From Myroides oncorhynchi (GTDB lineage: Bacteria; Bacteroidota; Bacteroidia; Flavobacteriales; Flavobacteriaceae): DNA of 64,000 nt. Position 1 is the first letter of the stretch; each line of letters begins with the position of its first letter. The notes under the pieces are model-generated. The model was not told where the DNA came from. It was given only the letters and a program-made list of their open reading frames with translations, and did no database searches. The position numbers were made by a program, and so were the translations under genes. Shown here in pieces: positions 1 through 64,000 of the stretch. Where the stretch lies: NCBI RefSeq assembly GCF_020905415.1, contig NZ_JAJJMP010000001.1, positions 3,731,501 to 3,795,500 of the forward strand. Reading direction: 5' to 3'.

Positions 1-426
1 ATAAGTATTATACTCATATTTCACTAACCATGCTTCTAATTCTTCTACTGTCTGAATATTAACACGTTCTATTCTATAATGCTGAATCATATTTTGATTA
101 CTAATAACACTACCCTGAATACTCATTTTCTCATAGATAAAGAAATTCCAGTCAGCTTCAAACTGATACTTATCACCAATAACATCAAAACCTAACATAT
201 CTTCTTTACAGTATCTAGAATGAAATTCATGAGTTTCCTGCCCCACACACCCCTCGTAAATCTCTTTGACAGAAACAAAATGTAACCACTGATTTTCCTC
301 TGGAACAATACATTGTAAATTTATAGAACAAATTGGCAAAAAATGTTTCTTATATTGACCCAAATCTCCCTCAAATACTTGTTCATATTCAGGAAAGCAC
401 TTAATAAACTCTGATTTTATTATCAT
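1..426 (-). CDS. Hypothetical protein, C-terminus cut by window edge
   Basis: An open reading frame begins with ATG at 426 and stays open for 142 codons to base 1, so the C-terminal part lies outside the window. The visible part starts MIIKSEFIKCFPEYEQVF and is rich in aromatic and acidic residues, with no signal peptide or membrane segment. I do not recognise a family. It lies downstream of the histidine-kinase gene ending at 456, in the same direction and only 29 bases away, so it could be co-transcribed with it. The reading frame is well supported by its length without stops in AT-rich DNA. The function is unknown. Confidence 0.6.
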   Translation of the reverse strand, partial: MIIKSEFIKCFPEYEQVFEGDLGQYKKHFLPICSINLQCIVPEENQWLHFVSVKEIYEGCVGQETHEFHSRYCKEDMLGFDVIGDKYQFEADWNFFIYEKMSIQGSVISNQNMIQHYRIERVNIQTVEELEAWLVKYEYNTY

Positions 427-455
427 ATATTTTTCTTTTCTAAATTATAGATTAG

Positions 456-2504
456 TTAGCAAACCTCCTGAAGCATTACTTTAAAATAGACCTCTGTACC
501 TACTGCTTTTTCTGAAAAAATCACAATCTCTGAGTGTAGGGATAATGCTCGTTCGTTCATGTTCTGTAATCCCATACCACCACTTTTAGCTTCTACATCA
601 AAGCCAATTCCATTATCTTTTATCTTAATAATAATTCCATTAATACCACCAACAAAACTTACAGTACAAAGTGATGCCTTTGAATACTTATTGACATTAT
701 GAATAGCTTCTCTAATAATAAAATAGGTATTGACTTTATCAATGGCTGACAGATCTTCCAAATTTAATTGTCCTTGATAGTCAAGCAAAAATTTAGTATT
801 CCATTTATTTTTCTGAAGTGATACCAAATCCTCTACTAAACTCAAGAATTTAGTCTCTTTAAATAATTCATTATCAATTAGAGAATGCGAAATATCTCTT
901 GTTCCCTTTTCTAAATGTTGTAATTCAGAAATTAGTGTATTTTTTAAAGTTTCATTGTCCGAATTTAGTTGTTGAAGATTAAAGCGGATGGTAAATATTC
1001 CATTAACCACACCATCATGAAGATCTTTAGCTATCTTGTTTCGCACATTGTTTTTTACTTCTGTGGCTATATTGCTTTTTTCTAAAATTAACTCATAGAT
1101 ACTCTCATTAGCTTCTTGTTGATGTTTAATCAATTTGATTTGTCTATTTTTATTTCTAAGTCGATATGTAAATACAATAAGAAGCAATCCCAATATAATA
1201 GATAAACCCGTTACCATTATTATTGTAATAATACTTTTTAACTCTGTATTCTCTACTTCTATCTTATCTGTCTCATATGCTATACGTGCAAATCGATTAC
1301 GGGTAAAGTAATCTGTTTCTTCAATATCTTGATTAAGCGCTAAAATTTCTTTAACACGATCACTGTTTTCATAATTTTTATGCTCCAACATAAATCTTAT
1401 GGCTACTTGTTGATCAACTTTTATACCTCTATCTTTTGATATTTTATAAGACTTTTCAGCCCATTTAAGAGCATTTAAGGTATCCTTGACTTTTATATAT
1501 GTATCAACTAAAGTTATAGCTTGATAATTTGCTGCCATCAAATTATTAACCTTAATCGCCTCATAATAAACAGGAAACATATCATCTAAATAAGGAAGTG
1601 AATTTTTTAACTTACCTAATTTTAATTCAGTTGACAAATTACACATTGCTAGATTACTCTTTAATACCATGATTAATAAAGGAGGAGTATCCTTAGTTAA
1701 ATATTTTGAACCTTCAGCCACATACTCTTTAGCTTTTTGATAATCGTCTGAATAATATGCTATATCAAACAAGTTTATATATACCATAAGAATAGCTGGG
1801 ATAAGCCTATCTTGATCCAAGACTTTATTTTTATTAAGGTCTTCTTTCATCAAGTTTAATGCTTTTAGCAAATATTTTTTTGCTCCATCATCATCTTTTC
1901 TAGCAGATAAGCATAAGCCCATCATTAAATTAGCTTCAAAAGAAACAGGACTTTTAGGAAATTTATACAATATACCTAAAGACTCTGCAATCTTAACTTC
2001 ACTCTCCATATGTAATCCCTTTTCATATAGAACTCTTGCTTGATAAAACTCTGTCTCTGCAATTTTTAAAGAATCTCCTAACTGTCTATAAATATTACCT
2101 GTCTTTAAATAATAATAAAAAGTACTGTCTAAAATACCTAAATCACTATAATAAACACCTAAGTGATTATATGTTTTTGCCAACATATATAGATCAGATT
2201 TTTTGTCAGCATAATCGATAGCTTTAGAACTAAGTTTCAAGAACGATTCTGAATCTTGCGTCCATCGTAATTGAGACAAAATAGTATCTATAACAACTCT
2301 ATTATCAAAACTATTTTTTAAATTTAAAGCGTTCTCTACTGCAGGCTTAAGTACTTGAGCAACACTATCTTTATAGGCATCATCGTGCCATACAGCATAT
2401 AGCTGATCATAATCAGTTCTACTATCTATGTGAGAACGAGTACAATTAACAAATACTAAAGCGATTGTAACTAATAGGAAATTAATTTGGCGAAGTCTTT
2501 TCAT
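456..2504 (-). CDS. TPR-containing lipoprotein sensor histidine kinase (HisKA_3 type), paralog 1
   Basis: Predicted sensor kinase. The N-terminus carries a lipoprotein signal (FVNC lipobox near residue 20). A long helical periplasmic region with TPR-like pairs follows (about 40-400), then one membrane segment (about 430-455), a coiled-coil linker and a HisKA_3 dimerisation domain with phosphoacceptor His in KDLHDGVVNG (His 496 from this start). The HATPase_c domain has DNGIGFD and GGMGLQNM boxes. I chose the ATG at 2504 (MKRLRQINFLL) because the paralog next door aligns from this methionine; an upstream ATG at 2519 adds five residues. HisKA_3 kinases normally pair with LuxR-type response regulators, but none is encoded nearby. 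The kinase half is almost identical in DNA to that of the gene at 2627-4681, which suggests recent gene conversion. Confidence 0.85.
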   Translation of the reverse strand: MKRLRQINFLLVTIALVFVNCTRSHIDSRTDYDQLYAVWHDDAYKDSVAQVLKPAVENALNLKNSFDNRVVIDTILSQLRWTQDSESFLKLSSKAIDYADKKSDLYMLAKTYNHLGVYYSDLGILDSTFYYYLKTGNIYRQLGDSLKIAETEFYQARVLYEKGLHMESEVKIAESLGILYKFPKSPVSFEANLMMGLCLSARKDDDGAKKYLLKALNLMKEDLNKNKVLDQDRLIPAILMVYINLFDIAYYSDDYQKAKEYVAEGSKYLTKDTPPLLIMVLKSNLAMCNLSTELKLGKLKNSLPYLDDMFPVYYEAIKVNNLMAANYQAITLVDTYIKVKDTLNALKWAEKSYKISKDRGIKVDQQVAIRFMLEHKNYENSDRVKEILALNQDIEETDYFTRNRFARIAYETDKIEVENTELKSIITIIMVTGLSIILGLLLIVFTYRLRNKNRQIKLIKHQQEANESIYELILEKSNIATEVKNNVRNKIAKDLHDGVVNGIFTIRFNLQQLNSDNETLKNTLISELQHLEKGTRDISHSLIDNELFKETKFLSLVEDLVSLQKNKWNTKFLLDYQGQLNLEDLSAIDKVNTYFIIREAIHNVNKYSKASLCTVSFVGGINGIIIKIKDNGIGFDVEAKSGGMGLQNMNERALSLHSEIVIFSEKAVGTEVYFKVMLQEVC

Positions 2505-2626
2505 AAAAGTTTGTAACAATATATTAAATATATACTGTATTGTTTTAAGATCTGATTAAATACTGATTAGTTTTGAGCAATACCTATAATACATTAGAAA
2601 CAAAAGTATTATATTTTTGTTTTTTT

Positions 2627-4681
2627 TTAATTACTTGAAACCTCTTGACACGTTACTTTAAAATAAACTTCTGTACCTACTTCTTTTTCTGAAAAGATTA
2701 CAATCTCTGAATGTAGGGATAATGCTCGTTCGTTCATGTTCTGTAATCCCATACCACCACTTTTAGCTTCTACATCAAAGCCAATTCCATTGTCTTTTAT
2801 CTTAATAACAGTCTCATTAACATTGCCAATAAAACTTATAGTACAAAGTGATGCCTTTGAATACTTATTGACATTATGAATAGCTTCTCTAATAATAAAA
2901 TAGGTATTGACTTTATCAATGGCTGACAGATCTTCTAAATTTAATTGTCCTTGATAGTCTAGCAAAAATTTAGTATTCCATTTATTTTTTTGAAGTGATA
3001 CCAAATCCTCTACTAAACTCAAGAATTTAGTCTCTTTAAATAATTCATTATCGATTAGAGAATGTGAAATATCTCTTGTTCCCTTTTCTAAATGTTGTAA
3101 TTCAGAAATTAGTGTATTTTTTAAAGTTTCATTGTCCGAATTTAGTTGTTGAAGATTAAAGCGGATAGTAAATATTCCATTAACCACGCCATCGTGAAGA
3201 TCTTTAGCTATCTTGTTTCGCACATTGTTTTTTACTTCTGTGGCTATACTGCTTTTTTCTAGAATTAACTCATAGATACTCTCATTAGCTGCTTGTTGTC
3301 CCTTTATTAATTTAATCTCTCTAGTCTTGTTTTTAAGTCTATAGATATACACCCCTAACATTAATGCCAATATAATAGAGACACTAGTGATAAACAATAT
3401 TGAAATAACCCCTTTAAGTTCAACATTCTCAAATTCTATCTTCTGTGTTTCATACTCTATACGAGCAAAGCGATTACGAGTCATATAATCTAACTCATCC
3501 AAAACATGTGTAAGCCGAATAACTTCCTTGACCTGATCGCGATTCTCATATTCTTTATGAATTACTAAAAACTCCAATGCCTCACGTTGCAATGGTTTCA
3601 TATCACGCTCTAAAGCAATAGCATATGCCTTCTCAGCCCATCGAAAAGCTTTATCTAATTCTTTTGCTTGGAAAAACATATCTGCAACCATCATAGCCAT
3701 AGTATTGGCTATGTAATAATTGTTAACATCTAAAGCTTCTATGAAAGTTTTTTCTATTTCTTTTGCATATTTATCTACATCTACTTTATATTTATATTTC
3801 AACTCAAGCATAAAGCCAGCTCGAGCTTTTGTAGCTTTCGCATACCCAATTATCAAAGAAGAAAATTCTGGTTCTATATAACTAAATGCTACATCAGCAT
3901 AGTCTAAGGATTCTTTATATTTCCCCAAATAAAAACTAACCTCAGATAAGTTAATATAGACTGCTGTAATGGCTTGCATTAATCTGTCTTTATTCAAAAC
4001 TTTATTACTTTTAATGTCTTTCTGCATCAACTCTAAAGCACGGATTAAATAAACCTTAGCCTCGCTATAATCCTTGCGTTCAATCAAACATAAAGCCATT
4101 AATTGGTTTGCCTCAAAAGGAATGGGATTTAGTGGATGATTTTTCAAAATTGATAATGCATTAGAAGTTTTTACCTCACTTTCCATATACAATCCTTTTT
4201 CTAATAATAGACGAGCCTGATAAAATTCCATCTCCCCTATTTTAATAGAATCTCCTAATTGATTATAGATATTCTCCGTTTTTATATAATAATAAAATGT
4301 ACTATCCAAAACATTTAAATCATGGTAATACATTGCTATATTATTATAAGTTCCCGCCAACATATACTGATCTGACTTGCTCTTAGCATATTTAATAGCC
4401 TTGTTACTGAGCTTAAAAAAAGAAATAGAATCACGTGTCCATCTTAAGTGAGACAAAACACTATCTATAGTAACTCTATTGTCTGGAGTATTACTTAAAG
4501 TTAAAGCATTCTCTACTGCTGGCCTCAGTACATCAGCTAAACTGTCCTTATAATCATAATCATGCCACACAGCATATAGCTGATCGTAGTCTGTCTTACT
4601 ATCTATATGAGACCGAGTACAATTAACAAATACTAAAGCGATTACAACTAATAGAAAATTAATTTGGCGAAGTCTTTTCAT
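2627..4681 (-). CDS. TPR-containing lipoprotein sensor histidine kinase (HisKA_3 type), paralog 2
   Basis: Tandem paralog of the gene at 456-2504 with the same layout: FVNC lipobox, TPR-like helical sensor region, one membrane segment near residue 430-455, a HisKA_3 helix with KDLHDGVVNG (His 496 counted from 4681), and HATPase_c boxes DNGIGFD and GGMGLQNM. The ATG at 4681 is preferred over 4717 because the two paralogs align from MKRLRQ onward. The sensor halves have diverged strongly (roughly half the residues differ by eye), whereas the last ~230 residues are nearly identical. The pair could therefore read different signals into the same output. The family phosphorylates response regulators; no partner is in the window. 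Confidence 0.85.
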   Translation of the reverse strand: MKRLRQINFLLVVIALVFVNCTRSHIDSKTDYDQLYAVWHDYDYKDSLADVLRPAVENALTLSNTPDNRVTIDSVLSHLRWTRDSISFFKLSNKAIKYAKSKSDQYMLAGTYNNIAMYYHDLNVLDSTFYYYIKTENIYNQLGDSIKIGEMEFYQARLLLEKGLYMESEVKTSNALSILKNHPLNPIPFEANQLMALCLIERKDYSEAKVYLIRALELMQKDIKSNKVLNKDRLMQAITAVYINLSEVSFYLGKYKESLDYADVAFSYIEPEFSSLIIGYAKATKARAGFMLELKYKYKVDVDKYAKEIEKTFIEALDVNNYYIANTMAMMVADMFFQAKELDKAFRWAEKAYAIALERDMKPLQREALEFLVIHKEYENRDQVKEVIRLTHVLDELDYMTRNRFARIEYETQKIEFENVELKGVISILFITSVSIILALMLGVYIYRLKNKTREIKLIKGQQAANESIYELILEKSSIATEVKNNVRNKIAKDLHDGVVNGIFTIRFNLQQLNSDNETLKNTLISELQHLEKGTRDISHSLIDNELFKETKFLSLVEDLVSLQKNKWNTKFLLDYQGQLNLEDLSAIDKVNTYFIIREAIHNVNKYSKASLCTISFIGNVNETVIKIKDNGIGFDVEAKSGGMGLQNMNERALSLHSEIVIFSEKEVGTEVYFKVTCQEVSSN

Positions 4682-4833
4682 AAAAGTTTGTATCAATACA
4701 ATCGCAAATGTAATCAATGAATTTTGATTATCTATAATAGTTCACTAAAGGTAAACTTGTTTTTAACAGAATATCTCATTTCATACAAATAATAGTAATA
4801 AGGTCTCTTCTAGTATTATAGGATAAAATAAAA

Positions 4834-4953
4834 ATAAGGTAAGTATAAAAAAATACTCCCTAATCAGAATTGGAAGCCTGACTAGGGAGCGAGTTGTTAA
4901 ATAACAGATTTCAACAACACTGCAATATTACTGCTTTTATAGTAAATACGCAA
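4834..4953 (-). repeat. 120-bp direct repeat, copy A
   Basis: Nearly identical to 5181-5300 (offset 347 bases, a handful of substitutions). It contains a hairpin at 4856-4889. Copy B directly follows the 3' end of the gene at 5365-6249, so the block probably is the duplicated 3' tail of such a gene, left behind after loss of the gene body. Confidence 0.85.
4846..4889 (-). terminator. Rho-independent terminator, duplicated copy
   Basis: Read on the minus strand, a 12-bp stem (CTCCCTAGTCAG pairing with CTGATTAGGGAG, one G-U) is followed by a run of Ts. No gene ends directly upstream of this copy. Confidence 0.6.
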
Positions 4954-5180
4954 TAATAAGTACAAAAAAAAATCATTTAAATACTTTGAAATTCATAATA
5001 ACCTATAAACGTATAATTTAACCAATACTTCCAATTAGTTTTAATCAGCCATAAAAACCCCAACAACTGGGCAATCTCCCCTAAAAGTGTTTAAAAATAA
5101 CATTGTAAGGACAAGTTCAACATTGTAGACTATGAATAAAGAAAGACTCTACTAAAACATGAAACTAGAAAAGGTAATAA

Positions 5181-5300
5181 ATAAGGTAGATATAAAAAAA
5201 TACTCCCTAATCAGAATTGGAAGCCTGACTAGGGAGCGAGTTGTCAAATAACAGATTTCAACAACACTGCAATATTACTACTTTTATAGTAAATATGCAC
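5181..5300 (-). repeat. 120-bp direct repeat, copy B
   Basis: Second copy of the block at 4834-4953. It starts 64 bases beyond the stop of the minus-strand gene at 5365-6249 and contains that gene's probable terminator. Confidence 0.85.
5193..5236 (-). terminator. Rho-independent terminator of the 5365-6249 gene
   Basis: On the minus strand a 12-bp stem with one wobble pair and a 10-base loop is followed by TATTTTTTTA. It is placed about 130 bases beyond the stop codon at 5365. Confidence 0.7.
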
Positions 5301-5364
5301 TATTGCAAGATCTTTTTTTTAAAAATAAATCAAATCTATTCTAAATTTCTAGAAAGCTTCATTA

Positions 5365-6249
5365 TCAGGATGTATAACCTAGTTGATAAATACTATCTTG
5401 CTGTACTAAATCGCCATTACTTCTATAAACGCTAGTTATATTAGTTGCTTTATCTAATACCTCGTAAAAATCTAATTTACCATGTTTATAAAAATAAAAA
5501 AACTCATCCTCTTCACCAATACAAGTTCTATCAGTCAATAATCCATTTTCATACGTAAGAGAACATCTATATCCCTGTTCAATATAAAATTCCTCTGTCA
5601 ATACACCATTACTATCAAAGAATTGAGTTCGCTCATTAAATAAATCATTTATTTTTTGAATATTTCCATTTCGATAAAAACTCTTCTGAGTTTGATTTAT
5701 GTTATCTTCTATACTTTCTATTTCTCCATTGTCATAGTATACATAAAATATAGAGTTTGATTCAGGAGTCAAATTAAAATCAATTACTTGTTTACTTGAT
5801 AATTGTCCTTCTTCTAATTTTTCTACTGTAAACAGACTATCAGTCAAAACAAATCGAGAAACAACCGTACCTGATTCTGTTATAAGTCCTTTGACAGCAA
5901 CTCCTTTGACAAAATGAAGATCAAACAAACTATCATTCTCCTTACTTTTAAGTTGACACTCTCCATGCAATAATCCGCAATCCCCTATAGTGAACTCTCC
6001 ATAAAAAAAGTTATTATTTATTATATAACCTCCTTTGTCTAATATTACTGATTCTGTCAATATAGCTTTTTCATATTTTTGACATAATTCTTGTTGGGAA
6101 TATTGCTTGCATTGATCCGAATGAAGCTTCAGATATAAATCATAATTAACTAAGTGTTGGACAGCGATTTCTCCACCACAATACACTTCATCGATATCGA
6201 AGAAGTATGATTGATCTAAAGTTGTATATTGTTGAAGGTTTTTACTCAT
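5365..6249 (-). CDS. Hypothetical protein with MORN/YwqK-like repeats
   Basis: A 294-residue soluble protein with no signal peptide or membrane segment. The second half (about residues 165-285) has a repeating beta-hairpin pattern of the type YYDNGEIESI, FYRNGNIQKI, FFDSNGVLTEEFY, YENGLLTD and YRSNGDLV. This resembles the MORN-like repeats of YwqK-type proteins. Some YwqK proteins are annotated as antitoxins or immunity proteins, but that role cannot be read from this sequence. Residues 1-160 match nothing I recognise. It starts at ATG 6249, is monocistronic, and is followed by a clear terminator at 5193-5236. The duplicated 3' block downstream suggests that a neighbouring paralog once existed. 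Confidence 0.7.
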   Translation of the reverse strand: MSKNLQQYTTLDQSYFFDIDEVYCGGEIAVQHLVNYDLYLKLHSDQCKQYSQQELCQKYEKAILTESVILDKGGYIINNNFFYGEFTIGDCGLLHGECQLKSKENDSLFDLHFVKGVAVKGLITESGTVVSRFVLTDSLFTVEKLEEGQLSSKQVIDFNLTPESNSIFYVYYDNGEIESIEDNINQTQKSFYRNGNIQKINDLFNERTQFFDSNGVLTEEFYIEQGYRCSLTYENGLLTDRTCIGEEDEFFYFYKHGKLDFYEVLDKATNITSVYRSNGDLVQQDSIYQLGYTS

Positions 6250-7171
6250 AGCAATAAAACAATAAATTTAACAAATTGTTTTACGTTGTCATTTTCTATT
6301 TTTGTGTGCTTTAATTCTTTATTTTTCTCCATCTCACTTGCAAAACACCTATAGCTTAGACAACTAATATATTAACAAAACTAAAACATTTAATTCAATA
6401 AATAACTTTTATCAATGATAAATATAAAAAAATACTAGCGTTTTTTATTTCTACGCCCTTTTCGCGTCTAATAAGTATCCTTTTTTACTTTCAAATACTC
6501 CAAAAAATGAAAATCTATTATATCTATTTTATAAAAAGATAACTCCCATTGGCTTTAAATCCTTTTAATAAATAAAACAACTGGACACCTATAATGGACT
6601 TATACAAGTTTTGATTCAGGTAAGTTTGATGCAATCCAATATAACTCCGTTAAAACACCATATATTAGTAAAACTACTTATCTCTATTGCATATTTTACA
6701 TTAGAACCATACTATATACTCAATCCATAGCCACTTTCTCAAGAACAAGTAGCATCAACTTCTTTAATAAATAAAAAAGACAAAATACATATGTTTGGCG
6801 AAGATGCAATTGTAGTTTTAAAAATATACCAACACATTCTAATCTATACATAAAACAAAACAACTAATATTCAATAAATTAACAACTAAAAAAAGGTTTG
6901 AGATAATGAAACTACTAAATGCGATTTAAAATAACTTACTAATACCAAAATATAGATAAAAAATCAAAAATTTCCATAGTTGTAAATAAGCTTGTTTTTT
7001 AAATTAACTTTATATAAGTAATCAAAATAAAAAATACAACACATTAAAAATCAACATATTATTATAAAGGATATTTTTATCCTTTTATTTCACCATTTGT
7101 GATTCAAGTCATAAAAAGTGGCTAATTATTGGCAGTAATTTAGCAGAAAATAAACTTAATAATACTATAAC
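6250..7171. other. Long AT-rich intergenic region upstream of the nos operon
   Basis: About 920 bases with no gene I can support on either strand. It separates the divergent gene at 5365-6249 from the cytochrome c/nosZ operon. The only signal I see is a Crp/Fnr-like palindrome near the right end (7098-7113). The left part carries scattered short homopolymers and may be decayed coding DNA. Confidence 0.5.
7098..7113 (+). promoter_or_regulatory. Putative Crp/Fnr-family operator upstream of the nos operon
   Basis: TGTGATTCAAGTCATA is an imperfect palindrome close to the Crp/Fnr-type TGTGA-N6-TCACA pattern. It lies 58 bases before the ATG of the cytochrome c gene. A Crp/Fnr-type regulator is encoded at the far end of the same cluster (13593-14186), making it a natural candidate ligand. 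A weak -7-like TAATTTAG at 7136-7143 would place the site near -44. The protein-DNA link is inference. Confidence 0.45.
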
Positions 7172-7687
7172 ATGAGAACAAGTACTCTACCCCTATTAAT
7201 TTTTAGCTCATTACTAATTGCGAGTTGTAATACAAAAGCAGACAAAACAACATCTGATCCAGAAATTACAACCAACGAGAGAAATGTAGAGACAACTACA
7301 AATGAGACTAAAACAACTTCTACAGATAACACCGCACCTGCATCAGAGCGTATTGACTTAGAAAATAAAGGTTTTGGTCCAATAAAAGAATTAAAACTTG
7401 GTGATATAGATAAAGCGTTAGCTGATAAAGGGCAAGATATCTATAAAAATATGTGTACTGCTTGCCACAAGCCAGACAAAAAATTCATAGGACCCGCTCC
7501 TAAAGGTATCTTAGATAGACGTTCTCCTGAATGGGTTATGAATATGATTCTAAGCCCTGAGGTCATGATTGAAAAAGATCCATTAGCTAAAGACTTACTT
7601 AAAGAGTTTAATGGAGCTCCTATGGCTAATCAAAATCTAACTGAACAAGACGCTCGAGCAGTACTTGAATACTTCAGAACGCTATAG
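7172..7687 (+). CDS. Lipoprotein c-type cytochrome of the nos cluster
   Basis: A 171-residue lipoprotein: signal peptide with IASC lipobox (Cys19), a Thr/Asn/Glu-rich linker (20-60), then a class I cytochrome c domain. The haem-binding motif is CTACH (95-99) and the likely axial Met is in GAPMANQNL (Met151). It is the first gene of the operon and ends 26 bases before nosZ. Small c-type cytochromes next to clade II nosZ genes are thought to deliver electrons from the membrane menaquinol pool to the reductase; that role is taken from the family context. It would act on the outer face of the inner membrane, or otherwise in the periplasm. The haem motif makes the assignment firm; the exact electron partner is inferred. 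Confidence 0.88.
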   Translation: MRTSTLPLLIFSSLLIASCNTKADKTTSDPEITTNERNVETTTNETKTTSTDNTAPASERIDLENKGFGPIKELKLGDIDKALADKGQDIYKNMCTACHKPDKKFIGPAPKGILDRRSPEWVMNMILSPEVMIEKDPLAKDLLKEFNGAPMANQNLTEQDARAVLEYFRTL

Positions 7688-7713
7688 AACATCAAAGCAT
7701 AAAAAGTAATAAT

Positions 7714-9672
7714 ATGAAAAAAAACATTAACCTAGTATTAGCAGGTTGTGTTGCATCATTATTCCTTATGGGATGTAATAATTCCAAGCAAGGTAATAAA
7801 GGAGCAATAGCAACAAATGCTGCAGAAAAAGTCTATGTAGCACCTGGAGAATATGACGAATATTACGGATTTTTCTCAGGTGGATTCAGTGGACAATTAT
7901 CTGTTTATGGATTGCCATCAGGAAGGCTTTTTAAAGTAATTCCTGTATTCTCTCAAGATCCAGAAAAAGGATATGGTTATAGTGAAGAAACTAAGCCAAT
8001 GTTAATGACTTCTCATGGTTTTGTACCTTGGGATGACTCTCACCACCCTGATATTTCTCAAACTAATGGAGAACTAGATGGTCGATGGATATTTATTAAT
8101 GGAAACAATACTCCACGTATCGCTAGAATTGATTTAGAAGATTTTAGTACTGCAGAGATTATTGAAATACCTAATAGTGCAGGGAATCACAGTTCTTCTT
8201 TTGTAACTGAAAATACAGAATACGTAGTGGCTGGTACTAGATTTTCTGTTCCTATTCCACAGCGCGACATGCCGATTAAAGATTATAAAGGAAACTTTAA
8301 AGGCTCACTTTCTTTTATTAAAGTAGATCAAAAAACAGGAGATATGGATTTGTCTTTCCAAATTCACATGCCTGGTTTTAACTATGACTTATCTCACCCT
8401 GGTAGAGGTAAATCACATGGTTGGTTCTTCTTTACAACGTATAATACAGAAGAAGCACACAGTTTATTAGAAGTTAATGCTTCTCAAAATGACAAAGACT
8501 TTATCGCTGCTGTTAACTGGAAAAAAGCAGAGGAATATATCAAAGCAGGAAAAGGTAAAAAAATGTCTACTAAATATGCTCATAACAAGTTTAACAATGA
8601 AACACATACTGCTACAAGTACAATGAAAGACGAAGTACTTGTTCTTGATGCTAGTGAGCTTCCTGGGTTAGTTTATTTATTGCCTACTCCTAAATCACCT
8701 CACGGTTGTGATGTTGACCCTTCTGGGGAATACATTATTGGTAATGGTAAATTATCTGCCAACCTTACAGTGCACTCATTTACTAAAATGCTAGATGCTA
8801 TCGAGAAGAAAAAATTTGATGGTGAGGCCTATGGTCTTCCTATCTTAAAATTTGATGATGTATTAGCAGGTGTAGTGGAGCAACCTGGTTTAGGACCTTT
8901 ACATACAGAGTTTGATGGTAAAGGGTATGCCTATACTACATTCTTTATATCTTCTGAAGTAGTAAAATGGAAATTAGGTACTTGGGAGATCATAGATAGA
9001 AAACCTACTTATTACTCTGTAGGTCACCTAATGATTCCTGGTGGTAACTCTAGAAAACCTGATGGTAAATATATGGTAGCGATGAATAAGATCACTAAAG
9101 ACAGATACCTTCCTGTAGGACCCGATCTTAACCACTCTGCTCAACTCTATGATATCACTGGAGATAAAATGGAACTTATTCTAGACTTCCCTACTATTGG
9201 TGAGCCGCACTATGCTGCTGCTATTAAAGCTGATAAGATAAAAAGTAAATCAAGACAGATATATAAGCTAGACGAAAATAAACACCCTGCTGTTGCCAAA
9301 TCTCCAAATGATACTAAAGTAATTAGAAAAGGAAATGAAGTACACATATATATGACCATGATACGCAGTCACTTTACTCCTGATAATATAGAAGGGGTAA
9401 AAGTAGGTGACAAAGTATTCTTTCATATTACAAACTTAGAACAAGACTTTGATGTACCTCATGGATTTGCTATGATTGGGGCTAATACTTCAGAATTATT
9501 AGTGACTCCAGGTAAGACAGAAACTATAGTTTGGGAACCAAAACAAGTTGGTGTGTGGCCATTTTACTGTACTGACTTCTGTTCTGCATTACACCAAGAG
9601 ATGCAGGGATATGTTAGAGTATCTCCAGCAGACTCTAAGATAGAACTTTCTTGGTCATTAGATGACGAATAA
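7714..9672 (+). CDS. nosZ: Nitrous oxide reductase NosZ, clade II
   Basis: Reduces N2O to N2 in the periplasm. This 652-residue protein has a Sec-type lipoprotein signal (LMGC, Cys21) rather than the Tat signal of clade I enzymes. An N-terminal seven-bladed propeller carries the histidine motifs expected for the CuZ site: SHGFVPWDDSHHPD near 100-113, DLSHPGRGKSHG, KSPHGCD, GPLHTEFDG and GEPHYA. The C-terminal cupredoxin domain has the CuA motif CTDFCSALHQEM (Cys619, Cys623, His627, Met630). All visible ligands are present, so the enzyme should be active. It is preceded by a cytochrome c gene and followed after 85 bases by nosB/L/D/F/Y, with a terminator in between. Confidence 0.96.
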   Translation: MKKNINLVLAGCVASLFLMGCNNSKQGNKGAIATNAAEKVYVAPGEYDEYYGFFSGGFSGQLSVYGLPSGRLFKVIPVFSQDPEKGYGYSEETKPMLMTSHGFVPWDDSHHPDISQTNGELDGRWIFINGNNTPRIARIDLEDFSTAEIIEIPNSAGNHSSSFVTENTEYVVAGTRFSVPIPQRDMPIKDYKGNFKGSLSFIKVDQKTGDMDLSFQIHMPGFNYDLSHPGRGKSHGWFFFTTYNTEEAHSLLEVNASQNDKDFIAAVNWKKAEEYIKAGKGKKMSTKYAHNKFNNETHTATSTMKDEVLVLDASELPGLVYLLPTPKSPHGCDVDPSGEYIIGNGKLSANLTVHSFTKMLDAIEKKKFDGEAYGLPILKFDDVLAGVVEQPGLGPLHTEFDGKGYAYTTFFISSEVVKWKLGTWEIIDRKPTYYSVGHLMIPGGNSRKPDGKYMVAMNKITKDRYLPVGPDLNHSAQLYDITGDKMELILDFPTIGEPHYAAAIKADKIKSKSRQIYKLDENKHPAVAKSPNDTKVIRKGNEVHIYMTMIRSHFTPDNIEGVKVGDKVFFHITNLEQDFDVPHGFAMIGANTSELLVTPGKTETIVWEPKQVGVWPFYCTDFCSALHQEMQGYVRVSPADSKIELSWSLDDE

Positions 9673-9715
9673 GTATTGCTAAATACATAATTGTTAGTTT
9701 ACATTTTAGTTCATT

Positions 9716-9746
9716 AAAGGGCAAAGCACTGTCTTTGCCCTTTTTA
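9716..9746 (+). terminator. Intra-operon terminator after nosZ
   Basis: AAAGGGCAAAG and CTTTGCCCTTT form a perfect 11-bp stem with a 6-base loop followed by TTT. It lies between nosZ and the next nos gene, which starts only 11 bases downstream. It probably makes the two structural genes more abundant than the accessory genes. Confidence 0.85.
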
Positions 9747-9757
9747 AAAATAATATC

Positions 9758-10366
9758 ATGAAAAAAGCATCCATATTAATGATGATAGGCTCTTGTCTAC
9801 TTTTATCATTATTCTATTTCCCTTTGTGGAATATAGAATTAGGAGCCCCTCAATATCCAGTGCCACTAGGTATGGATATCTATATAAATGGAATTAAAGG
9901 AGTACAAGAATTTGACCTTCAGAACATAGATGGTCTTAACCATTACATAGGAATGAAGACCATCCCTAAACCAGAACAAATGTGGGAATTCTCTGTTTTC
10001 CCGATTGTAATAGCTTCAATGTCAATATTGGGTATTGCTATTGGGGTAGCAGGATTCTTTAATAAGGCAAAACCTGGTTTTTTTTTAGGATGGTTAATAC
10101 TTATGGGGCTACTAGGTATCGCAGGTATGTATGATTTTAATCTATGGTTAGTGGAATATGGTAGTGATCTAGATCCTCACGCTATTATGAAGATGGTTGA
10201 TGCTGCGGGTAATCCCCTTACTTATGAACCTCCCCTATTTGGTCATCGTAAGATTCTAAACTTTGACGCTTATTCTTACCCTCATATCGGAGCATATCTA
10301 ATGGCTTTAGGAATGTTACTAACCTTTGTCGCTTACTTTGTAGGGATCCAATCTAAAAAGAATTAA
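9758..10366 (+). CDS. nosB: NosB-like integral membrane protein of the nos cluster
   Basis: A 202-residue protein with about four membrane segments (roughly 5-25, 80-100, 107-127 and 175-197) and a hydrophilic loop (26-78) facing the periplasm. It sits directly after nosZ and two bases before nosL. Membrane proteins at this position in clade II nos clusters are called NosB; their biochemical function is not established, though a role in electron flow or NosZ maturation is suspected. The position supports the name more strongly than any motif does. The conserved-looking FPLWNIELGAPQYP segment follows the first membrane helix. Confidence 0.65.
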   Translation: MKKASILMMIGSCLLLSLFYFPLWNIELGAPQYPVPLGMDIYINGIKGVQEFDLQNIDGLNHYIGMKTIPKPEQMWEFSVFPIVIASMSILGIAIGVAGFFNKAKPGFFLGWLILMGLLGIAGMYDFNLWLVEYGSDLDPHAIMKMVDAAGNPLTYEPPLFGHRKILNFDAYSYPHIGAYLMALGMLLTFVAYFVGIQSKKN

Positions 10367-10367
10367 T

Positions 10368-10805
10368 ATGAAATCACTTTACTTACTTGGCATAATATTC
10401 CTACTCACTTCGTGTACTGTAAAAGTAACTCCTATCGAGTATGGTACTGATAGTTGTGACTTCTGTACAATGGGGATAGTAGACAACAAACATGCCTCTC
10501 AGATAGTTACCTCAAAGGGTAAGAACTACAAATTCGATGCTATCGAATGTATGATTTCTTATGTTGCAGAAAACGAAAAAGAGCAAGGTTCTTATTCACA
10601 TATTCTAGTATCAGATATCTTAAACCCAGGGGAATTAATTCCTGCTAAAGATGCTGCTTTTATAATCTCTAAGAATATACCTAGCCCAATGGGCGCTTTT
10701 TTATCTGCTACTAAGTCAACAAATGATGCAGATAGACTAATCAAAGAAAACACTGGTAATCTATACACTTATGATCAAGTAGTAAAGCAAATCAAGAAGC
10801 ACTAA
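10368..10805 (+). CDS. nosL: Copper chaperone lipoprotein NosL
   Basis: A 145-residue lipoprotein (LTSC lipobox, Cys16). It carries the NosL metal-binding motif CDFCTMGI (Cys30, Cys33, Met35) and a downstream FDAIECMISY segment typical of the family. NosL binds Cu(I) and supports assembly of the copper centres of NosZ. It starts one base after the stop of the preceding membrane-protein gene, showing tight operon packing, and is followed by nosD after 27 bases. Confidence 0.9.
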   Translation: MKSLYLLGIIFLLTSCTVKVTPIEYGTDSCDFCTMGIVDNKHASQIVTSKGKNYKFDAIECMISYVAENEKEQGSYSHILVSDILNPGELIPAKDAAFIISKNIPSPMGAFLSATKSTNDADRLIKENTGNLYTYDQVVKQIKKH

Positions 10806-10832
10806 AACAATATTATAACACCCACTATTGAC

Positions 10833-12086
10833 ATGCAAACAGTAACTAAAAATCTCTTGTTTTTATTTTTACTTATCCAAAGTTTTTGTGGGATCGCTAA
10901 GACTATCACTGTTGGTCAAAACTCATCTATTACATCTATTAAAAAGGCAATCGAACTAGCGCAGGATAACGATATAATCGAGGTAGAAAAAGGTACTTAT
11001 AAAGAAACAGATATATTTATAAATAAGCCACTAACATTAATAGGAAAGAATGCTACAATAGACGGTGATAACAAAGGAGAAATCTTTATCATAAAAGCAG
11101 ATGATGTAACTATACAAGACTTTAAGATCATTAATGTTGGTACTAGTTATATTAAAGATTATGCTGCGATTAGAGTTCGTGAGAGCAAAAATTTCACAAT
11201 CAAGAATAATGTTATCGCCGATCTATTTTTTGGAATTTACTTAGAAAAATCAAAAAACGGAAAAGTACTTAATAACAAAATATACGGTAAAGCTAAAAAT
11301 GAGTTTAACTCAGGAAACGGTATCCAGCTCTGGTACTGTAATAATATACAGATTAAAAATAACTATGTGGAGAAAGTTAGAGATGGTATCTATTTGGAGT
11401 TTTCTAACTATTGTACCATAGACAATAACATAAGCAGAGACAATGTTCGATATGGCCTTCACTTTATGTTTTCTAACAATGATGTGGTTACTAATAGTTC
11501 TTATATCAGCAATGGCGCTGGTGTCGCTATTATGTTCTCTAAATTTATGACAATGACTAAGAACACTTTTAGTCATAACTGGGGATCGGCAGCCTATGGA
11601 GTCCTGCTTAAAGAAGTGAATGACACCAGTATTACCTATAACACATTTAAAGCCAATACAACCGCTATCAACATTGAAGGATCTAATAGAGTTGAGTATT
11701 TACACAATGATTTTATTAGCAATGGCTGGGCGATTAACTCTAGAGGAGCAAACTATCAAAACACAATTAAGAATAACAACTTCTTAAACAACTCTTTTGA
11801 CTTGTTATATCAAGGTCAGCTTAATCAAAATAGCTTTGATAATAATTATTGGAGCAATTACGCTGGATATGACCTTGATAAAGATGGCATCGGAGATGTT
11901 CCACACAGACCTATCAAACTATTCTCATATGTTGTGAATAAGACACCTGAATCTATCATATTCTTACGAAGCTTATTTGTTGATATTATCGACTTTTCAG
12001 AAAAAGTATCGCCTGTATTTACTCCAGATAATTTACTTGATTCTAAACCATTTATAAAGCAAATTAAACATGATAACAATAAGTGA
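10833..12086 (+). CDS. nosD: Periplasmic copper-maturation protein NosD
   Basis: A 417-residue secreted protein with signal peptide (about 1-23) and a right-handed parallel beta-helix. Many short repeats are visible between 80 and 340 in the pattern N-N-x-hydrophobic, for example FTIKNNVI, IQIKNNYVE, CTIDNNIS and NNDVVTNSS. This is the NosD/CASH architecture. NosD works with the NosFY ABC transporter to mature the CuZ cluster of NosZ. Its last 17 bases overlap the start of nosF, indicating translational coupling. Confidence 0.93.
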   Translation: MQTVTKNLLFLFLLIQSFCGIAKTITVGQNSSITSIKKAIELAQDNDIIEVEKGTYKETDIFINKPLTLIGKNATIDGDNKGEIFIIKADDVTIQDFKIINVGTSYIKDYAAIRVRESKNFTIKNNVIADLFFGIYLEKSKNGKVLNNKIYGKAKNEFNSGNGIQLWYCNNIQIKNNYVEKVRDGIYLEFSNYCTIDNNISRDNVRYGLHFMFSNNDVVTNSSYISNGAGVAIMFSKFMTMTKNTFSHNWGSAAYGVLLKEVNDTSITYNTFKANTTAINIEGSNRVEYLHNDFISNGWAINSRGANYQNTIKNNNFLNNSFDLLYQGQLNQNSFDNNYWSNYAGYDLDKDGIGDVPHRPIKLFSYVVNKTPESIIFLRSLFVDIIDFSEKVSPVFTPDNLLDSKPFIKQIKHDNNK

Positions 12087-12777
12087 TTTACATAAAAAAT
12101 TTGGAGAGATCCAAGTACTCAAAGGAATTGATTTATCTATTGAAACAGGTGTGATTGCTATTCTTGGTCCTAATGGTAGCGGAAAGACTACGCTTAACAA
12201 GTGTATTCTAGGCATGGTATTTCCTGATAAAGGAACTATAACAGTCAATCAACAACCTATCTCAAAACAGTGGGAGTATAGAAAAGACATAGATTACCTA
12301 CCCCAAATAGCTAATTTCCCAAATAATATAACAGTTCTTGAATTAATTAAAATGATTAAAGACCTTAGAGGAGAAAGTAAGAAAGACCAAAGCTACTTGA
12401 TTGATCTTTTTAAACTTAGTCCTTTTTTAGATAAAAAGCTCAACAATCTCTCAGGAGGAACAAAACAAAAAGTAAACCTGCTGTTGACCTTCTTATTTGA
12501 TAATCCTATCCTAATACTTGATGAGCCCACTACAGGGCTAGACCCTGCTGCATTAATCACTTTAAAGGAATTAATTCTAAAAGAAAAACAAAAGGGAAAA
12601 ATCATATTAGTCACCTCTCATATTATGAGTTTTGTGGAAGAAATCTCTGATCAGATTATCTTTATATTAGAAGGAAAAATCTATTTTAAAGGAACTATTC
12701 AGGAATTAAAAGATACTACAGGACAAAACAACTTTGAACATGCTATTGCTAATATTTTAACTGATAATCATGCTTAA
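12070..12777 (+). CDS. nosF: ABC transporter ATPase NosF
   Basis: A 235-residue ABC ATPase with Walker A GPNGSGKTT (33-41), signature LSGGTKQK, Walker B LILDEPTTGLD and H-loop VTSH, all intact. It overlaps nosD by 17 bases and nosY by 8. NosF energises the NosDFY complex required for CuZ assembly; the transported species may be a sulfur compound. The C-terminal ~30 residues are short and non-conserved, as usual for NosF. Confidence 0.93.
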   Translation: MITISDLHKKFGEIQVLKGIDLSIETGVIAILGPNGSGKTTLNKCILGMVFPDKGTITVNQQPISKQWEYRKDIDYLPQIANFPNNITVLELIKMIKDLRGESKKDQSYLIDLFKLSPFLDKKLNNLSGGTKQKVNLLLTFLFDNPILILDEPTTGLDPAALITLKELILKEKQKGKIILVTSHIMSFVEEISDQIIFILEGKIYFKGTIQELKDTTGQNNFEHAIANILTDNHA

Positions 12778-13552
12778 GATCCTAAAATATAGTTTTTACG
12801 ACCTAATAAGAAGTAGATGGAGTTACATTTACTTACTTTTCTATTTAGCTCTTGGCTTTGTACTATTATTTTTAAACAACGACATAGGCAAAGCTATTAT
12901 AACACTGATGAATATTATCATTGTATTGGTGCCTCTGATTAGTACTATTTTTGGCATTATGTACTACTATGATTCTAAAGAATTCACAGAGCTCTTATTG
13001 GCCTTGCCCATCAAGAGATCTTCTATCTTTTTAGGACAGTATCTAGGAGTTGCTTTATCCTTATCTATGAGTTTATTAATCGGATTAGGCATTCCTTTTA
13101 TATGCTATGGACTATTTGCTTCAGACATCATATTTGACTTTCTATTACTACTTGTGACAGGGACCTTCCTAACCTTTATATTCAGCGCCTTAGCTTATAA
13201 TATAGGCCTTAAAAACGAGAATAAGATTAAAGGATTTGGATTTGCTATCCTTTTATGGTTATTCTTAGCAGTAGTATATGATGGCATTTTCTTGAGTATC
13301 TTAATGATTTTCGGAGATTATCCTTTAGAGAATATCTCTCTAATAGGTACGGTTCTAAACCCAATCGACCTTTCACGTATATTAATTATATTAAAACTAG
13401 ATGTATCTGCTTTATTAGGATACACAGGTGCTGTATTTAAAAAATTCTTTGGTGGTAATATAGGAAGCTTTATTTCTTTTGCTATTTTATTACTTTGGAC
13501 TTGTATTCCCATCTTAGCTATTTATTTAACAGCTAAAAAGAAGAACTTTTAA
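12770..13552 (+). CDS. nosY: ABC transporter permease NosY
   Basis: A 260-residue membrane protein with about six membrane segments (around 18-37, 43-67, 97-122, 130-150, 162-185 and 236-256), consistent with an ABC-2 type permease. It overlaps nosF by 8 bases, so the two are translationally coupled. It forms the membrane part of NosDFY. It is the last gene of the operon; a perfect bidirectional terminator follows at 13560-13594. No nosR gene is present, which fits a clade II cluster. Confidence 0.92.
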   Translation: MLKILKYSFYDLIRSRWSYIYLLFYLALGFVLLFLNNDIGKAIITLMNIIIVLVPLISTIFGIMYYYDSKEFTELLLALPIKRSSIFLGQYLGVALSLSMSLLIGLGIPFICYGLFASDIIFDFLLLLVTGTFLTFIFSALAYNIGLKNENKIKGFGFAILLWLFLAVVYDGIFLSILMIFGDYPLENISLIGTVLNPIDLSRILIILKLDVSALLGYTGAVFKKFFGGNIGSFISFAILLLWTCIPILAIYLTAKKKNF

Positions 13553-13559
13553 ACACAGA

Positions 13560-13594
13560 AAGAATCAACAAGATACAATGTCTTGTTGATTCTT
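13560..13594. terminator. Bidirectional terminator between nosY and the Crp-type regulator
   Basis: A perfect 14-bp inverted repeat (AAGAATCAACAAGA / TCTTGTTGATTCTT) with a 7-base loop lies between the convergent nosY and regulator genes. It overlaps the last two bases of the regulator stop codon. Confidence 0.85.
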
Positions 13595-14186
13595 ATATAT
13601 ATAATTTACCTCTTTCTATTCGGAGTTGTTTTCTACACTCTATTTCTTTAATTGTTCTTATAACTGTTTCTACTCTAAGACCTGTTAAATCAGCTATCTG
13701 TTGCCTAGTTAGATCGATAAGAAACTCTTTCCCCTTGTCTACCTCACTTTGATCTTTAAGATAATGAAGCAGTGTTAATATCCTTTTATAAGAATCATTA
13801 GAGGATATATCAGGAGCCATAATAGATTTATAATACAACCTAGAAGACAAGGCTTTAAAAACACCAAAACACGATGTTTTCTCTTGTTCTAAGAGTAAAA
13901 AGAAGTCTTCTTTTTTAATAAGAACTATCTTAGACTTAACTAAAGCAATAGCATTTGCAGGATAACCAATCTCCATAAACAAAGGTGGTTCACCGAAGCT
14001 CTCCCCATCGGCAAACATTCCCTGAATAAACTCTTTGCCCTCCTCATTGTAATTATTCATCTTTACTTTACCCTGAATAATTTGATAGTAATATCTAGGT
14101 TCTTCCCCTTGCTCTACAATCATCTGATCCTTATCAAACTCCTTAACAACACCTTTATAACTCAATAGTACATCGACATCAATCAT
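13593..14186 (-). CDS. Crp/Fnr-family transcriptional regulator next to nos genes
   Basis: A 197-residue regulator with an N-terminal cyclic-nucleotide-binding-type jelly roll (about 15-115) and a C-terminal winged helix-turn-helix with RQQIADLTGLRVETVIRTIKE (about 163-183). It lacks the N-terminal cysteine cluster of oxygen-sensing Fnr; the only cysteines are in TSCFGV and IECRK. The sensor mechanism is therefore not an Fnr Fe-S cluster and may resemble DNR/NNR nitric-oxide sensing or another effector. Convergent with the nos operon, it is the obvious candidate regulator of it. An IS4-family element begins 51 bases upstream of its ATG and may have separated it from its original promoter. Confidence 0.88.
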   Translation of the reverse strand: MIDVDVLLSYKGVVKEFDKDQMIVEQGEEPRYYYQIIQGKVKMNNYNEEGKEFIQGMFADGESFGEPPLFMEIGYPANAIALVKSKIVLIKKEDFFLLLEQEKTSCFGVFKALSSRLYYKSIMAPDISSNDSYKRILTLLHYLKDQSEVDKGKEFLIDLTRQQIADLTGLRVETVIRTIKEIECRKQLRIERGKLYI

Positions 14187-14230
14187 AGTTTTATATCTTT
14201 CTTTTACTCAGCTGTAATTTACAATATTAT

Positions 14231-14237
14231 TTAATAA
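14231..14237. repeat. Target-site duplication, left copy (TTAATAA)
   Basis: TTAATAA directly precedes the left inverted repeat and recurs at 15814-15820 directly after the right inverted repeat. A 7-bp duplication is within the range seen for IS4-family elements. Confidence 0.85.
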
Positions 14238-14292
14238 CTCAAGTTTCGCACCCCTATTTCACAGGGTTTAAAAGGATAAAAAAATAGCATGC

Positions 14293-14317
14293 AAACCAAG
14301 GGGGGTTCCCTTGGTTT
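14293..14317 (+). terminator. Hairpin/terminator in the IS leader
   Basis: AAACCAAGGG and CCCTTGGTTT form a perfect 10-bp stem with a 5-base loop, followed by TATTGT. It lies 39 bases before the transposase ATG. Such leader hairpins can block read-through transcription into an IS and limit transposase synthesis. Confidence 0.65.
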
Positions 14318-14355
14318 TATTGTATCTTTAAGTTACCACACACAAAGTACAAAAC

Positions 14356-15789
14356 ATGCTACAACACGAAGATATTACTAAAGTTGAAGAATTAAAAGGA
14401 AAGTTTAAAAAGGTTTGGATGAGTTCTGAATATCTACAGGCGCATCTAAATATTTTAGGATTCAATAAAATTAAAAACCAATTTAACTGGTGCAAGAAAG
14501 CGGGTTATTCTTTTGAACAATTAATCGGTTCACTCTTAGTCTTTTCTATTATTGGTATTCAAAGCATTAATGAACTTGTCAGTAGCAAAAACTCAGGTAT
14601 AAGTTTATGTGGTAAAGATTCTTACTATCGACTTTTAGCAAATCAAAACATCAATTGGAGATCATTTCTATTTCAGTTTGTAAAACAATATTTACAAAAG
14701 CAGGAGCTTTTTACTTCAACAGAAAATGCAACGAAGTGTTTAATTTTTGATGATACAGACCTTCATAAAACAGGAGAAACTATCGAAGGTATCTCAAAAA
14801 TATACAATCATGTTTCAAAGACATACTATCTAGGATTCAAATTACTAGTAGCAGGATATTGGAATGGGAGTATTTTTATTCCAATTGATTTTAGTTTACA
14901 TCGTGAGAATAAAAAATCAAAACAAAAATATGGTTTAACAATAAAGCAACGTATAGAGCAAAAAAAGACCACTAGATGCCCTAAAACGGTTGCTGCAAAA
15001 AGATATACAGAACTAAACAAAAAGAAGACGGATGTACTAATACAAATGTTTTCAAGGATTATAAAGCGTAAAATAGCAATAGATTATGTTTTAATGGATA
15101 CTTGGTTTACTAGTATTAGTTTACTTAAAAAAATACGTAGTCTTGGCAAGACAATTCATATTATTGGAATGTATAAATACAATAGTAAAATTGAAGTTGA
15201 ATCCAAAGTTAAGACCATTTCACAACTTAAGAAACAGCAACTTAAGCCTAAAAGATGTCGTAAACTTAATTACTATTATTATCACTACATATCTGAAATC
15301 GATGGACTTAAAGTTGCTGTTTTTATTTCAAAACGTGGTCAGAATGGTAAATGGCATACTTTAATAGCTACAGACACCGCATTAACTTTTATCAAAGCAA
15401 TTGAAATTTATAGTATTAGGTGGTCAATTGAAGTTTTTTTTAAAGAAGCGAAGCAACTCTTTAAACTTGGAAAATGTCAGTCAACGAACTTCGATGTTCA
15501 CATTGCACAAATAACAATTACAATGACTCAGTATTTACTTGCTAGTATTCGATACCGTATGGAAGCTTATGAAACCTTAGGCGGGTTGTTTAAAGATTTG
15601 AAACAAGACTATATTGAACACAAATTAAATATAAGGATATTAGCTGTTGTAAGTCTAATTTTGGAATTTATTGAAAAATTCATTGACAACATTGATATTG
15701 TAGAGTTTACAGCTAAAGTAATATCAAGTATAGAAGATTTTGAACTCTTACTAAATACTGTTAACTTTAAACATCAACCACTTACATAA
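14356..15789 (+). CDS. IS4-family transposase
   Basis: A 477-residue DDE transposase. The three acidic catalytic residues can be located: Asp in IFDDTDLHKTG, Asp in VLMDTWFTS, and Glu in the YSIRWSIEVFFKEAKQ segment, which matches the Y-(2)-R-(3)-E-(6)-K signature of the IS4 family. Full length and uninterrupted, it starts at ATG 14356 inside the element bounded by 15-bp inverted repeats. Its only neighbours are the IS ends. Confidence 0.95.
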   Translation: MLQHEDITKVEELKGKFKKVWMSSEYLQAHLNILGFNKIKNQFNWCKKAGYSFEQLIGSLLVFSIIGIQSINELVSSKNSGISLCGKDSYYRLLANQNINWRSFLFQFVKQYLQKQELFTSTENATKCLIFDDTDLHKTGETIEGISKIYNHVSKTYYLGFKLLVAGYWNGSIFIPIDFSLHRENKKSKQKYGLTIKQRIEQKKTTRCPKTVAAKRYTELNKKKTDVLIQMFSRIIKRKIAIDYVLMDTWFTSISLLKKIRSLGKTIHIIGMYKYNSKIEVESKVKTISQLKKQQLKPKRCRKLNYYYYHYISEIDGLKVAVFISKRGQNGKWHTLIATDTALTFIKAIEIYSIRWSIEVFFKEAKQLFKLGKCQSTNFDVHIAQITITMTQYLLASIRYRMEAYETLGGLFKDLKQDYIEHKLNIRILAVVSLILEFIEKFIDNIDIVEFTAKVISSIEDFELLLNTVNFKHQPLT

Positions 15790-15813
15790 TTTTTTTGAGG
15801 TGCGAAACTTGAG

Positions 15814-15820
15814 TTAATAA
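15814..15820. repeat. Target-site duplication, right copy (TTAATAA)
   Basis: Matches 14231-14237 on the other side of the insertion sequence. Confidence 0.85.
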
Positions 15821-15881
15821 TTAAAATAACTATTAGCTGTTAATTATTACCATATTACTTGATATCACTAATAAAATAAAC

Positions 15882-15910
15882 AAAAAAAGAAAGCCCCTGC
15901 TATAGGGGCT
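15882..15910 (-). terminator. Rho-independent terminator of the collagen-like/T9SS operon
   Basis: On the minus strand AGCCCCT and AGGGGCT form a perfect 7-bp stem with a 5-base loop, followed by TTCTTTTTTT. It lies about 110 bases past the stop of the last operon gene at 16019. Confidence 0.85.
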
Positions 15911-16018
15911 ATCATTGGCTAATACTGTTGTTTTAGATCAACAGTGGGATCGGTCGAAAAAAAAATTGATTTGTTGTTTTGTTCAAAACAGGTATTAAAA
16001 TAGTTACAATAGACTTTA

Positions 16019-17977
16019 TTATAGTTCTAAAACAATAAACTCACTTCGTCTATTTAACTGATGTTGTTCAATTGTACATGGTACTGAGTTGCTACACTTG
16101 TTTAAAAGCCTAGTCTCTCCATAACCATCACCTGTTAATCTGTTTCTGTGAATTCCTTGAGTAACCATCCACTCTATTGTGGATTTAGCTCTGCGATCTG
16201 AAAGCTTAAGGTTGTACGCATCATTTCCTCTACTATCTGTATGTGAACGCACATCTATCTTCATTGTTGGGTATTCTTTTAATACCTCTACTACTTTGAT
16301 TAACTCTGCCGCTGCATCAGGTCGTATATTAGACTTGTCAAAATCAAAGTAAATAGGATTAAGTTTTAACTTCTTAAACAAATCATCATCCTTCTGGATA
16401 GGTTCTAATGTTTTCTCAAGCCCTATATCAACTCGTTTTATTCCTTGTTGACGTTCTACCACAAATACCACTTCTACAGTATTATAATCTTGTTTCTCTG
16501 CCTTGATGCGGTATTTCCCTCCACAGTCTAAGTACTCTGATAAGTAGTATCCTTTTGCATCAGTCATAATCGTGTCCGATTTTTGATATAATGCGTCAGA
16601 TATTACCACCCTTGTATTAGCAAGTGGCTCTTTTGTATTCTTATCATACACTATACCTTCAAGAGCTTGTTTACACGGTTTTTCTTTAAAGAAATAGATA
16701 TCATCTCCTCCACTTGCCCCTGGTCTATTTGAACTCACAAATCCCTTATGAGATTTACTATCTATATAAACACTAAAATCATCAAATGGACTATTAATAG
16801 GGGTTCCCATATTGGCTACTTGTCCTATAGATCCATCTACATTAATTTTAGCCACAAACATATCTAATCCTCCAAGTCCTGGATGTCCATCTGAGGCGAA
16901 GAACAAGAAGTTATCCGCTGAGATAAATGGAAATGTTTCACGTCCTGATGTATTAACTTTACTTCCAATATTCTCAACACTTCCGTACTCTCCCGTTGGA
17001 TAAAGAGCTACTCTAAAGATATCTGACTGTCCAAGTGTTCCTTTTCTATCTGAAGAAAAATAAAGCCACTTACCGTCAGGTGTCAAACTAGGATGGGCTG
17101 TATTAAAATAATCCGAGTTAAACGGAAGTTCTAACACTTGTCCCCACAAGCCATCCTGGTTCTTAGTGGCCTTATATATTTTTAATAAAGATGATTTGTC
17201 TTTATTGTTTCTTCTTTTCCCTTTTTCACTTGAATTATTACGTGTAAAATACATCGTATTGCCATCCTTAGTAAATACGGCTGTTGCATCATTAACTTTA
17301 GAGCTTATCTCTTTAGCAAGTTGTACTGGTTCTGAGAAGGTCCCATCGGTATTTATATCCGAACTATAAAGAGCAGTAAAGCTCTCATTAGTCCACTCAT
17401 GTACTGACTTATTTACATCTTGATTTCTTGCAGAAGTAAACACAAGTTTATTACCTAAAATAGTTGCTCCATAATCCGAAAACGTTGTGTTAATACCCAA
17501 AGGTTGTATATCATACAGATCCTTCTTATCTTCTATCTTTTGCAAGTAATCTTTGTCTTGTTCAAATAACTGAGCACGAGAATCTGTACTTTCTAATCTA
17601 GAGAACTCCTGCATCATCTGATCTGACTTATCGTAGTTCTCTAGAGATTTTAGCGTCTGAGCGTAGCGATAGTAGTACTCTGATGAGATAGCCTCTTTAC
17701 CTTTATCGCCGTACTCACCCTCAAACAACTGTTCATACCACTTATTTGCCTCTGGTAACTTTCCATTAAAGTAATACGCATCTGCTAATTTCTTTAGCAT
17801 ATCTGCGTTTGTGTACCCTTTGTTAGCGATGCGCTCATAAATCTTGATTGCATCGACATACGCCTGGGTTTGATATTCTTTATCCGCTTTTTTCTCTGCT
17901 ATCCTCTGTGCCTGAGTATTCACTCCCGCTAAAAGTAACATACCAAATAAGCTTATTTTCAATAGCTCTTTTCTCAT
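16019..17977 (-). CDS. OmpA-family protein with TPR and PD40 propeller (PorE-like)
   Basis: A 652-residue periplasmic/outer-membrane-associated protein: signal peptide (1-23, ending TQAQ), TPR-like helices (about 25-150), a PD40/WD40-like beta-propeller (about 175-435; for example YFSSDRKGTLGQSDIF and FFASDGHPGLGGLDMF), a carboxypeptidase-regulatory-like fold (about 440-525) and a C-terminal OmpA peptidoglycan-binding domain (about 540-652; HTDSRGNDAYNLKLSDRRA). This architecture is the same as PorE of type IX secretion and the many paralogs that accompany PorP/SprF genes. It probably ties the export or anchoring complex to peptidoglycan. It is the last gene of a five-gene operon, 23 bases after the PorP/SprF gene. 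Confidence 0.9.
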   Translation of the reverse strand: MRKELLKISLFGMLLLAGVNTQAQRIAEKKADKEYQTQAYVDAIKIYERIANKGYTNADMLKKLADAYYFNGKLPEANKWYEQLFEGEYGDKGKEAISSEYYYRYAQTLKSLENYDKSDQMMQEFSRLESTDSRAQLFEQDKDYLQKIEDKKDLYDIQPLGINTTFSDYGATILGNKLVFTSARNQDVNKSVHEWTNESFTALYSSDINTDGTFSEPVQLAKEISSKVNDATAVFTKDGNTMYFTRNNSSEKGKRRNNKDKSSLLKIYKATKNQDGLWGQVLELPFNSDYFNTAHPSLTPDGKWLYFSSDRKGTLGQSDIFRVALYPTGEYGSVENIGSKVNTSGRETFPFISADNFLFFASDGHPGLGGLDMFVAKINVDGSIGQVANMGTPINSPFDDFSVYIDSKSHKGFVSSNRPGASGGDDIYFFKEKPCKQALEGIVYDKNTKEPLANTRVVISDALYQKSDTIMTDAKGYYLSEYLDCGGKYRIKAEKQDYNTVEVVFVVERQQGIKRVDIGLEKTLEPIQKDDDLFKKLKLNPIYFDFDKSNIRPDAAAELIKVVEVLKEYPTMKIDVRSHTDSRGNDAYNLKLSDRRAKSTIEWMVTQGIHRNRLTGDGYGETRLLNKCSNSVPCTIEQHQLNRRSEFIVLEL

Positions 17978-18000
17978 AATTGTGTCTTTTTCCTCTTCTT

Positions 18001-18945
18001 CTAGAAGAATCGAGGCGCATTAATCGTACTACGGCGGTTAAATAACTCAAATCTCATAAAGATCTCATGTGATCCTGAGTTGTAATTGTGCAATTTAGTA
18101 GTATCAAAATCGTAAGCATATCCAATAAACATATTGTCGTTTATTTGGAAGCCTGCCAGTACACTGACTGCTGCATCCCAACGATAAGCTGCCCCTAATG
18201 TAAATTTATCATACAACAATACATTAGCTGTCAAGTCCACTTGTAAGGGTGCTCCACTTACTGCTTTTACTAATGCTGCTGGTTTAAACAATACATTCTC
18301 ACTAACATCAAATACATATCCTCCCATTAGGTAGAAGTGTGCTTTTTGACGCATCACTGTTAGATCTGTATTGCGCTCGTTATCATCGTATCTATTCTGT
18401 GTTAAGAAGTTAGGTACTGATAACCCCACATACGCTTTGTCTGAATATAAGTAAACTCCTGCTCCGATATTTGGACTAAACTTATTGTTGATATTCTCCT
18501 GTGAGTGTGGATCGGATGGATTGTGGATGTTTAATTTTGTATAATCCACGTTCAGTAAATTAGCTGTCCCTTTTAATCCAAAAGCTAATTTATAATCTGC
18601 GTTCAAATCAATTGCATACGATAAATCTACTGAGATATTATTCTCATCCATCGCTCCTAAACGATCATTGGTAAAGTTTACACCTAACCCTAGTCCGCTC
18701 TCACCTAATGGTGTAGATACAGATACATTCGCTGTCTTAGGGGCTCCATCTAATCCTACCCACTGTGTGCGGTACATCCCAAATACGTTTAACGTTCCTC
18801 TGCTTCCTGCATAAGCTGGGTTAACCATATTGGTGTTATACATATACTGGGTGTATTGCGGGTCTTGTTGCGCTTGCATTTGTGAGAAGCAGCCTAAGGC
18901 GATTAGGCTGATTCCGATTTTCTTGATATTTTGTTGAATATTCAT
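18001..18945 (-). CDS. PorP/SprF family type IX secretion membrane protein
   Basis: A 314-residue outer-membrane beta-barrel of the PorP/SprF family: signal peptide ending MQAQ, then the hallmark QDPQYTQYMYNTNMVNPAYAGSRG, and the typical C-terminal EIFMRFELF strand. PorP/SprF paralogs are required for secretion or surface attachment of specific substrates that carry the type B (CHU_C) sorting domain. The adjacent upstream gene encodes exactly such a substrate and ends six bases before this one, so the pairing is strong. It is probably a dedicated partner for this operon rather than the housekeeping PorP. Confidence 0.95.
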   Translation of the reverse strand: MNIQQNIKKIGISLIALGCFSQMQAQQDPQYTQYMYNTNMVNPAYAGSRGTLNVFGMYRTQWVGLDGAPKTANVSVSTPLGESGLGLGVNFTNDRLGAMDENNISVDLSYAIDLNADYKLAFGLKGTANLLNVDYTKLNIHNPSDPHSQENINNKFSPNIGAGVYLYSDKAYVGLSVPNFLTQNRYDDNERNTDLTVMRQKAHFYLMGGYVFDVSENVLFKPAALVKAVSGAPLQVDLTANVLLYDKFTLGAAYRWDAAVSVLAGFQINDNMFIGYAYDFDTTKLHNYNSGSHEIFMRFELFNRRSTINAPRFF

Positions 18946-18951
18946 ATATTC

Positions 18952-20256
18952 TTACTTATTGCTTTCTAATTGTAGGTAACCTGATTTTTTAATCATGCGT
19001 GAACCTTTGGCATCTTTATACTCGTAGTTCACAATGTAATAGTACGTTCCACTTGGTAGTTTTTCGTTCTTATTAATTGTCACACGACCATCCGAATACC
19101 CTCTAAATACATTTCCTGCACTGTCATAATTACTTGTATTATAAACCTTAACTCCCCAGCGGTTATAAACTTCCACTGTGTTATTTGGAAACTTAGTAAT
19201 ATTGTCAATGATAAAGTAATCATTCTTACCATCTCCATCAGGGGTTACAAGGTTGTAAATAACAATGTCTCCATCTAGGATTAGATCTGTGTTAACTGTC
19301 GCTAACGTAAAAAACCCATAACCTCTTACACTAGTAGGAGTTGTAATCTCTTTTTTATCTAAATCGACTACTCCACCTTCATCTACCCATAACTGCTGTT
19401 TGGCATCCCAACGTACAATGTGCAACTCTTTCTCTGGATTAGCTAAAAGCTCTTTAGGAGTAGTACGCTCATCCCAACTTAACGTTAGCATAATATCTCC
19501 TTGACTATTGTCATTACCTTTATCAATGGTCCAATACTCACGAGTATCCAGTAGATTAATCACACCTGACTTAGTAGCACGTGCCTTAAAGAAGTTCTTA
19601 TCATCTAGGTTATACTTCCCTTGATAAGCATCTTTTACATTCTCAGGGGCAGTGATTCTAGCATAGCGATAAAGTCCTTTATCTCCCTTAGGATATTGAA
19701 ACTCTTCTTTTCCGATCTTCTCTACATATCCTTCTGCGTGACTTCTATCTGTTGGCTTTAATGCTTTAGCTCCTTGGTGAAAAGTCAAAGTTCCATAAGG
19801 TAGATTAGTAGCTTTATTAATAACTGAATCTACTTTAATAATTCCGTTCTGGAAGTCTACACTTCCATGTATGTTTACTTCATTCTTTAGATCAAATGCA
19901 ACTTTAGCCTCAGTGTTATCAAGTACTACATTATAGAAATCAGATGGTTTATTTCCTGATATAGTTTGCTTGCCTTTCAGATCTTCATACTTAGTGAATA
20001 CTGCTTTTGATTTAATAGCATTGTCTTTATGATAATAGAGATTATCATTATTAAAATTATTATAATAATAAACAGAACCGTTATTCTCCACTATACCAGA
20101 ATCTGTATTTGAAAAATCATAAATAGTTGACAACAATCCACCTTCAGCTACAGATAACTTCCCCTTGTTTACCAAGACTTGATCTTGTTTTGTCTGTTGT
20201 GCCATAATCGGCACAACAAACAAAACGGCTCCTAAACAAATAATGTTCTTTTTCAT
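18952..20256 (-). CDS. Secreted protein with type B (CHU_C) T9SS sorting domain
   Basis: A 434-residue protein with signal peptide (1-19, ending IMAQ), a beta-rich middle that includes a head-like DTREYWTIDKGN segment, and a C-terminal type B sorting domain from about residue 333 (IYNLVTPDGDGKNDYF, VEVYNRWGVKVY, LPSGTYYYIVNY). It is much smaller than SprB-type adhesins; its mature part has no long repeats. Placed between the Ig-like gene and the PorP/SprF gene with gaps of 5 and 6 bases, it may be the anchor subunit by which the large collagen-like partner is held at the surface. That role is inference. Confidence 0.88.
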   Translation of the reverse strand: MKKNIICLGAVLFVVPIMAQQTKQDQVLVNKGKLSVAEGGLLSTIYDFSNTDSGIVENNGSVYYYNNFNNDNLYYHKDNAIKSKAVFTKYEDLKGKQTISGNKPSDFYNVVLDNTEAKVAFDLKNEVNIHGSVDFQNGIIKVDSVINKATNLPYGTLTFHQGAKALKPTDRSHAEGYVEKIGKEEFQYPKGDKGLYRYARITAPENVKDAYQGKYNLDDKNFFKARATKSGVINLLDTREYWTIDKGNDNSQGDIMLTLSWDERTTPKELLANPEKELHIVRWDAKQQLWVDEGGVVDLDKKEITTPTSVRGYGFFTLATVNTDLILDGDIVIYNLVTPDGDGKNDYFIIDNITKFPNNTVEVYNRWGVKVYNTSNYDSAGNVFRGYSDGRVTINKNEKLPSGTYYYIVNYEYKDAKGSRMIKKSGYLQLESNK

Positions 20257-20261
20257 AGTAA

Positions 20262-22325
20262 TTATCTTCTTTTAGTTTTAGTAGGAACCATAGGATTAGT
20301 AATAATCTTAGGGGCTTTACAATTATCTTGATCTGTAATCACTTCTACAATAGATGAAGACTCACAATCTCCTGTTTTAATAGTCCATTTAAACTTATAA
20401 ATTCCTGTTGCATCCATCCCCGCTACTACCGCTCTAGGACTAGTATCATCACTAAAAGTTGGATTCATATTAGCAGGTGCAGATTCTACAGTCCACTTTC
20501 CTTGACCTGCACCTGGATCATTTCCTACAAGTACTGTACGTGCTCTACAGAATACATCATTCTGGTTACTACCTGCATTTGATCCAATTTGTGCAGATAC
20601 AGTAACTTTAAAAGTAGTTTCTCTAGACGTTCCTGAACAGGCATATTCTTCTGCTAAAAGCCAATCTACAGATTCAATATATCCTTCTGCTTTAACCTTA
20701 AAAACATATTCTCCTGGCATATTTAGATTATGTATAACTGTCTGAGTACTCCTTAATGTTCTTGTAGTATTATAAGGATCATAGCTAGGTATATTCGATT
20801 CTTCTGGTTTAGATACTAATGAAATTTCATATTTCCCTGAATACCCTAACATATAAGTAGGATCAACAACTTCTTGAAAAGCAGCAGGTAAAAAAACAGT
20901 TGCATCCACTACACCTGAACCAGGATAACAAACAACCACATCCTCTATACTAAGATTAGGTCTTTTTCCATCTGATACATGAATATAATAAGTAGTACCT
21001 TTTGGACAAGCTCCGTTTTTATTAGTTGATATTGAAATAGAATAAGTTCCTATTCTCCATCCATCTACAGGAGGAGTGACCTTGAAATATCTTTTTGCTA
21101 ATCCACTTCCAAACGACTCAATAGTTGGTACTAAACCTCCTGGAACGTATTGATTAGAAACAGATGCTGTCGTATTTATAGTTGCTGGATCATCATTTGC
21201 AGCTATAGAATAATTTATATTAACAGGTGTTGAACTTCCTACCATATTACACAGAACTTCTCCTCCAGTTCCACCTCCTGCATAAACCATATATTGCTCA
21301 GGATAAACCGGATCAATAAAACTAATAGCGCCAGGTTCTACACCTGTTATATCAATCATATATTCAGGAGTAGTATAACTCCCTATTGAATTACTCAATG
21401 TAATTGTGTATCTATACAATCCAACTGCATTAGTTATAAAATGTACATTTCCTGTTTCAAATTCAGAAATAGAAAGATTTCCATCTACTGGTTGTTCTAT
21501 AACATTTAAAGTAATTGTTGTACCTAAACCTGGATAACCTGTAGTTCCATCATAGAAAGAACCTATTTTTGGTGAATTATCTTGATACTGAACATACACA
21601 TTATTCTTTTGTAAAGTAGTTGCACACTGACTAGTATTTTTAATACTAATCTCAGGATTAGGAATAAATCGTACTATAATTGATTTTTCATACCAACAGT
21701 TAGGATTAAACTTAGACGTAATTCTTAAATACAGAGTATATGCTGGATCAGCATCATGATTTGCTTTCTTAATTAAACTAAATGTTGGGTTTCCTATATT
21801 TGTAGCACTAAGTGTTGCATTATTTGAATTAAATCTATTAAATCTTACCTTTTCAAAAATATTCTCTGCTCTCCATACTCCTGTAAACCCCTCAGGTATC
21901 ACCCCATTTAAATTTACTATTCCTGAAGTAGCATGTACATTTACAATATCACTTCCTGCGCTAAATGAAGATACATCTCCTGAAGAAGTAATCGTTACTT
22001 CCGATGTAGCAATTGTCTTTCCATCGTCACACTTTTTCGATAAACGAAACTTATAATTACCTGGAGTATTCATACCTGTAACTTTCGGAGTCAATGTAGT
22101 TCCATTAAAAATAACAGGATCAGTTGCACCTGCTGGCTTACTGACTATAGTCCAACTTAGATTAGTTGCGCCTCCTTCTGCTGCTCCAGATAACGTTTTT
22201 TCAGTACCACAAGTTGTCGCATTACCTCCAGCATTAACTGAACATTGCGCATAACCTATACCTGTACTTACTAATGCAAATACTAGATAGAATAGATACT
22301 TATTTATATTTTTTATATAATTCAT
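20262..22325 (-). CDS. Secreted Ig/PKD-like multi-domain protein
   Basis: A 687-residue protein with signal peptide (about 1-26, GIGYAQ). It has repeated beta-sandwich modules of the type found in Bacteroidetes adhesins. Two similar modules begin SVNAGGNATTCG near the N-terminus and SNAGSNQNDVFCRA near the C-terminus, each followed by a V..G...G.Y.F... strand such as MNTPGNYKFRLS and MDATGIYKFKW. It has no type B sorting domain; it ends in a basic tail (TKTKRR). It lies second in the operon, 99 bases after the collagen-like gene and 5 before the sorted protein. It could bridge the collagen-like fibre and the sorted anchor. No enzymatic motif is visible. Confidence 0.75.
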   Translation of the reverse strand: MNYIKNINKYLFYLVFALVSTGIGYAQCSVNAGGNATTCGTEKTLSGAAEGGATNLSWTIVSKPAGATDPVIFNGTTLTPKVTGMNTPGNYKFRLSKKCDDGKTIATSEVTITSSGDVSSFSAGSDIVNVHATSGIVNLNGVIPEGFTGVWRAENIFEKVRFNRFNSNNATLSATNIGNPTFSLIKKANHDADPAYTLYLRITSKFNPNCWYEKSIIVRFIPNPEISIKNTSQCATTLQKNNVYVQYQDNSPKIGSFYDGTTGYPGLGTTITLNVIEQPVDGNLSISEFETGNVHFITNAVGLYRYTITLSNSIGSYTTPEYMIDITGVEPGAISFIDPVYPEQYMVYAGGGTGGEVLCNMVGSSTPVNINYSIAANDDPATINTTASVSNQYVPGGLVPTIESFGSGLAKRYFKVTPPVDGWRIGTYSISISTNKNGACPKGTTYYIHVSDGKRPNLSIEDVVVCYPGSGVVDATVFLPAAFQEVVDPTYMLGYSGKYEISLVSKPEESNIPSYDPYNTTRTLRSTQTVIHNLNMPGEYVFKVKAEGYIESVDWLLAEEYACSGTSRETTFKVTVSAQIGSNAGSNQNDVFCRARTVLVGNDPGAGQGKWTVESAPANMNPTFSDDTSPRAVVAGMDATGIYKFKWTIKTGDCESSSIVEVITDQDNCKAPKIITNPMVPTKTKRR

Positions 22326-22379
22326 ATTCTTATAATTATTTTAAAAATAATTCTATATTATAACTCATTAGTAGTTATA

Positions 22380-22410
22380 TCTAGACTTGCTCTTTACAAG
22401 CAAGCCTAGA
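22380..22410 (-). promoter_or_regulatory. Hairpin between the collagen-like and Ig-like genes
   Basis: TCTAGGCTTGCT and AGCAAGTCTAGA (minus strand) form a 12-bp stem with one G-U and a 7-base loop. No T-run follows, so it is more likely a processing, stability or attenuation element than a full terminator. Confidence 0.55.
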
Positions 22411-22424
22411 TAAACTTATCCAAA

Positions 22425-25400
22425 TTAGTTATCGTTTCTAACAGAGAACACTATGTTCATAAATGTGCCTGTTGTGATATCAGCATTTCTCTGAAGTTCA
22501 TAATTTAGAATCCCATTATTATCAACAGTCACTACTTTAAACACTGTAGTATCATACCAAGTAATAAAGTAATCCAACTCTGATGTTGGTAATACAGGTA
22601 GGCTAGATTTAGGATTAGGACTAGAAGTTACTGGAGTACCAAACTGACTCACATAACGACCGTATAAATCTATTTTACCTAATAATGTTGAATCATCAAA
22701 AGTATCCCCTGCTAAACTACCTGATCCAGCAGCATTCATTTGCTCTGAACTAGTTGGCACAATAATAGAAGGCATATAGAAGAATTTCGGCATAGCTGCT
22801 TTTAACGCTTTAATAACATCTCCATTATTATCCACAGCTAATAAATGTTGAGTCTGTTGATCCTGTACATTTTTCTTATCCAATCCTTTTAACGCTAAAG
22901 TATTTGTGCTAGAAGTAGTAATATCAGTCGCTTTAAGTAAACTTCCACCTAACTGGATATTATTAATTGTCTTAGTTAAACCATTATCAGCAGTTACAGC
23001 TAAAGCAGATTTATCTTCCCATTTAGGTTTCCCTGTAGCATCAGTTACTAATACTTGGTTATTACCTCCATTAGCCATATCAATAGGTTGAATAGTTCCA
23101 TCTTTAATCTTACCAGATGTAATAGATTCATCTTTCACTCTTAGGCTTGTATCTACTAAAACAGCTTTCGTTCCACCACTCACAACTTCGATAGTAGGAT
23201 TAGCATCTGCTGCAGTAAGATCCTTAGCATTTATAACATCCGTAACATCAACTTTTGGTGTACCTGCTACCCACTCTGTACCATTATATACTAATGCTTG
23301 TCCATTAACTGTTGGAACAGCCTGATTAACTGGTTTACCTTTTAATGTTGTTAACTTATTAGCATTTGCTGGACCTGTTACATCTCCTGTTAATATTAAC
23401 TTAGAGACATCTGTATTTACAATATAAGGACTAGCTTCTGAACCTACGCCTGTAATAGTGATGGCAGTACCTTGAATGGTTTTACCACCAATACCATCTT
23501 TACCATTAGTTCCTGCTGTTCCTGCATCTCCTTTTAATGATTCAATAAATGCCTCTCCATCTTTTCCATCATTTCCAGGAAGACTTTGCCAAATTTCTAA
23601 TGCCGATTTTCCATCTGCTCCGATTTCTCCTTTATCTCCCTTATCTCCTTTTAAAGATGCAATAAATGCCTCTCCATCTTTTCCGTCATTTCCAGGAAGA
23701 CTTTGCCAGATCTCTAATGCCGACTTACCATCTGATCCTTTTGCTCCGATTAAACTAATTAACCACTCTGCTTCAGTTCCTACAAATCCGTTGTCTACTG
23801 CTTCTTGGTATGCTGATTTTCCATCTTTTCCATCTTTTCCTGTGATTGATGCGATGAAATCTGCCCCATCTTTTCCATCATTTCCAGGAAGGCTTTGCCA
23901 AATTTCTAATGCCGATTTTCCATCTGCTCCGATTTCTCCTTTATCTCCCTTATCTCCTTTTAAAGATGCAATAAATGCCTCTCCATCTTTTCCGTCATTT
24001 CCAGGAAGACTTTGCCAGATCTCTAATGCCGACTTACCATCTGATCCTTTTGCTCCGATTAAACTAATTAACCACTCTGCTTCAGTTCCTACAAATCCGT
24101 TGTCTACTGCTTCTTGGTATGCTGATTTTCCATCTTTTCCTGTGATTGATGCGATGAAATCTGCTCCATCTTTTCCATCATTTCCAGGAAGACTTTGCCA
24201 AATTTCTAATGCCGATTTTCCATCTGCTCCGATTTCTCCTTTATCTCCCTTATCTCCTTTTAAAGATGCAATAAATGCCTCTCCATCTTTTCCGTCATTT
24301 CCAGGAAGACTTTGCCAGATCTCTAATGCCGACTTACCATCTGATCCCTTTGCTCCGATTAAACTAATTAACCACTCTGCTTCAGTTCCTACAAATCCGT
24401 TGTCTACTGCTTCTTGGTATGCTGATTTTCCATCTTTTCCATCTTTTCCTGTGATTGATGCGATGAAATCTGCCCCATCTTTTCCATCATTTCCAGGAAG
24501 ACTTTGCCAAATTTCTAATGCTGATTTTCCATCTGCTCCGATTTCTCCTTTATCTCCCTTATCTCCTTTTAAAGATGCAATAAATGCCTCTCCATCTTTT
24601 CCGTCATTTCCAGGAAGACTTTGCCAGATCTCTAATGCCGACTTACCATCTGATCCTTTTGCTCCGATTAAACTAATTAACCACTCTGCTTCAGTTCCTA
24701 CAAATCCGTTGTCTACTGCTTCTTGGTATGCTGATTTTCCATCTTTTCCATCTTTTCCTGTGATTGATGCGATGAAATCTGCTCCATCTTTTCCATCATT
24801 TCCAGGAAGGCTCTGCCAAATTTCTAATGCCGATTTTCCATCTGCTCCGATTTCTCCTTTATCTCCCTTATCTCCTTTTAAAGATGCAATAAATGCCTCT
24901 CCATCTTTTCCGTCATTTCCAGGAAGACTTTGCCAGATCTCTAATGCCGACTTACCATCTGATCCTTTTGCTCCGATTAAACTAATTAACCACTCTGCTT
25001 CAGTTCCTACAAATCCGTTGTCTACTGCTTCTTGGTATGCTGATTTTCCATCTTTTCCATCTTTTCCTGTGATTGATGCGATGAAATCTGCTCCATCTTT
25101 TCCATCATTTCCAGGAAGGCTCTGCCAAATTTCTAATGCCGATTTTCCATCTGCTCCGATTTCTCCTTTATCTCCCTTATCTCCTTTTAAAGATGCAATA
25201 AATGCCTCTCCATCTTTTCCGTCATTTCCAGGAAGACTTTGCCAGATCTCTAATGCCGACTTACCATCTGATCCTTTTGCTCCGATTAAACTAATTAACC
25301 ACTCTGCTTCAGTTCCTACAAATCCGTTGTCTACTGCTTCTTGGTATGCTGATTTTCCATCTTTTCCATCTTTTCCTGTGATTGATGCGATGAAATCTGC

Positions 25401-28400
25401 TCCATCTTTTCCATCATTTCCAGGAAGGCTCTGCCAAATTTCTAATGCCGATTTTCCATCTGCTCCGATTTCTCCTTTATCTCCCTTATCTCCTTTTAAA
25501 GATGCAATAAATGCCTCTCCATCTTTTCCGTCATTTCCAGGAAGACTTTGCCAGATCTCTAATGCCGACTTACCATCTGATCCTTTTGCTCCTTTATCTC
25601 CTTTTTTACCATTAATGTTTGTCCAAGTTCCATCAGGGTTAAGTATCCATGTACCATCATTGTTGTGGACGATAGTTACACCTTCACCTGGTGCTCCTGG
25701 ATTACCTGTATCCCCTGGTGTTCCAGGCATTCCCTCTGCTCCTGGTGTTCCTGGAGCTCCTGTCATATCTTGACCTTTGAAACCATTATCTCCCTTGTCT
25801 CCCTTATCTCCTTTTTTACCATTAATGTTTGTCCAAGTTCCATCAGGGTTAAGTATCCATGTACCATCATTGTTGTGAACGATAGTTACACCTTCACCTG
25901 GCGCTCCTGGATTACCTGTATCCCCTGGTGTTCCAGGCATTCCCTCTGCTCCTGGTGTTCCTGGAGCTCCTGTCATATCTTGACCTTTGAAACCACTATC
26001 TCCCTTGTCTCCTTTAGGACCTAAGATGTTTGTCCACGTATTTGTCGTTGGGTCATATACCCATACTCCTGAATCATTGTGTACAATAGTCACGCCTTCT
26101 CCTGGTGCTCCTGGATTACCTGTATCTCCTGGTGTCCCTGGTGTTCCACTCTGACCTGGTAATGACTCTGATTTGAATCCCGTATCTCCCTTGTCTCCTT
26201 TAGGACCTAAGATGTTTGTCCACGTATTTGTCGTTGGGTCATAAACCCATACTCCTGAATCATTGCGTACAATAGTCACGCCTTCTCCTGGTGCTCCTGG
26301 ATTACCTGTATCTCCTGGTGTCCCTGGTGTTCCACTCTGACCTGGTAATGACTCTGATTTGAATCCTGTATCTCCTTTGTCTCCCTTATCTCCTTTTTTA
26401 CCATTAATGTTTGTCCAAGTTCCATCAGGGTTAAGTATCCATGTACCATCATTGTTGTGGACGATAGTTACACCTTCACCTGGTGCTCCTGGATTACCTG
26501 TATCCCCTGGTGTTCCAGGCATTCCCTCTGCTCCTGGTGTTCCTGGAGCTCCTGTCATATCTTGACCTTTGAAACCATTATCTCCCTTGTCTCCCTTAGG
26601 ACCTAAGATGTTTGTCCACGTATTTGTCGTTGGGTCATATACCCATACTCCTGAATCATTGTGTACAATAGTCACGCCTTCTCCTGGTGCTCCTGGATTA
26701 CCTGTATCTCCTGGTGTCCCTGGTGTTCCACTCTGACCTGGTAATGACTCTGATTTGAATCCTGTATCTCCCTTGTCTCCTTTAGGACCTAAGATGTTTG
26801 TCCACGTATTTGTCGTTGGGTCATAAACCCATACTCCTGAATCATTGTGTACAATAGTCACGCCTTCTCCTGGTGCTCCTGGATTACCTGTATCTCCTGG
26901 TGTCCCTGGTGTTCCACTCTGACCTGGTAATGACTCTGATTTGAATCCTGTATCTCCTTTGTCTCCCTTATCTCCTTTTTTACCATTAATGTTTGTCCAA
27001 GTTCCATCAGGGTTAAGTATCCATGTACCATCATTGTTGTGAACGATAGTTACACCTTCACCTGGCGCTCCTGGATTACCTGTATCCCCTGGTGTTCCAG
27101 GCATTCCCTCTGCTCCTGGTGTTCCTGGAGCTCCTGTCATATCTTGACCTTTGAAACCATTATCTCCCTTGTCTCCTTTAGGACCTAAGATGTTTGTCCA
27201 CGTATTTGTCGTTGGGTCATATACCCATACTCCTGAATCATTGTGTACAATAGTCACGCCTTCTCCTGGTGCTCCTGGATTACCTGTATCTCCTGGTGTC
27301 CCTGGTGTTCCACTCTGACCTGGTAATGACTCTGATTTGAATCCTGTATCTCCCTTGTCTCCTTTAGGACCTAAGATGTTTGTCCACGTATTTGTCGTTG
27401 GGTCATAAACCCATACTCCTGAATCATTGTGTACAATAGTCACGCCTTCTCCTGGTGCTCCTGGATTACCTGTATCTCCTGGTGTCCCTGGTGTTCCACT
27501 CTGACCTGGTAATGACTCTGATTTGAATCCTGTATCTCCTTTGTCTCCCTTATCTCCTTTTTTACCATTAATGTTTGTCCAAGTTCCATCAGGGTTAAGT
27601 ATCCATGTACCGTCATTGTTGTGGACGATAGTTACACCTTCACCTGGCGCTCCTGGATTACCTGTATCCCCTGGTGTTCCAGGCATTCCCTCTGCTCCTG
27701 GTGTTCCTGGAGCTCCTGTCATATCTTGACCTTTGAAACCATTATCTCCCTTGTCTCCCTTAGGACCTAAGATGTTTGTCCACGTATTTGTCGTTGGGTC
27801 ATATACCCATACTCCTGAATCATTGTGTACAATAGTCACGCCTTCTCCTGGTGCTCCTGGATTACCTGTATCTCCTGGTGTCCCTGGTGTTCCACTCTGA
27901 CCTGGTAATGACTCTGATTTGAATCCTGTATCTCCCTTGTCTCCTTTAGGACCTAAGATGTTTGTCCACGTATTTGTCGTTGGGTCATAAACCCATACTC
28001 CTGAATCATTGTGTACAATAGTCACGCCTTCTCCTGGCCCGCCAGCTTCTCCTGGTTTCCCTGGTTCACCTGTCTTACCTGGTTGTGACTCTGACTTGAA
28101 ACCTGTGTCTCCTTTTTCTCCTTTGTCACCTTTTATAGCCGCTATAAAAGCTTCTCCATCCTTTCCATCATTACCAGGTAAACTTTGCCAAATTTCTAAA
28201 GCAGACTTCCCATCGGCCCCTTTATCTCCTTTAGGTCCCTTTGCTAAATCAATAGTGACAGCATCACCTTTTTCATTTGTATATGTAAATGTTCCATTTC
28301 CATTATCTACCAATGTAGTAACCGTTTCATTTCCTTTAACGATATCGTTAAAGGAAATATTCTTTACTTCTCCTTCTTTTGTTACATAAGTAAATGAATT

Positions 28401-29099
28401 CCCATCATAATAAACATTCCCACCTACATAGCTGTTGTTAATTACTTCATACAGTTCTTTCTTAACTATTTCATTGTTAACAATCTCCTTGAAGTTTTTA
28501 ATTACGCTCTTAGGAAGTTTAATCCTATATCCTTTATTTAAAATAGGATTTCCATTTCTGTCAATTGCATCTTCATTATAGAAAATATAATCTCCAGAAG
28601 TTTCATCATACTCTATCTTAGTAACTTTCTCTTTTATTTCTACTTTTTCACCATTATCGCTTATGTAGTATAATTTATCACCTTCATAAACAACATTGCC
28701 TTTAGTTGTATTAATAATATTAGTAATCTCTTCAACAATATTCTTATTGTTGAAAATCTCTTGGTAATTATTAATTACAGCATCAGGAATATCTGCAACA
28801 GTAGTTAATCGATTCCACTTATCGATATACCAATAATAATATCCTGGTTTCAAATCATTCTTAACAGTAGCAGTATTGTACACAAGCATGCTATTAATTC
28901 CATTTTTAGGAAACTCGCTAATTGTAACAACATCTTTACTGTCCTTTAATGCAATGCGTGGAATCAATAACCCTCTATTGGTTGATTCAATAGTTAACTC
29001 TGCCGATTTGTTTGGAGTCAAAGTTCCAATCCCTACTTGTGCATTAGCAGCAAAACTACTTACTAATAAAGCAGCTACAGATAGTACTCTTTTTTTCAT
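22425..29099 (-). CDS. Giant collagen-like repeat surface protein
   Basis: A 2224-residue secreted protein. Signal peptide 1-20 (ANAQ) is followed by VGIGTLTPNKSAELTIES...GLLIPRI, a head motif common in Bacteroidetes fibre proteins. Two copies of an approximately 80-residue non-collagen domain occupy about 95-265. About 285-1170 is collagen-like Gly-X-Y blocks alternating with a VTIVHNDSGVWVYDP or VTIVHNNDGTWILNP spacer. About 1170-1870 is six 100-103-residue units with SALEIWQSLPGNDGKDG and SAYQEAVDNGFVGTEAEWL. A non-repetitive C-terminal domain (about 1870-2224) ends FMNIVFSVRNDN. No type B sorting domain is present. It is the first gene of the operon, so it probably relies on the downstream genes for export or anchoring. 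Collagen-like trimerisation is expected from the family but untested here. Confidence 0.88.
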   Translation of the reverse strand: MKKRVLSVAALLVSSFAANAQVGIGTLTPNKSAELTIESTNRGLLIPRIALKDSKDVVTISEFPKNGINSMLVYNTATVKNDLKPGYYYWYIDKWNRLTTVADIPDAVINNYQEIFNNKNIVEEITNIINTTKGNVVYEGDKLYYISDNGEKVEIKEKVTKIEYDETSGDYIFYNEDAIDRNGNPILNKGYRIKLPKSVIKNFKEIVNNEIVKKELYEVINNSYVGGNVYYDGNSFTYVTKEGEVKNISFNDIVKGNETVTTLVDNGNGTFTYTNEKGDAVTIDLAKGPKGDKGADGKSALEIWQSLPGNDGKDGEAFIAAIKGDKGEKGDTGFKSESQPGKTGEPGKPGEAGGPGEGVTIVHNDSGVWVYDPTTNTWTNILGPKGDKGDTGFKSESLPGQSGTPGTPGDTGNPGAPGEGVTIVHNDSGVWVYDPTTNTWTNILGPKGDKGDNGFKGQDMTGAPGTPGAEGMPGTPGDTGNPGAPGEGVTIVHNNDGTWILNPDGTWTNINGKKGDKGDKGDTGFKSESLPGQSGTPGTPGDTGNPGAPGEGVTIVHNDSGVWVYDPTTNTWTNILGPKGDKGDTGFKSESLPGQSGTPGTPGDTGNPGAPGEGVTIVHNDSGVWVYDPTTNTWTNILGPKGDKGDNGFKGQDMTGAPGTPGAEGMPGTPGDTGNPGAPGEGVTIVHNNDGTWILNPDGTWTNINGKKGDKGDKGDTGFKSESLPGQSGTPGTPGDTGNPGAPGEGVTIVHNDSGVWVYDPTTNTWTNILGPKGDKGDTGFKSESLPGQSGTPGTPGDTGNPGAPGEGVTIVHNDSGVWVYDPTTNTWTNILGPKGDKGDNGFKGQDMTGAPGTPGAEGMPGTPGDTGNPGAPGEGVTIVHNNDGTWILNPDGTWTNINGKKGDKGDKGDTGFKSESLPGQSGTPGTPGDTGNPGAPGEGVTIVRNDSGVWVYDPTTNTWTNILGPKGDKGDTGFKSESLPGQSGTPGTPGDTGNPGAPGEGVTIVHNDSGVWVYDPTTNTWTNILGPKGDKGDSGFKGQDMTGAPGTPGAEGMPGTPGDTGNPGAPGEGVTIVHNNDGTWILNPDGTWTNINGKKGDKGDKGDNGFKGQDMTGAPGTPGAEGMPGTPGDTGNPGAPGEGVTIVHNNDGTWILNPDGTWTNINGKKGDKGAKGSDGKSALEIWQSLPGNDGKDGEAFIASLKGDKGDKGEIGADGKSALEIWQSLPGNDGKDGADFIASITGKDGKDGKSAYQEAVDNGFVGTEAEWLISLIGAKGSDGKSALEIWQSLPGNDGKDGEAFIASLKGDKGDKGEIGADGKSALEIWQSLPGNDGKDGADFIASITGKDGKDGKSAYQEAVDNGFVGTEAEWLISLIGAKGSDGKSALEIWQSLPGNDGKDGEAFIASLKGDKGDKGEIGADGKSALEIWQSLPGNDGKDGADFIASITGKDGKDGKSAYQEAVDNGFVGTEAEWLISLIGAKGSDGKSALEIWQSLPGNDGKDGEAFIASLKGDKGDKGEIGADGKSALEIWQSLPGNDGKDGADFIASITGKDGKDGKSAYQEAVDNGFVGTEAEWLISLIGAKGSDGKSALEIWQSLPGNDGKDGEAFIASLKGDKGDKGEIGADGKSALEIWQSLPGNDGKDGADFIASITGKDGKSAYQEAVDNGFVGTEAEWLISLIGAKGSDGKSALEIWQSLPGNDGKDGEAFIASLKGDKGDKGEIGADGKSALEIWQSLPGNDGKDGADFIASITGKDGKDGKSAYQEAVDNGFVGTEAEWLISLIGAKGSDGKSALEIWQSLPGNDGKDGEAFIASLKGDKGDKGEIGADGKSALEIWQSLPGNDGKDGEAFIESLKGDAGTAGTNGKDGIGGKTIQGTAITITGVGSEASPYIVNTDVSKLILTGDVTGPANANKLTTLKGKPVNQAVPTVNGQALVYNGTEWVAGTPKVDVTDVINAKDLTAADANPTIEVVSGGTKAVLVDTSLRVKDESITSGKIKDGTIQPIDMANGGNNQVLVTDATGKPKWEDKSALAVTADNGLTKTINNIQLGGSLLKATDITTSSTNTLALKGLDKKNVQDQQTQHLLAVDNNGDVIKALKAAMPKFFYMPSIIVPTSSEQMNAAGSGSLAGDTFDDSTLLGKIDLYGRYVSQFGTPVTSSPNPKSSLPVLPTSELDYFITWYDTTVFKVVTVDNNGILNYELQRNADITTGTFMNIVFSVRNDN
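23640..25600 (-). repeat. Six ~309-bp tandem coding repeats (collagen C units)
   Basis: Six head-to-tail units of 309 bp (one of 300 bp lacking a KDG triplet, around 24120-24140). They are almost identical in DNA, differing by isolated silent changes. Each encodes two SALEIWQSLPGNDGKDG modules and one SAYQEAVDNGFVGTEAEWL module separated by Gly-X-Y stretches. Such identity implies ongoing recombination and possible length variation. Confidence 0.9.
25610..28110 (-). repeat. 582-bp higher-order tandem repeats (collagen A-A-B units)
   Basis: Two module types alternate: A (GFKSESLPGQSG... with VTIVHNDSGVWVYDP) and B (GFKGQDMTGAPG... with VTIVHNNDGTWILNP). The order from the N-terminus is a variant A, A, B, then A-A-B three times, then one extra B. 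The A-A-B period is 582 bp with near-perfect DNA identity, for example the same sequence at 26359, 26941 and 27523. Confidence 0.9.
28329..28358. repeat. 30-bp perfect palindrome inside the collagen-like gene
   Basis: ATTTCCTTTAACGAT is followed immediately by its exact complement, giving a 30-bp perfect palindrome with no spacer. It lies in the part coding ISFNDIVKGNE, just before the repeat region. Confidence 0.9.
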
Positions 29100-29220
29100 A
29101 TATTTCTCTACAATTTATTTCAACCTAACAATACTTGATTTATATTACTACATCCTATTCCGTAAAAAGTACTAAAGAATAGAAATACAATTAACTCCTT
29201 GTTCAGAAATTATTGACAAG

Positions 29221-29228
29221 CAAATATA
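29221..29228 (-). promoter_or_regulatory. Candidate -7 promoter element of the collagen-like operon
   Basis: On the minus strand TATATTTG matches the Bacteroidetes -7 consensus TAnnTTTG, about 120 bases upstream of the ATG at 29099. The nearest TTG for a -33 element is 26 bases further upstream, longer than ideal, so the call is tentative. Confidence 0.35.
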
Positions 29229-29671
29229 TTTACACCAATTGTTAATAATTGTATCAAAAAGAGAATAAAATGATTAAATGAAACGTACTGATACATGGTT
29301 TAACGAATGAAACAAAAACACAATACACTACTAATCAACAAAGTAAATACAAAACTAATTTTGAAATATTATGTCAGTTATATTTAATTATTATTAACTC
29401 TTTTACTCTTAGTTTTGCATAAAAATGTCAATGTTTTGCTAACTTTACTAAAGTAGATTAGTACAAAAAGAAGGGGTAACAATAGGACAAGGATAATCAA
29501 GAACGTTGGCTTTTACTTGTAAAAAAAAACAGCTCTAGTATTTAATGATAATATCATATTCTCAAAATAAAAAACAAGAATAGTATACTATATATTTCTT
29601 TCTATTCTTTTAAGTACTACTCCTTACCAAGTCTAAATTTTAGTCATGAAAAAGCTAGAGATAGATTATAC

Positions 29672-29708
29672 AAAAAAAACGGCTACCAATTAAAAATTGA
29701 TAGCCGTT
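29672..29708 (-). terminator. Rho-independent terminator after the transposase remnant
   Basis: On the minus strand AACGGCTATCAATT pairs with AATTGGTAGCCGTT (14 bp, one G-U) over a short loop, then TTTTTTTTG follows. A strong terminator directly downstream of the pseudogene. Confidence 0.8.
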
Positions 29709-29720
29709 TATCACTTGAAG

Positions 29721-30449
29721 TCATCTTGACTTTTTAGTTTTCTTAAATTTCTTTAGTCCTATAACAATAAAAGCCAAGAAATTCCACGCCATCCAACTAG
29801 AAAGTGTGGTGTCAAATCTATTGAGTAAAGAACGAAAACTATCTACCCGAGCATTCGTTCTTACAATAAATATTTTTCTAAGTTTCTGTGAATCAAACCC
29901 AGCATCAGCATTAATAAACAATCCCGATAGAGGTATTTCTGCTTTAGTTAATTGATTGGTTATATCTTCAAAACAGATTTCTTTATCAAATAAATCATTG
30001 TGATTTCCAGCTATTGGTTCTAACATAACTAAAGGTATGCCTTGACGATTTGTAAAATATAAGGAGTTTGTCGTCTTATGTTTTTTCCTACCTTGATAAG
30101 CAACCTGTTCACCTCCTCTTAAAGCTGTGGTATGACTTCCATCTAAATCTCCACTTGATAAATCAATAAAAGACTTATTCTTTTTTAATAATTCACTCCA
30201 ACAAGATTGCCATACACCAGCTTTGCACCAATTACAGAAATGACCAAATACTGTTTTATGACTTAATACTTGAGTACTAAATAAAGCTTGAGCTGGCAAA
30301 TAACTCCACTGGATACCTGTTTTTAGTTTATATAATATTGCATTAACTATCTCATAAAGTAGAGCTTTTGATTTAAACCCTCTTTTTGGTAGGAGTAAGT
30401 GTGGTACTATATCTTATTCTATACTATCTTTGTGGAGTACTTGGTACAT
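29721..30449 (-). pseudogene. Degraded IS5-type transposase
   Basis: The frame starts at ATG 30449 (MYQVLHKDSIE), meets an in-frame TAA at 30414-30416, and continues in the same frame as DIVPHLLLPKRGFKSKALL...LKTGIQWSYLPAQALFS. Later IS5-type motifs include FIDLSSGDLDGSHT (first catalytic Asp), LFINADAGFDSQKLRK (second Asp) and VRTNARVDSFRSLLNRFDTTLSSWMAW (C-terminus). Between the second Asp and the C-terminal motif about 60 residues expected in the family, including the third catalytic residue, are missing. Both a nonsense mutation and an internal deletion are therefore visible. A shorter open stretch begins at a TTG at 30299 but is not a credible gene start. I could not define the IS ends. 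Confidence 0.85.
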
Positions 30450-30658
30450 GGGGTTGTAGGTTTTGTTTGTTTAGCGACACAAATTTCTATAACCCTTCTT
30501 TATTTTCCAAAAGTCAAGACTACTTCACTTATGTAATTAAGATCTACTTTTAAAATAAGGATAAATTTCTCCTAAAAATAAACTTACAAAGTCACTTCAT
30601 AATTAAACGATATGGAGATATGTAATTATTCTCAAGTATTAGCAGAAAAGAATATCAT

Positions 30659-31696
30659 CTAAAAACCAACCATTCTATATTCATTAGGCGTTATTCCAAC
30701 ACAATCAACAAAATGCTTTTTAAAAGTATTTACAGATTTAAATCCACAACTATTTGCAACTACATCTAATGTCCAATTCTCCTTCCTTTCTAATAATCTA
30801 AGGGAATGATTAACCCTATATTTACCAACTAATTTATAAAATGTCGTATTTAAACAGTCATTAATTACTCTACTAACCGTACTTCTGTTATCCTCAATTA
30901 TCAATTCGCATAATCTACTCAAAGAAAAATCATTTTCTAAATAAGATAAGTCTTGTTCAAAAAAATCAGCTATCTTTTTTACAATTAACACCTCCTCTTC
31001 TGTAAAGATTACTAATGGTTGACTTATAATTATTTGATCTTTTGCTTCTTCCACATCTAGATCTGTTTTACTTGATATTTTATAAGTGAATGACTTCTTT
31101 TTCAATATTAATTTATTAATTATTAAGCTTAACAAAGTAATACAAGAAATAAACAGGATAACAGCATCTATTCCTATATCTATATACTTTATATGTAAGG
31201 CTATAGACTCTCTGAATAACAGTCCTAATAGAGAATCTACATTAAAGAGTATAAAGTCAAATAACAAAAAGAAATTAATAAAATGAATATATCCTCGATG
31301 TATTTTATCTTCAATTGCAATTCTACTAATGCGAGTAAAATAAAACAAGAAATACATAATACTAAAAAAGTTAAACAATGAATCTTCTAACCAAATCTCT
31401 AAATGAAAAAATGTATGTACAATAATAACAGCTATTCCCAATATTAAAATACTGTATAGCTCTGACAATATCATTCTATTATTAACTGTAGGAGTAAGAG
31501 AAAGTAAGATAATACTACCCACCCATGGAAAAATATTAAACTCCGTACACTCTATTGTACTTGTATAGAATACTAAGCAGAAGGTAACAAAAACCAGTAA
31601 TAATACATAAAGCATGTACTTTGATAAACATTTCTTAGCTATTTTATTAACAAACATAAGTCGCATTACATATATTTTTTTAATACAATAATTCAC
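30659..31696 (-). CDS. Membrane-anchored AraC-family regulator
   Basis: A 345-residue protein with about six or seven membrane segments in the first ~200 residues, followed by a charged linker and a C-terminal AraC-type double helix-turn-helix (about 245-345; YKLVGKYRVNHSLRLLERK, VANSCGFKSVNTFKKHFVDCVGITPNEYRM). This class of integral-membrane AraC regulators is common in Flavobacteria; their signals are mostly unknown. The membrane half is homologous to the HTH-less protein at 34895-35572 (shared pattern SIMYFLFYF / SVMYILFFY and GYIHFINFFLLF / GYTCFINYFLIF). Several start codons are possible (ATG 31696, or ATGs encoding MRLMF further in). The targets cannot be inferred. Confidence 0.85.
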   Translation of the reverse strand: MNYCIKKIYVMRLMFVNKIAKKCLSKYMLYVLLLVFVTFCLVFYTSTIECTEFNIFPWVGSIILLSLTPTVNNRMILSELYSILILGIAVIIVHTFFHLEIWLEDSLFNFFSIMYFLFYFTRISRIAIEDKIHRGYIHFINFFLLFDFILFNVDSLLGLLFRESIALHIKYIDIGIDAVILFISCITLLSLIINKLILKKKSFTYKISSKTDLDVEEAKDQIIISQPLVIFTEEEVLIVKKIADFFEQDLSYLENDFSLSRLCELIIEDNRSTVSRVINDCLNTTFYKLVGKYRVNHSLRLLERKENWTLDVVANSCGFKSVNTFKKHFVDCVGITPNEYRMVGF

Positions 31697-31984
31697 ATTG
31701 AATCAACATCTGTACAACTTAAGACTTAAAATTATCAAAAAGTCACTTTGCGCGAATAGTTATTAAATGTAAATCAAAAAAAAGAACAAACAAAAAAGCT
31801 AATAAACAACACATAAATCTATTTTAAAAGAACAAACATAAAATATAATTCATTTAAAAATCATATATTTAAAATTATATATATATATGTTAATATTTTA
31901 TTTTAACATATATTATCTTTTAAAATCCAAAGTATTTTATTAATTCAGAAGCAATACTTCTAAAATAAGTATCTAAAATCTTCA

Positions 31985-33109
31985 TTACTTACTCAACAAA
32001 GCAGAAGGGGGAAAACCATATACCTGAACAAATGCACGATAGAAAGACAATCTATTATTAAATCCACAAAAACTAGTTAATTCCTCTACTGTCACATCCT
32101 TATTTTTTTCTTTAATTAATCCCACTGCATACTCTACCCTTAGCCGGTTTATATATTGTCTAAAGCTTATAGAATTAGATTCTTTAAAGTACTCTGACAA
32201 TTCCTTCTTATCTATTTCTAATACTTCAGAAAGCTTTTGTAAGGTCAAATCTACATTCAAATAAAGTTTACTTTCAATCAACTGTTCAAATAACTTCTGA
32301 CGAATAACCATCATGCGCTGTTCTTTCTCCATAGTAAATTGAAATTCCTTTGTGTCCAAACAAAGTTCGTCAACCTCTTTTTTGTTACATTCTATTGATA
32401 CTTCTAGCTCTTCAAGTTCTGGTTGATTATCTAAGTTTGGGCCTTCTTGCTCTCCTATTAATAACTGTATTGCTTCACTTTTTATCTTTAATCTTCCCTT
32501 ATAATTATTAATTATATAACTATTCATAGCATCTAAAAAAGAAACAATAAGCAAAATAAGACAATAGAATACATAAATATAATCGGCATCAAAAACTCCA
32601 ATAGGCTTAAATGTCAGCACAGCATAGAAGAAAGAACAACTTAACACTAATAAAATATAACTCACAATCACACTATTTTTTTTAAAATCTAATTCATATT
32701 TTATCATATATAAATAACCATAACTTCCATATAACAAACAACTTACTACTATCAACACATAAAGTATTCTATCTATCGAAAGTAAATATTCAGAATTAGG
32801 TAAAAATAGCTTCGACAACAAACAAAATATTGGAAAAACTATAAAAGGTAATAGATGCCATAAAATCCTAATAGAGACATTATATAATAGCAAAAACAAT
32901 AAAGGACCTATTGTCAACGCAAAATAAGCGCTTAAGTAAAAACTAATAATCCCCTTATCTCTCTTTATCAGATACACTAGAAAAGAGGATAAAACTAAAA
33001 TACAACATAGAAAAAAAATCTTCTTATCTATATTGCGTTTTGATTTATTAAAACTAAAAAGAACAACATAGCTAACAAAAAAAAGGAGAATCAAAAACAG
33101 TAGAACCAT
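31985..33109 (-). CDS. Membrane-anchored AraC-family regulator, paralog
   Basis: About six or seven membrane segments (residues 1-220 from this start), an acidic linker, and a C-terminal AraC-type domain (about 270-374; SISFRQYINRLRVEYAVGLIKEKNKDVTVEELTSFCGFNNRLSFYRAFVQVYGFPPSAL). The ATG at 33109 (MVLLFLILLFFVSY) is chosen because the paralog at 33643-34737 aligns from its own start at this point; an upstream ATG at 33202 would add 31 residues. By eye the two are very similar in the HTH domain and clearly related throughout. They probably descend from a local duplication. Confidence 0.85.
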   Translation of the reverse strand: MVLLFLILLFFVSYVVLFSFNKSKRNIDKKIFFLCCILVLSSFLVYLIKRDKGIISFYLSAYFALTIGPLLFLLLYNVSIRILWHLLPFIVFPIFCLLSKLFLPNSEYLLSIDRILYVLIVVSCLLYGSYGYLYMIKYELDFKKNSVIVSYILLVLSCSFFYAVLTFKPIGVFDADYIYVFYCLILLIVSFLDAMNSYIINNYKGRLKIKSEAIQLLIGEQEGPNLDNQPELEELEVSIECNKKEVDELCLDTKEFQFTMEKEQRMMVIRQKLFEQLIESKLYLNVDLTLQKLSEVLEIDKKELSEYFKESNSISFRQYINRLRVEYAVGLIKEKNKDVTVEELTSFCGFNNRLSFYRAFVQVYGFPPSALLSK

Positions 33110-33642
33110 AATAAATTGTAAATAGAAAACAATTAAACTCTGTACATAAAATCTCTTTAAAAGAAAAAAACTCTTCACTTTTTTGACTACTTTGATAGAC
33201 ACAATAAAAAATTTGTAATATTCTTATTAGTCCAAAAACTATCCAAAGGGTAACACATGCTACATTTAATAAAAATAGATATCTAAATAAATAGGATTTG
33301 AAGAGTGTTTATATACTTAAACTTGAAAAACAAAACTAGAAGCCTTATGTTAATTCCATGTATCAAAACAGGCTCTCTCTCCTCATCTAAAGCCTAATGG
33401 TACATACTTTAAGAATATCAAACGTTAAAAAAGCACAGTATCACTTTATTTAGTTTACTTTTTTAACAACTAAAAACATCATTATTTGAATTTCTATACA
33501 ATAGAACGAGTCTAGAGGTAGATATTGGTAAATTAAGGTATGGTTTACTACTTTTCTTTCAAAATCACTGAATACACTCCTTAAAAAGAAAAGCGGTACT
33601 CTATATTGAATACCGCTTGGATCAGCACGAAACTGACTATTT
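33110..33642. other. Intergenic region between AraC paralogs
   Basis: About 530 bases with no gene I can support apart from a terminator (33581-33618) for the upstream AraC gene. The part next to 33202 could belong to an extended N-terminus of the downstream gene. Confidence 0.5.
33581..33618 (-). terminator. Rho-independent terminator of the 33643-34737 gene
   Basis: On the minus strand AAGCGGTA and TACCGCTT form a perfect 8-bp stem with a 12-base loop, followed by TTCTTTTTAAG. It lies 25 bases past the stop codon. Confidence 0.8.
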
Positions 33643-34737
33643 TTACTTATCTAATAAAGCTGAAGGTGGAAAACCATACCACTGAACAAAGGCTCTATAA
33701 AAAGATAACCGAGTATTAAACCCACAATAAAATGCTAGTTCTTCTACTGTGATATCCTTATTTTTTTCTTGAATCAGATTAACTGCATATTCTACTTTTA
33801 ATCGATTAATATACTGTCTAAAATTAGTTGAATGGCTATTTTTAAAATACAATACCAATTCCTTTTTACTGATACATATAACAGTAGCTAATTGATCTAT
33901 CGTTAGATCAGGCTCTAAGTAAAGTTTGGTTTCTATCAAATCTTTAGACAGCTTCTGGCGAATAATTTCTATTCGTTCTTGCTTCTCTGTGTCCCCCACT
34001 TCCTTCTTAGTCTCTCTATGCTCATCAGGTAACTCTTGTAAGAATTCTGACCAAACGACTTGCTTTCCTTCCCCTTTTATAAGATACTCCATTTGATCTA
34101 AGATACGAGAATCAGTTTTCTGCTTTCTACAGCTTAAAGCAACGTTGAGTTCTGTCAACAACGCCACTCCTATCAGGAAGAAGCAGTATATCATATACAC
34201 ATAATCTATATCAAATGCTGATGGAGATTTAAAAAAAAGCAAACCAAAAAAGAAAGCACAACTGAATACTAATACGATATAAGAAATAACAATGCTATTG
34301 TGCTCAAAACTGAGTTCCTCTTGAACTACGTAGAGATAACCATAACTTCCATAGATTATGCAGCTCAATGCTACTGTTGCAAAGAGAATATCATCTACAA
34401 ATGGCAAATACCACGAATAAAAAGAAGGAACAAAAAAGAAACTCAATATATCTACTGCAGAAAAGATAATAAGAGGAAGCAAATGGTAATAAATCTTACT
34501 CTCCTTATTCTTTAATAACAATAGTAATAATGGACCTATAGTCAGTCCTAAAAAAGCTCCTAAGGAGAAATTTAAAGCAATTTTATCTCGCTTGATGAAA
34601 TAAACTAGAAATGCTAATACTACAAGAATACAAGAGAGGTAAAATACCTTTTTATCTCCAATCTCCTTGGACATATTATGACTAAAAACAAGGACATAAC
34701 TAACAAAAAGTAATACTATTAAGAATAATAAAATCAT
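33643..34737 (-). CDS. Membrane-anchored AraC-family regulator, paralog
   Basis: A 364-residue paralog of the gene at 31985-33109: about six or seven membrane segments up to residue ~205, a linker, and an AraC-type DNA-binding domain at the C-terminus (STNFRQYINRLKVEYAVNLIQEKNKDITVEELAFYCGFNTRLSFYRAFVQWYGFPPSALLDK). A run of seven C residues (34751-34757, minus strand) lies 13 bases upstream of its ATG in otherwise AT-rich DNA and could affect expression by slippage. Its own terminator follows at 33581-33618, so it is transcribed independently of the paralog downstream. Confidence 0.87.
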   Translation of the reverse strand: MILLFLIVLLFVSYVLVFSHNMSKEIGDKKVFYLSCILVVLAFLVYFIKRDKIALNFSLGAFLGLTIGPLLLLLLKNKESKIYYHLLPLIIFSAVDILSFFFVPSFYSWYLPFVDDILFATVALSCIIYGSYGYLYVVQEELSFEHNSIVISYIVLVFSCAFFFGLLFFKSPSAFDIDYVYMIYCFFLIGVALLTELNVALSCRKQKTDSRILDQMEYLIKGEGKQVVWSEFLQELPDEHRETKKEVGDTEKQERIEIIRQKLSKDLIETKLYLEPDLTIDQLATVICISKKELVLYFKNSHSTNFRQYINRLKVEYAVNLIQEKNKDITVEELAFYCGFNTRLSFYRAFVQWYGFPPSALLDK

Positions 34738-34750
34738 AATTTAAACGCTT

Positions 34751-34757
34751 GGGGGGG
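34751..34757 (-). repeat. Homopolymeric C7 tract before an AraC-type gene
   Basis: Seven consecutive C residues on the minus strand, 13-19 bases upstream of the ATG at 34737. This is unusual in this AT-rich genome. Confidence 0.6.
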
Positions 34758-34894
34758 AGCTTATATAATTTATGTACAGTTCTATTAGAAATTAAACCTT
34801 ATGGTTATCTTCTAAAATTTGTCTGCCTCATTCTATTCGGAATTGAAACACAACTACTTTTATTTAGCTTACGATCTACATATATGATATCTGT

Positions 34895-35572
34895 TTATTT
34901 AAAATTCAGATACTCTTTTAATTGTATCACAGTGTCTACTCTTAATATTTTACTAGTCTTCACTAATACAGTTATCATATATGAACATAAGGTAAGCACA
35001 CTAATAAATAAGATAATCGACTTAATACCAATATTAAAGTACATAAACTGCTCGGCATGTATAGTGTGATAGAAAGTATCAAAAACGATTCCAACGTTCA
35101 AGAGTACAACATAAAAAATGAGAAAATAATTAATAAAACACGTATATCCCTTCTGAAATCTATTCTCTATAGTAATCTTTTTAGCATAACAATAAAAAAA
35201 CAAAATATACATCACACTATAAAGGTTAAACAAGCATATCTCTAACCAATTAAAATGGTGTTCTACCAGATTTAGAACCAAAAAAACAACTCCTACTATA
35301 ATTAACTTATAAGCTTCTCTTTTAACTAGAGAATACGTAAAAAAAGGCAAAAGAGATACCAAAATAATATTAGCTAGTAAAGGGAAAAAATTAAACGACT
35401 CTTTCAAAAGCATTTCTTGATAAAAAGGAATGCATAAAATAAGAAATACTGTTAGAAGAAAGAAAAATAGTTTTACAGGGCTACTTTTTTTGACTCTTTT
35501 ATTGAGTTCCCCCTGTCTCATATAGCTATTTTTGTTAAAAAAGACATTTTCAAAAACCTTATAATTTATCAT
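34895..35572 (-). CDS. Membrane protein: AraC-regulator paralog without the DNA-binding domain
   Basis: A 225-residue protein with about six membrane segments, homologous to the membrane half of the AraC regulator at 30659-31696 (shared pattern EHHFNWLEICLFNLYSVMYILFFY, GYTCFINYFLIF, IGIKSIILFISVLTLCS). It stops just after the last membrane segment (EYLNFK) and has no helix-turn-helix. I see no remnant of one in the 157 bases before the next gene. It is either a truncated pseudogene or a stand-alone sensor that could pair with the neighbouring AraC regulators. The start at ATG 35572 is plausible; an internal ATG (MRQGELNKR) is an alternative. Confidence 0.65.
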   Translation of the reverse strand: MINYKVFENVFFNKNSYMRQGELNKRVKKSSPVKLFFFLLTVFLILCIPFYQEMLLKESFNFFPLLANIILVSLLPFFTYSLVKREAYKLIIVGVVFLVLNLVEHHFNWLEICLFNLYSVMYILFFYCYAKKITIENRFQKGYTCFINYFLIFYVVLLNVGIVFDTFYHTIHAEQFMYFNIGIKSIILFISVLTLCSYMITVLVKTSKILRVDTVIQLKEYLNFK

Positions 35573-35823
35573 ATTGTGATGAGAAGGTACAAAAAAGTCA
35601 CATATACTAATAGTCCACTAATTACAACAGTCCGTGATATACTCTAGCTTTTCACAGCGTATTTTAAACAATATGTACAAAGAAGGATAAATACAAAACT
35701 ATTATTCAAAATAAAAACAACTAAGCACTAAACCTTATAGGAATGTTAAAAAATAATTTTAACATATATAAGAATAAATATTCGCAATGTGCATTATTTA
35801 TAGGAGATTATATCATTAGAGAG

Positions 35824-36144
35824 TTAAGTCTTTTTTATCAAACCATTCACTTTTTTATCTAACATATGCCAACCTATAAAAAATCCAACTAAAAGAATGG
35901 TATAGATAACTAACCATGGAAGAACAGGAGTATTAAGAAAGTTATAAAACATAACTGCTATCAAAAATAAAATCGGATAAAGCATCACTAAGACACAGAA
36001 TGTTTTTGAAACCAAATTATTCCAATAATAAAGTCCTTTAAGGTCTTTTGATTTAGGTGAACCAAGAGACATAAGCGATGGAACGAACATAGCTAAACTT
36101 CCTAAAAAAGCTAAACTCACTATACCCCACAATACTATTTGCAT
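35824..36144 (-). CDS. Small membrane protein of unknown function
   Basis: A 106-residue protein from ATG 36144 (MQIVLWGIVSLAFLG), with three hydrophobic segments (about 2-22, 45-68 and 76-95) and a short basic C-terminus (KKVNGLIKKT). An upstream ATG at 36210 would add 22 residues (128 in all), but the hydrophobic start at MQIVLWG looks more natural. It is divergent from the DyP peroxidase gene at 36279; the 134 bases between must hold both promoters. I do not recognise a family. Confidence 0.6.
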   Translation of the reverse strand: MQIVLWGIVSLAFLGSLAMFVPSLMSLGSPKSKDLKGLYYWNNLVSKTFCVLVMLYPILFLIAVMFYNFLNTPVLPWLVIYTILLVGFFIGWHMLDKKVNGLIKKT

Positions 36145-36278
36145 ACAATACTTAATTTTAAACAAAACTAAACAAATATATTGAATCATAAACCTCTTAT
36201 TTAAAAGCATAATCCCTCCGTTTTGCCTAAAAAATAGGTATCTTTACATGACTTACATTAACTATTAAAACAAATAAA

Positions 36279-37217
36279 ATGAGTCAAAAACCACAGAATG
36301 TTACTGATTATCCGAATAACAATACTATTTTTTCGGTTTGGAAGTTTAAAGAAGGAGCTGAGATTAAAGAAGCTTTTGAAGCTTTGTGTGGATTAGTAAA
36401 TAATCTTAATAGTTCATTTAAAGTTCGTATAACAGAAGGTCCTACGAGTTGTATCTTAGGGATTAGCCACGATGCTTGGTTAAAGCTTGGTCTTCCTACT
36501 CCACTGCCTAAAGAGCTAGTCCCTTTTAAAGAAATAAAAGGAGATAAACACACCGCTGTATCTACTGATGCAGATCTACACTTACACTTAAGCGCTGTTA
36601 ATTCTGCGATATGCTATGATATGGCAATGGCGATTTCTAAAGTACTACTTCCTGTAGCAGAGTGCATCGATGAAGTACAAGGGTTCAAGTATTGGGATGG
36701 GCGTGCGATTATCGGTTTTGTTGATGGCACTGAGAACCCTAATGGAGAAGACAGAAACTACTTCGGGATTGTGAGTGACAGCGAACCTAACTATAAAGGA
36801 GGTAGCTACCTATTTGTTCAGAAGTATATCCACTTCATGAAAGACTGGGATAACCTATCTGTGGAAGAACAAGAGAAAGTAATGGGGCGTTATAAAACAA
36901 CAGATATCGAAATGGAAGAACATAAAAAACCTTCTAATGCGCATACTGCTTTAACAGCTATCGAAGATGAAGATGGTAACGAACTAAAGATCATCAGAGC
37001 TAATATGCCTTATGCTAATCCTTCTAAAGGACAGGCAGGGACGTACTTCATCTCGTACGCATCTACGTTCAGTACAACAGAAAAGATGCTTAAAAATATG
37101 TTTATAGGCGAGCCTGTAGGTAACTATGACAGAATACTAGACTTTAGTAAAGCTATATCAGGTACTTTATTCTTCGCTCCTTCACTAGATATATTAGATG
37201 ATTATTTAGCAGAATAA
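36279..37217 (+). CDS. DyP-type haem peroxidase
   Basis: A 312-residue dye-decolourising peroxidase. The family GxxDG motif is GFVDG (146-150, Asp149); the proximal haem ligand is probably His222 (SNAHTAL) and the distal arginine Arg240 (IIRANMPY). There is no signal peptide, so it is cytoplasmic unless loaded into an encapsulin, and no encapsulin gene or C-terminal cargo peptide is visible. The family oxidises organic substrates with H2O2; the physiological substrate is not known. It is transcribed alone, with a terminator at 37249-37284. Confidence 0.92.
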   Translation: MSQKPQNVTDYPNNNTIFSVWKFKEGAEIKEAFEALCGLVNNLNSSFKVRITEGPTSCILGISHDAWLKLGLPTPLPKELVPFKEIKGDKHTAVSTDADLHLHLSAVNSAICYDMAMAISKVLLPVAECIDEVQGFKYWDGRAIIGFVDGTENPNGEDRNYFGIVSDSEPNYKGGSYLFVQKYIHFMKDWDNLSVEEQEKVMGRYKTTDIEMEEHKKPSNAHTALTAIEDEDGNELKIIRANMPYANPSKGQAGTYFISYASTFSTTEKMLKNMFIGEPVGNYDRILDFSKAISGTLFFAPSLDILDDYLAE

Positions 37218-37248
37218 GATATTCCCTTAAATACCTATTATACAAAAG

Positions 37249-37284
37249 ACACCTCTTAGGCAAATGCTTTAGAGGCGTTTTTTT
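37249..37284 (+). terminator. Rho-independent terminator of the DyP gene
   Basis: CACCTCT and AGAGGCG form the stem (one mismatch) over a loop containing GGCAAATGC, followed by TTTTTTTATTTT. It starts about 30 bases after the stop codon. Confidence 0.75.
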
Positions 37285-37352
37285 ATTTTAAATTTTATTT
37301 TCTGAAATACTGTAATTGTTTACTCAGTTAGTTCTTTTGCTTTTAAAACAAG

Positions 37353-37384
37353 AAACCGACATCGCTTTCGCAACATCGGTTTTA
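37353..37384. terminator. Hairpin downstream of the zinc-ribbon lipoprotein gene
   Basis: An AAACCGA...TCGGTTT outer stem with an imperfect inner stem (GC/GC around TTTC) and Ts on both sides lies 19 bases beyond the stop codon at 37403. It could terminate in both directions. Confidence 0.5.
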
Positions 37385-37402
37385 TTCATCTACTTTATTT
37401 TT

Positions 37403-37906
37403 CTACATATATCTATCCCAATTGTCTTCTAATACAAGTCCATTAGTACAGTATAGGCAGCGTTTCTCTTTAATCTTCTTCATCTCTCCACAGTCAGGAC
37501 AAGTTACCTGCGCTGTATCTTCATTCACTCGCTGCTGAAGTTCGATACTATCATCATAACAGTCTCCTCCTTTACTTCCTAAGGTCACAGTGTACTTATA
37601 CCCACGTTCACTAGTGAACGCACACTCTCCATCTGTAATGTTCTGAGGAGCAAAGTTTGCCTTATCTAACCAGCCTTCCTCAGGCCAATTGATTTCAGTC
37701 AAGTTTCCACCTTTCACTTCTACGCTCAACTGATACGTACTGCTACTTCCTGTAAAAGGATTCGCATACTTAATCTCTGCGCAGTAAGTTCCATCTGTAT
37801 AATAGTCACTCTCACCATAAATGGTAAAACCGTGTGACCCGGCACTTTTTTTGCAAGCGAACAACAATAATGTTAGACCCGCAAATAACAGAACGATTTG
37901 TTTCAT
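37403..37906 (-). CDS. Lipoprotein with C-terminal zinc-ribbon motif
   Basis: A 167-residue lipoprotein (LLFACKK lipobox, Cys18). The middle contains a beta-rich segment with spaced cysteines. The C-terminus carries a two-knuckle zinc-ribbon-like motif, CPDCGEMKKIKEKRCLYC (about residues 135-152). Zinc ribbons are usual in cytoplasmic proteins, so one on a predicted exported lipoprotein is odd; the cysteines could instead bind another metal or form disulphides. I do not recognise the family. The next gene upstream encodes another cysteine-rich exported product, and the two could be related in function. Confidence 0.7.
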   Translation of the reverse strand: MKQIVLLFAGLTLLLFACKKSAGSHGFTIYGESDYYTDGTYCAEIKYANPFTGSSSTYQLSVEVKGGNLTEINWPEEGWLDKANFAPQNITDGECAFTSERGYKYTVTLGSKGGDCYDDSIELQQRVNEDTAQVTCPDCGEMKKIKEKRCLYCTNGLVLEDNWDRYM

Positions 37907-37975
37907 TATCCTATTTAAAATACCTCAACCTAAGTAAGACCTTGCTTTAGCCTTGATATACGTTATAAAAAATCA

Positions 37976-38152
37976 CTACTTACACACTCCACAACTATTC
38001 CCCTTCTGAGAACAGTGCTTGCAGTATTTGCAATTCTTACACGTTTTACAATTTGATGAACCTGTACAGGTAGCATAGCTTACCGAACTATAATTACCAG
38101 CAAAAGCTAACAAGCTAAATACAGATAATGTAACTAATAAATAACTCTTCAT
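37976..38152 (-). CDS. Tiny exported cysteine-rich peptide
   Basis: A 58-residue product from ATG 38152 (MKSYLLVTLSVFSLLAFAG), with a clear signal peptide (about 1-20). The mature tail contains nine cysteines in CxxC/CxxCxxC spacing: SNCKTCKNCKYCKHCSQKG. An upstream ATG at 38218 would give 80 residues but would hide the signal peptide behind a charged stretch. The spacing suggests metal binding (metallothionein-like) or extensive disulphides in the periplasm. It lies 69 bases upstream of the zinc-ribbon lipoprotein in the same direction. Confidence 0.65.
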   Translation of the reverse strand: MKSYLLVTLSVFSLLAFAGNYSSVSYATCTGSSNCKTCKNCKYCKHCSQKGNSCGVCK

Positions 38153-38358
38153 TGTTTTACTTTTTATCTCTATTAGACAATAATAATGCCAATCAAAACT
38201 ACCTCTATAATTCATCACGCTAAAAGCGGTGCAAATTTATCAAAGTATATGTGAAGAAAAACTTAAATTATCATCTTTATTTTATGCTTTTTTAAGGAGT
38301 TATTTTAAGAGTAATAAAGAAGAAAAAAAACAATCATTATAACTGTTTAATCACTGAC

Positions 38359-39636
38359 TTACATCATCGACAAAGCCTCTAATATACAGCTATATATATA
38401 ATCCAAATCTTCGTCGGATGTACAATAGGGTGGCACAAGATACATGATATTTCCAAGAGGTCGCATTAACACTCCACGCTCCAAGAAGAAGGGATATAAT
38501 ATATCATGCATATCACTGAAGTAAGAAGTATGCTCTGAAGTCTTCCATTCCATCGCAAAAATAGTTCCACACTGACGGGCATCTAACACCTTAGTGTGCT
38601 GTTTTAACTGATTGATAAATGCCTTGTGTTTACTTGCTATTCGAGTGATATTATCTTGGGTGTTTTGTTCTAATAGTAGATCCATACTCGCTAATGCTGC
38701 TGTACAGGCTAGTGGACTAGCCGTAAACGAATGCCCATGAAACAAGGCTTTCGTCTTATCTTCTGTATAAAAAGCTTGGTAAATCTCTTCTGTACACGTA
38801 GTCATCCCTAGAGGTAGCGTACCTCCTGTTAACCCCTTAGAGAAGCACATCACATCAGGTGTCTCAGTCAAGTGATCCACAGCAAATAGCTTACCTGTCC
38901 TCCCAAAACCGACAAATATCTCATCTTGTATCAAGAGTATCTCTCTCTCTTTACAGTGTTTCATTAACGCCGATAGATGCTCTGCCTTATGCATCAGCAT
39001 TCCCCCTGCGCCTTGCACTAAAGGCTCATAGATAAAGCATATCATCTCAGAGGCGTACATATCGATAAATGCCTTAGTCTGTGCTAGATTATCCTCTGTA
39101 GGCGTATCTATAAACAGTACTTCAAACAACATCTCTCCAAAAGGATCAGTCCAAATCCCCCTACCACTCACAGACATTGCGCCGAAAGTATCTCCGTGAT
39201 ACCCATTCTTAAATGCGATAACCTTGTGCTTATTTCCTCCTTTGTTATAATCAGCTTGTAGTGCCATTTTAAGTGCTACTTCTATAGCTGTAGACCCATT
39301 ATCTGTATAAAAAGCCTTCGTTTGACTCTCAGGTAATAACGCTAATAATCGCTCTGACAACTCTATCGCGGGCTGATGTGTAAACCCCGCAAAGATCACT
39401 TGCTCTAACGTAGTTACTTGCTCACTTAACTTCTTGGCGATATAAGGGTGTGCGTGTCCATGTAAAGTCACCCACCACGAAGACACCGCATCTATATATT
39501 GCTTGCCATTCGCGTCGAATATATAACTCCCCTGCCCCCTAACGATAGGGATAATATTATTTGCCGTTTTCATCTGCGTATACGGATGCCAATTAACTGC
39601 ATAGTCTCTATCTACTAATTCTTGTTGTTTTGTCAT
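38359..39636 (-). CDS. bioA: Adenosylmethionine-8-amino-7-oxononanoate aminotransferase BioA
   Basis: Converts 8-amino-7-oxononanoate to 7,8-diaminononanoate with SAM as amino donor (biotin synthesis). A 425-residue class III aminotransferase from ATG 39636 (MTKQQELVDRDYAVNWHPYTQM). Typical features: SSWWVTLHGHAHP, the PLP-phosphate contact GSTAIEVALKMA, the PLP-ring Asp in IQDEIFVGFGRTGK and the Schiff-base Lys in CFSKGLTGGTLPLG. An upstream in-frame ATG at 39714 would add 26 residues made of the 16-bp repeat DNA (HDITKKQHHKKTT), which I judge non-coding. It is the last gene of the bio cluster, 180 bases after bioD. Confidence 0.95.
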   Translation of the reverse strand: MTKQQELVDRDYAVNWHPYTQMKTANNIIPIVRGQGSYIFDANGKQYIDAVSSWWVTLHGHAHPYIAKKLSEQVTTLEQVIFAGFTHQPAIELSERLLALLPESQTKAFYTDNGSTAIEVALKMALQADYNKGGNKHKVIAFKNGYHGDTFGAMSVSGRGIWTDPFGEMLFEVLFIDTPTEDNLAQTKAFIDMYASEMICFIYEPLVQGAGGMLMHKAEHLSALMKHCKEREILLIQDEIFVGFGRTGKLFAVDHLTETPDVMCFSKGLTGGTLPLGMTTCTEEIYQAFYTEDKTKALFHGHSFTASPLACTAALASMDLLLEQNTQDNITRIASKHKAFINQLKQHTKVLDARQCGTIFAMEWKTSEHTSYFSDMHDILYPFFLERGVLMRPLGNIMYLVPPYCTSDEDLDYIYSCILEALSMM

Positions 39637-39640
39637 TTTA

Positions 39641-39688
39641 TTGTTTTTTTGTGATGTTGTTTTTTTGTGATGTTGTTTTTTTGTGATG
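39641..39688 (-). repeat. Three perfect copies of a 16-bp unit before bioA
   Basis: TTGTTTTTTTGTGATG (plus strand) is repeated three times without change, immediately upstream of the bioA start. One more copy of the same 16-bp unit occurs at 63065-63080. Confidence 0.85.
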
Positions 39689-39780
39689 TCGTGACGTCTA
39701 TATCCACAGACCACATCACCCTATGCCGAAGGCAACAATTCTTAATTCCCCACCTTTGTAGATATACATTCTTCAAGATA

Positions 39781-39829
39781 TATCATCTTTTAAACGCAGA
39801 ATCAAACTGTAAACCGTCAACTGTAAACC
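39781..39829. repeat. 3'-end-associated dispersed repeat, copy 1 (bioD)
   Basis: Contains CTTTTAAACGCA and two AACTGTAAACC-like motifs shared with the copies at 42400, 45700, 47354 and 48501. It overlaps the last codons and stop of bioD. Confidence 0.65.
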
Positions 39830-40386
39830 TTTTCATCAACATACATAACCTCCGTCTCCTCACCTATCCCCCTTTTAATAGCCTCCATAGAATAAGGGTT
39901 GAACTTCCCGTTAAACACTAGATAAGTGATAAGTATTCCCCTTGATTTTAATGCTTCTATAGACAGTATCGTGTGGTTAATACACCCGAGATAATCCCTA
40001 GTGACTAAGACTACAGGGAGGTTAAGATGAGCGATTAGGTCGATCATATAGACATCCGAATTAATAGGTACAAATAGCCCTCCTGCACCCTCTACGATAA
40101 GGTTATTATTCGTCTCAGGCAGTGTGAAGTCGGTTAACTGTATCGTTATCCCCTCTCTCTCAGCAGACTCGTGTGGTGAAGCAGGTATCTTTAATGCGTA
40201 GCGTTCTTTATGAATAACAGTGCCTTCAGATAGTGCTTTGACTTTCATACTGTCTGAATCGTGCAAATCACCTGATTGGATTGGTTTCCAATAGTCTGCT
40301 TTAAATTTATCTACTAATACGGCAGATACGACTGTCTTGCCAATACCTGTGCCTATTCCTGTGACGAAAAGTTTAATGGGTTCCAT
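39817..40386 (-). CDS. bioD: Dethiobiotin synthetase BioD
   Basis: Closes the ureido ring of dethiobiotin from diaminononanoate, CO2 and ATP. A 189-residue protein with P-loop VTGIGTGIGKT (9-19), the substrate-binding Lys/Ser segment WKPIQSGD and VEGAGGLFVPI. It overlaps bioF by 14 bases, so translation is coupled. It is a little shorter than the usual ~210-230 residues; its C-terminus (MYVDEKVYS) is encoded within a dispersed 3' repeat, which may have replaced the original tail. Confidence 0.93.
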   Translation of the reverse strand: MEPIKLFVTGIGTGIGKTVVSAVLVDKFKADYWKPIQSGDLHDSDSMKVKALSEGTVIHKERYALKIPASPHESAEREGITIQLTDFTLPETNNNLIVEGAGGLFVPINSDVYMIDLIAHLNLPVVLVTRDYLGCINHTILSIEALKSRGILITYLVFNGKFNPYSMEAIKRGIGEETEVMYVDEKVYS

Positions 40387-41494
40387 TGTGTTGTTTTATA
40401 ATTTGAAATAGTTGTATAATCTCTTCTTGTGTATTAAATGTATGTAAGCATATGCGCAAACGCTCCGTACCCACCGCTACAGTAGGTGGTCTAATCACAC
40501 AGACATTGATGGCTGCCTTTTGTAAATCAGTCATTAAATCAGTGACGTTATTTACCTTGTTTAAACGAATAGTTTGTATCGGACTAGCAGTTACAGACAT
40601 ACCCTTAGGAGCTAAAGACTGATAAGTATGGATTACTCCTTGAAGTTTCTTTTGCAAGTCTTTATGAGTCAAGATAAACTCATACGCTACCCTCATACTC
40701 ACAGCCATCAGAGGGCTTGGCGAAGTGCTATAGATAAAGGGCGAACCGAAGTTTACTAGTGCTGACTTTAATGCTGCACTACCTAGAACACTTGCTCCGT
40801 GTACTCCCATCGCCTTGCCATAGGTTACCACAGTTGCAAATACCTGAAGACATAACCCCAACTCACTTACTCTACCTAATCCATAGACTCCGATAGCGTG
40901 TGCTTCATCCACTATCAAAAAAGCGCCATATCTCTGCGTTAAAACAACGATCTCTTCTAAAGGAGCTAAGTCTCCCTCCATCGAATAAAGACTCTCTATC
41001 GCCACGTATACCTCTCCTGTGGCTTGCTGAAGTAGCCGTTCTAGATCTAGCAAGTCGTTGTGCTTAAACTTCCATTTGCTCGCTCTAGATAATGAACACC
41101 CATCATGTACTGACCGATGGATATACTCATCTACGATAATAGTATCTCTAGGAGTCGGCAGATTGCCAAAAAGAGCGAGATTTGCCTGATACCCCGATCC
41201 AAATAACAAGGCTGATTCTATTCTGTGTATCGTAGCGATATACTGCTCTACATCCTCCACTATCTGTGAGTTCCCACTAATAAGCCGAGATCCTGTACTT
41301 CCGCCTAATAGCTTTGGGTTAGCATATACCGCATCTAATAAACGCTGCTCAAACGCCTTGTTTTGACTCAGTCCGAGATAATCATTAGAGAAGAAGTCTG
41401 TCGCTATAGAGCTATATTGTCTTAGTTGGCGGTAGTTTCCTTGAGCAATCCGCTCTTGAAGGCGATTCCTTAAGGATAAAGGCAATATCTCCAT
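40373..41494 (-). CDS. bioF: 8-amino-7-oxononanoate synthase BioF
   Basis: Condenses pimeloyl-ACP/CoA with alanine, the first committed step of biotin ring assembly. A 373-residue alpha-oxoamine synthase with SNDYLGLSQ, GSTGSRLISGN, VDEAHAIGVYG (PLP Asp and His) and the PLP-lysine in VTYGKAMGVHG. It ends 14 bases inside bioD and starts three bases after the ferritin-like gene, so all three are one transcription unit. Confidence 0.95.
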   Translation of the reverse strand: MEILPLSLRNRLQERIAQGNYRQLRQYSSIATDFFSNDYLGLSQNKAFEQRLLDAVYANPKLLGGSTGSRLISGNSQIVEDVEQYIATIHRIESALLFGSGYQANLALFGNLPTPRDTIIVDEYIHRSVHDGCSLSRASKWKFKHNDLLDLERLLQQATGEVYVAIESLYSMEGDLAPLEEIVVLTQRYGAFLIVDEAHAIGVYGLGRVSELGLCLQVFATVVTYGKAMGVHGASVLGSAALKSALVNFGSPFIYSTSPSPLMAVSMRVAYEFILTHKDLQKKLQGVIHTYQSLAPKGMSVTASPIQTIRLNKVNNVTDLMTDLQKAAINVCVIRPPTVAVGTERLRICLHTFNTQEEIIQLFQIIKQHNGTH

Positions 41495-41497
41495 CCC

Positions 41498-42100
41498 TTA
41501 AGCTATCTCATTTGTAATTGCCTCTAACCACGCTAGACTAAGTTGCTGTTCATAGTGAAGGATCACCTCAGCATGCTTCTCCCAATCAGGAGAAAATGCT
41601 TCCAGCTGAATGATCATTTCCTCTAGATGTCCTTGTTCCTCCGCTATTATTGACTTGACCATCACCTTAGATGAATGCGTTTCTAATACCTCTTGGTAAA
41701 TAGGATAGAGCAAATCAGCTCGTACCTCGATCGCATAAGTCACTAGCAAATAAGCGGCAAAGCGAAGTGACGCACCACTTAACTGTAAAGTCTCCTTTAG
41801 GTATCTCACACAGAAGATATCGAGGCGCTGCAAGTATTGTTGTGTTTGTATAGGTGCTAATAAGCTAACAGTATCATATCGCTCCGGAAAAGGAACGGAT
41901 AGCTTTTTGATTTGCTTCTTTAGGTAGTAGGCGTGTCTGTGCTCCTCTGTGACGTGCTTGAGTTGAAGGAAAGTTACCTCATATGGATTCTCGCAGGCAG
42001 ATATCTTACGAGCCCCTGTATTCTCCATAAAGGACAAGGCATTTAGCCATTTGCTATGTAGGGTGTCATTCGCTACGATAGTATTTAATAGTTGTTTCAT
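41498..42100 (-). CDS. Ferritin-like candidate diiron protein heading the biotin operon
   Basis: A 200-residue all-helical protein. Two helices carry carboxylate/histidine pairs of the ferritin-like type: TEEHRHAYYLKKQ (Glu53-x-x-His56) and AEEQGHLEEM (Glu155-x-x-His158). A third helix, YAIEVRADLLYP (Glu125, Asp129), could complete a di-metal site. There is no signal peptide. Its stop lies three bases before bioF, so it is the first gene of the bioF-bioD-bioA unit. I do not know a described biotin enzyme of this fold and composition. The position suggests a role in making or trimming the pimeloyl precursor, or in protecting or feeding an enzyme, but function cannot be read from the sequence. 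Neither bioC, bioH nor bioB is in the window. Confidence 0.7.
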   Translation of the reverse strand: MKQLLNTIVANDTLHSKWLNALSFMENTGARKISACENPYEVTFLQLKHVTEEHRHAYYLKKQIKKLSVPFPERYDTVSLLAPIQTQQYLQRLDIFCVRYLKETLQLSGASLRFAAYLLVTYAIEVRADLLYPIYQEVLETHSSKVMVKSIIAEEQGHLEEMIIQLEAFSPDWEKHAEVILHYEQQLSLAWLEAITNEIA

Positions 42101-42399
42101 CTTGTGTTCGTTTATGGCACAAAACTAGAGCGACTAGGTGGACTATATGGAAGCCAGTTTAAAGAAAAAAGCTAGTCCGGAGAGGTTAATTAGGAATTAA
42201 AAATGATGAATTAGGAATGATTGCCTTCGCCATTAGGGTAGTGAATGCTATACACATTTCGTCTACTATCTCATTGGGCAATGCGAGAAGTAACCGTGAG
42301 GGTTTCTTGCTGAATAAGGCCCTCTGAGCAAACATTGAGCAATAAATACGCACTTATTTAGCAGATATCAGGAAGAGGGAAGGGATTTATGAAAGTACA

Positions 42400-42472
42400 C
42401 TTTAATTATCACTTCGTAAGGGGAATTATCTTTTAAACGCAAGTTAAAAACTGTTAACCGATTACTGTAAAC
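42400..42472. repeat. 3'-end-associated dispersed repeat, copy 2
   Basis: CTTTAATTATCACTTCGTAAG...ATCTTTTAAACGCAAG...CTGTTAACCGATTACTGTAAAC. It lies just beyond the terminator of the VIT/VWA gene at 42516. Confidence 0.75.
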
Positions 42473-42501
42473 AAAAAAGCCACCTCAGTTAAGGCGGCTT
42501 T
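42472..42501 (-). terminator. Rho-independent terminator of the VIT/VWA gene
   Basis: On the minus strand AAAGCCGCCT and AGGTGGCTTT form a 10-bp stem (one wobble) with a 6-base loop, followed by TTTG. It lies 15 bases beyond the stop at 42516. Confidence 0.8.
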
Positions 42502-42515
42502 GAATACTATACTAT

Positions 42516-45509
42516 TTAAAATTTGATTGTTTCTACTATCTCTTTTTCTTTGCGTTCTTTTAGGATAATGGTCTTTTTAGTGACTTGTTGTTTGCTTGTA
42601 CCGAAGTATTTATATACCTCAACATAGGCTTTAGCAACTGATCTAGTCTTAACGTCATTCTGTGCGAAGTAGTTAATCGCGATCTCGTACTTCCCTGACT
42701 TCGCTTTTGGCAATACGTACATCTCAGGTCCATACCCTTGTCTTACATCTAGAGAGATATGTCCACCTTGCTTAGTATTTCTATTGCGGTAAGAGCATTC
42801 TTCTCTATTCGATTCTAAGACGTGTAAGTCAAGATCTGTACTCTCCACGTTCCAATATACTAAAGCAACAAGATCATTCTCTATCTCTCCTTTGAATTCG
42901 GCTATATAATCATCGTTTACTTGGCTTTTAAGTTGTTTGACGAACATCTTGTCTTTTATCGACTGATTTGAATTCTTTGTTTCTAGTTGTTTAATAAAAT
43001 TAGAGGCAAATAGTCCATTAATCGCTTTAATACTTCCGTAATCTCCTCGTTTAAACCCATTAGAAGTTCCGATGTAATAGAAGATTAATGCCAACTTAGG
43101 GTTAGTCTGCTCTAATGCTCTAGCCATATTAAAGTAGATCAATCGGTCTTGCTCACGTGTCTTTAATACTTTCTGACCTAGGTAATAAGCGTCGTATCCA
43201 TATCCTATATTCATCGTATAGGTCAATAAATCTCTAAGTACATCAGTATCTCCACCATTCTTCTCTACGATAGAACTCAATAGCTTTAAGGCGTCAGCAT
43301 CCATCTTATTATGCGCTCTTAAGTTTGCTAACTCATATAGTTTATCAAAGGTCACATCTGCATCACTTAACACATCGCCTTCAGCAGAAGTCTGCTGCTG
43401 CTTAGACCATATCTTATACTTTTGGTCTTTAGGTTTGATTATAAAGTCTTCATTAGTCATAGACTCCAAATAACTCTTCAGCATATCGTCATCTTTGCCT
43501 AGTATATTTTGTTTTTGCAAAGTAACAATCCAATTCTCAAATAACTTCTTCACATCAAAAGGACTAGCATGTAAGAACTCTTTCATTAGTTCACTAACCG
43601 TAAAATCACGTACGAAGTCTTTCGCTTTACTCCCCTGGTTAATCCCATAGTTCTCATAATCACGTGGGGTCTCTAACATCAAAAATGAAGTATAGTTACT
43701 CACCATTCTAAAGTTGATTGAATAATTAACCACAGCTGACTTTAGCGCATCCCCTATTTGATCAAGGTTGCCTACAGCTATCTTACCATAGATACGAGAT
43801 GCTAGATCAGAAGACACTCTATAAGAAGGCTTAAACTCTATAGTAGCCATGCTCTTACCTGAAGAAGCTTTAATCACGATCGGCATACTCATATCACCAC
43901 GAGCACCGAACTGTAATACTTGTCCATCGTACAAGTCTGTCACACCACCCTCTATCAAGATATCGCTAACAGAACCACCTGATATACTATTTATGTTCCA
44001 AGTCTTATAGCGCAATGCTTTTGCACTTTCTACTAACTGCTCACCGCTGTTCGCTGTGAAGTTACTACCTCCTGTTTTATGACTCAGGTAATTTAACACC
44101 TCACTATTCGCTCCTGCTATCCCTGTCTTAAAAGTATAGATGCGATCACCTGATTTGATATTACTCAGTAAAGCATCCTTAGACTCATTCCCCCAATTTA
44201 GATCACCATCACTTAGCAGTAATATATTCTTAGGAGTAGAAGTAGCGGCTAACCATCGAGGTGTAGAAGCTTCTTTTAAGGCACGGCCTAAGTCTGTAGC
44301 TCCCTCAAGTGCTAAGTTGTCAAGATAAGTCTTTAACGCAGCTCTATTCGCTTTCGTATTCGTTGTATATTCTTCTTTATACCACGTAGTTCCTATATTA
44401 AAATTAAGTACTGAGAAACGCTTTATCACATCTTCATTCTTTTCCAATACCTCCGTCATCAGGTTAACCCATATGCCGAAAAGCTGTGGATTAGAACTTA
44501 AAGAGGTATCTAACATAAAGACTACATCAGGGGCAATATCTGTGTTCTCTACTTTAGGCAGTGATACACGCATCGTACCTGCGATATACTCTCCTTCGTT
44601 ATCTTTCTGTACTAAAGCAATAGGTTCTATGGTATTAAGCTTAATATTTATAGCCTTAATACTAGGGTTATGATAAGTTAGATATTGTTTATTATTCTTG
44701 TGCACTATCGTCGCCTTATCACGATCAGAGATTGTATATAACTTGTCATTAGCAAGTGCTAAGTCAACACGCATTTGGTTATTCACCACAGGCAACTGTA
44801 GTCCAAACTCACGAAAAGTAGTAGCCTCTACCATACTAATATCGTAACCAACTACGACGTGGTGAAGTCTATCTTGTTGTAATGGGTATATACGGCAGTT
44901 AAACATATCTGCTCCTGACCATTCCATAAGTGCAGGGTCTACTCTTCTGACTCTAGTACCATAGTAAGCCTCAGAGGCAGTCTCCTTCTCTACTATCTTT
45001 GCTTCACGAGTGTTATGCTGATCTCTACGAGTAGGTAGTGTCTCATAAGACAAATCAAAATTGTCTGTATTATAATTAAATAACGTCGCTGAGTCAATGT
45101 CTTTGGCTGATCTTCTACCTCTATCACTATCAAGCATAGTTGCTTCACCAAAAGCGAAATAATAAGGTACTGCATCAGCAGGCAACTTTAGTTTAAAGGT
45201 TCCCTCTAGTCCGTTGCCTTTATCGTTATAGAAGTATGCGTCTATCAACACACGTACACGGCTTCCATCTACCTGTACGGCTACTTGCGCATCCTCTAGA
45301 GGTAAAAAATCTTCATCACCAACTTGTATACGCATCGCATTCTCATCGATAGAGGATTTCTTCCAGGTCTCTGTATTAGAGACCTCCTCTGATACATCCG
45401 CAGTGGTCTCTGCTATAGACATATCAAGGCGATCTTCTGCCTCTCTTTTTTGACCACACGAAGTCAATAACACTCCTGCGAGTACAGTGTATAATAGTAT
45501 CTTTCTCAT
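42516..45509 (-). CDS. VIT/von Willebrand A domain lipoprotein, paralog 1
   Basis: A 997-residue lipoprotein (LLTSC lipobox, Cys18). Order of domains: a VIT-like beta-sandwich (about 55-290), a von Willebrand A domain (about 325-500) with MIDAS-type motif DTSLS, later GATDLG and LLSDGD, a long helical region (about 600-870) and a C-terminal DUF2135-like beta domain (STDLDLHVLESNREEC...GPEMYVLPKAKSGKYEIAINYF, about 900-975). It is anchored in a membrane and exposed to the periplasm or surface. The same domain set is found in the paralog at 50770-54159. The function is unknown; VIT/VWA proteins bind protein partners through metal ions. It has its own terminator at 42472-42501. Confidence 0.85.
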   Translation of the reverse strand: MRKILLYTVLAGVLLTSCGQKREAEDRLDMSIAETTADVSEEVSNTETWKKSSIDENAMRIQVGDEDFLPLEDAQVAVQVDGSRVRVLIDAYFYNDKGNGLEGTFKLKLPADAVPYYFAFGEATMLDSDRGRRSAKDIDSATLFNYNTDNFDLSYETLPTRRDQHNTREAKIVEKETASEAYYGTRVRRVDPALMEWSGADMFNCRIYPLQQDRLHHVVVGYDISMVEATTFREFGLQLPVVNNQMRVDLALANDKLYTISDRDKATIVHKNNKQYLTYHNPSIKAINIKLNTIEPIALVQKDNEGEYIAGTMRVSLPKVENTDIAPDVVFMLDTSLSSNPQLFGIWVNLMTEVLEKNEDVIKRFSVLNFNIGTTWYKEEYTTNTKANRAALKTYLDNLALEGATDLGRALKEASTPRWLAATSTPKNILLLSDGDLNWGNESKDALLSNIKSGDRIYTFKTGIAGANSEVLNYLSHKTGGSNFTANSGEQLVESAKALRYKTWNINSISGGSVSDILIEGGVTDLYDGQVLQFGARGDMSMPIVIKASSGKSMATIEFKPSYRVSSDLASRIYGKIAVGNLDQIGDALKSAVVNYSINFRMVSNYTSFLMLETPRDYENYGINQGSKAKDFVRDFTVSELMKEFLHASPFDVKKLFENWIVTLQKQNILGKDDDMLKSYLESMTNEDFIIKPKDQKYKIWSKQQQTSAEGDVLSDADVTFDKLYELANLRAHNKMDADALKLLSSIVEKNGGDTDVLRDLLTYTMNIGYGYDAYYLGQKVLKTREQDRLIYFNMARALEQTNPKLALIFYYIGTSNGFKRGDYGSIKAINGLFASNFIKQLETKNSNQSIKDKMFVKQLKSQVNDDYIAEFKGEIENDLVALVYWNVESTDLDLHVLESNREECSYRNRNTKQGGHISLDVRQGYGPEMYVLPKAKSGKYEIAINYFAQNDVKTRSVAKAYVEVYKYFGTSKQQVTKKTIILKERKEKEIVETIKF

Positions 45510-45699
45510 AGCATAAGAATTTACATAAAAGTAATTCTTATGATAACGTTCTAAGTTGATTAATCGTATAAATAGCTGTTAATTAGATTATAATAGTAAG
45601 TGGTACTTTATCTCCTCATAAGGTAATTATGTTGAGATAGTACATTAATGATGCAAAGTCGGGAGACTATTGCGTAGCGATAATCACGGTATAAAAGAA

Positions 45700-45772
45700 C
45701 ATTTCAATTATCATTAATAAGTATGATAATTTCTTAAATGCAAGTTTAAAACAGTTAACTATTACACTAAAC
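45700..45772. repeat. 3'-end-associated dispersed repeat, copy 3 (hipA)
   Basis: CAATTATCATTAATAAG...ATAATTTCTTAAATGCAAGTTTAAAACAGTTAAC. It overlaps the stop codon of hipA at 45762 and is preceded at about 45655-45690 by a GGGAGACTATTGCGTAGCGA segment also found near 48455. Confidence 0.75.
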
Positions 45773-47024
45773 GAATAAATGCTCGTTCTATAACATCAAT
45801 AACCTTATTAGGAATCTGATGCTCTACGCTATAGCTTCTAAATAGAACTGTTGCATTCTGAACTTCTTTGACTATATTACCTGCCTCCTTTATAGCAAAC
45901 TCTTTTGCTATATGCATTAAATCATCAATGGTAATATTTGTACGCTTTCCATTAATAGACATAGCTCTACTTATACGAGTGTAATTCATTAACGCATCTA
46001 AAGGGTAAGTCAAATCATAAGCAGGTGATAGATTCCATTTATCCTCCTTGGGATTATAGATAAAACTAAAGTTCTTTAAATGGTCATCTATGTTAGCAAA
46101 TACAACATTAAATACCATCCGTTTAAACAATACCTGTATATCCCTATGTGGAAGTTTAAGAGCTACTGCTAACTTAAATAGATTGTCATACGATGAATTA
46201 TCAGGTTTTGTAAAATCCCACCCTGTCATCCCCGATGCTGTTAGAATATGTTGTTTCTCTCCGTTCTGTCTATCAAAACGAATAGTTACAAAGTGCTTAT
46301 CATCAATTAACTTAGACGGCATCATCTCTATCCCTATCTCTGTAGCTATCTGATAATAAATATACTCTATCTTTTCTTTAGAATAGTGTGCTCTCTCATC
46401 AATGTCTAACTTGATCAAGTAGTGATTATATTCATCTGAGGTCACTCTATCTCCTGGGATTAATTCTCCTGTCACCTTGTGTTCAGATACTAATATCTTA
46501 GGACGAGCACCACCTGCTGAAGTCCCTATTTTAAAAATGTTTAACAGAGCTGAATCACTTAGTCCTTTTTCTTGAATAGAGGTCTTAACATCCATCACTT
46601 TTTTCACCACATCTGTAATCTCACGAATATCAATAGTTGCTGATTGACCAACCTCTTTTATCGGCATATACTCTAAAGCTCCCATCCCACGACAGCCAAC
46701 ATAGGTCAACTGCTCTAATGGCGAGATAGAGGACATCTCTCTATGACTAGCCTCTAACCATTCTTTAAAAACAATATTACCAAACATATCAGGTAATGAA
46801 TCAGCTATCATAGGTGGTAAACCACGAAAAGTCTCTCCTGCATACTCATCAAACAATTGGACATTCTTAGTTTTTCTAATAACAAAAGGAAACAACGATT
46901 TATAATGATCGTCTATAAAACTAGGATGATACTGAAAAGAGGCCTTACGCTTATCTTCATCATAACCTAATTTACCAACTTCTATGCCCTGATAAAACAC
47001 ACTAATAATCTGATTCTTTGCCAT
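45762..47024 (-). CDS. hipA: HipA-like serine/threonine kinase toxin
   Basis: A 420-residue HipA-family kinase with the N-terminal FYQGIEVGKLGYDE barrel, PPMIADSLPDMFGN, the ATP-binding Lys in HYLIKLDID, the catalytic loop ANIDDHLKNFSFIY and the metal-binding LSPAYDLTYPL. All kinase motifs are present, so it should be active. The family phosphorylates proteins such as glutamyl-tRNA synthetase, causing growth arrest and tolerance; the target here is unknown. It begins two bases after the hipB-like gene, as in classic hipBA operons. Its 3' end coincides with a copy of the dispersed 3' repeat. Confidence 0.92.
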   Translation of the reverse strand: MAKNQIISVFYQGIEVGKLGYDEDKRKASFQYHPSFIDDHYKSLFPFVIRKTKNVQLFDEYAGETFRGLPPMIADSLPDMFGNIVFKEWLEASHREMSSISPLEQLTYVGCRGMGALEYMPIKEVGQSATIDIREITDVVKKVMDVKTSIQEKGLSDSALLNIFKIGTSAGGARPKILVSEHKVTGELIPGDRVTSDEYNHYLIKLDIDERAHYSKEKIEYIYYQIATEIGIEMMPSKLIDDKHFVTIRFDRQNGEKQHILTASGMTGWDFTKPDNSSYDNLFKLAVALKLPHRDIQVLFKRMVFNVVFANIDDHLKNFSFIYNPKEDKWNLSPAYDLTYPLDALMNYTRISRAMSINGKRTNITIDDLMHIAKEFAIKEAGNIVKEVQNATVLFRSYSVEHQIPNKVIDVIERAFIRLV

Positions 47025-47026
47025 AA

Positions 47027-47284
47027 TTAATACAATGAGTCTGTTATTTCTGCTTTTTGATTAATGAATTGATACAGTCCTTGCATCTGATCATAGTACT
47101 GTAATACTTTTAAGAGTGTATCTAACGTACAGTTGTCTCCATTCTCTAGATTTGATATCGTAATACGTGACATCGCTAGTTCATTGGCTAGTTCCTGCTG
47201 TGACATATTAGATTCTTTACGCAGTTGTTTACACCATTCCCCGATGGTATTCTTAACCTCTTTTATAGTAAGTACATCAAACAT
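47027..47284 (-). CDS. hipB: HipB-like XRE-family antitoxin
   Basis: An 85-residue protein with an XRE/Cro-type helix-turn-helix (about 16-72; MSQQELANELAMSRITISNLENGDNC). It lies two bases upstream of hipA in the same direction. HipB proteins bind DNA as dimers, repress the operon and neutralise HipA. A palindromic candidate operator directly precedes its start codon (47288-47307). It is somewhat longer at the C-terminus than the HTH alone, consistent with a HipA-contacting tail. Confidence 0.9.
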   Translation of the reverse strand: MFDVLTIKEVKNTIGEWCKQLRKESNMSQQELANELAMSRITISNLENGDNCTLDTLLKVLQYYDQMQGLYQFINQKAEITDSLY

Positions 47285-47287
47285 ATA

Positions 47288-47307
47288 TTGAATATTATAT
47301 TATTCAA
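47288..47307 (-). promoter_or_regulatory. Candidate HipB operator
   Basis: TTGAATA and TATTCAA form 7-bp perfect arms separated by six bases, starting four bases upstream of the hipB ATG. A second, weaker palindrome (TATT-N7-AATA, 47320-47334) lies 12 bases further upstream. Paired palindromes are usual for hipBA autoregulation. Confidence 0.55.
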
Positions 47308-47353
47308 ATATACCAAAAATATTTAATATGAATAATATATTATACATAAAAAA

Positions 47354-47430
47354 CACTTCAATTTATCACTTCATAAGAATGATAATCTTTTAAACGCAAG
47401 TTTAAAACTCTACACAGTTAACTGATAACT
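47354..47430. repeat. 3'-end-associated dispersed repeat, copy 4
   Basis: CACTTCATAAG...ATAATCTTTTAAACGCAAG...CAGTTAACTGATAAC. It ends one base before the stop codon of the gene at 47432-48352. Confidence 0.75.
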
Positions 47431-47431
47431 A

Positions 47432-48352
47432 TCATCCATTAACCTTGCTTTGTGTAACTAATCTAGGTTGTACGTAAGCTCTAAACACATAGACTGCTCC
47501 GAAAGAAAAAGTAGCTACAACAAATGTAGCGATAGGAAGATTAAGTACCTTCTCTGCAGGGAATACATAGACTAAAAATGGAAAGGCATATACCGCCGGT
47601 ACACGTATTTTAAACAGTTGTGATAGCCCATACATCAATACCATAAATAACGAGGCTAAGACTAGCCAATGCTCAATAAACTGATATAGTAGTACGCCTA
47701 TACCTATGGCAAGTGTTAGAATAGCGACTTGCTTTACAGCGATCTTAAGAGAATACATTTTCATATTTAATGATTCATATAGTACTACAGCGATAGGCGG
47801 GATGACTGCCATCTGCTCGTTACCTGTGTAATAAGCAATCACTATCCAAACTAAGCTTATAAGGACATAAGGATACATCATCTTTGTGTTAACCTTGCCT
47901 TTGGGATCTATTCCTTTATTTAGCTTTAATACATATACCACAATCATTAATACAAAAGTAGTCACTAAAATAGCATAGATAAAAGACCACGCGTGTGCAT
48001 TAGTTACTATCGGTAGAAATCCTGTAGCTAATGCAGGTGGTAAACTGTAGTTCACTACTCTGATCACTAAAAGCATCAAGACTAAAATAACCACTATCTT
48101 AACGATATAAGGAAGTGCTAACATATTTAATCCAAAGCCCATAAGAGCAGTTAATGAAGGTAATATAAATATCTTATCTGGCTGTCTTAGCCACGCTTTC
48201 TCTTGGAATACCCATAGACCTACTGCTAATGCTGCTACTTCAGGAAGTACTATCTCTGGATCTTGAAAATAAGTAGCCACTACGACCATCAAAAGAATAA
48301 AAACAAAAGCTAATAGATAGTGGTATATATCCGGTTTGTGTGATGTGTTCAT
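47432..48352 (-). CDS. Multi-pass membrane protein of unknown function
   Basis: A 306-residue membrane protein from ATG 48352 (MNTSHKPDIYHYLLAF), with about eight to nine membrane segments and short loops. A motif-like stretch YSLPPALATGFLPIVTNAHAWSFIY recalls HPP-type membrane proteins but I would not assign it. The upstream ATG at 48532 adds 60 residues of unconvincing composition (CRDDYLAFNRY...), so I prefer the later start, which leads straight into the first membrane helix. It is transcribed in the same direction as hipBA downstream and the DUF262 gene upstream, separated from both by dispersed repeats. Confidence 0.75.
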   Translation of the reverse strand: MNTSHKPDIYHYLLAFVFILLMVVVATYFQDPEIVLPEVAALAVGLWVFQEKAWLRQPDKIFILPSLTALMGFGLNMLALPYIVKIVVILVLMLLVIRVVNYSLPPALATGFLPIVTNAHAWSFIYAILVTTFVLMIVVYVLKLNKGIDPKGKVNTKMMYPYVLISLVWIVIAYYTGNEQMAVIPPIAVVLYESLNMKMYSLKIAVKQVAILTLAIGIGVLLYQFIEHWLVLASLFMVLMYGLSQLFKIRVPAVYAFPFLVYVFPAEKVLNLPIATFVVATFSFGAVYVFRAYVQPRLVTQSKVNG

Positions 48353-48500
48353 TGTATTTTGGTATTTTGATAAGGCAAAAATACTTGAACTAAATGGTAT
48401 AGTGCTTATATAATTTGGTGTTTTTGTTATATGGGATAATATTATAACGCAAAGTTGGGAGACTATTACGTAACGATTAAACGCAAGGTAATCGTCTCTA

Positions 48501-48570
48501 CATTTATAAGAATAATAGGCTTTTAAACGCAAATTTAAAACTATACACTGTTAACCGACAACTGTAAACC
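48501..48570. repeat. 3'-end-associated dispersed repeat, copy 5
   Basis: CATTTATAAGAATAATAGG...TTTTAAACGCAAATTTAAAAC...CTGTTAACCGACAACTGTAAAC. It lies seven bases before the stop of the DUF262 gene at 48578. Confidence 0.75.
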
Positions 48571-48577
48571 ATGTTAA

Positions 48578-50512
48578 TTAAACCTCATCTAATAGCAACT
48601 TCTTCATCTCTGTGTCTTGGATCATCGGTAATTCCCAACGTTCGATAAACGCTTCCATCATCAGGCGACCTCTTGTCTCAATACTTTCTTTGGTCCACAC
48701 AGTATATTCTAGCAAATCAAGTTCTAGTTTGCTTAGGCGGTACTCGTGCTTGATGGCATTCTGTATCTTATGCTTTACGCGTTCAAAAGAATTAGACTCA
48801 TAGCGGTTATACGCCAAGAACATATTCCCTATCGAATAGCTGTAACGGTCTCTGTTGACCTTTTGCATTGCGTTAATATCCTTGTACATATTTCTGACTT
48901 CATATTCATCATCTTCTGGATAGACTAAGTATACCTTTGGCTCGGTCTGCTCTAGGAGTCCTCCTTTGCCCTCTTCTATAGTCTTTAGAAAATAGTCTAG
49001 TCCTGCCCAAGTCTTAAATCTACTTCCCTTGTGAATATGGCGAATCACTTCTTTCCAACGGAAATGCTCTACACGGGTATCCATCAGCATATTGAACAGA
49101 TACTCGTTATTATGCGCTCGACCACGCTGATAATAGAAGTTGATATCACGATAAGTATCTTCCACATTCAAGGTAGAGTTATTCCCTTGTAATAAAAAAC
49201 ACATAATGTTATGACGCTCCATCGCAAAGAGTAGTCGTTCTACACTGCTTAGCTTCTCTGTTAATTCCAACTCAGATAGTCCGTGATCTTCCTTCACAGG
49301 CAAATCACGCATTAGTACCGCCAATACTAGGTTAAGCATATACTTACCGTATCCTCTAGGGAAGTTGGTAAGGCGTAGTAATGACTTCTGTATCGCTGGT
49401 GTCGTGATATAGACGAAGTCCTCATCGCTATCCACAGCATAAGGGTTATTAATGAAGTACCACAGGGCTACTGCCTTGCGCATACTCTCTAGCCACTGTG
49501 TTAGCTCGCTATATTCGGCATAGTTAACCTCATCACTCTGCTGCTCTAACTGAAAGTCAATGGTAAACAAATGCTTCTGATAAGACTTAAAGTCTGTACT
49601 GACCATCTTAGAATGCGAGAAATACAATAGCCAAAAAGCCTTTAAGAATGCGTCATCGTCCATCGCTTGAGTAGGATTACGACCAAGCCATTTATACACC
49701 TCTAGCCAACTCTGATTGACTTTCTTGCGGCTGCGGTCAATAGTACTTGCCACTGTCAACTGCTTAGAGACAATATACAAGACTCTATTCTTTAGTCGCT
49801 CAAGACTTGACAACTGCTTTCCTCTAAAGTTTAGCGTTTCAAAGACCATAGACACATCCAATGGACGCTCTTTAGACTCGTTTAAGTTCAATATAGAGAA
49901 CAATAAATGCTTAGTAAGCTTATCTATCCAAAAGGTAAGTTCGACTTGTGTAAACGCCTTGATACGCTCGCTAAAGAATTCCTTAGCAAAAGACAGGTTA
50001 TGTGTATACAACGTCTCTGTCTCTTCTGCATCATACTCAGCGTCATTAAATATCTCTCGGATCAAGTAGTTATGTGAAGGCACATCGACGTGATAACCGA
50101 AGATATAACGGTAACTATCCGCTTCGTTTACCTTAAAGTATTGGGCAGTGAGCTGCTGTTTTAAAGGGCTATCTTCTAACGCCATCACTAACTCTGATAG
50201 CAAGATAAGAATCGTCGTTAGTCGCTGCTGACCATCAACGATATTAAAGCCATCATAGCTATTCTCCCCTATTAGTAACTTCCCTGCTCTAATCCTAAAC
50301 CCCTCTCTGCGTATACACTCGATATCAAAGTTACTAAAGTCAGTAACAGTCAGAATACCTGTGAAGTGAAAAGCATTGCGGTTGTGATGGGTATTGTTCA
50401 GATCACCCCACAACTCTTCCAACTCCTTCTTGGTCCACGAGTAACCTCGCTGATAATCAGGAATACGAAATACTTTACCTCTAAATACTTCTTCGAAAGT
50501 GATAATGTTCAT
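48578..50512 (-). CDS. DUF262/DUF1524 (GmrSD-like) protein with altered nuclease motif
   Basis: A 644-residue protein. The N-terminal DUF262 (ParB/Srx-like NTPase) domain is clear: RGKVFRIPDYQRGYSWTKKELEELW and the signature VDGQQRLTTILILL. The C-terminal part matches the end of DUF1524 (SIGNMFLAYNRYESN...WTKESIETRGRLMMEAFIERW). The HNH motif expected just before it (usually His-x-x-Pro-Gln) reads VYLVYPEDD (about 525-533) and lacks the histidine, so nuclease activity is doubtful. GmrSD proteins are type IV restriction enzymes against modified phage DNA; a derived role is possible here. It stands alone, with no methylase nearby. Confidence 0.78.
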   Translation of the reverse strand: MNIITFEEVFRGKVFRIPDYQRGYSWTKKELEELWGDLNNTHHNRNAFHFTGILTVTDFSNFDIECIRREGFRIRAGKLLIGENSYDGFNIVDGQQRLTTILILLSELVMALEDSPLKQQLTAQYFKVNEADSYRYIFGYHVDVPSHNYLIREIFNDAEYDAEETETLYTHNLSFAKEFFSERIKAFTQVELTFWIDKLTKHLLFSILNLNESKERPLDVSMVFETLNFRGKQLSSLERLKNRVLYIVSKQLTVASTIDRSRKKVNQSWLEVYKWLGRNPTQAMDDDAFLKAFWLLYFSHSKMVSTDFKSYQKHLFTIDFQLEQQSDEVNYAEYSELTQWLESMRKAVALWYFINNPYAVDSDEDFVYITTPAIQKSLLRLTNFPRGYGKYMLNLVLAVLMRDLPVKEDHGLSELELTEKLSSVERLLFAMERHNIMCFLLQGNNSTLNVEDTYRDINFYYQRGRAHNNEYLFNMLMDTRVEHFRWKEVIRHIHKGSRFKTWAGLDYFLKTIEEGKGGLLEQTEPKVYLVYPEDDEYEVRNMYKDINAMQKVNRDRYSYSIGNMFLAYNRYESNSFERVKHKIQNAIKHEYRLSKLELDLLEYTVWTKESIETRGRLMMEAFIERWELPMIQDTEMKKLLLDEV

Positions 50513-50581
50513 AGTAGATGGGCTTACTTAAGGGAAGCAAAAGTAGGTAATATCAGGTAGATGGGCTAATTAGTTTAACTA

Positions 50582-50610
50582 AAAAGAGCTACCTCATCAG
50601 TAGCTCTTTT
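50582..50610 (-). terminator. Terminator downstream of VIT/VWA paralog 2
   Basis: AAAAGAGCTAC and GTAGCTCTTTT form a perfect 11-bp stem with a 7-base loop, followed by TTAG on the minus strand. The structured repeat at 50619-50768 lies between the gene and this terminator, so the repeat would be transcribed as 3' UTR. Confidence 0.8.
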
Positions 50611-50618
50611 CATTTATT

Positions 50619-50768
50619 ACCTTAAATCCACAGATAACGTTTAAACGAGAATGAATTGTACAAAACAGAGCAAGGTGATTAAAGCACACTGTAGTGTGGT
50701 TTTAGAGCTAATTGAAGCTATGTAAAGTAAAATTTATTCGTAGTAAATGGTAGCTGTAGATTTAAGGT
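50619..50768. repeat. Structured dispersed repeat, copy 1 (150 bp)
   Basis: Bounded by ACCTTAAATCCACAG and CTGTAGATTTAAGGT (one mismatch). Internal stems include GAATGAATT/AATTTATTC and the hairpin CACACTGTAGTGTG. It is homologous to 55070-55220 and 62877-63032. It begins one base past the stop codon of the gene at 50770. Confidence 0.8.
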
Positions 50769-50769
50769 A

Positions 50770-53700
50770 CTACTTAAATATTACAGTCTCTACGACCTCT
50801 TTACTCTTGCGTTCTTTTAGGATAATAGTCTTTCTGATTACTTCCTGTTTAGGAGTACCGAAGTATTTATATACCTCGATGTACGCCTTAGCTGCTGACT
50901 TGGTTCTCATACCACTCTCTGCAAAATAGTTCAGAGCGATCTCATACTTCCCTTCTTTCGCTTTTGGCATAATGTACATCTCTGGTCCGAAACCTCTAGT
51001 TACATCCACAGATAGTTTACCACCAAGCTTGGTTGTCTTATTACTATAATTACACTCTTCATTTGATGGTTCTTTTATATGAAGATCTAAGTCTGTACTA
51101 TCTATATTCCAATACGTAAGCACAACTAAATCACTGTTATAATTAGCCCCATAGTATGAAGCATAGTCTTTCTTAGCTGTTGCCTCGAGCTGTTGCATAA
51201 ACATCTTCTCTTTGACAGACCAAGACTCTTTATTCTTGTTTTGTTTTTCTAAGAATGCATTGGCAAATAATCCGTTTATCGCTCTTATACTACCGTAATT
51301 ATCCGTTTTGAACCGTTTAGAAGCACTGATATAGTAGAACACCGCTGCTAGTTTAGGGTTGTTATCTTCTAAGGCACGTGCCATATTAAAGTATACTAGT
51401 CTATCGTAAACACGAGTATCTAATATCTTTTGTCCCAAATAATAACTGTCATAACCACTCTGCATATTCAGCGTATGGGTAAGCAAATCTCGCAATACAC
51501 TTACATCACTACCGTTCTTCTCGATAATCGAACTCATTAACTTCAGCGCATCTGCCTCAGACTGTGTCTTAGCACGCTTAGCTGCTAATACTTGTAGCGC
51601 ATCAAAGGTCATCTCTTCACTAGCTAATAAGTTTATTTCCTCTTTCGTTTGACTTTTCTTTTCCCATACTTTAAACACATTCGAAGTAGGGTTAATAGCG
51701 AAGTCTTGGTCTTTCATTTCTTTGATATAGTTATCTAAAATATCATCGTTACTCTCTAAAATACTTTGTTTTCTCAATAGGGTAATCCAATTCTCAAATG
51801 CTTTCTTCGCAGTCAATGGATCAATAGAAATAAACTCTTTTAGCAGTTCTGTTACAGTAAAGTCCTTCACAAACTTCTCTGCTGTATCAAAGCTCTTCGC
51901 CTTATATCTGTCATAATCAGCTTGAGTCTCTAACATCAAGAACGAAGTAAAGTTACTCGCTACACTGTAGTAAATAGAGTAATCTACAATAGCGGTCTTT
52001 AGCTGCTCGCCGATCAAATCTAACTGCGTCAATGCTATCTTACCATACATACGAGACGCTAAGTCTGAAGTAACTTTCTTCTCTGGTTTAAACTCAAATA
52101 TTTTAGTACCTGCCGCACCTGAACTTGCTTTAATCTGAATAGGCTTATCTAGTGTACCTCTTGCTGCAAGTTGGATGATTTGCCCATCGTATAACTGTGT
52201 AACTCCTCCTGCTAACAAGATATCCTTAGCTGATTCACTTAACACACTCTCTACCTTCCACGTTTTATATCTAAATGCCTTCGCGCTCTCTAACATCTGA
52301 GCCTCACTATTGGCTATAAACGAACTCGCTCCTGTATACCCGCTCAAGTAATCTAATAGCTCTGTATTAGTACCCGACATTCCGGTTTTATATGTATATA
52401 TCTTATCTCCTTTATAAATCATATTAGTCAATAAATCACGAGAACTTACTCCCCAGTTTAAGTCTCCATCACTTAATAAGAAGATACTCTTATGCTTGTT
52501 TTGTGCTAACCACTTTGGTGCAGAAGCTTCTTTTAAAGCTCTTCCTAAGTCAGTAGCTCCCTCTAAAGAGAGGTTATTCATATAACTTAATAAATCTTGT
52601 CTATTCTTAGCTGTATTACTGATAAATTGCTCTTGATACCACTTAGTACCTAAATTGAAATTAACTACCGCAAAACGCTCTATAACGCCTTCATTCTGTG
52701 TAAGTATCTCATTAACTAGGTTAACCCATATCCCAAATAACGTAGGGTTAGAACTCAGTGATGTATCTAGCATAAACACGGCATCTTTAGCTATGGTGTT
52801 ATCTATCTCACGAGGCAAGTTAATACGCATCGTACCCGCTATGTAATTCTCCGCTTCATTACTCTGAACAAGCGCAATAGCCGAGGCATTGTTTAGCTTC
52901 ACTTTTACCTCTTTCTCCGTAGGGTTAAAGTAGGTTAAGTATTGTTTATTATTACTTTTCTCTACGATAGCGTCTTTAGACGGCGTAATCACATACTGAC
53001 TATCATCTGCCACAGCTACATCTAGGCGCACCTTACTCTTCGCCTCAGGTAAACTAAGTACAAACTCTCTAAAGTCAACCCCCTCTATCATATCAACATC
53101 ATAACCAACTACGATATGGTGAAGTTGATTACTCTGCAAAGGAAATACTCTACAGCTAAACATATCTGCACCCGACCACTCCATAAGTGCAGGGTCTACT
53201 TTTCTATTTATCGTAGTAAAATAAGCATCCGCAGCAGTTTGTTTCTCTGTTATTTTAGCTTGTTTAGTAGACTTTTGGTCTTCTCTTTTTTGAAGTCCTA
53301 TGTTAGACAAATCGAAGTTGTCTTTTGAATAATCGTGTAACTTAGCTACTGGAGTAACGTCTTTGCCTTGTTTATCTCTATCGAAGACTGTTGTTCCCCC
53401 AAAAGCAAAGTAATAAGGTGAAGCATCCACAGGTAGTTTCAGCTTAAACGTCCCTTCTAAGCCACTACCTTTTGTGTTATAAAAGTACGCATCTATCAGT
53501 ACTCTAATGCGGTTACCATCTATCTGCATTGCTATCTGGGCATCCTCTAATGGTAAGAACTCATTATCCCCTATCTCTAGGCGCATAGAGTTGTCTTTAA
53601 GTGTAGATTTTTTCCAAGTTTCAGTAGAGCCTTCATTTTTTTGTTTTGCTCTATCTCCACTTACTTCTTTATTCCCCCCTCTTCTATCCGCCATTTCTGC

Positions 53701-54159
53701 TCTATCATATCTAACATCTAGCATAGCAGAAGATCCAGGATTTCCATTACCTATCCCCATTGAATAGCTACTTGACTTCGCAGAAGCATCTTTATTATCA
53801 TTTCTACTCTCTCTTCTAGAAGCTCTCTCTGAGTAACTAGTCACCACTACTTCATCTAATTGATCGGTAGAGGCCTCCAAAGTAACATTGTAATAATCTT
53901 TATTTTTCTCTATTTTCACTTCCTTGTCTTTCATTCCTATAAAAGAAACGATAATAGAAGTATTCTTTGCATCACTAACAGTAATGGTAAACTTTCCTTC
54001 AAGGTCTGTTTGGACTCCATTATTGGTTCCCTTTTCCATAACAGTAGCACCTGGTAATACTATACCACTTTCCTTTACTATTCCCCTTATAGTTCTAGTC
54101 CCTGCTAGTACTGTCAAACTACAGCATAGTAACATAAATAAGCAAATAATCTTTTTCAT
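50770..54159 (-). CDS. VIT/von Willebrand A domain protein with carboxypeptidase-regulatory-like domain, paralog 2
   Basis: 1129 residues from ATG 54159 (MKKIICLFMLLCCSLTVLAG, signal peptide); an upstream ATG at 54219 would bury the signal behind 20 residues. Domains: carboxypeptidase-regulatory-like fold (about 20-100; IRGIVKESGIVLPGATVMEKG), a low-complexity linker, VIT-like domain (about 195-420), von Willebrand A (about 460-630; DTSLS, GATDLG, LLSDGD), a helical region, and a C-terminal DUF2135-like domain (STDLDLHIKEPSNEEC...GPEMYIMPKAKEGKYEIALNYF). It is a paralog of 42516-45509, from which it differs by the extra N-terminal domain in place of a lipobox. The role is unknown; the regulatory-like domain is typical of outer-membrane-associated Bacteroidetes proteins. 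Confidence 0.85.
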   Translation of the reverse strand: MKKIICLFMLLCCSLTVLAGTRTIRGIVKESGIVLPGATVMEKGTNNGVQTDLEGKFTITVSDAKNTSIIVSFIGMKDKEVKIEKNKDYYNVTLEASTDQLDEVVVTSYSERASRRESRNDNKDASAKSSSYSMGIGNGNPGSSAMLDVRYDRAEMADRRGGNKEVSGDRAKQKNEGSTETWKKSTLKDNSMRLEIGDNEFLPLEDAQIAMQIDGNRIRVLIDAYFYNTKGSGLEGTFKLKLPVDASPYYFAFGGTTVFDRDKQGKDVTPVAKLHDYSKDNFDLSNIGLQKREDQKSTKQAKITEKQTAADAYFTTINRKVDPALMEWSGADMFSCRVFPLQSNQLHHIVVGYDVDMIEGVDFREFVLSLPEAKSKVRLDVAVADDSQYVITPSKDAIVEKSNNKQYLTYFNPTEKEVKVKLNNASAIALVQSNEAENYIAGTMRINLPREIDNTIAKDAVFMLDTSLSSNPTLFGIWVNLVNEILTQNEGVIERFAVVNFNLGTKWYQEQFISNTAKNRQDLLSYMNNLSLEGATDLGRALKEASAPKWLAQNKHKSIFLLSDGDLNWGVSSRDLLTNMIYKGDKIYTYKTGMSGTNTELLDYLSGYTGASSFIANSEAQMLESAKAFRYKTWKVESVLSESAKDILLAGGVTQLYDGQIIQLAARGTLDKPIQIKASSGAAGTKIFEFKPEKKVTSDLASRMYGKIALTQLDLIGEQLKTAIVDYSIYYSVASNFTSFLMLETQADYDRYKAKSFDTAEKFVKDFTVTELLKEFISIDPLTAKKAFENWITLLRKQSILESNDDILDNYIKEMKDQDFAINPTSNVFKVWEKKSQTKEEINLLASEEMTFDALQVLAAKRAKTQSEADALKLMSSIIEKNGSDVSVLRDLLTHTLNMQSGYDSYYLGQKILDTRVYDRLVYFNMARALEDNNPKLAAVFYYISASKRFKTDNYGSIRAINGLFANAFLEKQNKNKESWSVKEKMFMQQLEATAKKDYASYYGANYNSDLVVLTYWNIDSTDLDLHIKEPSNEECNYSNKTTKLGGKLSVDVTRGFGPEMYIMPKAKEGKYEIALNYFAESGMRTKSAAKAYIEVYKYFGTPKQEVIRKTIILKERKSKEVVETVIFK

Positions 54160-54246
54160 AGTGAGCGTATTATTTATATATTCATTAAATTTAACACATA
54201 TTAAACGATAATAACGCAATAATCACATATTATTGTTATACTCCAC

Positions 54247-54275
54247 AAAAAAAGCCCATCTAAAATTAGATGAGC
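54247..54275 (-). terminator. Rho-independent terminator of the HAD phosphatase gene
   Basis: On the minus strand GCTCATCTAA and TTAGATGGGC form a 10-bp stem (one G-U) with a 2-base minimal loop, followed by TTTTTTTG. It lies about 20 bases beyond the stop at 54297. Confidence 0.82.
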
Positions 54276-54296
54276 ATATATAACTAAAAGTGAATA

Positions 54297-55004
54297 CTAT
54301 CTATATTCTGGGTTTAGATAATCCACTACTTCTTTTATGTTTTCTATTTTTCTAAATTTAGGATAAGGAAGTTCTGTTTCTACTACTTCGTGTGCCCAAG
54401 TCACGTGAAATGGTATGTGTAATGCAGATCCTCCTAACTCTAACACAGGTATAATATCTGACTTAACCGAATTACCCACCATTAAGAACTCCTTGGGAGT
54501 AGATGACAATTTAAACAATAGCTTAGCATAATCTACCATCTGCTTATCACTCATCACTTCTACATGATCAAAATACTGTGATAAGCTAGAGTTACTCAAC
54601 TTGCGCTCTTGATCTAGTAAGTCCCCTTTAGTAGCTAAGACTAACTTATATTTGCCATCTAGTTCCGCTAGTGTTTCTTCCACTCCGTCTAATAGCGTGA
54701 TTGGTTTATCTATTAAGTTATGTCCTAAGGCTAATATATTACGTACTAGCACATCATCCATGCGATTACCTGTGATTTGAGTACCTGTCTCTAGCATACT
54801 CAATAAAAAGCTCTTCGCTCCAAATCCATAGCGATCAAGGTTTCTCATCTCTGTCTCAAACAATACTTTAGATACCTGCTTCGCTGGCAGATAATCTTTT
54901 AACAACACACAGAATGCTTGCTCCGTCTCTTGATAATATATCTCGTTATTCCACAGGGTATCATCAGCATCAAATGCAATTACTTTTATGTTTTTACTCA
55001 TCAT
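54297..55004 (-). CDS. HAD-superfamily phosphatase (YjjG-like)
   Basis: A 235-residue cytosolic HAD hydrolase. Motif I FDADDTLW (catalytic Asp and general acid), motif II LVLATKGD, the Lys in the MSDKQ region, and motif IV VGNSVKSDIIPVLELGG are all present. A helical cap lies between motifs I and II. Its closest functional relatives are nucleotidase-type HADs (YjjG/YfnB), but the substrate cannot be set from the sequence. Start at ATG 55004, with a second ATG one codon later. It is monocistronic with its own terminator. Confidence 0.85.
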   Translation of the reverse strand: MMSKNIKVIAFDADDTLWNNEIYYQETEQAFCVLLKDYLPAKQVSKVLFETEMRNLDRYGFGAKSFLLSMLETGTQITGNRMDDVLVRNILALGHNLIDKPITLLDGVEETLAELDGKYKLVLATKGDLLDQERKLSNSSLSQYFDHVEVMSDKQMVDYAKLLFKLSSTPKEFLMVGNSVKSDIIPVLELGGSALHIPFHVTWAHEVVETELPYPKFRKIENIKEVVDYLNPEYR

Positions 55005-55069
55005 TTCTATTTATTGTGTAGTCAAATATAATGGTCAATATACAGCTTTAAAAAGACATTTGTCTTTAA

Positions 55070-55220
55070 CCTAAAATCAGCGATAGGCAGATAAACGAAA
55101 AGTAATTATACAAGATAGATCTAAATTAGCGATTTAAGCATACTAAAGTATGGTTATAGAACTAATGAAAGAGCTAGGAAGTAGAATTACTTTGTAGTAT
55201 TTGGCTAGTGCTGATTTGGG
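55070..55220. repeat. Structured dispersed repeat, copy 2 (151 bp)
   Basis: Ends CCTAAAATCAGC and GCTGATTTGGG pair imperfectly. Internal stems are AAAGTAATT/AATTACTTT and the hairpin CATACTAAAGTATG. By eye most of its central 110 bases are identical to copy 3. Confidence 0.82.
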
Positions 55221-55311
55221 AATAACCACCTACAATAACCTGAACACTTATCTTTCCTTCTTGATTCTGATAGAATGTAAAGTTCGAAACTACACTCTCT
55301 TCTTTTTTCAT
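55174..55311 (-). pseudogene. Truncated N-terminal fragment, possibly RhuM-like
   Basis: ATG at 55311 opens a 45-codon frame, MKKEESVVSNFTFYQNQEGK continuing ISVQVIVGG, which resembles the start of RhuM-family proteins, where a segment of the type FYxTxxGKxxVxV precedes the ETVWLTQ motif. The frame runs into the structured repeat after about 30 codons and stops there. This looks like a gene start cut off at the repeat boundary. The RhuM link is tentative, although an intact RhuM gene lies at 58058-59104. Confidence 0.4.
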
Positions 55312-55533
55312 CGCTTTTATCTTTTAAATAACAATTAGTCAACTCCTTATAATTCCTATTCTTTAACTTGTGCAAAAATTGCACAGGTTAATTTCTCTTC
55401 TATTTCCTGATCAATTTGCAATTTGCTCTAATCTCCTAAAACTCTTTGGTTAGATACTGTTCTAAATAATAGCAAAATAGATTAATGTATAGTAGCCTTT
55501 TAAGTATTTATCAAGCTCCCCTTATCTAGGCAT

Positions 55534-55917
55534 TCAAAATACATTCTTATAACTTTGTTCATCCTCATCTTTCATGTGCTCAATGATGATAATCAACTGC
55601 TCTATCTTTTCTAATAAGCAATCAACAACTTCAATATTTAAAAACTCTAAATCCCTACATAAAATCAAATAGTACCTAACAACTGCACAACTTGAATTAG
55701 CTTCACATAAACACGAATAGCTTTCGTGATAACCATCCTTATCGGTAGAAAACTCTATCCATAACGGAATTTGTATCGCTCTCTCTAATATGGAAGTTCC
55801 TAAATCTAAATAAGGCGAATCAGCTGATTCTATCTTAACCTCCTTATAAATAGAGGTTATTAAATTCATTGCCTCTTTCCAAACTTCTAAATATTGGTAT
55901 GCTTTTCTTTGTATCAT
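55534..55917 (-). CDS. Four-helix-bundle protein (23S rRNA intervening-sequence family)
   Basis: A 127-residue protein of four amphipathic helices. The N-terminus YQYLEVWKEAMNLITSIYKEV matches the characteristic xxxLxVWxxAxxLxxxIY pattern of the family, and SILERAIQIPLWIEFSTDKD corresponds to its second helix. Proteins of this family were first noted within 23S rRNA intervening sequences but are mostly free-standing in Bacteroidetes; the function is unknown. There is no rRNA gene here. It has several cysteines in the third helix (CLCEANSSCAVV). Monocistronic. Confidence 0.8.
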   Translation of the reverse strand: MIQRKAYQYLEVWKEAMNLITSIYKEVKIESADSPYLDLGTSILERAIQIPLWIEFSTDKDGYHESYSCLCEANSSCAVVRYYLILCRDLEFLNIEVVDCLLEKIEQLIIIIEHMKDEDEQSYKNVF

Positions 55918-56025
55918 AATGAATAGTTTTAATTCAACTATATTATCTCAAGAACAACACCAAAACAACCTTTTAGATTTGAACAAATTGTAAACTGAAT
56001 ATTATATACCCCCCTACAACCAACA

Positions 56026-56055
56026 AGAAAAGCCCTTCATATAATGGGCTTTTCT
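56026..56055. terminator. Bidirectional terminator downstream of the quinone reductase
   Basis: AGAAAAGCCC and GGGCTTTTCT form a perfect 10-bp stem with a 10-base loop, 20 bases beyond the stop codon at 56075. Confidence 0.85.
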
Positions 56056-56074
56056 ATATATCTTCAACAAATAA

Positions 56075-57052
56075 TTACTCTGTCAGGATTACTAATCGCT
56101 GTCTACTAGATAGCGGTTTATCCCAAACCTCACTAATCTGTTGCCAATTATAACTTACTGTATCTATACGCAACCCGCCTTTCGCTGCAAGGTCAAATGC
56201 CTCAGGTAGTAATTCTTTAAAGAAGCGCATCACCTCCTCATCTGTCCAGCTGCCTATCCCTGAGCCTAGTAACATAATATCTGTACCTCTTAAAATAGAA
56301 GAAGACAGTTCCATCATATCTCCTGACATTGCACCTACATTGACAAAACGAGTTCTGTGTTGATACTTCCCTTTACCCTTAAGTGCTGTTAGGATACACG
56401 ATGCACTCTCTCCCCATAGATAGTCTATCACCACATCTATAGGCGTAGCTTGATGTAGCTGATTAAAGATTTCTATTAGATTATCTTTCTCTTGACTAAG
56501 TACTATAGTCTCGTCCGCTCCGAGCTCCTTTAAATAAGCTAGAGCATCAGTATTTCGACCTGTAGCGATTACTTTACTCGCGCCATAATACTTAGCCATC
56601 TGTACTGCTACTTGCCCTGTTACTCCTGTTGCGCCATTGATTAACACAACATCCCCTTGCTTTAATTTGCCTCTTAATAACATCGCAATCACTGATCCCA
56701 TTAAGGCATTTGGAAGTGCTGATACCATAGCCAAGTCCATTCCTTTAGGCAAAGCGACTACTTGTGCTTTGTTAACCACAGCGTACTCACCTAACATTCC
56801 GTGAAGTCCGAAGCCATACACTAAACGGCCATCTGCTAGCTCACCTACCCCATCTGTACCAATGACAAAAGGTGAAAAAGGCTTACTACTTACAGAGTAA
56901 TGTATACCACTAGCGATAGCCCTATCTAAGTTCTTAATAGATACAGCTTTAACCTTCATTAAAATTTCTTGTGATGAACCGACTTCCACTTGTTTAAAGT
57001 CGGATGTAAATACGGGTGTTGCTCCTTTTTCTTTGACAATAACTGCTTTCAT
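56075..57052 (-). CDS. Quinone reductase-like zinc-independent MDR oxidoreductase
   Basis: A 325-residue medium-chain dehydrogenase/reductase. GroES-like N-terminal half (1-120), then the Rossmann domain with the nucleotide motif VLINGATGVTGQVAVQMA (about 140-157) and KVIATGRN for NADPH. The structural and catalytic zinc cysteines of alcohol dehydrogenases are absent, as in quinone oxidoreductases. It likely reduces a small carbonyl or quinone with NADPH. It follows a Crp-like regulator by 70 bases in the same direction, suggesting the regulator and enzyme are expressed together. Confidence 0.85.
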   Translation of the reverse strand: MKAVIVKEKGATPVFTSDFKQVEVGSSQEILMKVKAVSIKNLDRAIASGIHYSVSSKPFSPFVIGTDGVGELADGRLVYGFGLHGMLGEYAVVNKAQVVALPKGMDLAMVSALPNALMGSVIAMLLRGKLKQGDVVLINGATGVTGQVAVQMAKYYGASKVIATGRNTDALAYLKELGADETIVLSQEKDNLIEIFNQLHQATPIDVVIDYLWGESASCILTALKGKGKYQHRTRFVNVGAMSGDMMELSSSILRGTDIMLLGSGIGSWTDEEVMRFFKELLPEAFDLAAKGGLRIDTVSYNWQQISEVWDKPLSSRQRLVILTE

Positions 57053-57122
57053 ATCTCATTCTATTTATAGAGATAAAAGTATGGTAAGACAGGTGGCTAT
57101 AACGATAACATTTGTTATCAAA

Positions 57123-57695
57123 TCAAGACTTGAGTAGTCTACTTTTAATACGGCTCAAGTGAACCTTAGAGATACCTAAATAAGAAGCAATGTAATGCTG
57201 AGGAATACGTCTGATAAGTTCAGGGCGAGTCTCATAAAGCTTTAAATAACGCTGCTCAGGCGTAGCGTTCACAAAAGACAGACTGTGAGCGACATAGTCA
57301 AAAGTACGTTGGAAGATCACATCGATAAACAAATCTCTGTATTCTCTCTCTACTAAAGCCTCTTCTAACAAGGGCTTTATATCACTCTTATCCGCTACCC
57401 AAACCTCGGTAGTCTCTATCGTATCAAGGGTAAACCGACTTGGCACACCCTTCCATAAACTCTCTATAGACGATACCATACTGTTCTCTAAGAAGAACTG
57501 AAACGTAACCTCTTGTCCATCTTTATTAATCCAAGCACGCATACAGCCTTTCTCTACCCAGAATACCTTATTAGCCACCTCACCCTCTTCTAACAACACT
57601 GTTTTAGCAGCATAAGTTTCCTTTCTAAAATAAGGCTTATAGGTATTGATAAACTCCTGACTGATTAAAGAATCTCTATCTACTTGTTCGAACAT
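57123..57695 (-). CDS. Crp/Fnr-family regulator
   Basis: A 190-residue regulator with an N-terminal cyclic-nucleotide-binding-like domain (about 15-120) and a C-terminal helix-turn-helix (PQHYIASYLGISKVHLSRIKSRL, about 165-188). No Fe-S cysteine cluster is visible. This small Crp-like type is common in Bacteroidetes, frequently beside oxidoreductases; ligand unknown. It is upstream of the quinone reductase gene, probably controlling it. It is not closely related to the nos-linked Crp regulator at 13593-14186. Confidence 0.88.
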   Translation of the reverse strand: MFEQVDRDSLISQEFINTYKPYFRKETYAAKTVLLEEGEVANKVFWVEKGCMRAWINKDGQEVTFQFFLENSMVSSIESLWKGVPSRFTLDTIETTEVWVADKSDIKPLLEEALVEREYRDLFIDVIFQRTFDYVAHSLSFVNATPEQRYLKLYETRPELIRRIPQHYIASYLGISKVHLSRIKSRLLKS

Positions 57696-58057
57696 AGGGG
57701 TTTGTGTTTTATGACTTATATTTTTAAAAGACTAAGGTAGGGATTTAACGTAGTCAACAAAAGGACTAGTACTTTAATTTAGTACTGCTTTGCGAAATTT
57801 CCTAATTTTGTAGTTAGTAAGAGCAAATCAGTAGGGGAGAATTGCAATCCCCCATACTAACCACCTGTTCCACAAAAATTCTTAATAATATCTTTCATCC
57901 CAAAATGAATCAAATAGCACATATCATTTTCTCTATCGTTTAAATCTAGGTATTCTTAAGACTGTTTAAATCTAGGTATTCTTAAGACTGTTTACATGGA
58001 AAACACAGTAAATATATTATCTCATCAGTATATTTGATATTTGACTGTATATATGAT
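57696..58057. other. Intergenic region with a 26-bp tandem duplication
   Basis: No gene. It contains a short palindromic stretch GGGGAGAATTGCAATCCCCC (57834-57853) and two adjacent copies of a 26-bp unit at 57938-57989. Confidence 0.55.
57938..57989. repeat. 26-bp unit tandemly duplicated
   Basis: GTTTAAATCTAGGTATTC...AAGACT occurs twice without change at 57938-57963 and 57964-57989, with a short partial third start. Confidence 0.85.
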
Positions 58058-59086
58058 TTATTCAGGCAAAAGTTGATCCTTAATAATCTTATCAAAATCA
58101 CTTTCAAACAATCTATCTTGCACAATTCTATATTTCTCAAACTCACTTTCAGCATGAGCTTTAGCTATTTCAGCAGTTACTTTACCTGCATTCTGCAACA
58201 CCTCTCTGTCTGTGGCTTCTATAAACCTATTTAAACGACTTTCCCAATCTTCCATAGTTAGTGGTATTTGTCTAATAGCCATATCCTCAGCTATATCCAA
58301 ATAAGCCGATACCAAACGTTGTAATTGTTGCATTTCACTTTCTGACAAATAATTCTTAGCAACACTAACATCGAACTTCTGTATTTTACCTTTGGGTGCA
58401 TCCTTCCAAGTATTTAGCCCCATATTATCCTTTTGATGATTAGCTCTGCTTACTATTATTTCAGCCGCAGTTTGACCATGTATCGCCCAATGTAATTTAT
58501 TTTGAACAGTAGCAAAAAAGCGTTTTGTAGCTTGTGCAGTAACATCATAATCTATGGCAGTTATATAAATATCTGTAATCTTTTGATAGAATTTTCGTTC
58601 ACTCAATCGAATTTCTCGAATTCGTTGAAGTTGTTCTTCAAAGTATTTTTTACCCAGAATAGTTCCGTCGTTTTTTAACCGTTCATCATCCATAGCAAAA
58701 CCTTTGATTGTAAACTCTTCAACGATTTGCGTTGCCCATTTTCGAAATTGCACTGCTCGTTCAGAATTCACCTTGTAACCAACAGCAATTATAGTAGTAA
58801 GATTATAATGCTTAGTATTATACGTTTTACCATCTTTTGCAGTTATTCGAAAATTTCGAATAACTGAATCTTCTTCTAACTCACTGTCAGAAAATATTTT
58901 CTTAAGATGATAATTCACCGTATGTGTCTCAACATTGTAGAGAGTTCCCATCATTTTCTGTGTTAACCAAATCGTTTCATTTGCATAGATAGCGTCAACC
59001 CCTCCTTCTCCTGTTGCTGCAATAAACGTTAAATACTCTGCTGAAGAAGAGCGAACTAATAATTTTTTATTGGTAGTATCTTTCAT
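58058..59086 (-). CDS. rhuM: RhuM-family virulence-associated protein
   Basis: 342 residues from ATG 59086 (MKDTTNKKLLV); an ATG at 59104 would add six more. Typical RhuM features: DAIYANETIWLTQKMMGTLYNVETHTVNYHLKK, EDSVIRNFRITAKDGKTYNTKHYNLTTIIAVGYKVNSERAVQFRKWA, and the C-terminal Fic-like/DUF region with LSERKFYQKITDIY. RhuM was named from a Salmonella pathogenicity island, but the family is widespread and its function is unknown; the N-terminus looks like a KilA-N/Bro-type DNA-binding fold. Usually part of accessory DNA. No partner gene nearby. Confidence 0.88.
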   Translation of the reverse strand: MKDTTNKKLLVRSSSAEYLTFIAATGEGGVDAIYANETIWLTQKMMGTLYNVETHTVNYHLKKIFSDSELEEDSVIRNFRITAKDGKTYNTKHYNLTTIIAVGYKVNSERAVQFRKWATQIVEEFTIKGFAMDDERLKNDGTILGKKYFEEQLQRIREIRLSERKFYQKITDIYITAIDYDVTAQATKRFFATVQNKLHWAIHGQTAAEIIVSRANHQKDNMGLNTWKDAPKGKIQKFDVSVAKNYLSESEMQQLQRLVSAYLDIAEDMAIRQIPLTMEDWESRLNRFIEATDREVLQNAGKVTAEIAKAHAESEFEKYRIVQDRLFESDFDKIIKDQLLPE

Positions 59087-59104
59087 TTTATATATTGTTT
59101 TCAA

Positions 59105-59604
59105 TCAATATCTTTAGGTAAAACATCTCCTATTTTGGCCGAAGGTACCACTACTCCGCTCTGCGAATTTTCGTGACTTTGTAGCTATCTAAAATAACAA
59201 AAGGGCTTTTGTTATATATACTTATTTTTTAAAATGTAAAAGTGTTTTACCTTCTTTAATTAACCGATAACCATTACACTTTATCTCTTCTTCATTTGTA
59301 TTAATAACATTATTGTTCTAGAAGATGGCTAATATAATTAAAAGAAGTGGTACATAGATTAAATAATGATAAACAAACCTAACTTGAAAGTAATACTCAA
59401 AGTTAATATATAACCTCTGGCCTCTACCAACCTTAAATCAATCAACTTTAGAACACATAAAAATCTCATAATCAAGAGGAGCATGATTGTCATACTTCTT
59501 TAAGAGAACTTCATATTTAACCAAGATTACACATTAGCCAAATACTGCAAAGCAATTCTACTTCATAGTTCTTTCATTAGATTTAAAACCATATTATAGT
59601 ATGC
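59105..59604. other. Intergenic region upstream of RhuM
   Basis: About 500 bases with no gene that I can support. It contains a perfect 9-bp inverted repeat ATAACAAAA-GGGC-TTTTGTTAT at 59194-59215, which could terminate transcripts from the DUF417 gene or act in the RhuM leader. Confidence 0.5.
59194..59215. terminator. Terminator-like hairpin upstream of RhuM
   Basis: ATAACAAAA and TTTTGTTAT form a perfect 9-bp stem with a GGGC loop. The T-run is short, so the termination role is uncertain. Confidence 0.4.
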
Positions 59605-60264
59605 TTAATCTAATTCAGACCTACGTTGTATACTTACTTTTCGTTTATCTTGTCTATCGTAATCTGAGTTTAATATCCTACGGGCGCTATCACTAGCGAT
59701 GACTAATCCTGTAGCTAACATAATGACATCTTTAAGCACTAAACGGCCTGCTCCAGATAGGTAAGGAAAACCATAGTTAGGTGTTGGAAAATCTCCGCCA
59801 AGATTGGGAACGTATACTTCCAGGGTTGTAATCAAAAAAGTTAAGGTCACAATAGACATTCCCATAGTCAGAATCCCTCCTATAAAGCCTATTTTAGGAT
59901 ACCAAATACCCAATAGAACAAATACTCCTATCGTTATGATAACCAACCCTAGAGCGTAAGAAAACAAGTATGTACCATTAGCAGTGTGCCAATCAATGTT
60001 CTTTTGAACTGTTTTGCCCTCAGGGTTTTTATATTGGGTATAAGCTGCCACTTCTTTTCCATCCGCATCTATTGCCTTTTGATCCGCATTGTGGTAAAAG
60101 AAACTCATAAAGGGACTGTTTATAACAAAAGGCACTATTCCATCTGCCTCATACTGAAAGGCCTTTAACCCTCCTATCCACAACATAACTATAAAGATAC
60201 TAAGGCGTATCAGATGAATTGCTTTGACTTGTAATTGGCTAAAAAACTCTAAATTCTGTTTCAT
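59605..60264 (-). CDS. DUF417 (RclC/YkgB-like) membrane protein
   Basis: A 219-residue protein with four membrane segments (about 18-36, 100-120, 126-150 and 180-198) and the family features LWIGGLKAFQYEADGIVPFVINSPFMSF and GAGRLVLKDVIMLA. DUF417 proteins include RclC of E. coli, part of the reactive-chlorine response controlled by the AraC-type regulator RclR. Here an AraC-type regulator gene lies directly upstream in the same direction (66-base gap), matching that pairing. Its role in oxidant resistance is inferred; the insertion at 55-95 (AIDADGKEVAAYTQYKN) is longer than in E. coli as I recall it. Confidence 0.85.
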   Translation of the reverse strand: MKQNLEFFSQLQVKAIHLIRLSIFIVMLWIGGLKAFQYEADGIVPFVINSPFMSFFYHNADQKAIDADGKEVAAYTQYKNPEGKTVQKNIDWHTANGTYLFSYALGLVIITIGVFVLLGIWYPKIGFIGGILTMGMSIVTLTFLITTLEVYVPNLGGDFPTPNYGFPYLSGAGRLVLKDVIMLATGLVIASDSARRILNSDYDRQDKRKVSIQRRSELD

Positions 60265-60330
60265 TGTATATTGTTTTATAAAAGCATAAAACTACTGTAC
60301 CCATACACAACAAAACATAGACAATTCCCG

Positions 60331-61167
60331 CTATTCCATAGACTTTTTTGCTACAATAGAGATACCTACCTGCTCGCGAAATACTTTAGGCGAAACCCCT
60401 ACTTCTTTTTTAAAATAGCGGCTGAAGTAAAACTCATCCGAAAAGCCCAACTCACTTGCTAGTCCCTTTATGCTTTTATGTGTAAGGTGCAGTTGCTTTT
60501 TAGCCTCTAGTACTAAGCGTTCTTGGATTAGCTGTGTAGGTGTTTTTCCAAAGTATTTCTTTATTTTTTTACTAAAAACATCCGTTGACAGATTGTATTT
60601 ATCAGCATAGAAAGACACTGATTTATAATGCACAATATATTCTTCTAACAATTCTTTAAAGTTTGCAACCTCTCCTATGGCAGTTATTTTTACTTTCTGA
60701 ATAGCATTACTTATTTGTTTCTCTTTGCTACTTAAGGCTAAAATCAATTGTAAATAAGTCTTAACTAGTGAGATATCATAACTCGTTTCTGCTTGGTCTA
60801 ACAAACTGATTTTACTACAATATTGCACTAATTCATCATACACCTTATTCTGTAATACCACAAAAGGAACTTCAAAAGGTGCGTTAAACAAGATACCATT
60901 ACAAGCAACCTCCTCGTTATGGTATTCAATGCAATAAAAATCACCGTGAAACTGCAGATAATACATCTCTTCCATTTGCAGTGTATTCCAATTCAAAATT
61001 TGATAGGGAGACAAAAAAAGGATATTCTTTCCTGAACAAGTGTAAGTATGAAAGTCTAAAGTAAACGTTGCCTCTCCTTCAAAAAGAATAGCATAATAGA
61101 AAGGCGAATGAAGAGAAGGAATCTCCTTCTCTCTTGTAAACTGAGTTACTTTAATCAATGGTTTCAT
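60331..61167 (-). CDS. AraC-family transcriptional regulator
   Basis: A 278-residue soluble regulator: cupin-like AraC N-terminal domain (about 10-150; HSPFYYAILFEGEATFTL) and double helix-turn-helix C-terminus (about 178-275; YADKYNLSTDVFSKKIKKYFGKTPTQLIQERL and LASELGFSDEFYFSRYFKKEVGVSPKVFRE). In contrast with the membrane AraC cluster at 30.6-34.7 kb it has no membrane segments. Located directly upstream of the DUF417 gene, which it presumably activates. The N-terminal domain has cysteines (TYTCSGKN, DFYCIEY, VACNGI) that might be redox-sensing, but I cannot establish this. Confidence 0.88.
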   Translation of the reverse strand: MKPLIKVTQFTREKEIPSLHSPFYYAILFEGEATFTLDFHTYTCSGKNILFLSPYQILNWNTLQMEEMYYLQFHGDFYCIEYHNEEVACNGILFNAPFEVPFVVLQNKVYDELVQYCSKISLLDQAETSYDISLVKTYLQLILALSSKEKQISNAIQKVKITAIGEVANFKELLEEYIVHYKSVSFYADKYNLSTDVFSKKIKKYFGKTPTQLIQERLVLEAKKQLHLTHKSIKGLASELGFSDEFYFSRYFKKEVGVSPKVFREQVGISIVAKKSME

Positions 61168-61813
61168 AACTGAATTGTTTTGTTTTCAAATATAGTTTCT
61201 TTATTCTCTCTTCAAGCGGTTTTCCGTAAACCTCCCCATTTCTTTGAGTAAATCCATATACATTCACCACAAACCTACCCTTCTTCCAATTATCTTTTCC
61301 TATTCATTCCTATAACTTCCTTTAAACGGAATTCTTTTCCTATCTTTACCTCTAAAGTCAATGTATTCCATTTTAGGTCTCTTTCTTCCTAAATTGTTCT
61401 TTAAAAAAATAAGTCAACTTATTTAAAATCAGCACACTACAAATAAAAAAAAGTCATTCCTTCGGTAATCCTTTGTAAAAGTTCAGTGTTTGTTCGGAAG
61501 GAGGGCCAGTTTTCCGAACAACTCCCGAACAATTTCCGAACAAAACGTTATTTAATAAAAAGTTTCCTCATAAACTCGTTAGGGCAAAAAAGGTACCAAA
61601 TCAACATCAATAGCAGTGAGTCATTCTAGCTAAAATCTTAATAGTAATAAGGGATTGACCTTGTTTTTAGTTTAGGCTAAAAGTGTATTTGTTCCCAATT
61701 TCCCCCAAGATTGCCTGTTTTCGCTTACTGAGGTGCTATTTTGGGAACGAGACTAGAAACCTAGCTGAAAGAAAAAAACCGAAGCATTGCTCCGGTTTAT
61801 GGTTTATATTCGT
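61168..61813. other. Intergenic region with short CCGAACAA repeats
   Basis: About 650 bases with no gene. Three near copies of TCCCGAACAA/TTCCGAACAA fall within 61515-61545, preceded by GTTCGGAAGG at 61492, so the stretch could fold or bind a protein. The terminator of the next gene is at the right end. Confidence 0.5.
61771..61798 (-). terminator. Rho-independent terminator of the RNase H-like gene
   Basis: On the minus strand AAACCGGAGCA pairs with TGCTTCGGTTT (one G-U) followed by TTTTC. It lies 16 bases beyond the stop codon. Confidence 0.82.
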
Positions 61814-62836
61814 TTATCGATAAAAACACCACTGATATAATTCTGTGTTATAGGTATCAATTTTACAGTTGGGAATTATCTGTTTTAACACCCCTTCTTG
61901 GTGTTGTTTGCGCAAGAAGCGGTTAAGGAGTACAGGATAGATAAAACGTTCCTTTAAGGTCTTATTTTTATGTATTACGTTATATAACTCTATAGATCGC
62001 AATTCGTTTACCATCGGGTGATTCTCAAAGTAATCATTTAGATGATCGCGGATAGTCACTAGTAGTTTGATATCACTAGGCATTCTAGTGAAGGTGACAG
62101 GGCGGCTGTGGCTCTGACTCTCCTCATCTTCGTGCTCTTCTACCTCTTCGTCTATATCGTCTAATGATTCGTAGGTAGATTCATAGATTACAGTCTCTTC
62201 TGGTTCAGCCACAGTATCGAGCCCTTGATTCGTGGTATCAAGTGTCTCATAGACAGATTTATCGATTACCTCCTCTATAGGTTCAACTATAGTATCTAGT
62301 ACTACCTCTATCTCTGCTACTCTGTGTTCGTCTATTAGATCGTGTAAGTTATACTGAAGTTCCTCTAGATATGATCTATAGACCTCATCTATTTGCAACT
62401 GTGGTTGGAGTAGAATACCTGCTCCTATCTCACGACACTCCACTAATTGCGGATATTTCTTATAATTAGTTACGTAGTGAAAGGTAAGATGATGTCTCTT
62501 CATTTGGACAGCAAATCGCTTCCATAGGTCAATATTCAATGGTGGTTCACCATCGCCTTTTAACCAATCGTTATACATCCACCTAGTCACCCATCCCTTT
62601 TCGTATGTATTCAGCACATACTTCGATGTCGTATAGATAGTTACCTCAGCTCTTTCTTTGATTTGCTCTAAACCGTTCACGATGGCCATTAGGGAAATAC
62701 GAGTCTGTGAATTCTCTATATATCCCTCTCCAAATGATTTGCATTGATCACCGATACACAGCATATTTGCATACGCTTTAGCATCGCTAGATGTGTCTAT
62801 CTTTACTCGGGTGTATAGGTCTATCTTGTATTTCAT
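61814..62836 (-). CDS. RNase HI-fold protein lacking catalytic residues
   Basis: 340 residues. Residues 1-140 follow the RNase HI fold: TRISLMAIVNGLEQIKE aligns with the E. coli NRMELMAAIVALE region, and VTIYTTSKYVLNTYEKGWVTRW with the TDSQYV region, followed by DLWKRF. All four active-site acids are replaced: Asp10 by Thr9, Glu48 by Ser48, Asp70 by Thr70, and Asp134 by Arg135 (CREIGAG). It is thus very likely a nucleic-acid-binding pseudoenzyme. An acidic linker (about 185-250) and an ~80-residue C-terminal domain (DIKLLVTIRDHLNDYFENHP... YQWCFYR) follow, which I do not recognise. Structured repeat copy 3 lies 40 bases upstream. Confidence 0.75.
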   Translation of the reverse strand: MKYKIDLYTRVKIDTSSDAKAYANMLCIGDQCKSFGEGYIENSQTRISLMAIVNGLEQIKERAEVTIYTTSKYVLNTYEKGWVTRWMYNDWLKGDGEPPLNIDLWKRFAVQMKRHHLTFHYVTNYKKYPQLVECREIGAGILLQPQLQIDEVYRSYLEELQYNLHDLIDEHRVAEIEVVLDTIVEPIEEVIDKSVYETLDTTNQGLDTVAEPEETVIYESTYESLDDIDEEVEEHEDEESQSHSRPVTFTRMPSDIKLLVTIRDHLNDYFENHPMVNELRSIELYNVIHKNKTLKERFIYPVLLNRFLRKQHQEGVLKQIIPNCKIDTYNTELYQWCFYR

Positions 62837-62876
62837 CTTTATTGCGTTTTAGCAGTTAGGCTATTTTGCGTTTTTA

Positions 62877-63032
62877 AACCCAGAATAAGTGATAGATAGA
62901 TAAACGAAAAGTAATTATACAAGATAGATCTAAATTAGTGACAAAAGCATACTATAGTAAGGTTGAGGAGCTAATGAAAGAGCTATGAAGTAGAATTGCT
63001 TTGTAGTATTTGGCTAACGCTGATTCTGGGTT
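62877..63032. repeat. Structured dispersed repeat, copy 3 (156 bp)
   Basis: Ends AACCCAGAAT and ATTCTGGGTT pair perfectly over 10 bp. Internal stems AAAGTAATT/AATTGCTTT (one wobble) and CATACT-AT-AGTAAG correspond to those of copies 1 and 2. Confidence 0.82.
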
Positions 63033-63064
63033 AAAGATAAGAAGTTCTGATGAATTGGTGTTAT

Positions 63065-63096
63065 TTGTTTTTTTGTGATGTCGTGATGTCGTGATT
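63065..63096. repeat. 16-bp unit and GTGATGTC repeats, also found before bioA
   Basis: TTGTTTTTTTGTGATG at 63065-63080 matches the unit repeated three times at 39641-39688. It is followed by TCGTGATG and TCGTGATT. Confidence 0.7.
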
Positions 63097-63229
63097 TTGT
63101 TGTTTGCCTTTGGCAGGAGGTGATATACTGTGGTAGCTGTATGTTATTTACAGATGGGATCTCTCCTTTGTCGAGATGACATAGTTTGTGGGAGATATAT
63201 TTATTTGTGTTGTATCTAGCAACAAGAAA

Positions 63230-63250
63230 AAAATCGGAAATTCCGATTTT
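63230..63250. terminator. Palindromic terminator-like hairpin
   Basis: AAAATCGGAA-A-TTCCGATTTT is a near-perfect palindrome flanked by A and T runs. It may terminate in either direction. Confidence 0.6.
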
Positions 63251-63346
63251 CTTTAGATTCCTTCTTTTATAGCTTGTGTGTAATACTGATACAACAACTC
63301 CAAAACCACGATAATCAATTACTTTATTCTCAAAACTCTTCCTACA

Positions 63347-63380
63347 CAAAAAAAAACCACTGAGAAGTTACTCGGTGGTT
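63347..63380 (-). terminator. Rho-independent terminator of the hydrolase gene
   Basis: On the minus strand ACCACCGAG and CTCAGTGGT pair over a 6-base loop (one G-U) and are followed by nine Ts. It lies 10 bases beyond the stop codon. Confidence 0.85.
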
Positions 63381-63389
63381 TCTATATAT

Positions 63390-64000
63390 TTACTCGTTAC
63401 TAGCTGTTGGTTTAGTGTACTGAAGCAACCAATTATACAGTTCCATATGTCTGTATAGGTCTTCTACGCTACCGTGGGTTCCTCCTTTGACTACTTGTAG
63501 TTCTACAGGAGCTTTCTTATCACAGCTTTGGATAGCGTTCATTATCTTTTTAGATTCTTTAAGAGGTACAATAAAGTCTTTATCTCCGTGAATTAACTTG
63601 ATCGGAATATTCGTCACTGCACAGGCATCTCTCTCTTCTCCCCCACCACAGATAGCGATAGCTGCTGCTATACGATGTGGATACTTACCTACATACTTCA
63701 TCGTTCCGTATCCTCCTAAGCTCATACCAGTCACATAGATACGACTCTCATCTATGTTATAATTAGCGATCATATAGCTCACTATCTCATCTACTTTATC
63801 TGCATTCCAAGGACCTGAAGGCAACTGTGGTGCAACTAGATAAGCAGGGATATCAAGTCCCTTCTCTACTCCTTTTAATGCACCATATCGCTTGACTCTA
63901 TCAATATTAGTTCCCGATAAACTTCTTCCGTGCAAAAAGATAATTAGTGGATTTTTGTCCTCCACTTTCTTAGGTTCGTTTAACCAAAATTGATAGGTGG
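63390..64000 (-). CDS. Alpha/beta hydrolase (esterase/PHB-depolymerase-like), N-terminus outside window
   Basis: The frame is open to the right edge of the window: upstream of an in-frame GTG it continues YQFWLNEPKKVEDKNPLIIFLHGRS, so the gene is longer than the 191 codons after the GTG. Core features: oxyanion-side FLHGRSLSG, nucleophile elbow VTGMSLGGYG, Asp in HGDKDFIVP and His in GGTHGSVEDLYR, giving a complete Ser-Asp-His triad. It belongs to the dienelactone hydrolase/PHB depolymerase-like esterases; the substrate is unknown. Whether it is secreted cannot be judged without the N-terminus. Confidence 0.85.
   Translation of the reverse strand, partial: TYQFWLNEPKKVEDKNPLIIFLHGRSLSGTNIDRVKRYGALKGVEKGLDIPAYLVAPQLPSGPWNADKVDEIVSYMIANYNIDESRIYVTGMSLGGYGTMKYVGKYPHRIAAAIAICGGGEERDACAVTNIPIKLIHGDKDFIVPLKESKKIMNAIQSCDKKAPVELQVVKGGTHGSVEDLYRHMELYNWLLQYTKPTASNE

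Follow-up and report, generated by a model that had tools for sequence, protein, structure and literature searches.

Five genes on the minus strand and their surroundings

The window—the whole 64,000-nucleotide stretch of the Myroides oncorhynchi genome analysed here—carries on its minus strand, between positions 16019 and 29099, five closely spaced genes. They run from a giant collagen-like protein through an Ig/PKD-like protein and a small protein with a sorting domain (CHUC) to a PorP/SprF-like carrier and a PorE-like protein. Number, strand, order and coordinates, as given in a first-pass annotation, all match the list of open reading frames (ORFs), whose coordinates leave gaps of 99, 5, 6 and 23 bases from the giant to the PorE-like gene. 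By eye, all five proteins begin with a signal-peptide-like N-terminus. The features are as follows.

22425..29099, minus: giant collagen-like fibre protein, 2224 aa (ORF list, domain scan; signal peptide by eye)
28785..29039, minus: N-terminal domain (NTD, QVGIGT...) of the giant, approximate limits, common to paralogues
23478..28079, minus: collagen-like stretch of the giant, residues 341-1874 (G-X-Y run count and DNA repeat scan)
22437..22796, minus: CTDx, conserved C-terminal domain of about 105 aa (FFYMPS...MNIVFxVK), from an alignment of paralogues
20262..22325, minus: Ig/PKD-like accessory protein, 687 aa, presumed adhesin (ORF list; Ig/PKD by eye only)
20262..20345, minus: conserved C-terminal tail of the accessory protein, ending ITNPMVPTKTKRR (motif C..ISNPMIxxKxK, common to accessory proteins)
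18952..20256, minus: CHUC, 434 aa, with a type B sorting domain of the type IX secretion system (T9SS) (ORF list, Pfam and NCBIfam)
19294..20178, minus: CHUC body, approximate limits (predicted short-strand repeats, then further strands; mean pLDDT 86)
18967..19263, minus: CHU_C (type B) sorting domain of CHUC (domain search)
18001..18945, minus: PorP/SprF-like outer-membrane carrier, 314 aa (ORF list, domain scan)
16019..17977, minus: PorE-like PD40/CarboxypepD_reg/OmpA protein, 652 aa (ORF list, Pfam and NCBIfam)
30659..31696, minus: AraC-type gene (HTH_18) upstream of the operon, a possible regulator by position only
31985..33202, minus: second AraC-type gene (HTH_18; N-terminal half hydrophobic by eye)
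33643..34737, minus: third AraC-type gene (HTH_18; N-terminal half hydrophobic by eye)

The layout is not a product of chance, since similar layouts recur in paralogous operons of the genome and the same order is found elsewhere. The first-pass annotation had proposed a search for this five-gene order in related bacteria; of 111 CTDx places surveyed in other genomes, seven show it, one of them with an extra gene. The operon is bordered by a transposase-like ORF on one side (14356-15789, plus strand) and a short, apparently truncated one on the other (29721-30299, minus strand), both recognised by eye. Elsewhere in the window lie an apparent nitrous oxide reductase cluster (7172-13552, plus strand; cytochrome c-like, 652-aa NosZ-like, NosD-like, ABC ATPase and permease genes, all named by eye), followed by a Crp-family regulator (13593-14186), and two minus-strand ORFs with near-alike ends that are probably a tandem duplicate (456-2519 and 2627-4717; 687 and 696 aa).

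The giant matches the collagen family PF01391 over its cut-off (201.2 bits, 12 stretches), and its collagen-like stretch holds 30 G-X-Y runs of at least five triplets, 561 residues in total. The underlying gene contains tandem DNA repeats, for example one of 309 bp present 6.6 times at 98% identity, which may let its length change readily; they also produce, as a by-product, a 765-aa ORF on the opposite strand (23476-25773, plus strand). The NCBIfam models SclB (253 bits against a cut-off of 325) and SclA (219.6 against 400) score below threshold, and the PHROGs tail fibre families that match the giant do so partly through composition. Type A and type B sorting models recognise nothing in the full-length giant (E<=0.1) or in its C-terminal 135 aa (E<=1), the place where the first-pass annotation, which had described the giant as unsorted, had seen the possibility of a contrary result. 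Its description of the Ig/PKD-like protein as unsorted likewise held (no type A or B model at E<=1, with Pfam run on the C-terminal 179 aa). That protein matches no family above cut-off, and among 60 other genomes of the genus we found no full-length orthologue, with partial matches in nine.

The three downstream genes were also named correctly from the letters. CHUC carries the type B domain attributed to it (CHU_C, 89 bits against a cut-off of 27; TIGR04131, 36.7 against 35) and the carrier reaches 308.5 bits with PorP_SprF. The 652-aa protein exceeds the cut-offs for PD40, OmpA and CarboxypepD_reg, with TPR below cut-off; its scores with T9SS_PorE (340.7 against 600) and CHU_0125_OmpA (450.8 against 620) fall short, and we thus call it only PorE-like. 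The C-terminal 30 residues of the carrier contain no C-x-C, the motif of the gliding carrier; this holds for all eight carriers of the genome that lie beside a PorE-like gene, and a further carrier, at 1872421, does have C-x-C. The body of CHUC found no match in 11 genomes searched (8 of them Chryseobacterium), where all matches began at or beyond model position 277 of 416.

According to the accessible text of two papers (PMC9143113, PMC12618676), PG1035, PorP and PorE of P. gingivalis—a type B CTD protein, PorP and PorE—occur in one complex, and the type B CTD, PorP/SprF-like and PorE-like genes Fjoh_3952/3951/3950 of F. johnsoniae are encoded together; for both, a static wall anchor is proposed. 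The anchor triad of the window is therefore an already known module, and what looks new lies upstream of it: CTDx, the tail and their pairing. The first-pass annotation had noted neither CTDx nor the tail, nor the further copies of the operon in this genome. To call the set dedicated to the collagen-like protein, as the first-pass annotation did, was too strong, given this precedent and the near-identical DNA of the triad in operons with different cargo.

Uniform anchor and variable cargo within one genome

The 4.16-Mb genome holds ten CHU_C matches and ten PorP_SprF matches, one of the latter weak and covering only part of the profile. The fibre and anchor loci are given below by their position on the genome contig; Ig-type denotes an accessory gene with the tail, domains having been scanned for W and D only.

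Operon W: the window locus, giant of 2224 aa
Operon A, 3266477: giant of 2222 aa, 167-aa gene, Ig-type, CHUC, PorP, PorE-like
Operon B, 229305: giant of 2746 aa, Ig-type, CHUC, PorP, PorE-like, then two more CHUC-PorP-PorE-like triads
Operon C, 248334: giant of 1812 aa, 127-aa gene, Ig-type, CHUC, PorP, PorE-like
Operon D, 4079202: Ig-type, NTD protein, 205-aa mini-protein, CHUC, PorP, PorE-like
Operon E, 1529216: Ig-type, NTD protein, 205-aa mini-protein, CHUC only
28538-36091: CTDx giant of 2517 aa, then one accessory (tail) gene of 491 aa
37999-48747: CTDx giant of 3582 aa, then one accessory (tail) gene of 494 aa
3835501: lone CHUC
3071217: PorP with PorE-like gene
1869795: a different CHU_C/PorP pair

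Across these operons the anchor is uniform and the cargo variable. Over the stretch that starts 70 bases into the CHUC gene and runs through the whole PorE-like gene, the DNA of W and A is 95% identical (B and C 98%, W against B or C 84%, A against B 87%), and the carriers of these four operons are 99-100% identical as proteins; upstream of the anchor, when pieces longer than 250 bases are considered, alignment is limited to stretches of at most 853 columns, at 66-76%. Such a pattern would follow from gene conversion, or from a recent duplication of the anchor, beside divergent cargo, in either direction. The two tandem triads behind B (210991-220190) have no fibre gene, and their carriers are 100% identical after rounding. 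Around the giants at 28538-36091 and 37999-48747 there are no CHU_C, PorP or PorE-like genes in 40 kb. Upstream of giants A, B and C, we noticed by eye genes whose C-termini resemble those of the AraC-type genes of the window.

What the fibre proteins have in common are their ends. NTD and CTDx are both present in the giants of operons W, A, B and C and in the 205-aa mini-proteins of D and E; NTD is 35-85% identical between pairs of the six proteins, and the last 130 residues of the four giants are 32-50% identical. A search with CTDx found eight places in the genome, and an alignment of ten CTDx sequences has 18 invariant columns. No model in the local Pfam and NCBIfam libraries matches CTDx, and no PDB sequence matches a profile of the mini-protein at E<=1. 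PF26696, which is precomputed on nearly all mini CTDx proteins listed and on many giants, was considered as a name for the domain and rejected: protein P0152 has PF26696 but a C-terminus without the CTDx motif, and the family is therefore more likely to describe NTD. In an AlphaFold2 model of the mini-protein P0001 (pTM 0.50; first 50 residues poor), CTDx is predicted as six strands and a helix, mostly with pLDDT above 90. The structural matches listed for the mini-protein are weak and equally ranked; they include discoidin-type lectins, phage neck proteins and the tips of tailspikes or pyocin fibres, and are no more than compatible with a trimeric tip. The close named relatives of the mini-paralogue are mostly Myroides proteins, the very closest coming from a metagenome-assembled genome (MAG) named Flavobacterium sp.

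The accessory proteins, which range from 300 to 2469 aa, share the C-terminal tail. By blastp they fall into 11 groups without a link at the cut-off used: 104 of the 115 tail proteins form one group, B and C are a pair, and nine, including W and A, stand alone. A description of their bodies as otherwise unrelated was dropped as too strong in view of the 104 linked proteins, and by the same token the tail must owe part of its conservation to the shared ancestry of entire proteins. An L-type-lectin-like N-terminal half recurs in several of the groups (by hhalign; Pfam lectin matches stay below curated cut-offs). The 687-aa protein of the window shows no such half; no relation of its body to the lectin-like tail proteins was detected, and its role as an adhesin is hence a guess. 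A tail search of the genome itself, at E up to about 0.001, was set aside as independent support: it returned only seven good matches, all of them sequences from which the model had been built. As the tail at 36451 escaped it, its sensitivity is low; no other strong copy was seen.

CTDx and the tail in other genomes

A scan of genome contigs found 214 relatives, and the best 80 loci, which were kept, include Myroides, Flavobacterium, Paenimyroides, Arenibacter, Sinomicrobium, Galbibacter, Chryseobacterium, Sphingobacterium, Parapedobacter and a Paludibacter MAG among others. With a single tail pattern, a tail gene stood at position -2, -1 or +1 relative to CTDx at 77 of 81 places in these best loci, against 1 of 874 other ORFs; that single background match is the tail gene of locus L050, lying behind a spurious ORF, and the other misses are a variant tail (L054) and contig ends (L034, L070). 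The pattern had been fitted to the first loci, and we therefore drew an even sample of the order, in which 26 of 246 genomes and 11 of 81 genera, our own included, have CTDx. From it, 34 stretches outside the own genome were fetched, six of which were left out as holding the same CTDx proteins as earlier named loci.

In this fresh sample the unchanged pattern found a tail at 15 of 30 places (background, 2 of 321). Nine of the 15 misses have a variant tail by eye (L209, L210, L211, L214, L216, L217, L220 twice and L222), and at L219 one neighbour is cut off. The remaining five (L212, L213, L215, L218 and L221) have no tail gene and instead encode a CHU_C protein of 667-675 aa. Four of these five follow a second layout, in which the CTDx giant is followed by this protein and then by PorP; at L212 the adjacent PorP gene stands ahead of another CHU_C gene. 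In the four of these loci that were read (L212, L213, L215 and L221), CTDx starts with FYPPS instead of FYMPS. We considered whether the 667-675-aa partners might be fused versions of tail protein and CHUC, in the manner of a Rosetta stone, and discarded the idea for want of convincing homology (best hhalign probability 14.5; best hmmsearch E 4.6e-4, 12 bits, with a bias of 16).

A relaxed tail pattern, made after seeing the misses, lies near 103 of the 111 places and is much less specific, as 30 of the 770 other ORFs longer than 200 aa match it too. Taken together, the 108 places with uncut neighbours divide into 103 with a tail protein, some recognised by eye or with the relaxed pattern, and 5 with a CHU_C partner. 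The Ig-like protein is the most constant partner of the fibre, through its C-terminal tail. The surroundings are less constant: a separate CHU_C protein is encoded with the fibre genes at 42 of the 111 places, no CHU_C gene was recognised in the run at 67 of 111 with CTDx and tail, and at 22 of 111 the order is tail, NTD protein, CTDx as opposed to CTDx followed by tail. The sampled Chryseobacterium loci have CTDx and a tail protein, with no CHU_C, PorP or PorE-like gene alongside.

Collagen was rejected as a defining feature, since long G-X-Y stretches occur in one of the eight CTDx proteins of the genome, the window giant, and in none of 117 CTDx ORFs of fetched loci elsewhere, only 14 of which reach at least 300 aa, several being cut off. 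One other protein with both collagen and CTDx, P0132 of Gelidibacter (1524 aa), was seen by eye.

A proposed static appendage from separately encoded parts

The first-pass annotation had proposed a split arrangement in which a short sorted subunit exports or anchors a collagen-like fibre. Partly supported by our results, this idea appears more general than its wording, with collagen incidental to it. Unsorted fibre genes beside a separate CHU_C protein at 42 of 111 places, in the order of the window at seven, mark the arrangement as a conserved design; the collagen-like fibre as its core did not survive the comparison, and a neighbouring anchor is not obligatory, no CHU_C gene having been recognised in the run at 67 of 111 places or beside the giants at the own loci 28538 and 37999. 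The annotation had counted a collagen-like gene occurring without the other four as contrary evidence. Such evidence is present in part: CTDx fibres with no anchor gene beside them do exist, two giants in this genome and others in the sampled Chryseobacterium loci, but they are non-collagen and keep their tail protein.

We favour, with a probability only slightly above one half (about 0.53), a static, cell-wall-anchored surface appendage built from separately encoded parts—shaft, adhesin and small sorted anchor—in which the anchor is a common socket. The type B domain of CHUC would direct its export by the T9SS, after which the PorP/SprF-like barrel, itself tied to peptidoglycan by the PorE-like protein, would receive it; these steps, and the static behaviour, are suggested by homology to PG1035-PorP-PorE and Fjoh_3952/3951/3950. 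The giant would form the shaft, a collagen-like and presumably trimeric stalk between NTD and CTDx. The Ig-like protein may be an accessory adhesin that joins the complex by its tail, most likely docking on CTDx. Shaft and adhesin would then probably travel to the surface bound to a sorted partner, which would export or hold the fibre: CHUC here, and the 667-675-aa CHU_C protein in some relatives. On this model shaft and adhesin are variable, exchangeable cargo. A broader claim, which we think less likely than not, is that the CTDx fibre and the tail-tagged adhesin constitute an undescribed two-part appendage of Bacteroidota, in which C-terminal peptides mediate docking and unsorted shafts ride the T9SS on a sorted protein, and that the anchor of Flavobacteriaceae is a shared socket for different shafts, collagen among them. 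The accessible part of the open literature yielded nothing on CTDx, the tail motif, an unsorted giant T9SS cargo or the CTDx-tail pair. A search of the same literature for work joining flavobacterial collagen-like proteins, or Myroides adhesins, with type IX secretion, or on a beta strand repeat-containing protein in Bacteroidota, was equally empty.

Other readings of the same loci deserve consideration. CTDx could itself be an undescribed T9SS signal, the shaft being exported and perhaps anchored alone while CHUC, PorP and PorE-like proteins form an independent adhesin unit that shares the operon. We regard this as unlikely, though CTDx lies at the extreme C-terminus, ends in a strand and usually has a basic residue near its end, and loci without CHUC are common (67 of 111, besides 28538 and 37999). 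SprA, present in this genome, also occurs in 25 of 25 other CTDx genomes; as it is found in 199 of the 246 genomes of the order, the presence of a T9SS does not decide the matter. Against such a signal speak the silence of the type A and B sorting models and the lack of a T9SS CTD among the 50 structural matches listed for the mini-protein, a weak test. Moreover, a free-standing signal would have no need of the tail protein or CHU_C partner found at all 108 uncut places.

The sorting role might instead fall to the tail of the Ig protein, which would dock on the anchor or translocon, or be sorted by it, and take CTDx along, with CHUC one of several possible receptors. Its persistence in proteins of very different length and in 11 blastp groups, paired with CTDx, would suit such a role, as would the five loci where a CHU_C-bearing partner stands in place of a tail gene, as if the two were alternatives. 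Yet tail proteins occur without CHUC, the blastp linkage of 104 of 115 assigns part of the conservation to whole-protein descent, and the accessible part of the literature examined describes no T9SS signal this short, so that we think this distinctly improbable. Both signal readings must be reckoned with, because CTDx-tail pairs lacking a neighbouring CHU_C are so common. Least probable of all, and by a wide measure improbable in itself, is that the genes are merely co-regulated and make separate surface proteins with no joint structure. Contact between shaft, Ig protein and CHUC is indeed putative, and gene order varies, as in the 22 places that begin with the tail gene, but CTDx and tail stay paired in several families although their surroundings change.

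The usual way to recognise T9SS cargo is by its sorting domain, and giant fibres without one are therefore easily overlooked; CTDx and the tail motif offer a simple way to find them in the roughly one in ten sampled genomes of the order (26 of 246) that have CTDx. They also point to a possible partner of the small type B proteins encoded in static PorP-PorE operons. If cargo does travel on a separate sorted subunit, T9SS export would have a mode that is new, and the ability of a strain to change its surface fibres while keeping one anchor would be accounted for.

Among described systems, PG1035-PorP-PorE and Fjoh_3952-3951-3950 have the same type B protein, PorP/SprF-like carrier and PorE-like protein as the window triad, to which the window adds an upstream giant fibre and a tail-tagged protein, both unsorted and of a kind that the accessible text of PMC9143113 and PMC12618676 does not mention. 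Interrupted G-X-Y repeats link the window giant to the Scl1/Scl2 and Lcl adhesins and to the collagen-like tail fibres of phages; unlike these, it ends in CTDx, with no LPXTG sequence seen by eye at its C-terminus, and the other CTDx fibres of the genome are non-collagen. The Gelidibacter protein has NTD, beta repeats, collagen stretch and CTDx ordered, by eye, as in the window giant. The carrier differs from SprF, which, as far as the accessible text of the two sources goes, has a C-x-C tail bonding to GldK (PMC12635249) and no adjacent PorE-like gene (PMC9143113), whereas the window carrier has no C-x-C and a PorE-like neighbour. SprB and SprF nevertheless resemble the window in that a very long, repetitive surface protein is encoded with a carrier of the PorP/SprF family, but SprB bears the type B domain itself and the window giant has no CTD. 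The same contrast holds for the grappling hook protein GhpA of Aureispira (9flp), also a giant of the cell surface. Its C-terminal residues 5817-5883, of 5898, match the CHUC profile in its sorting part with E 1.1e-6: there the sorting domain sits on the giant itself, and in the window it sits on the separate CHUC.
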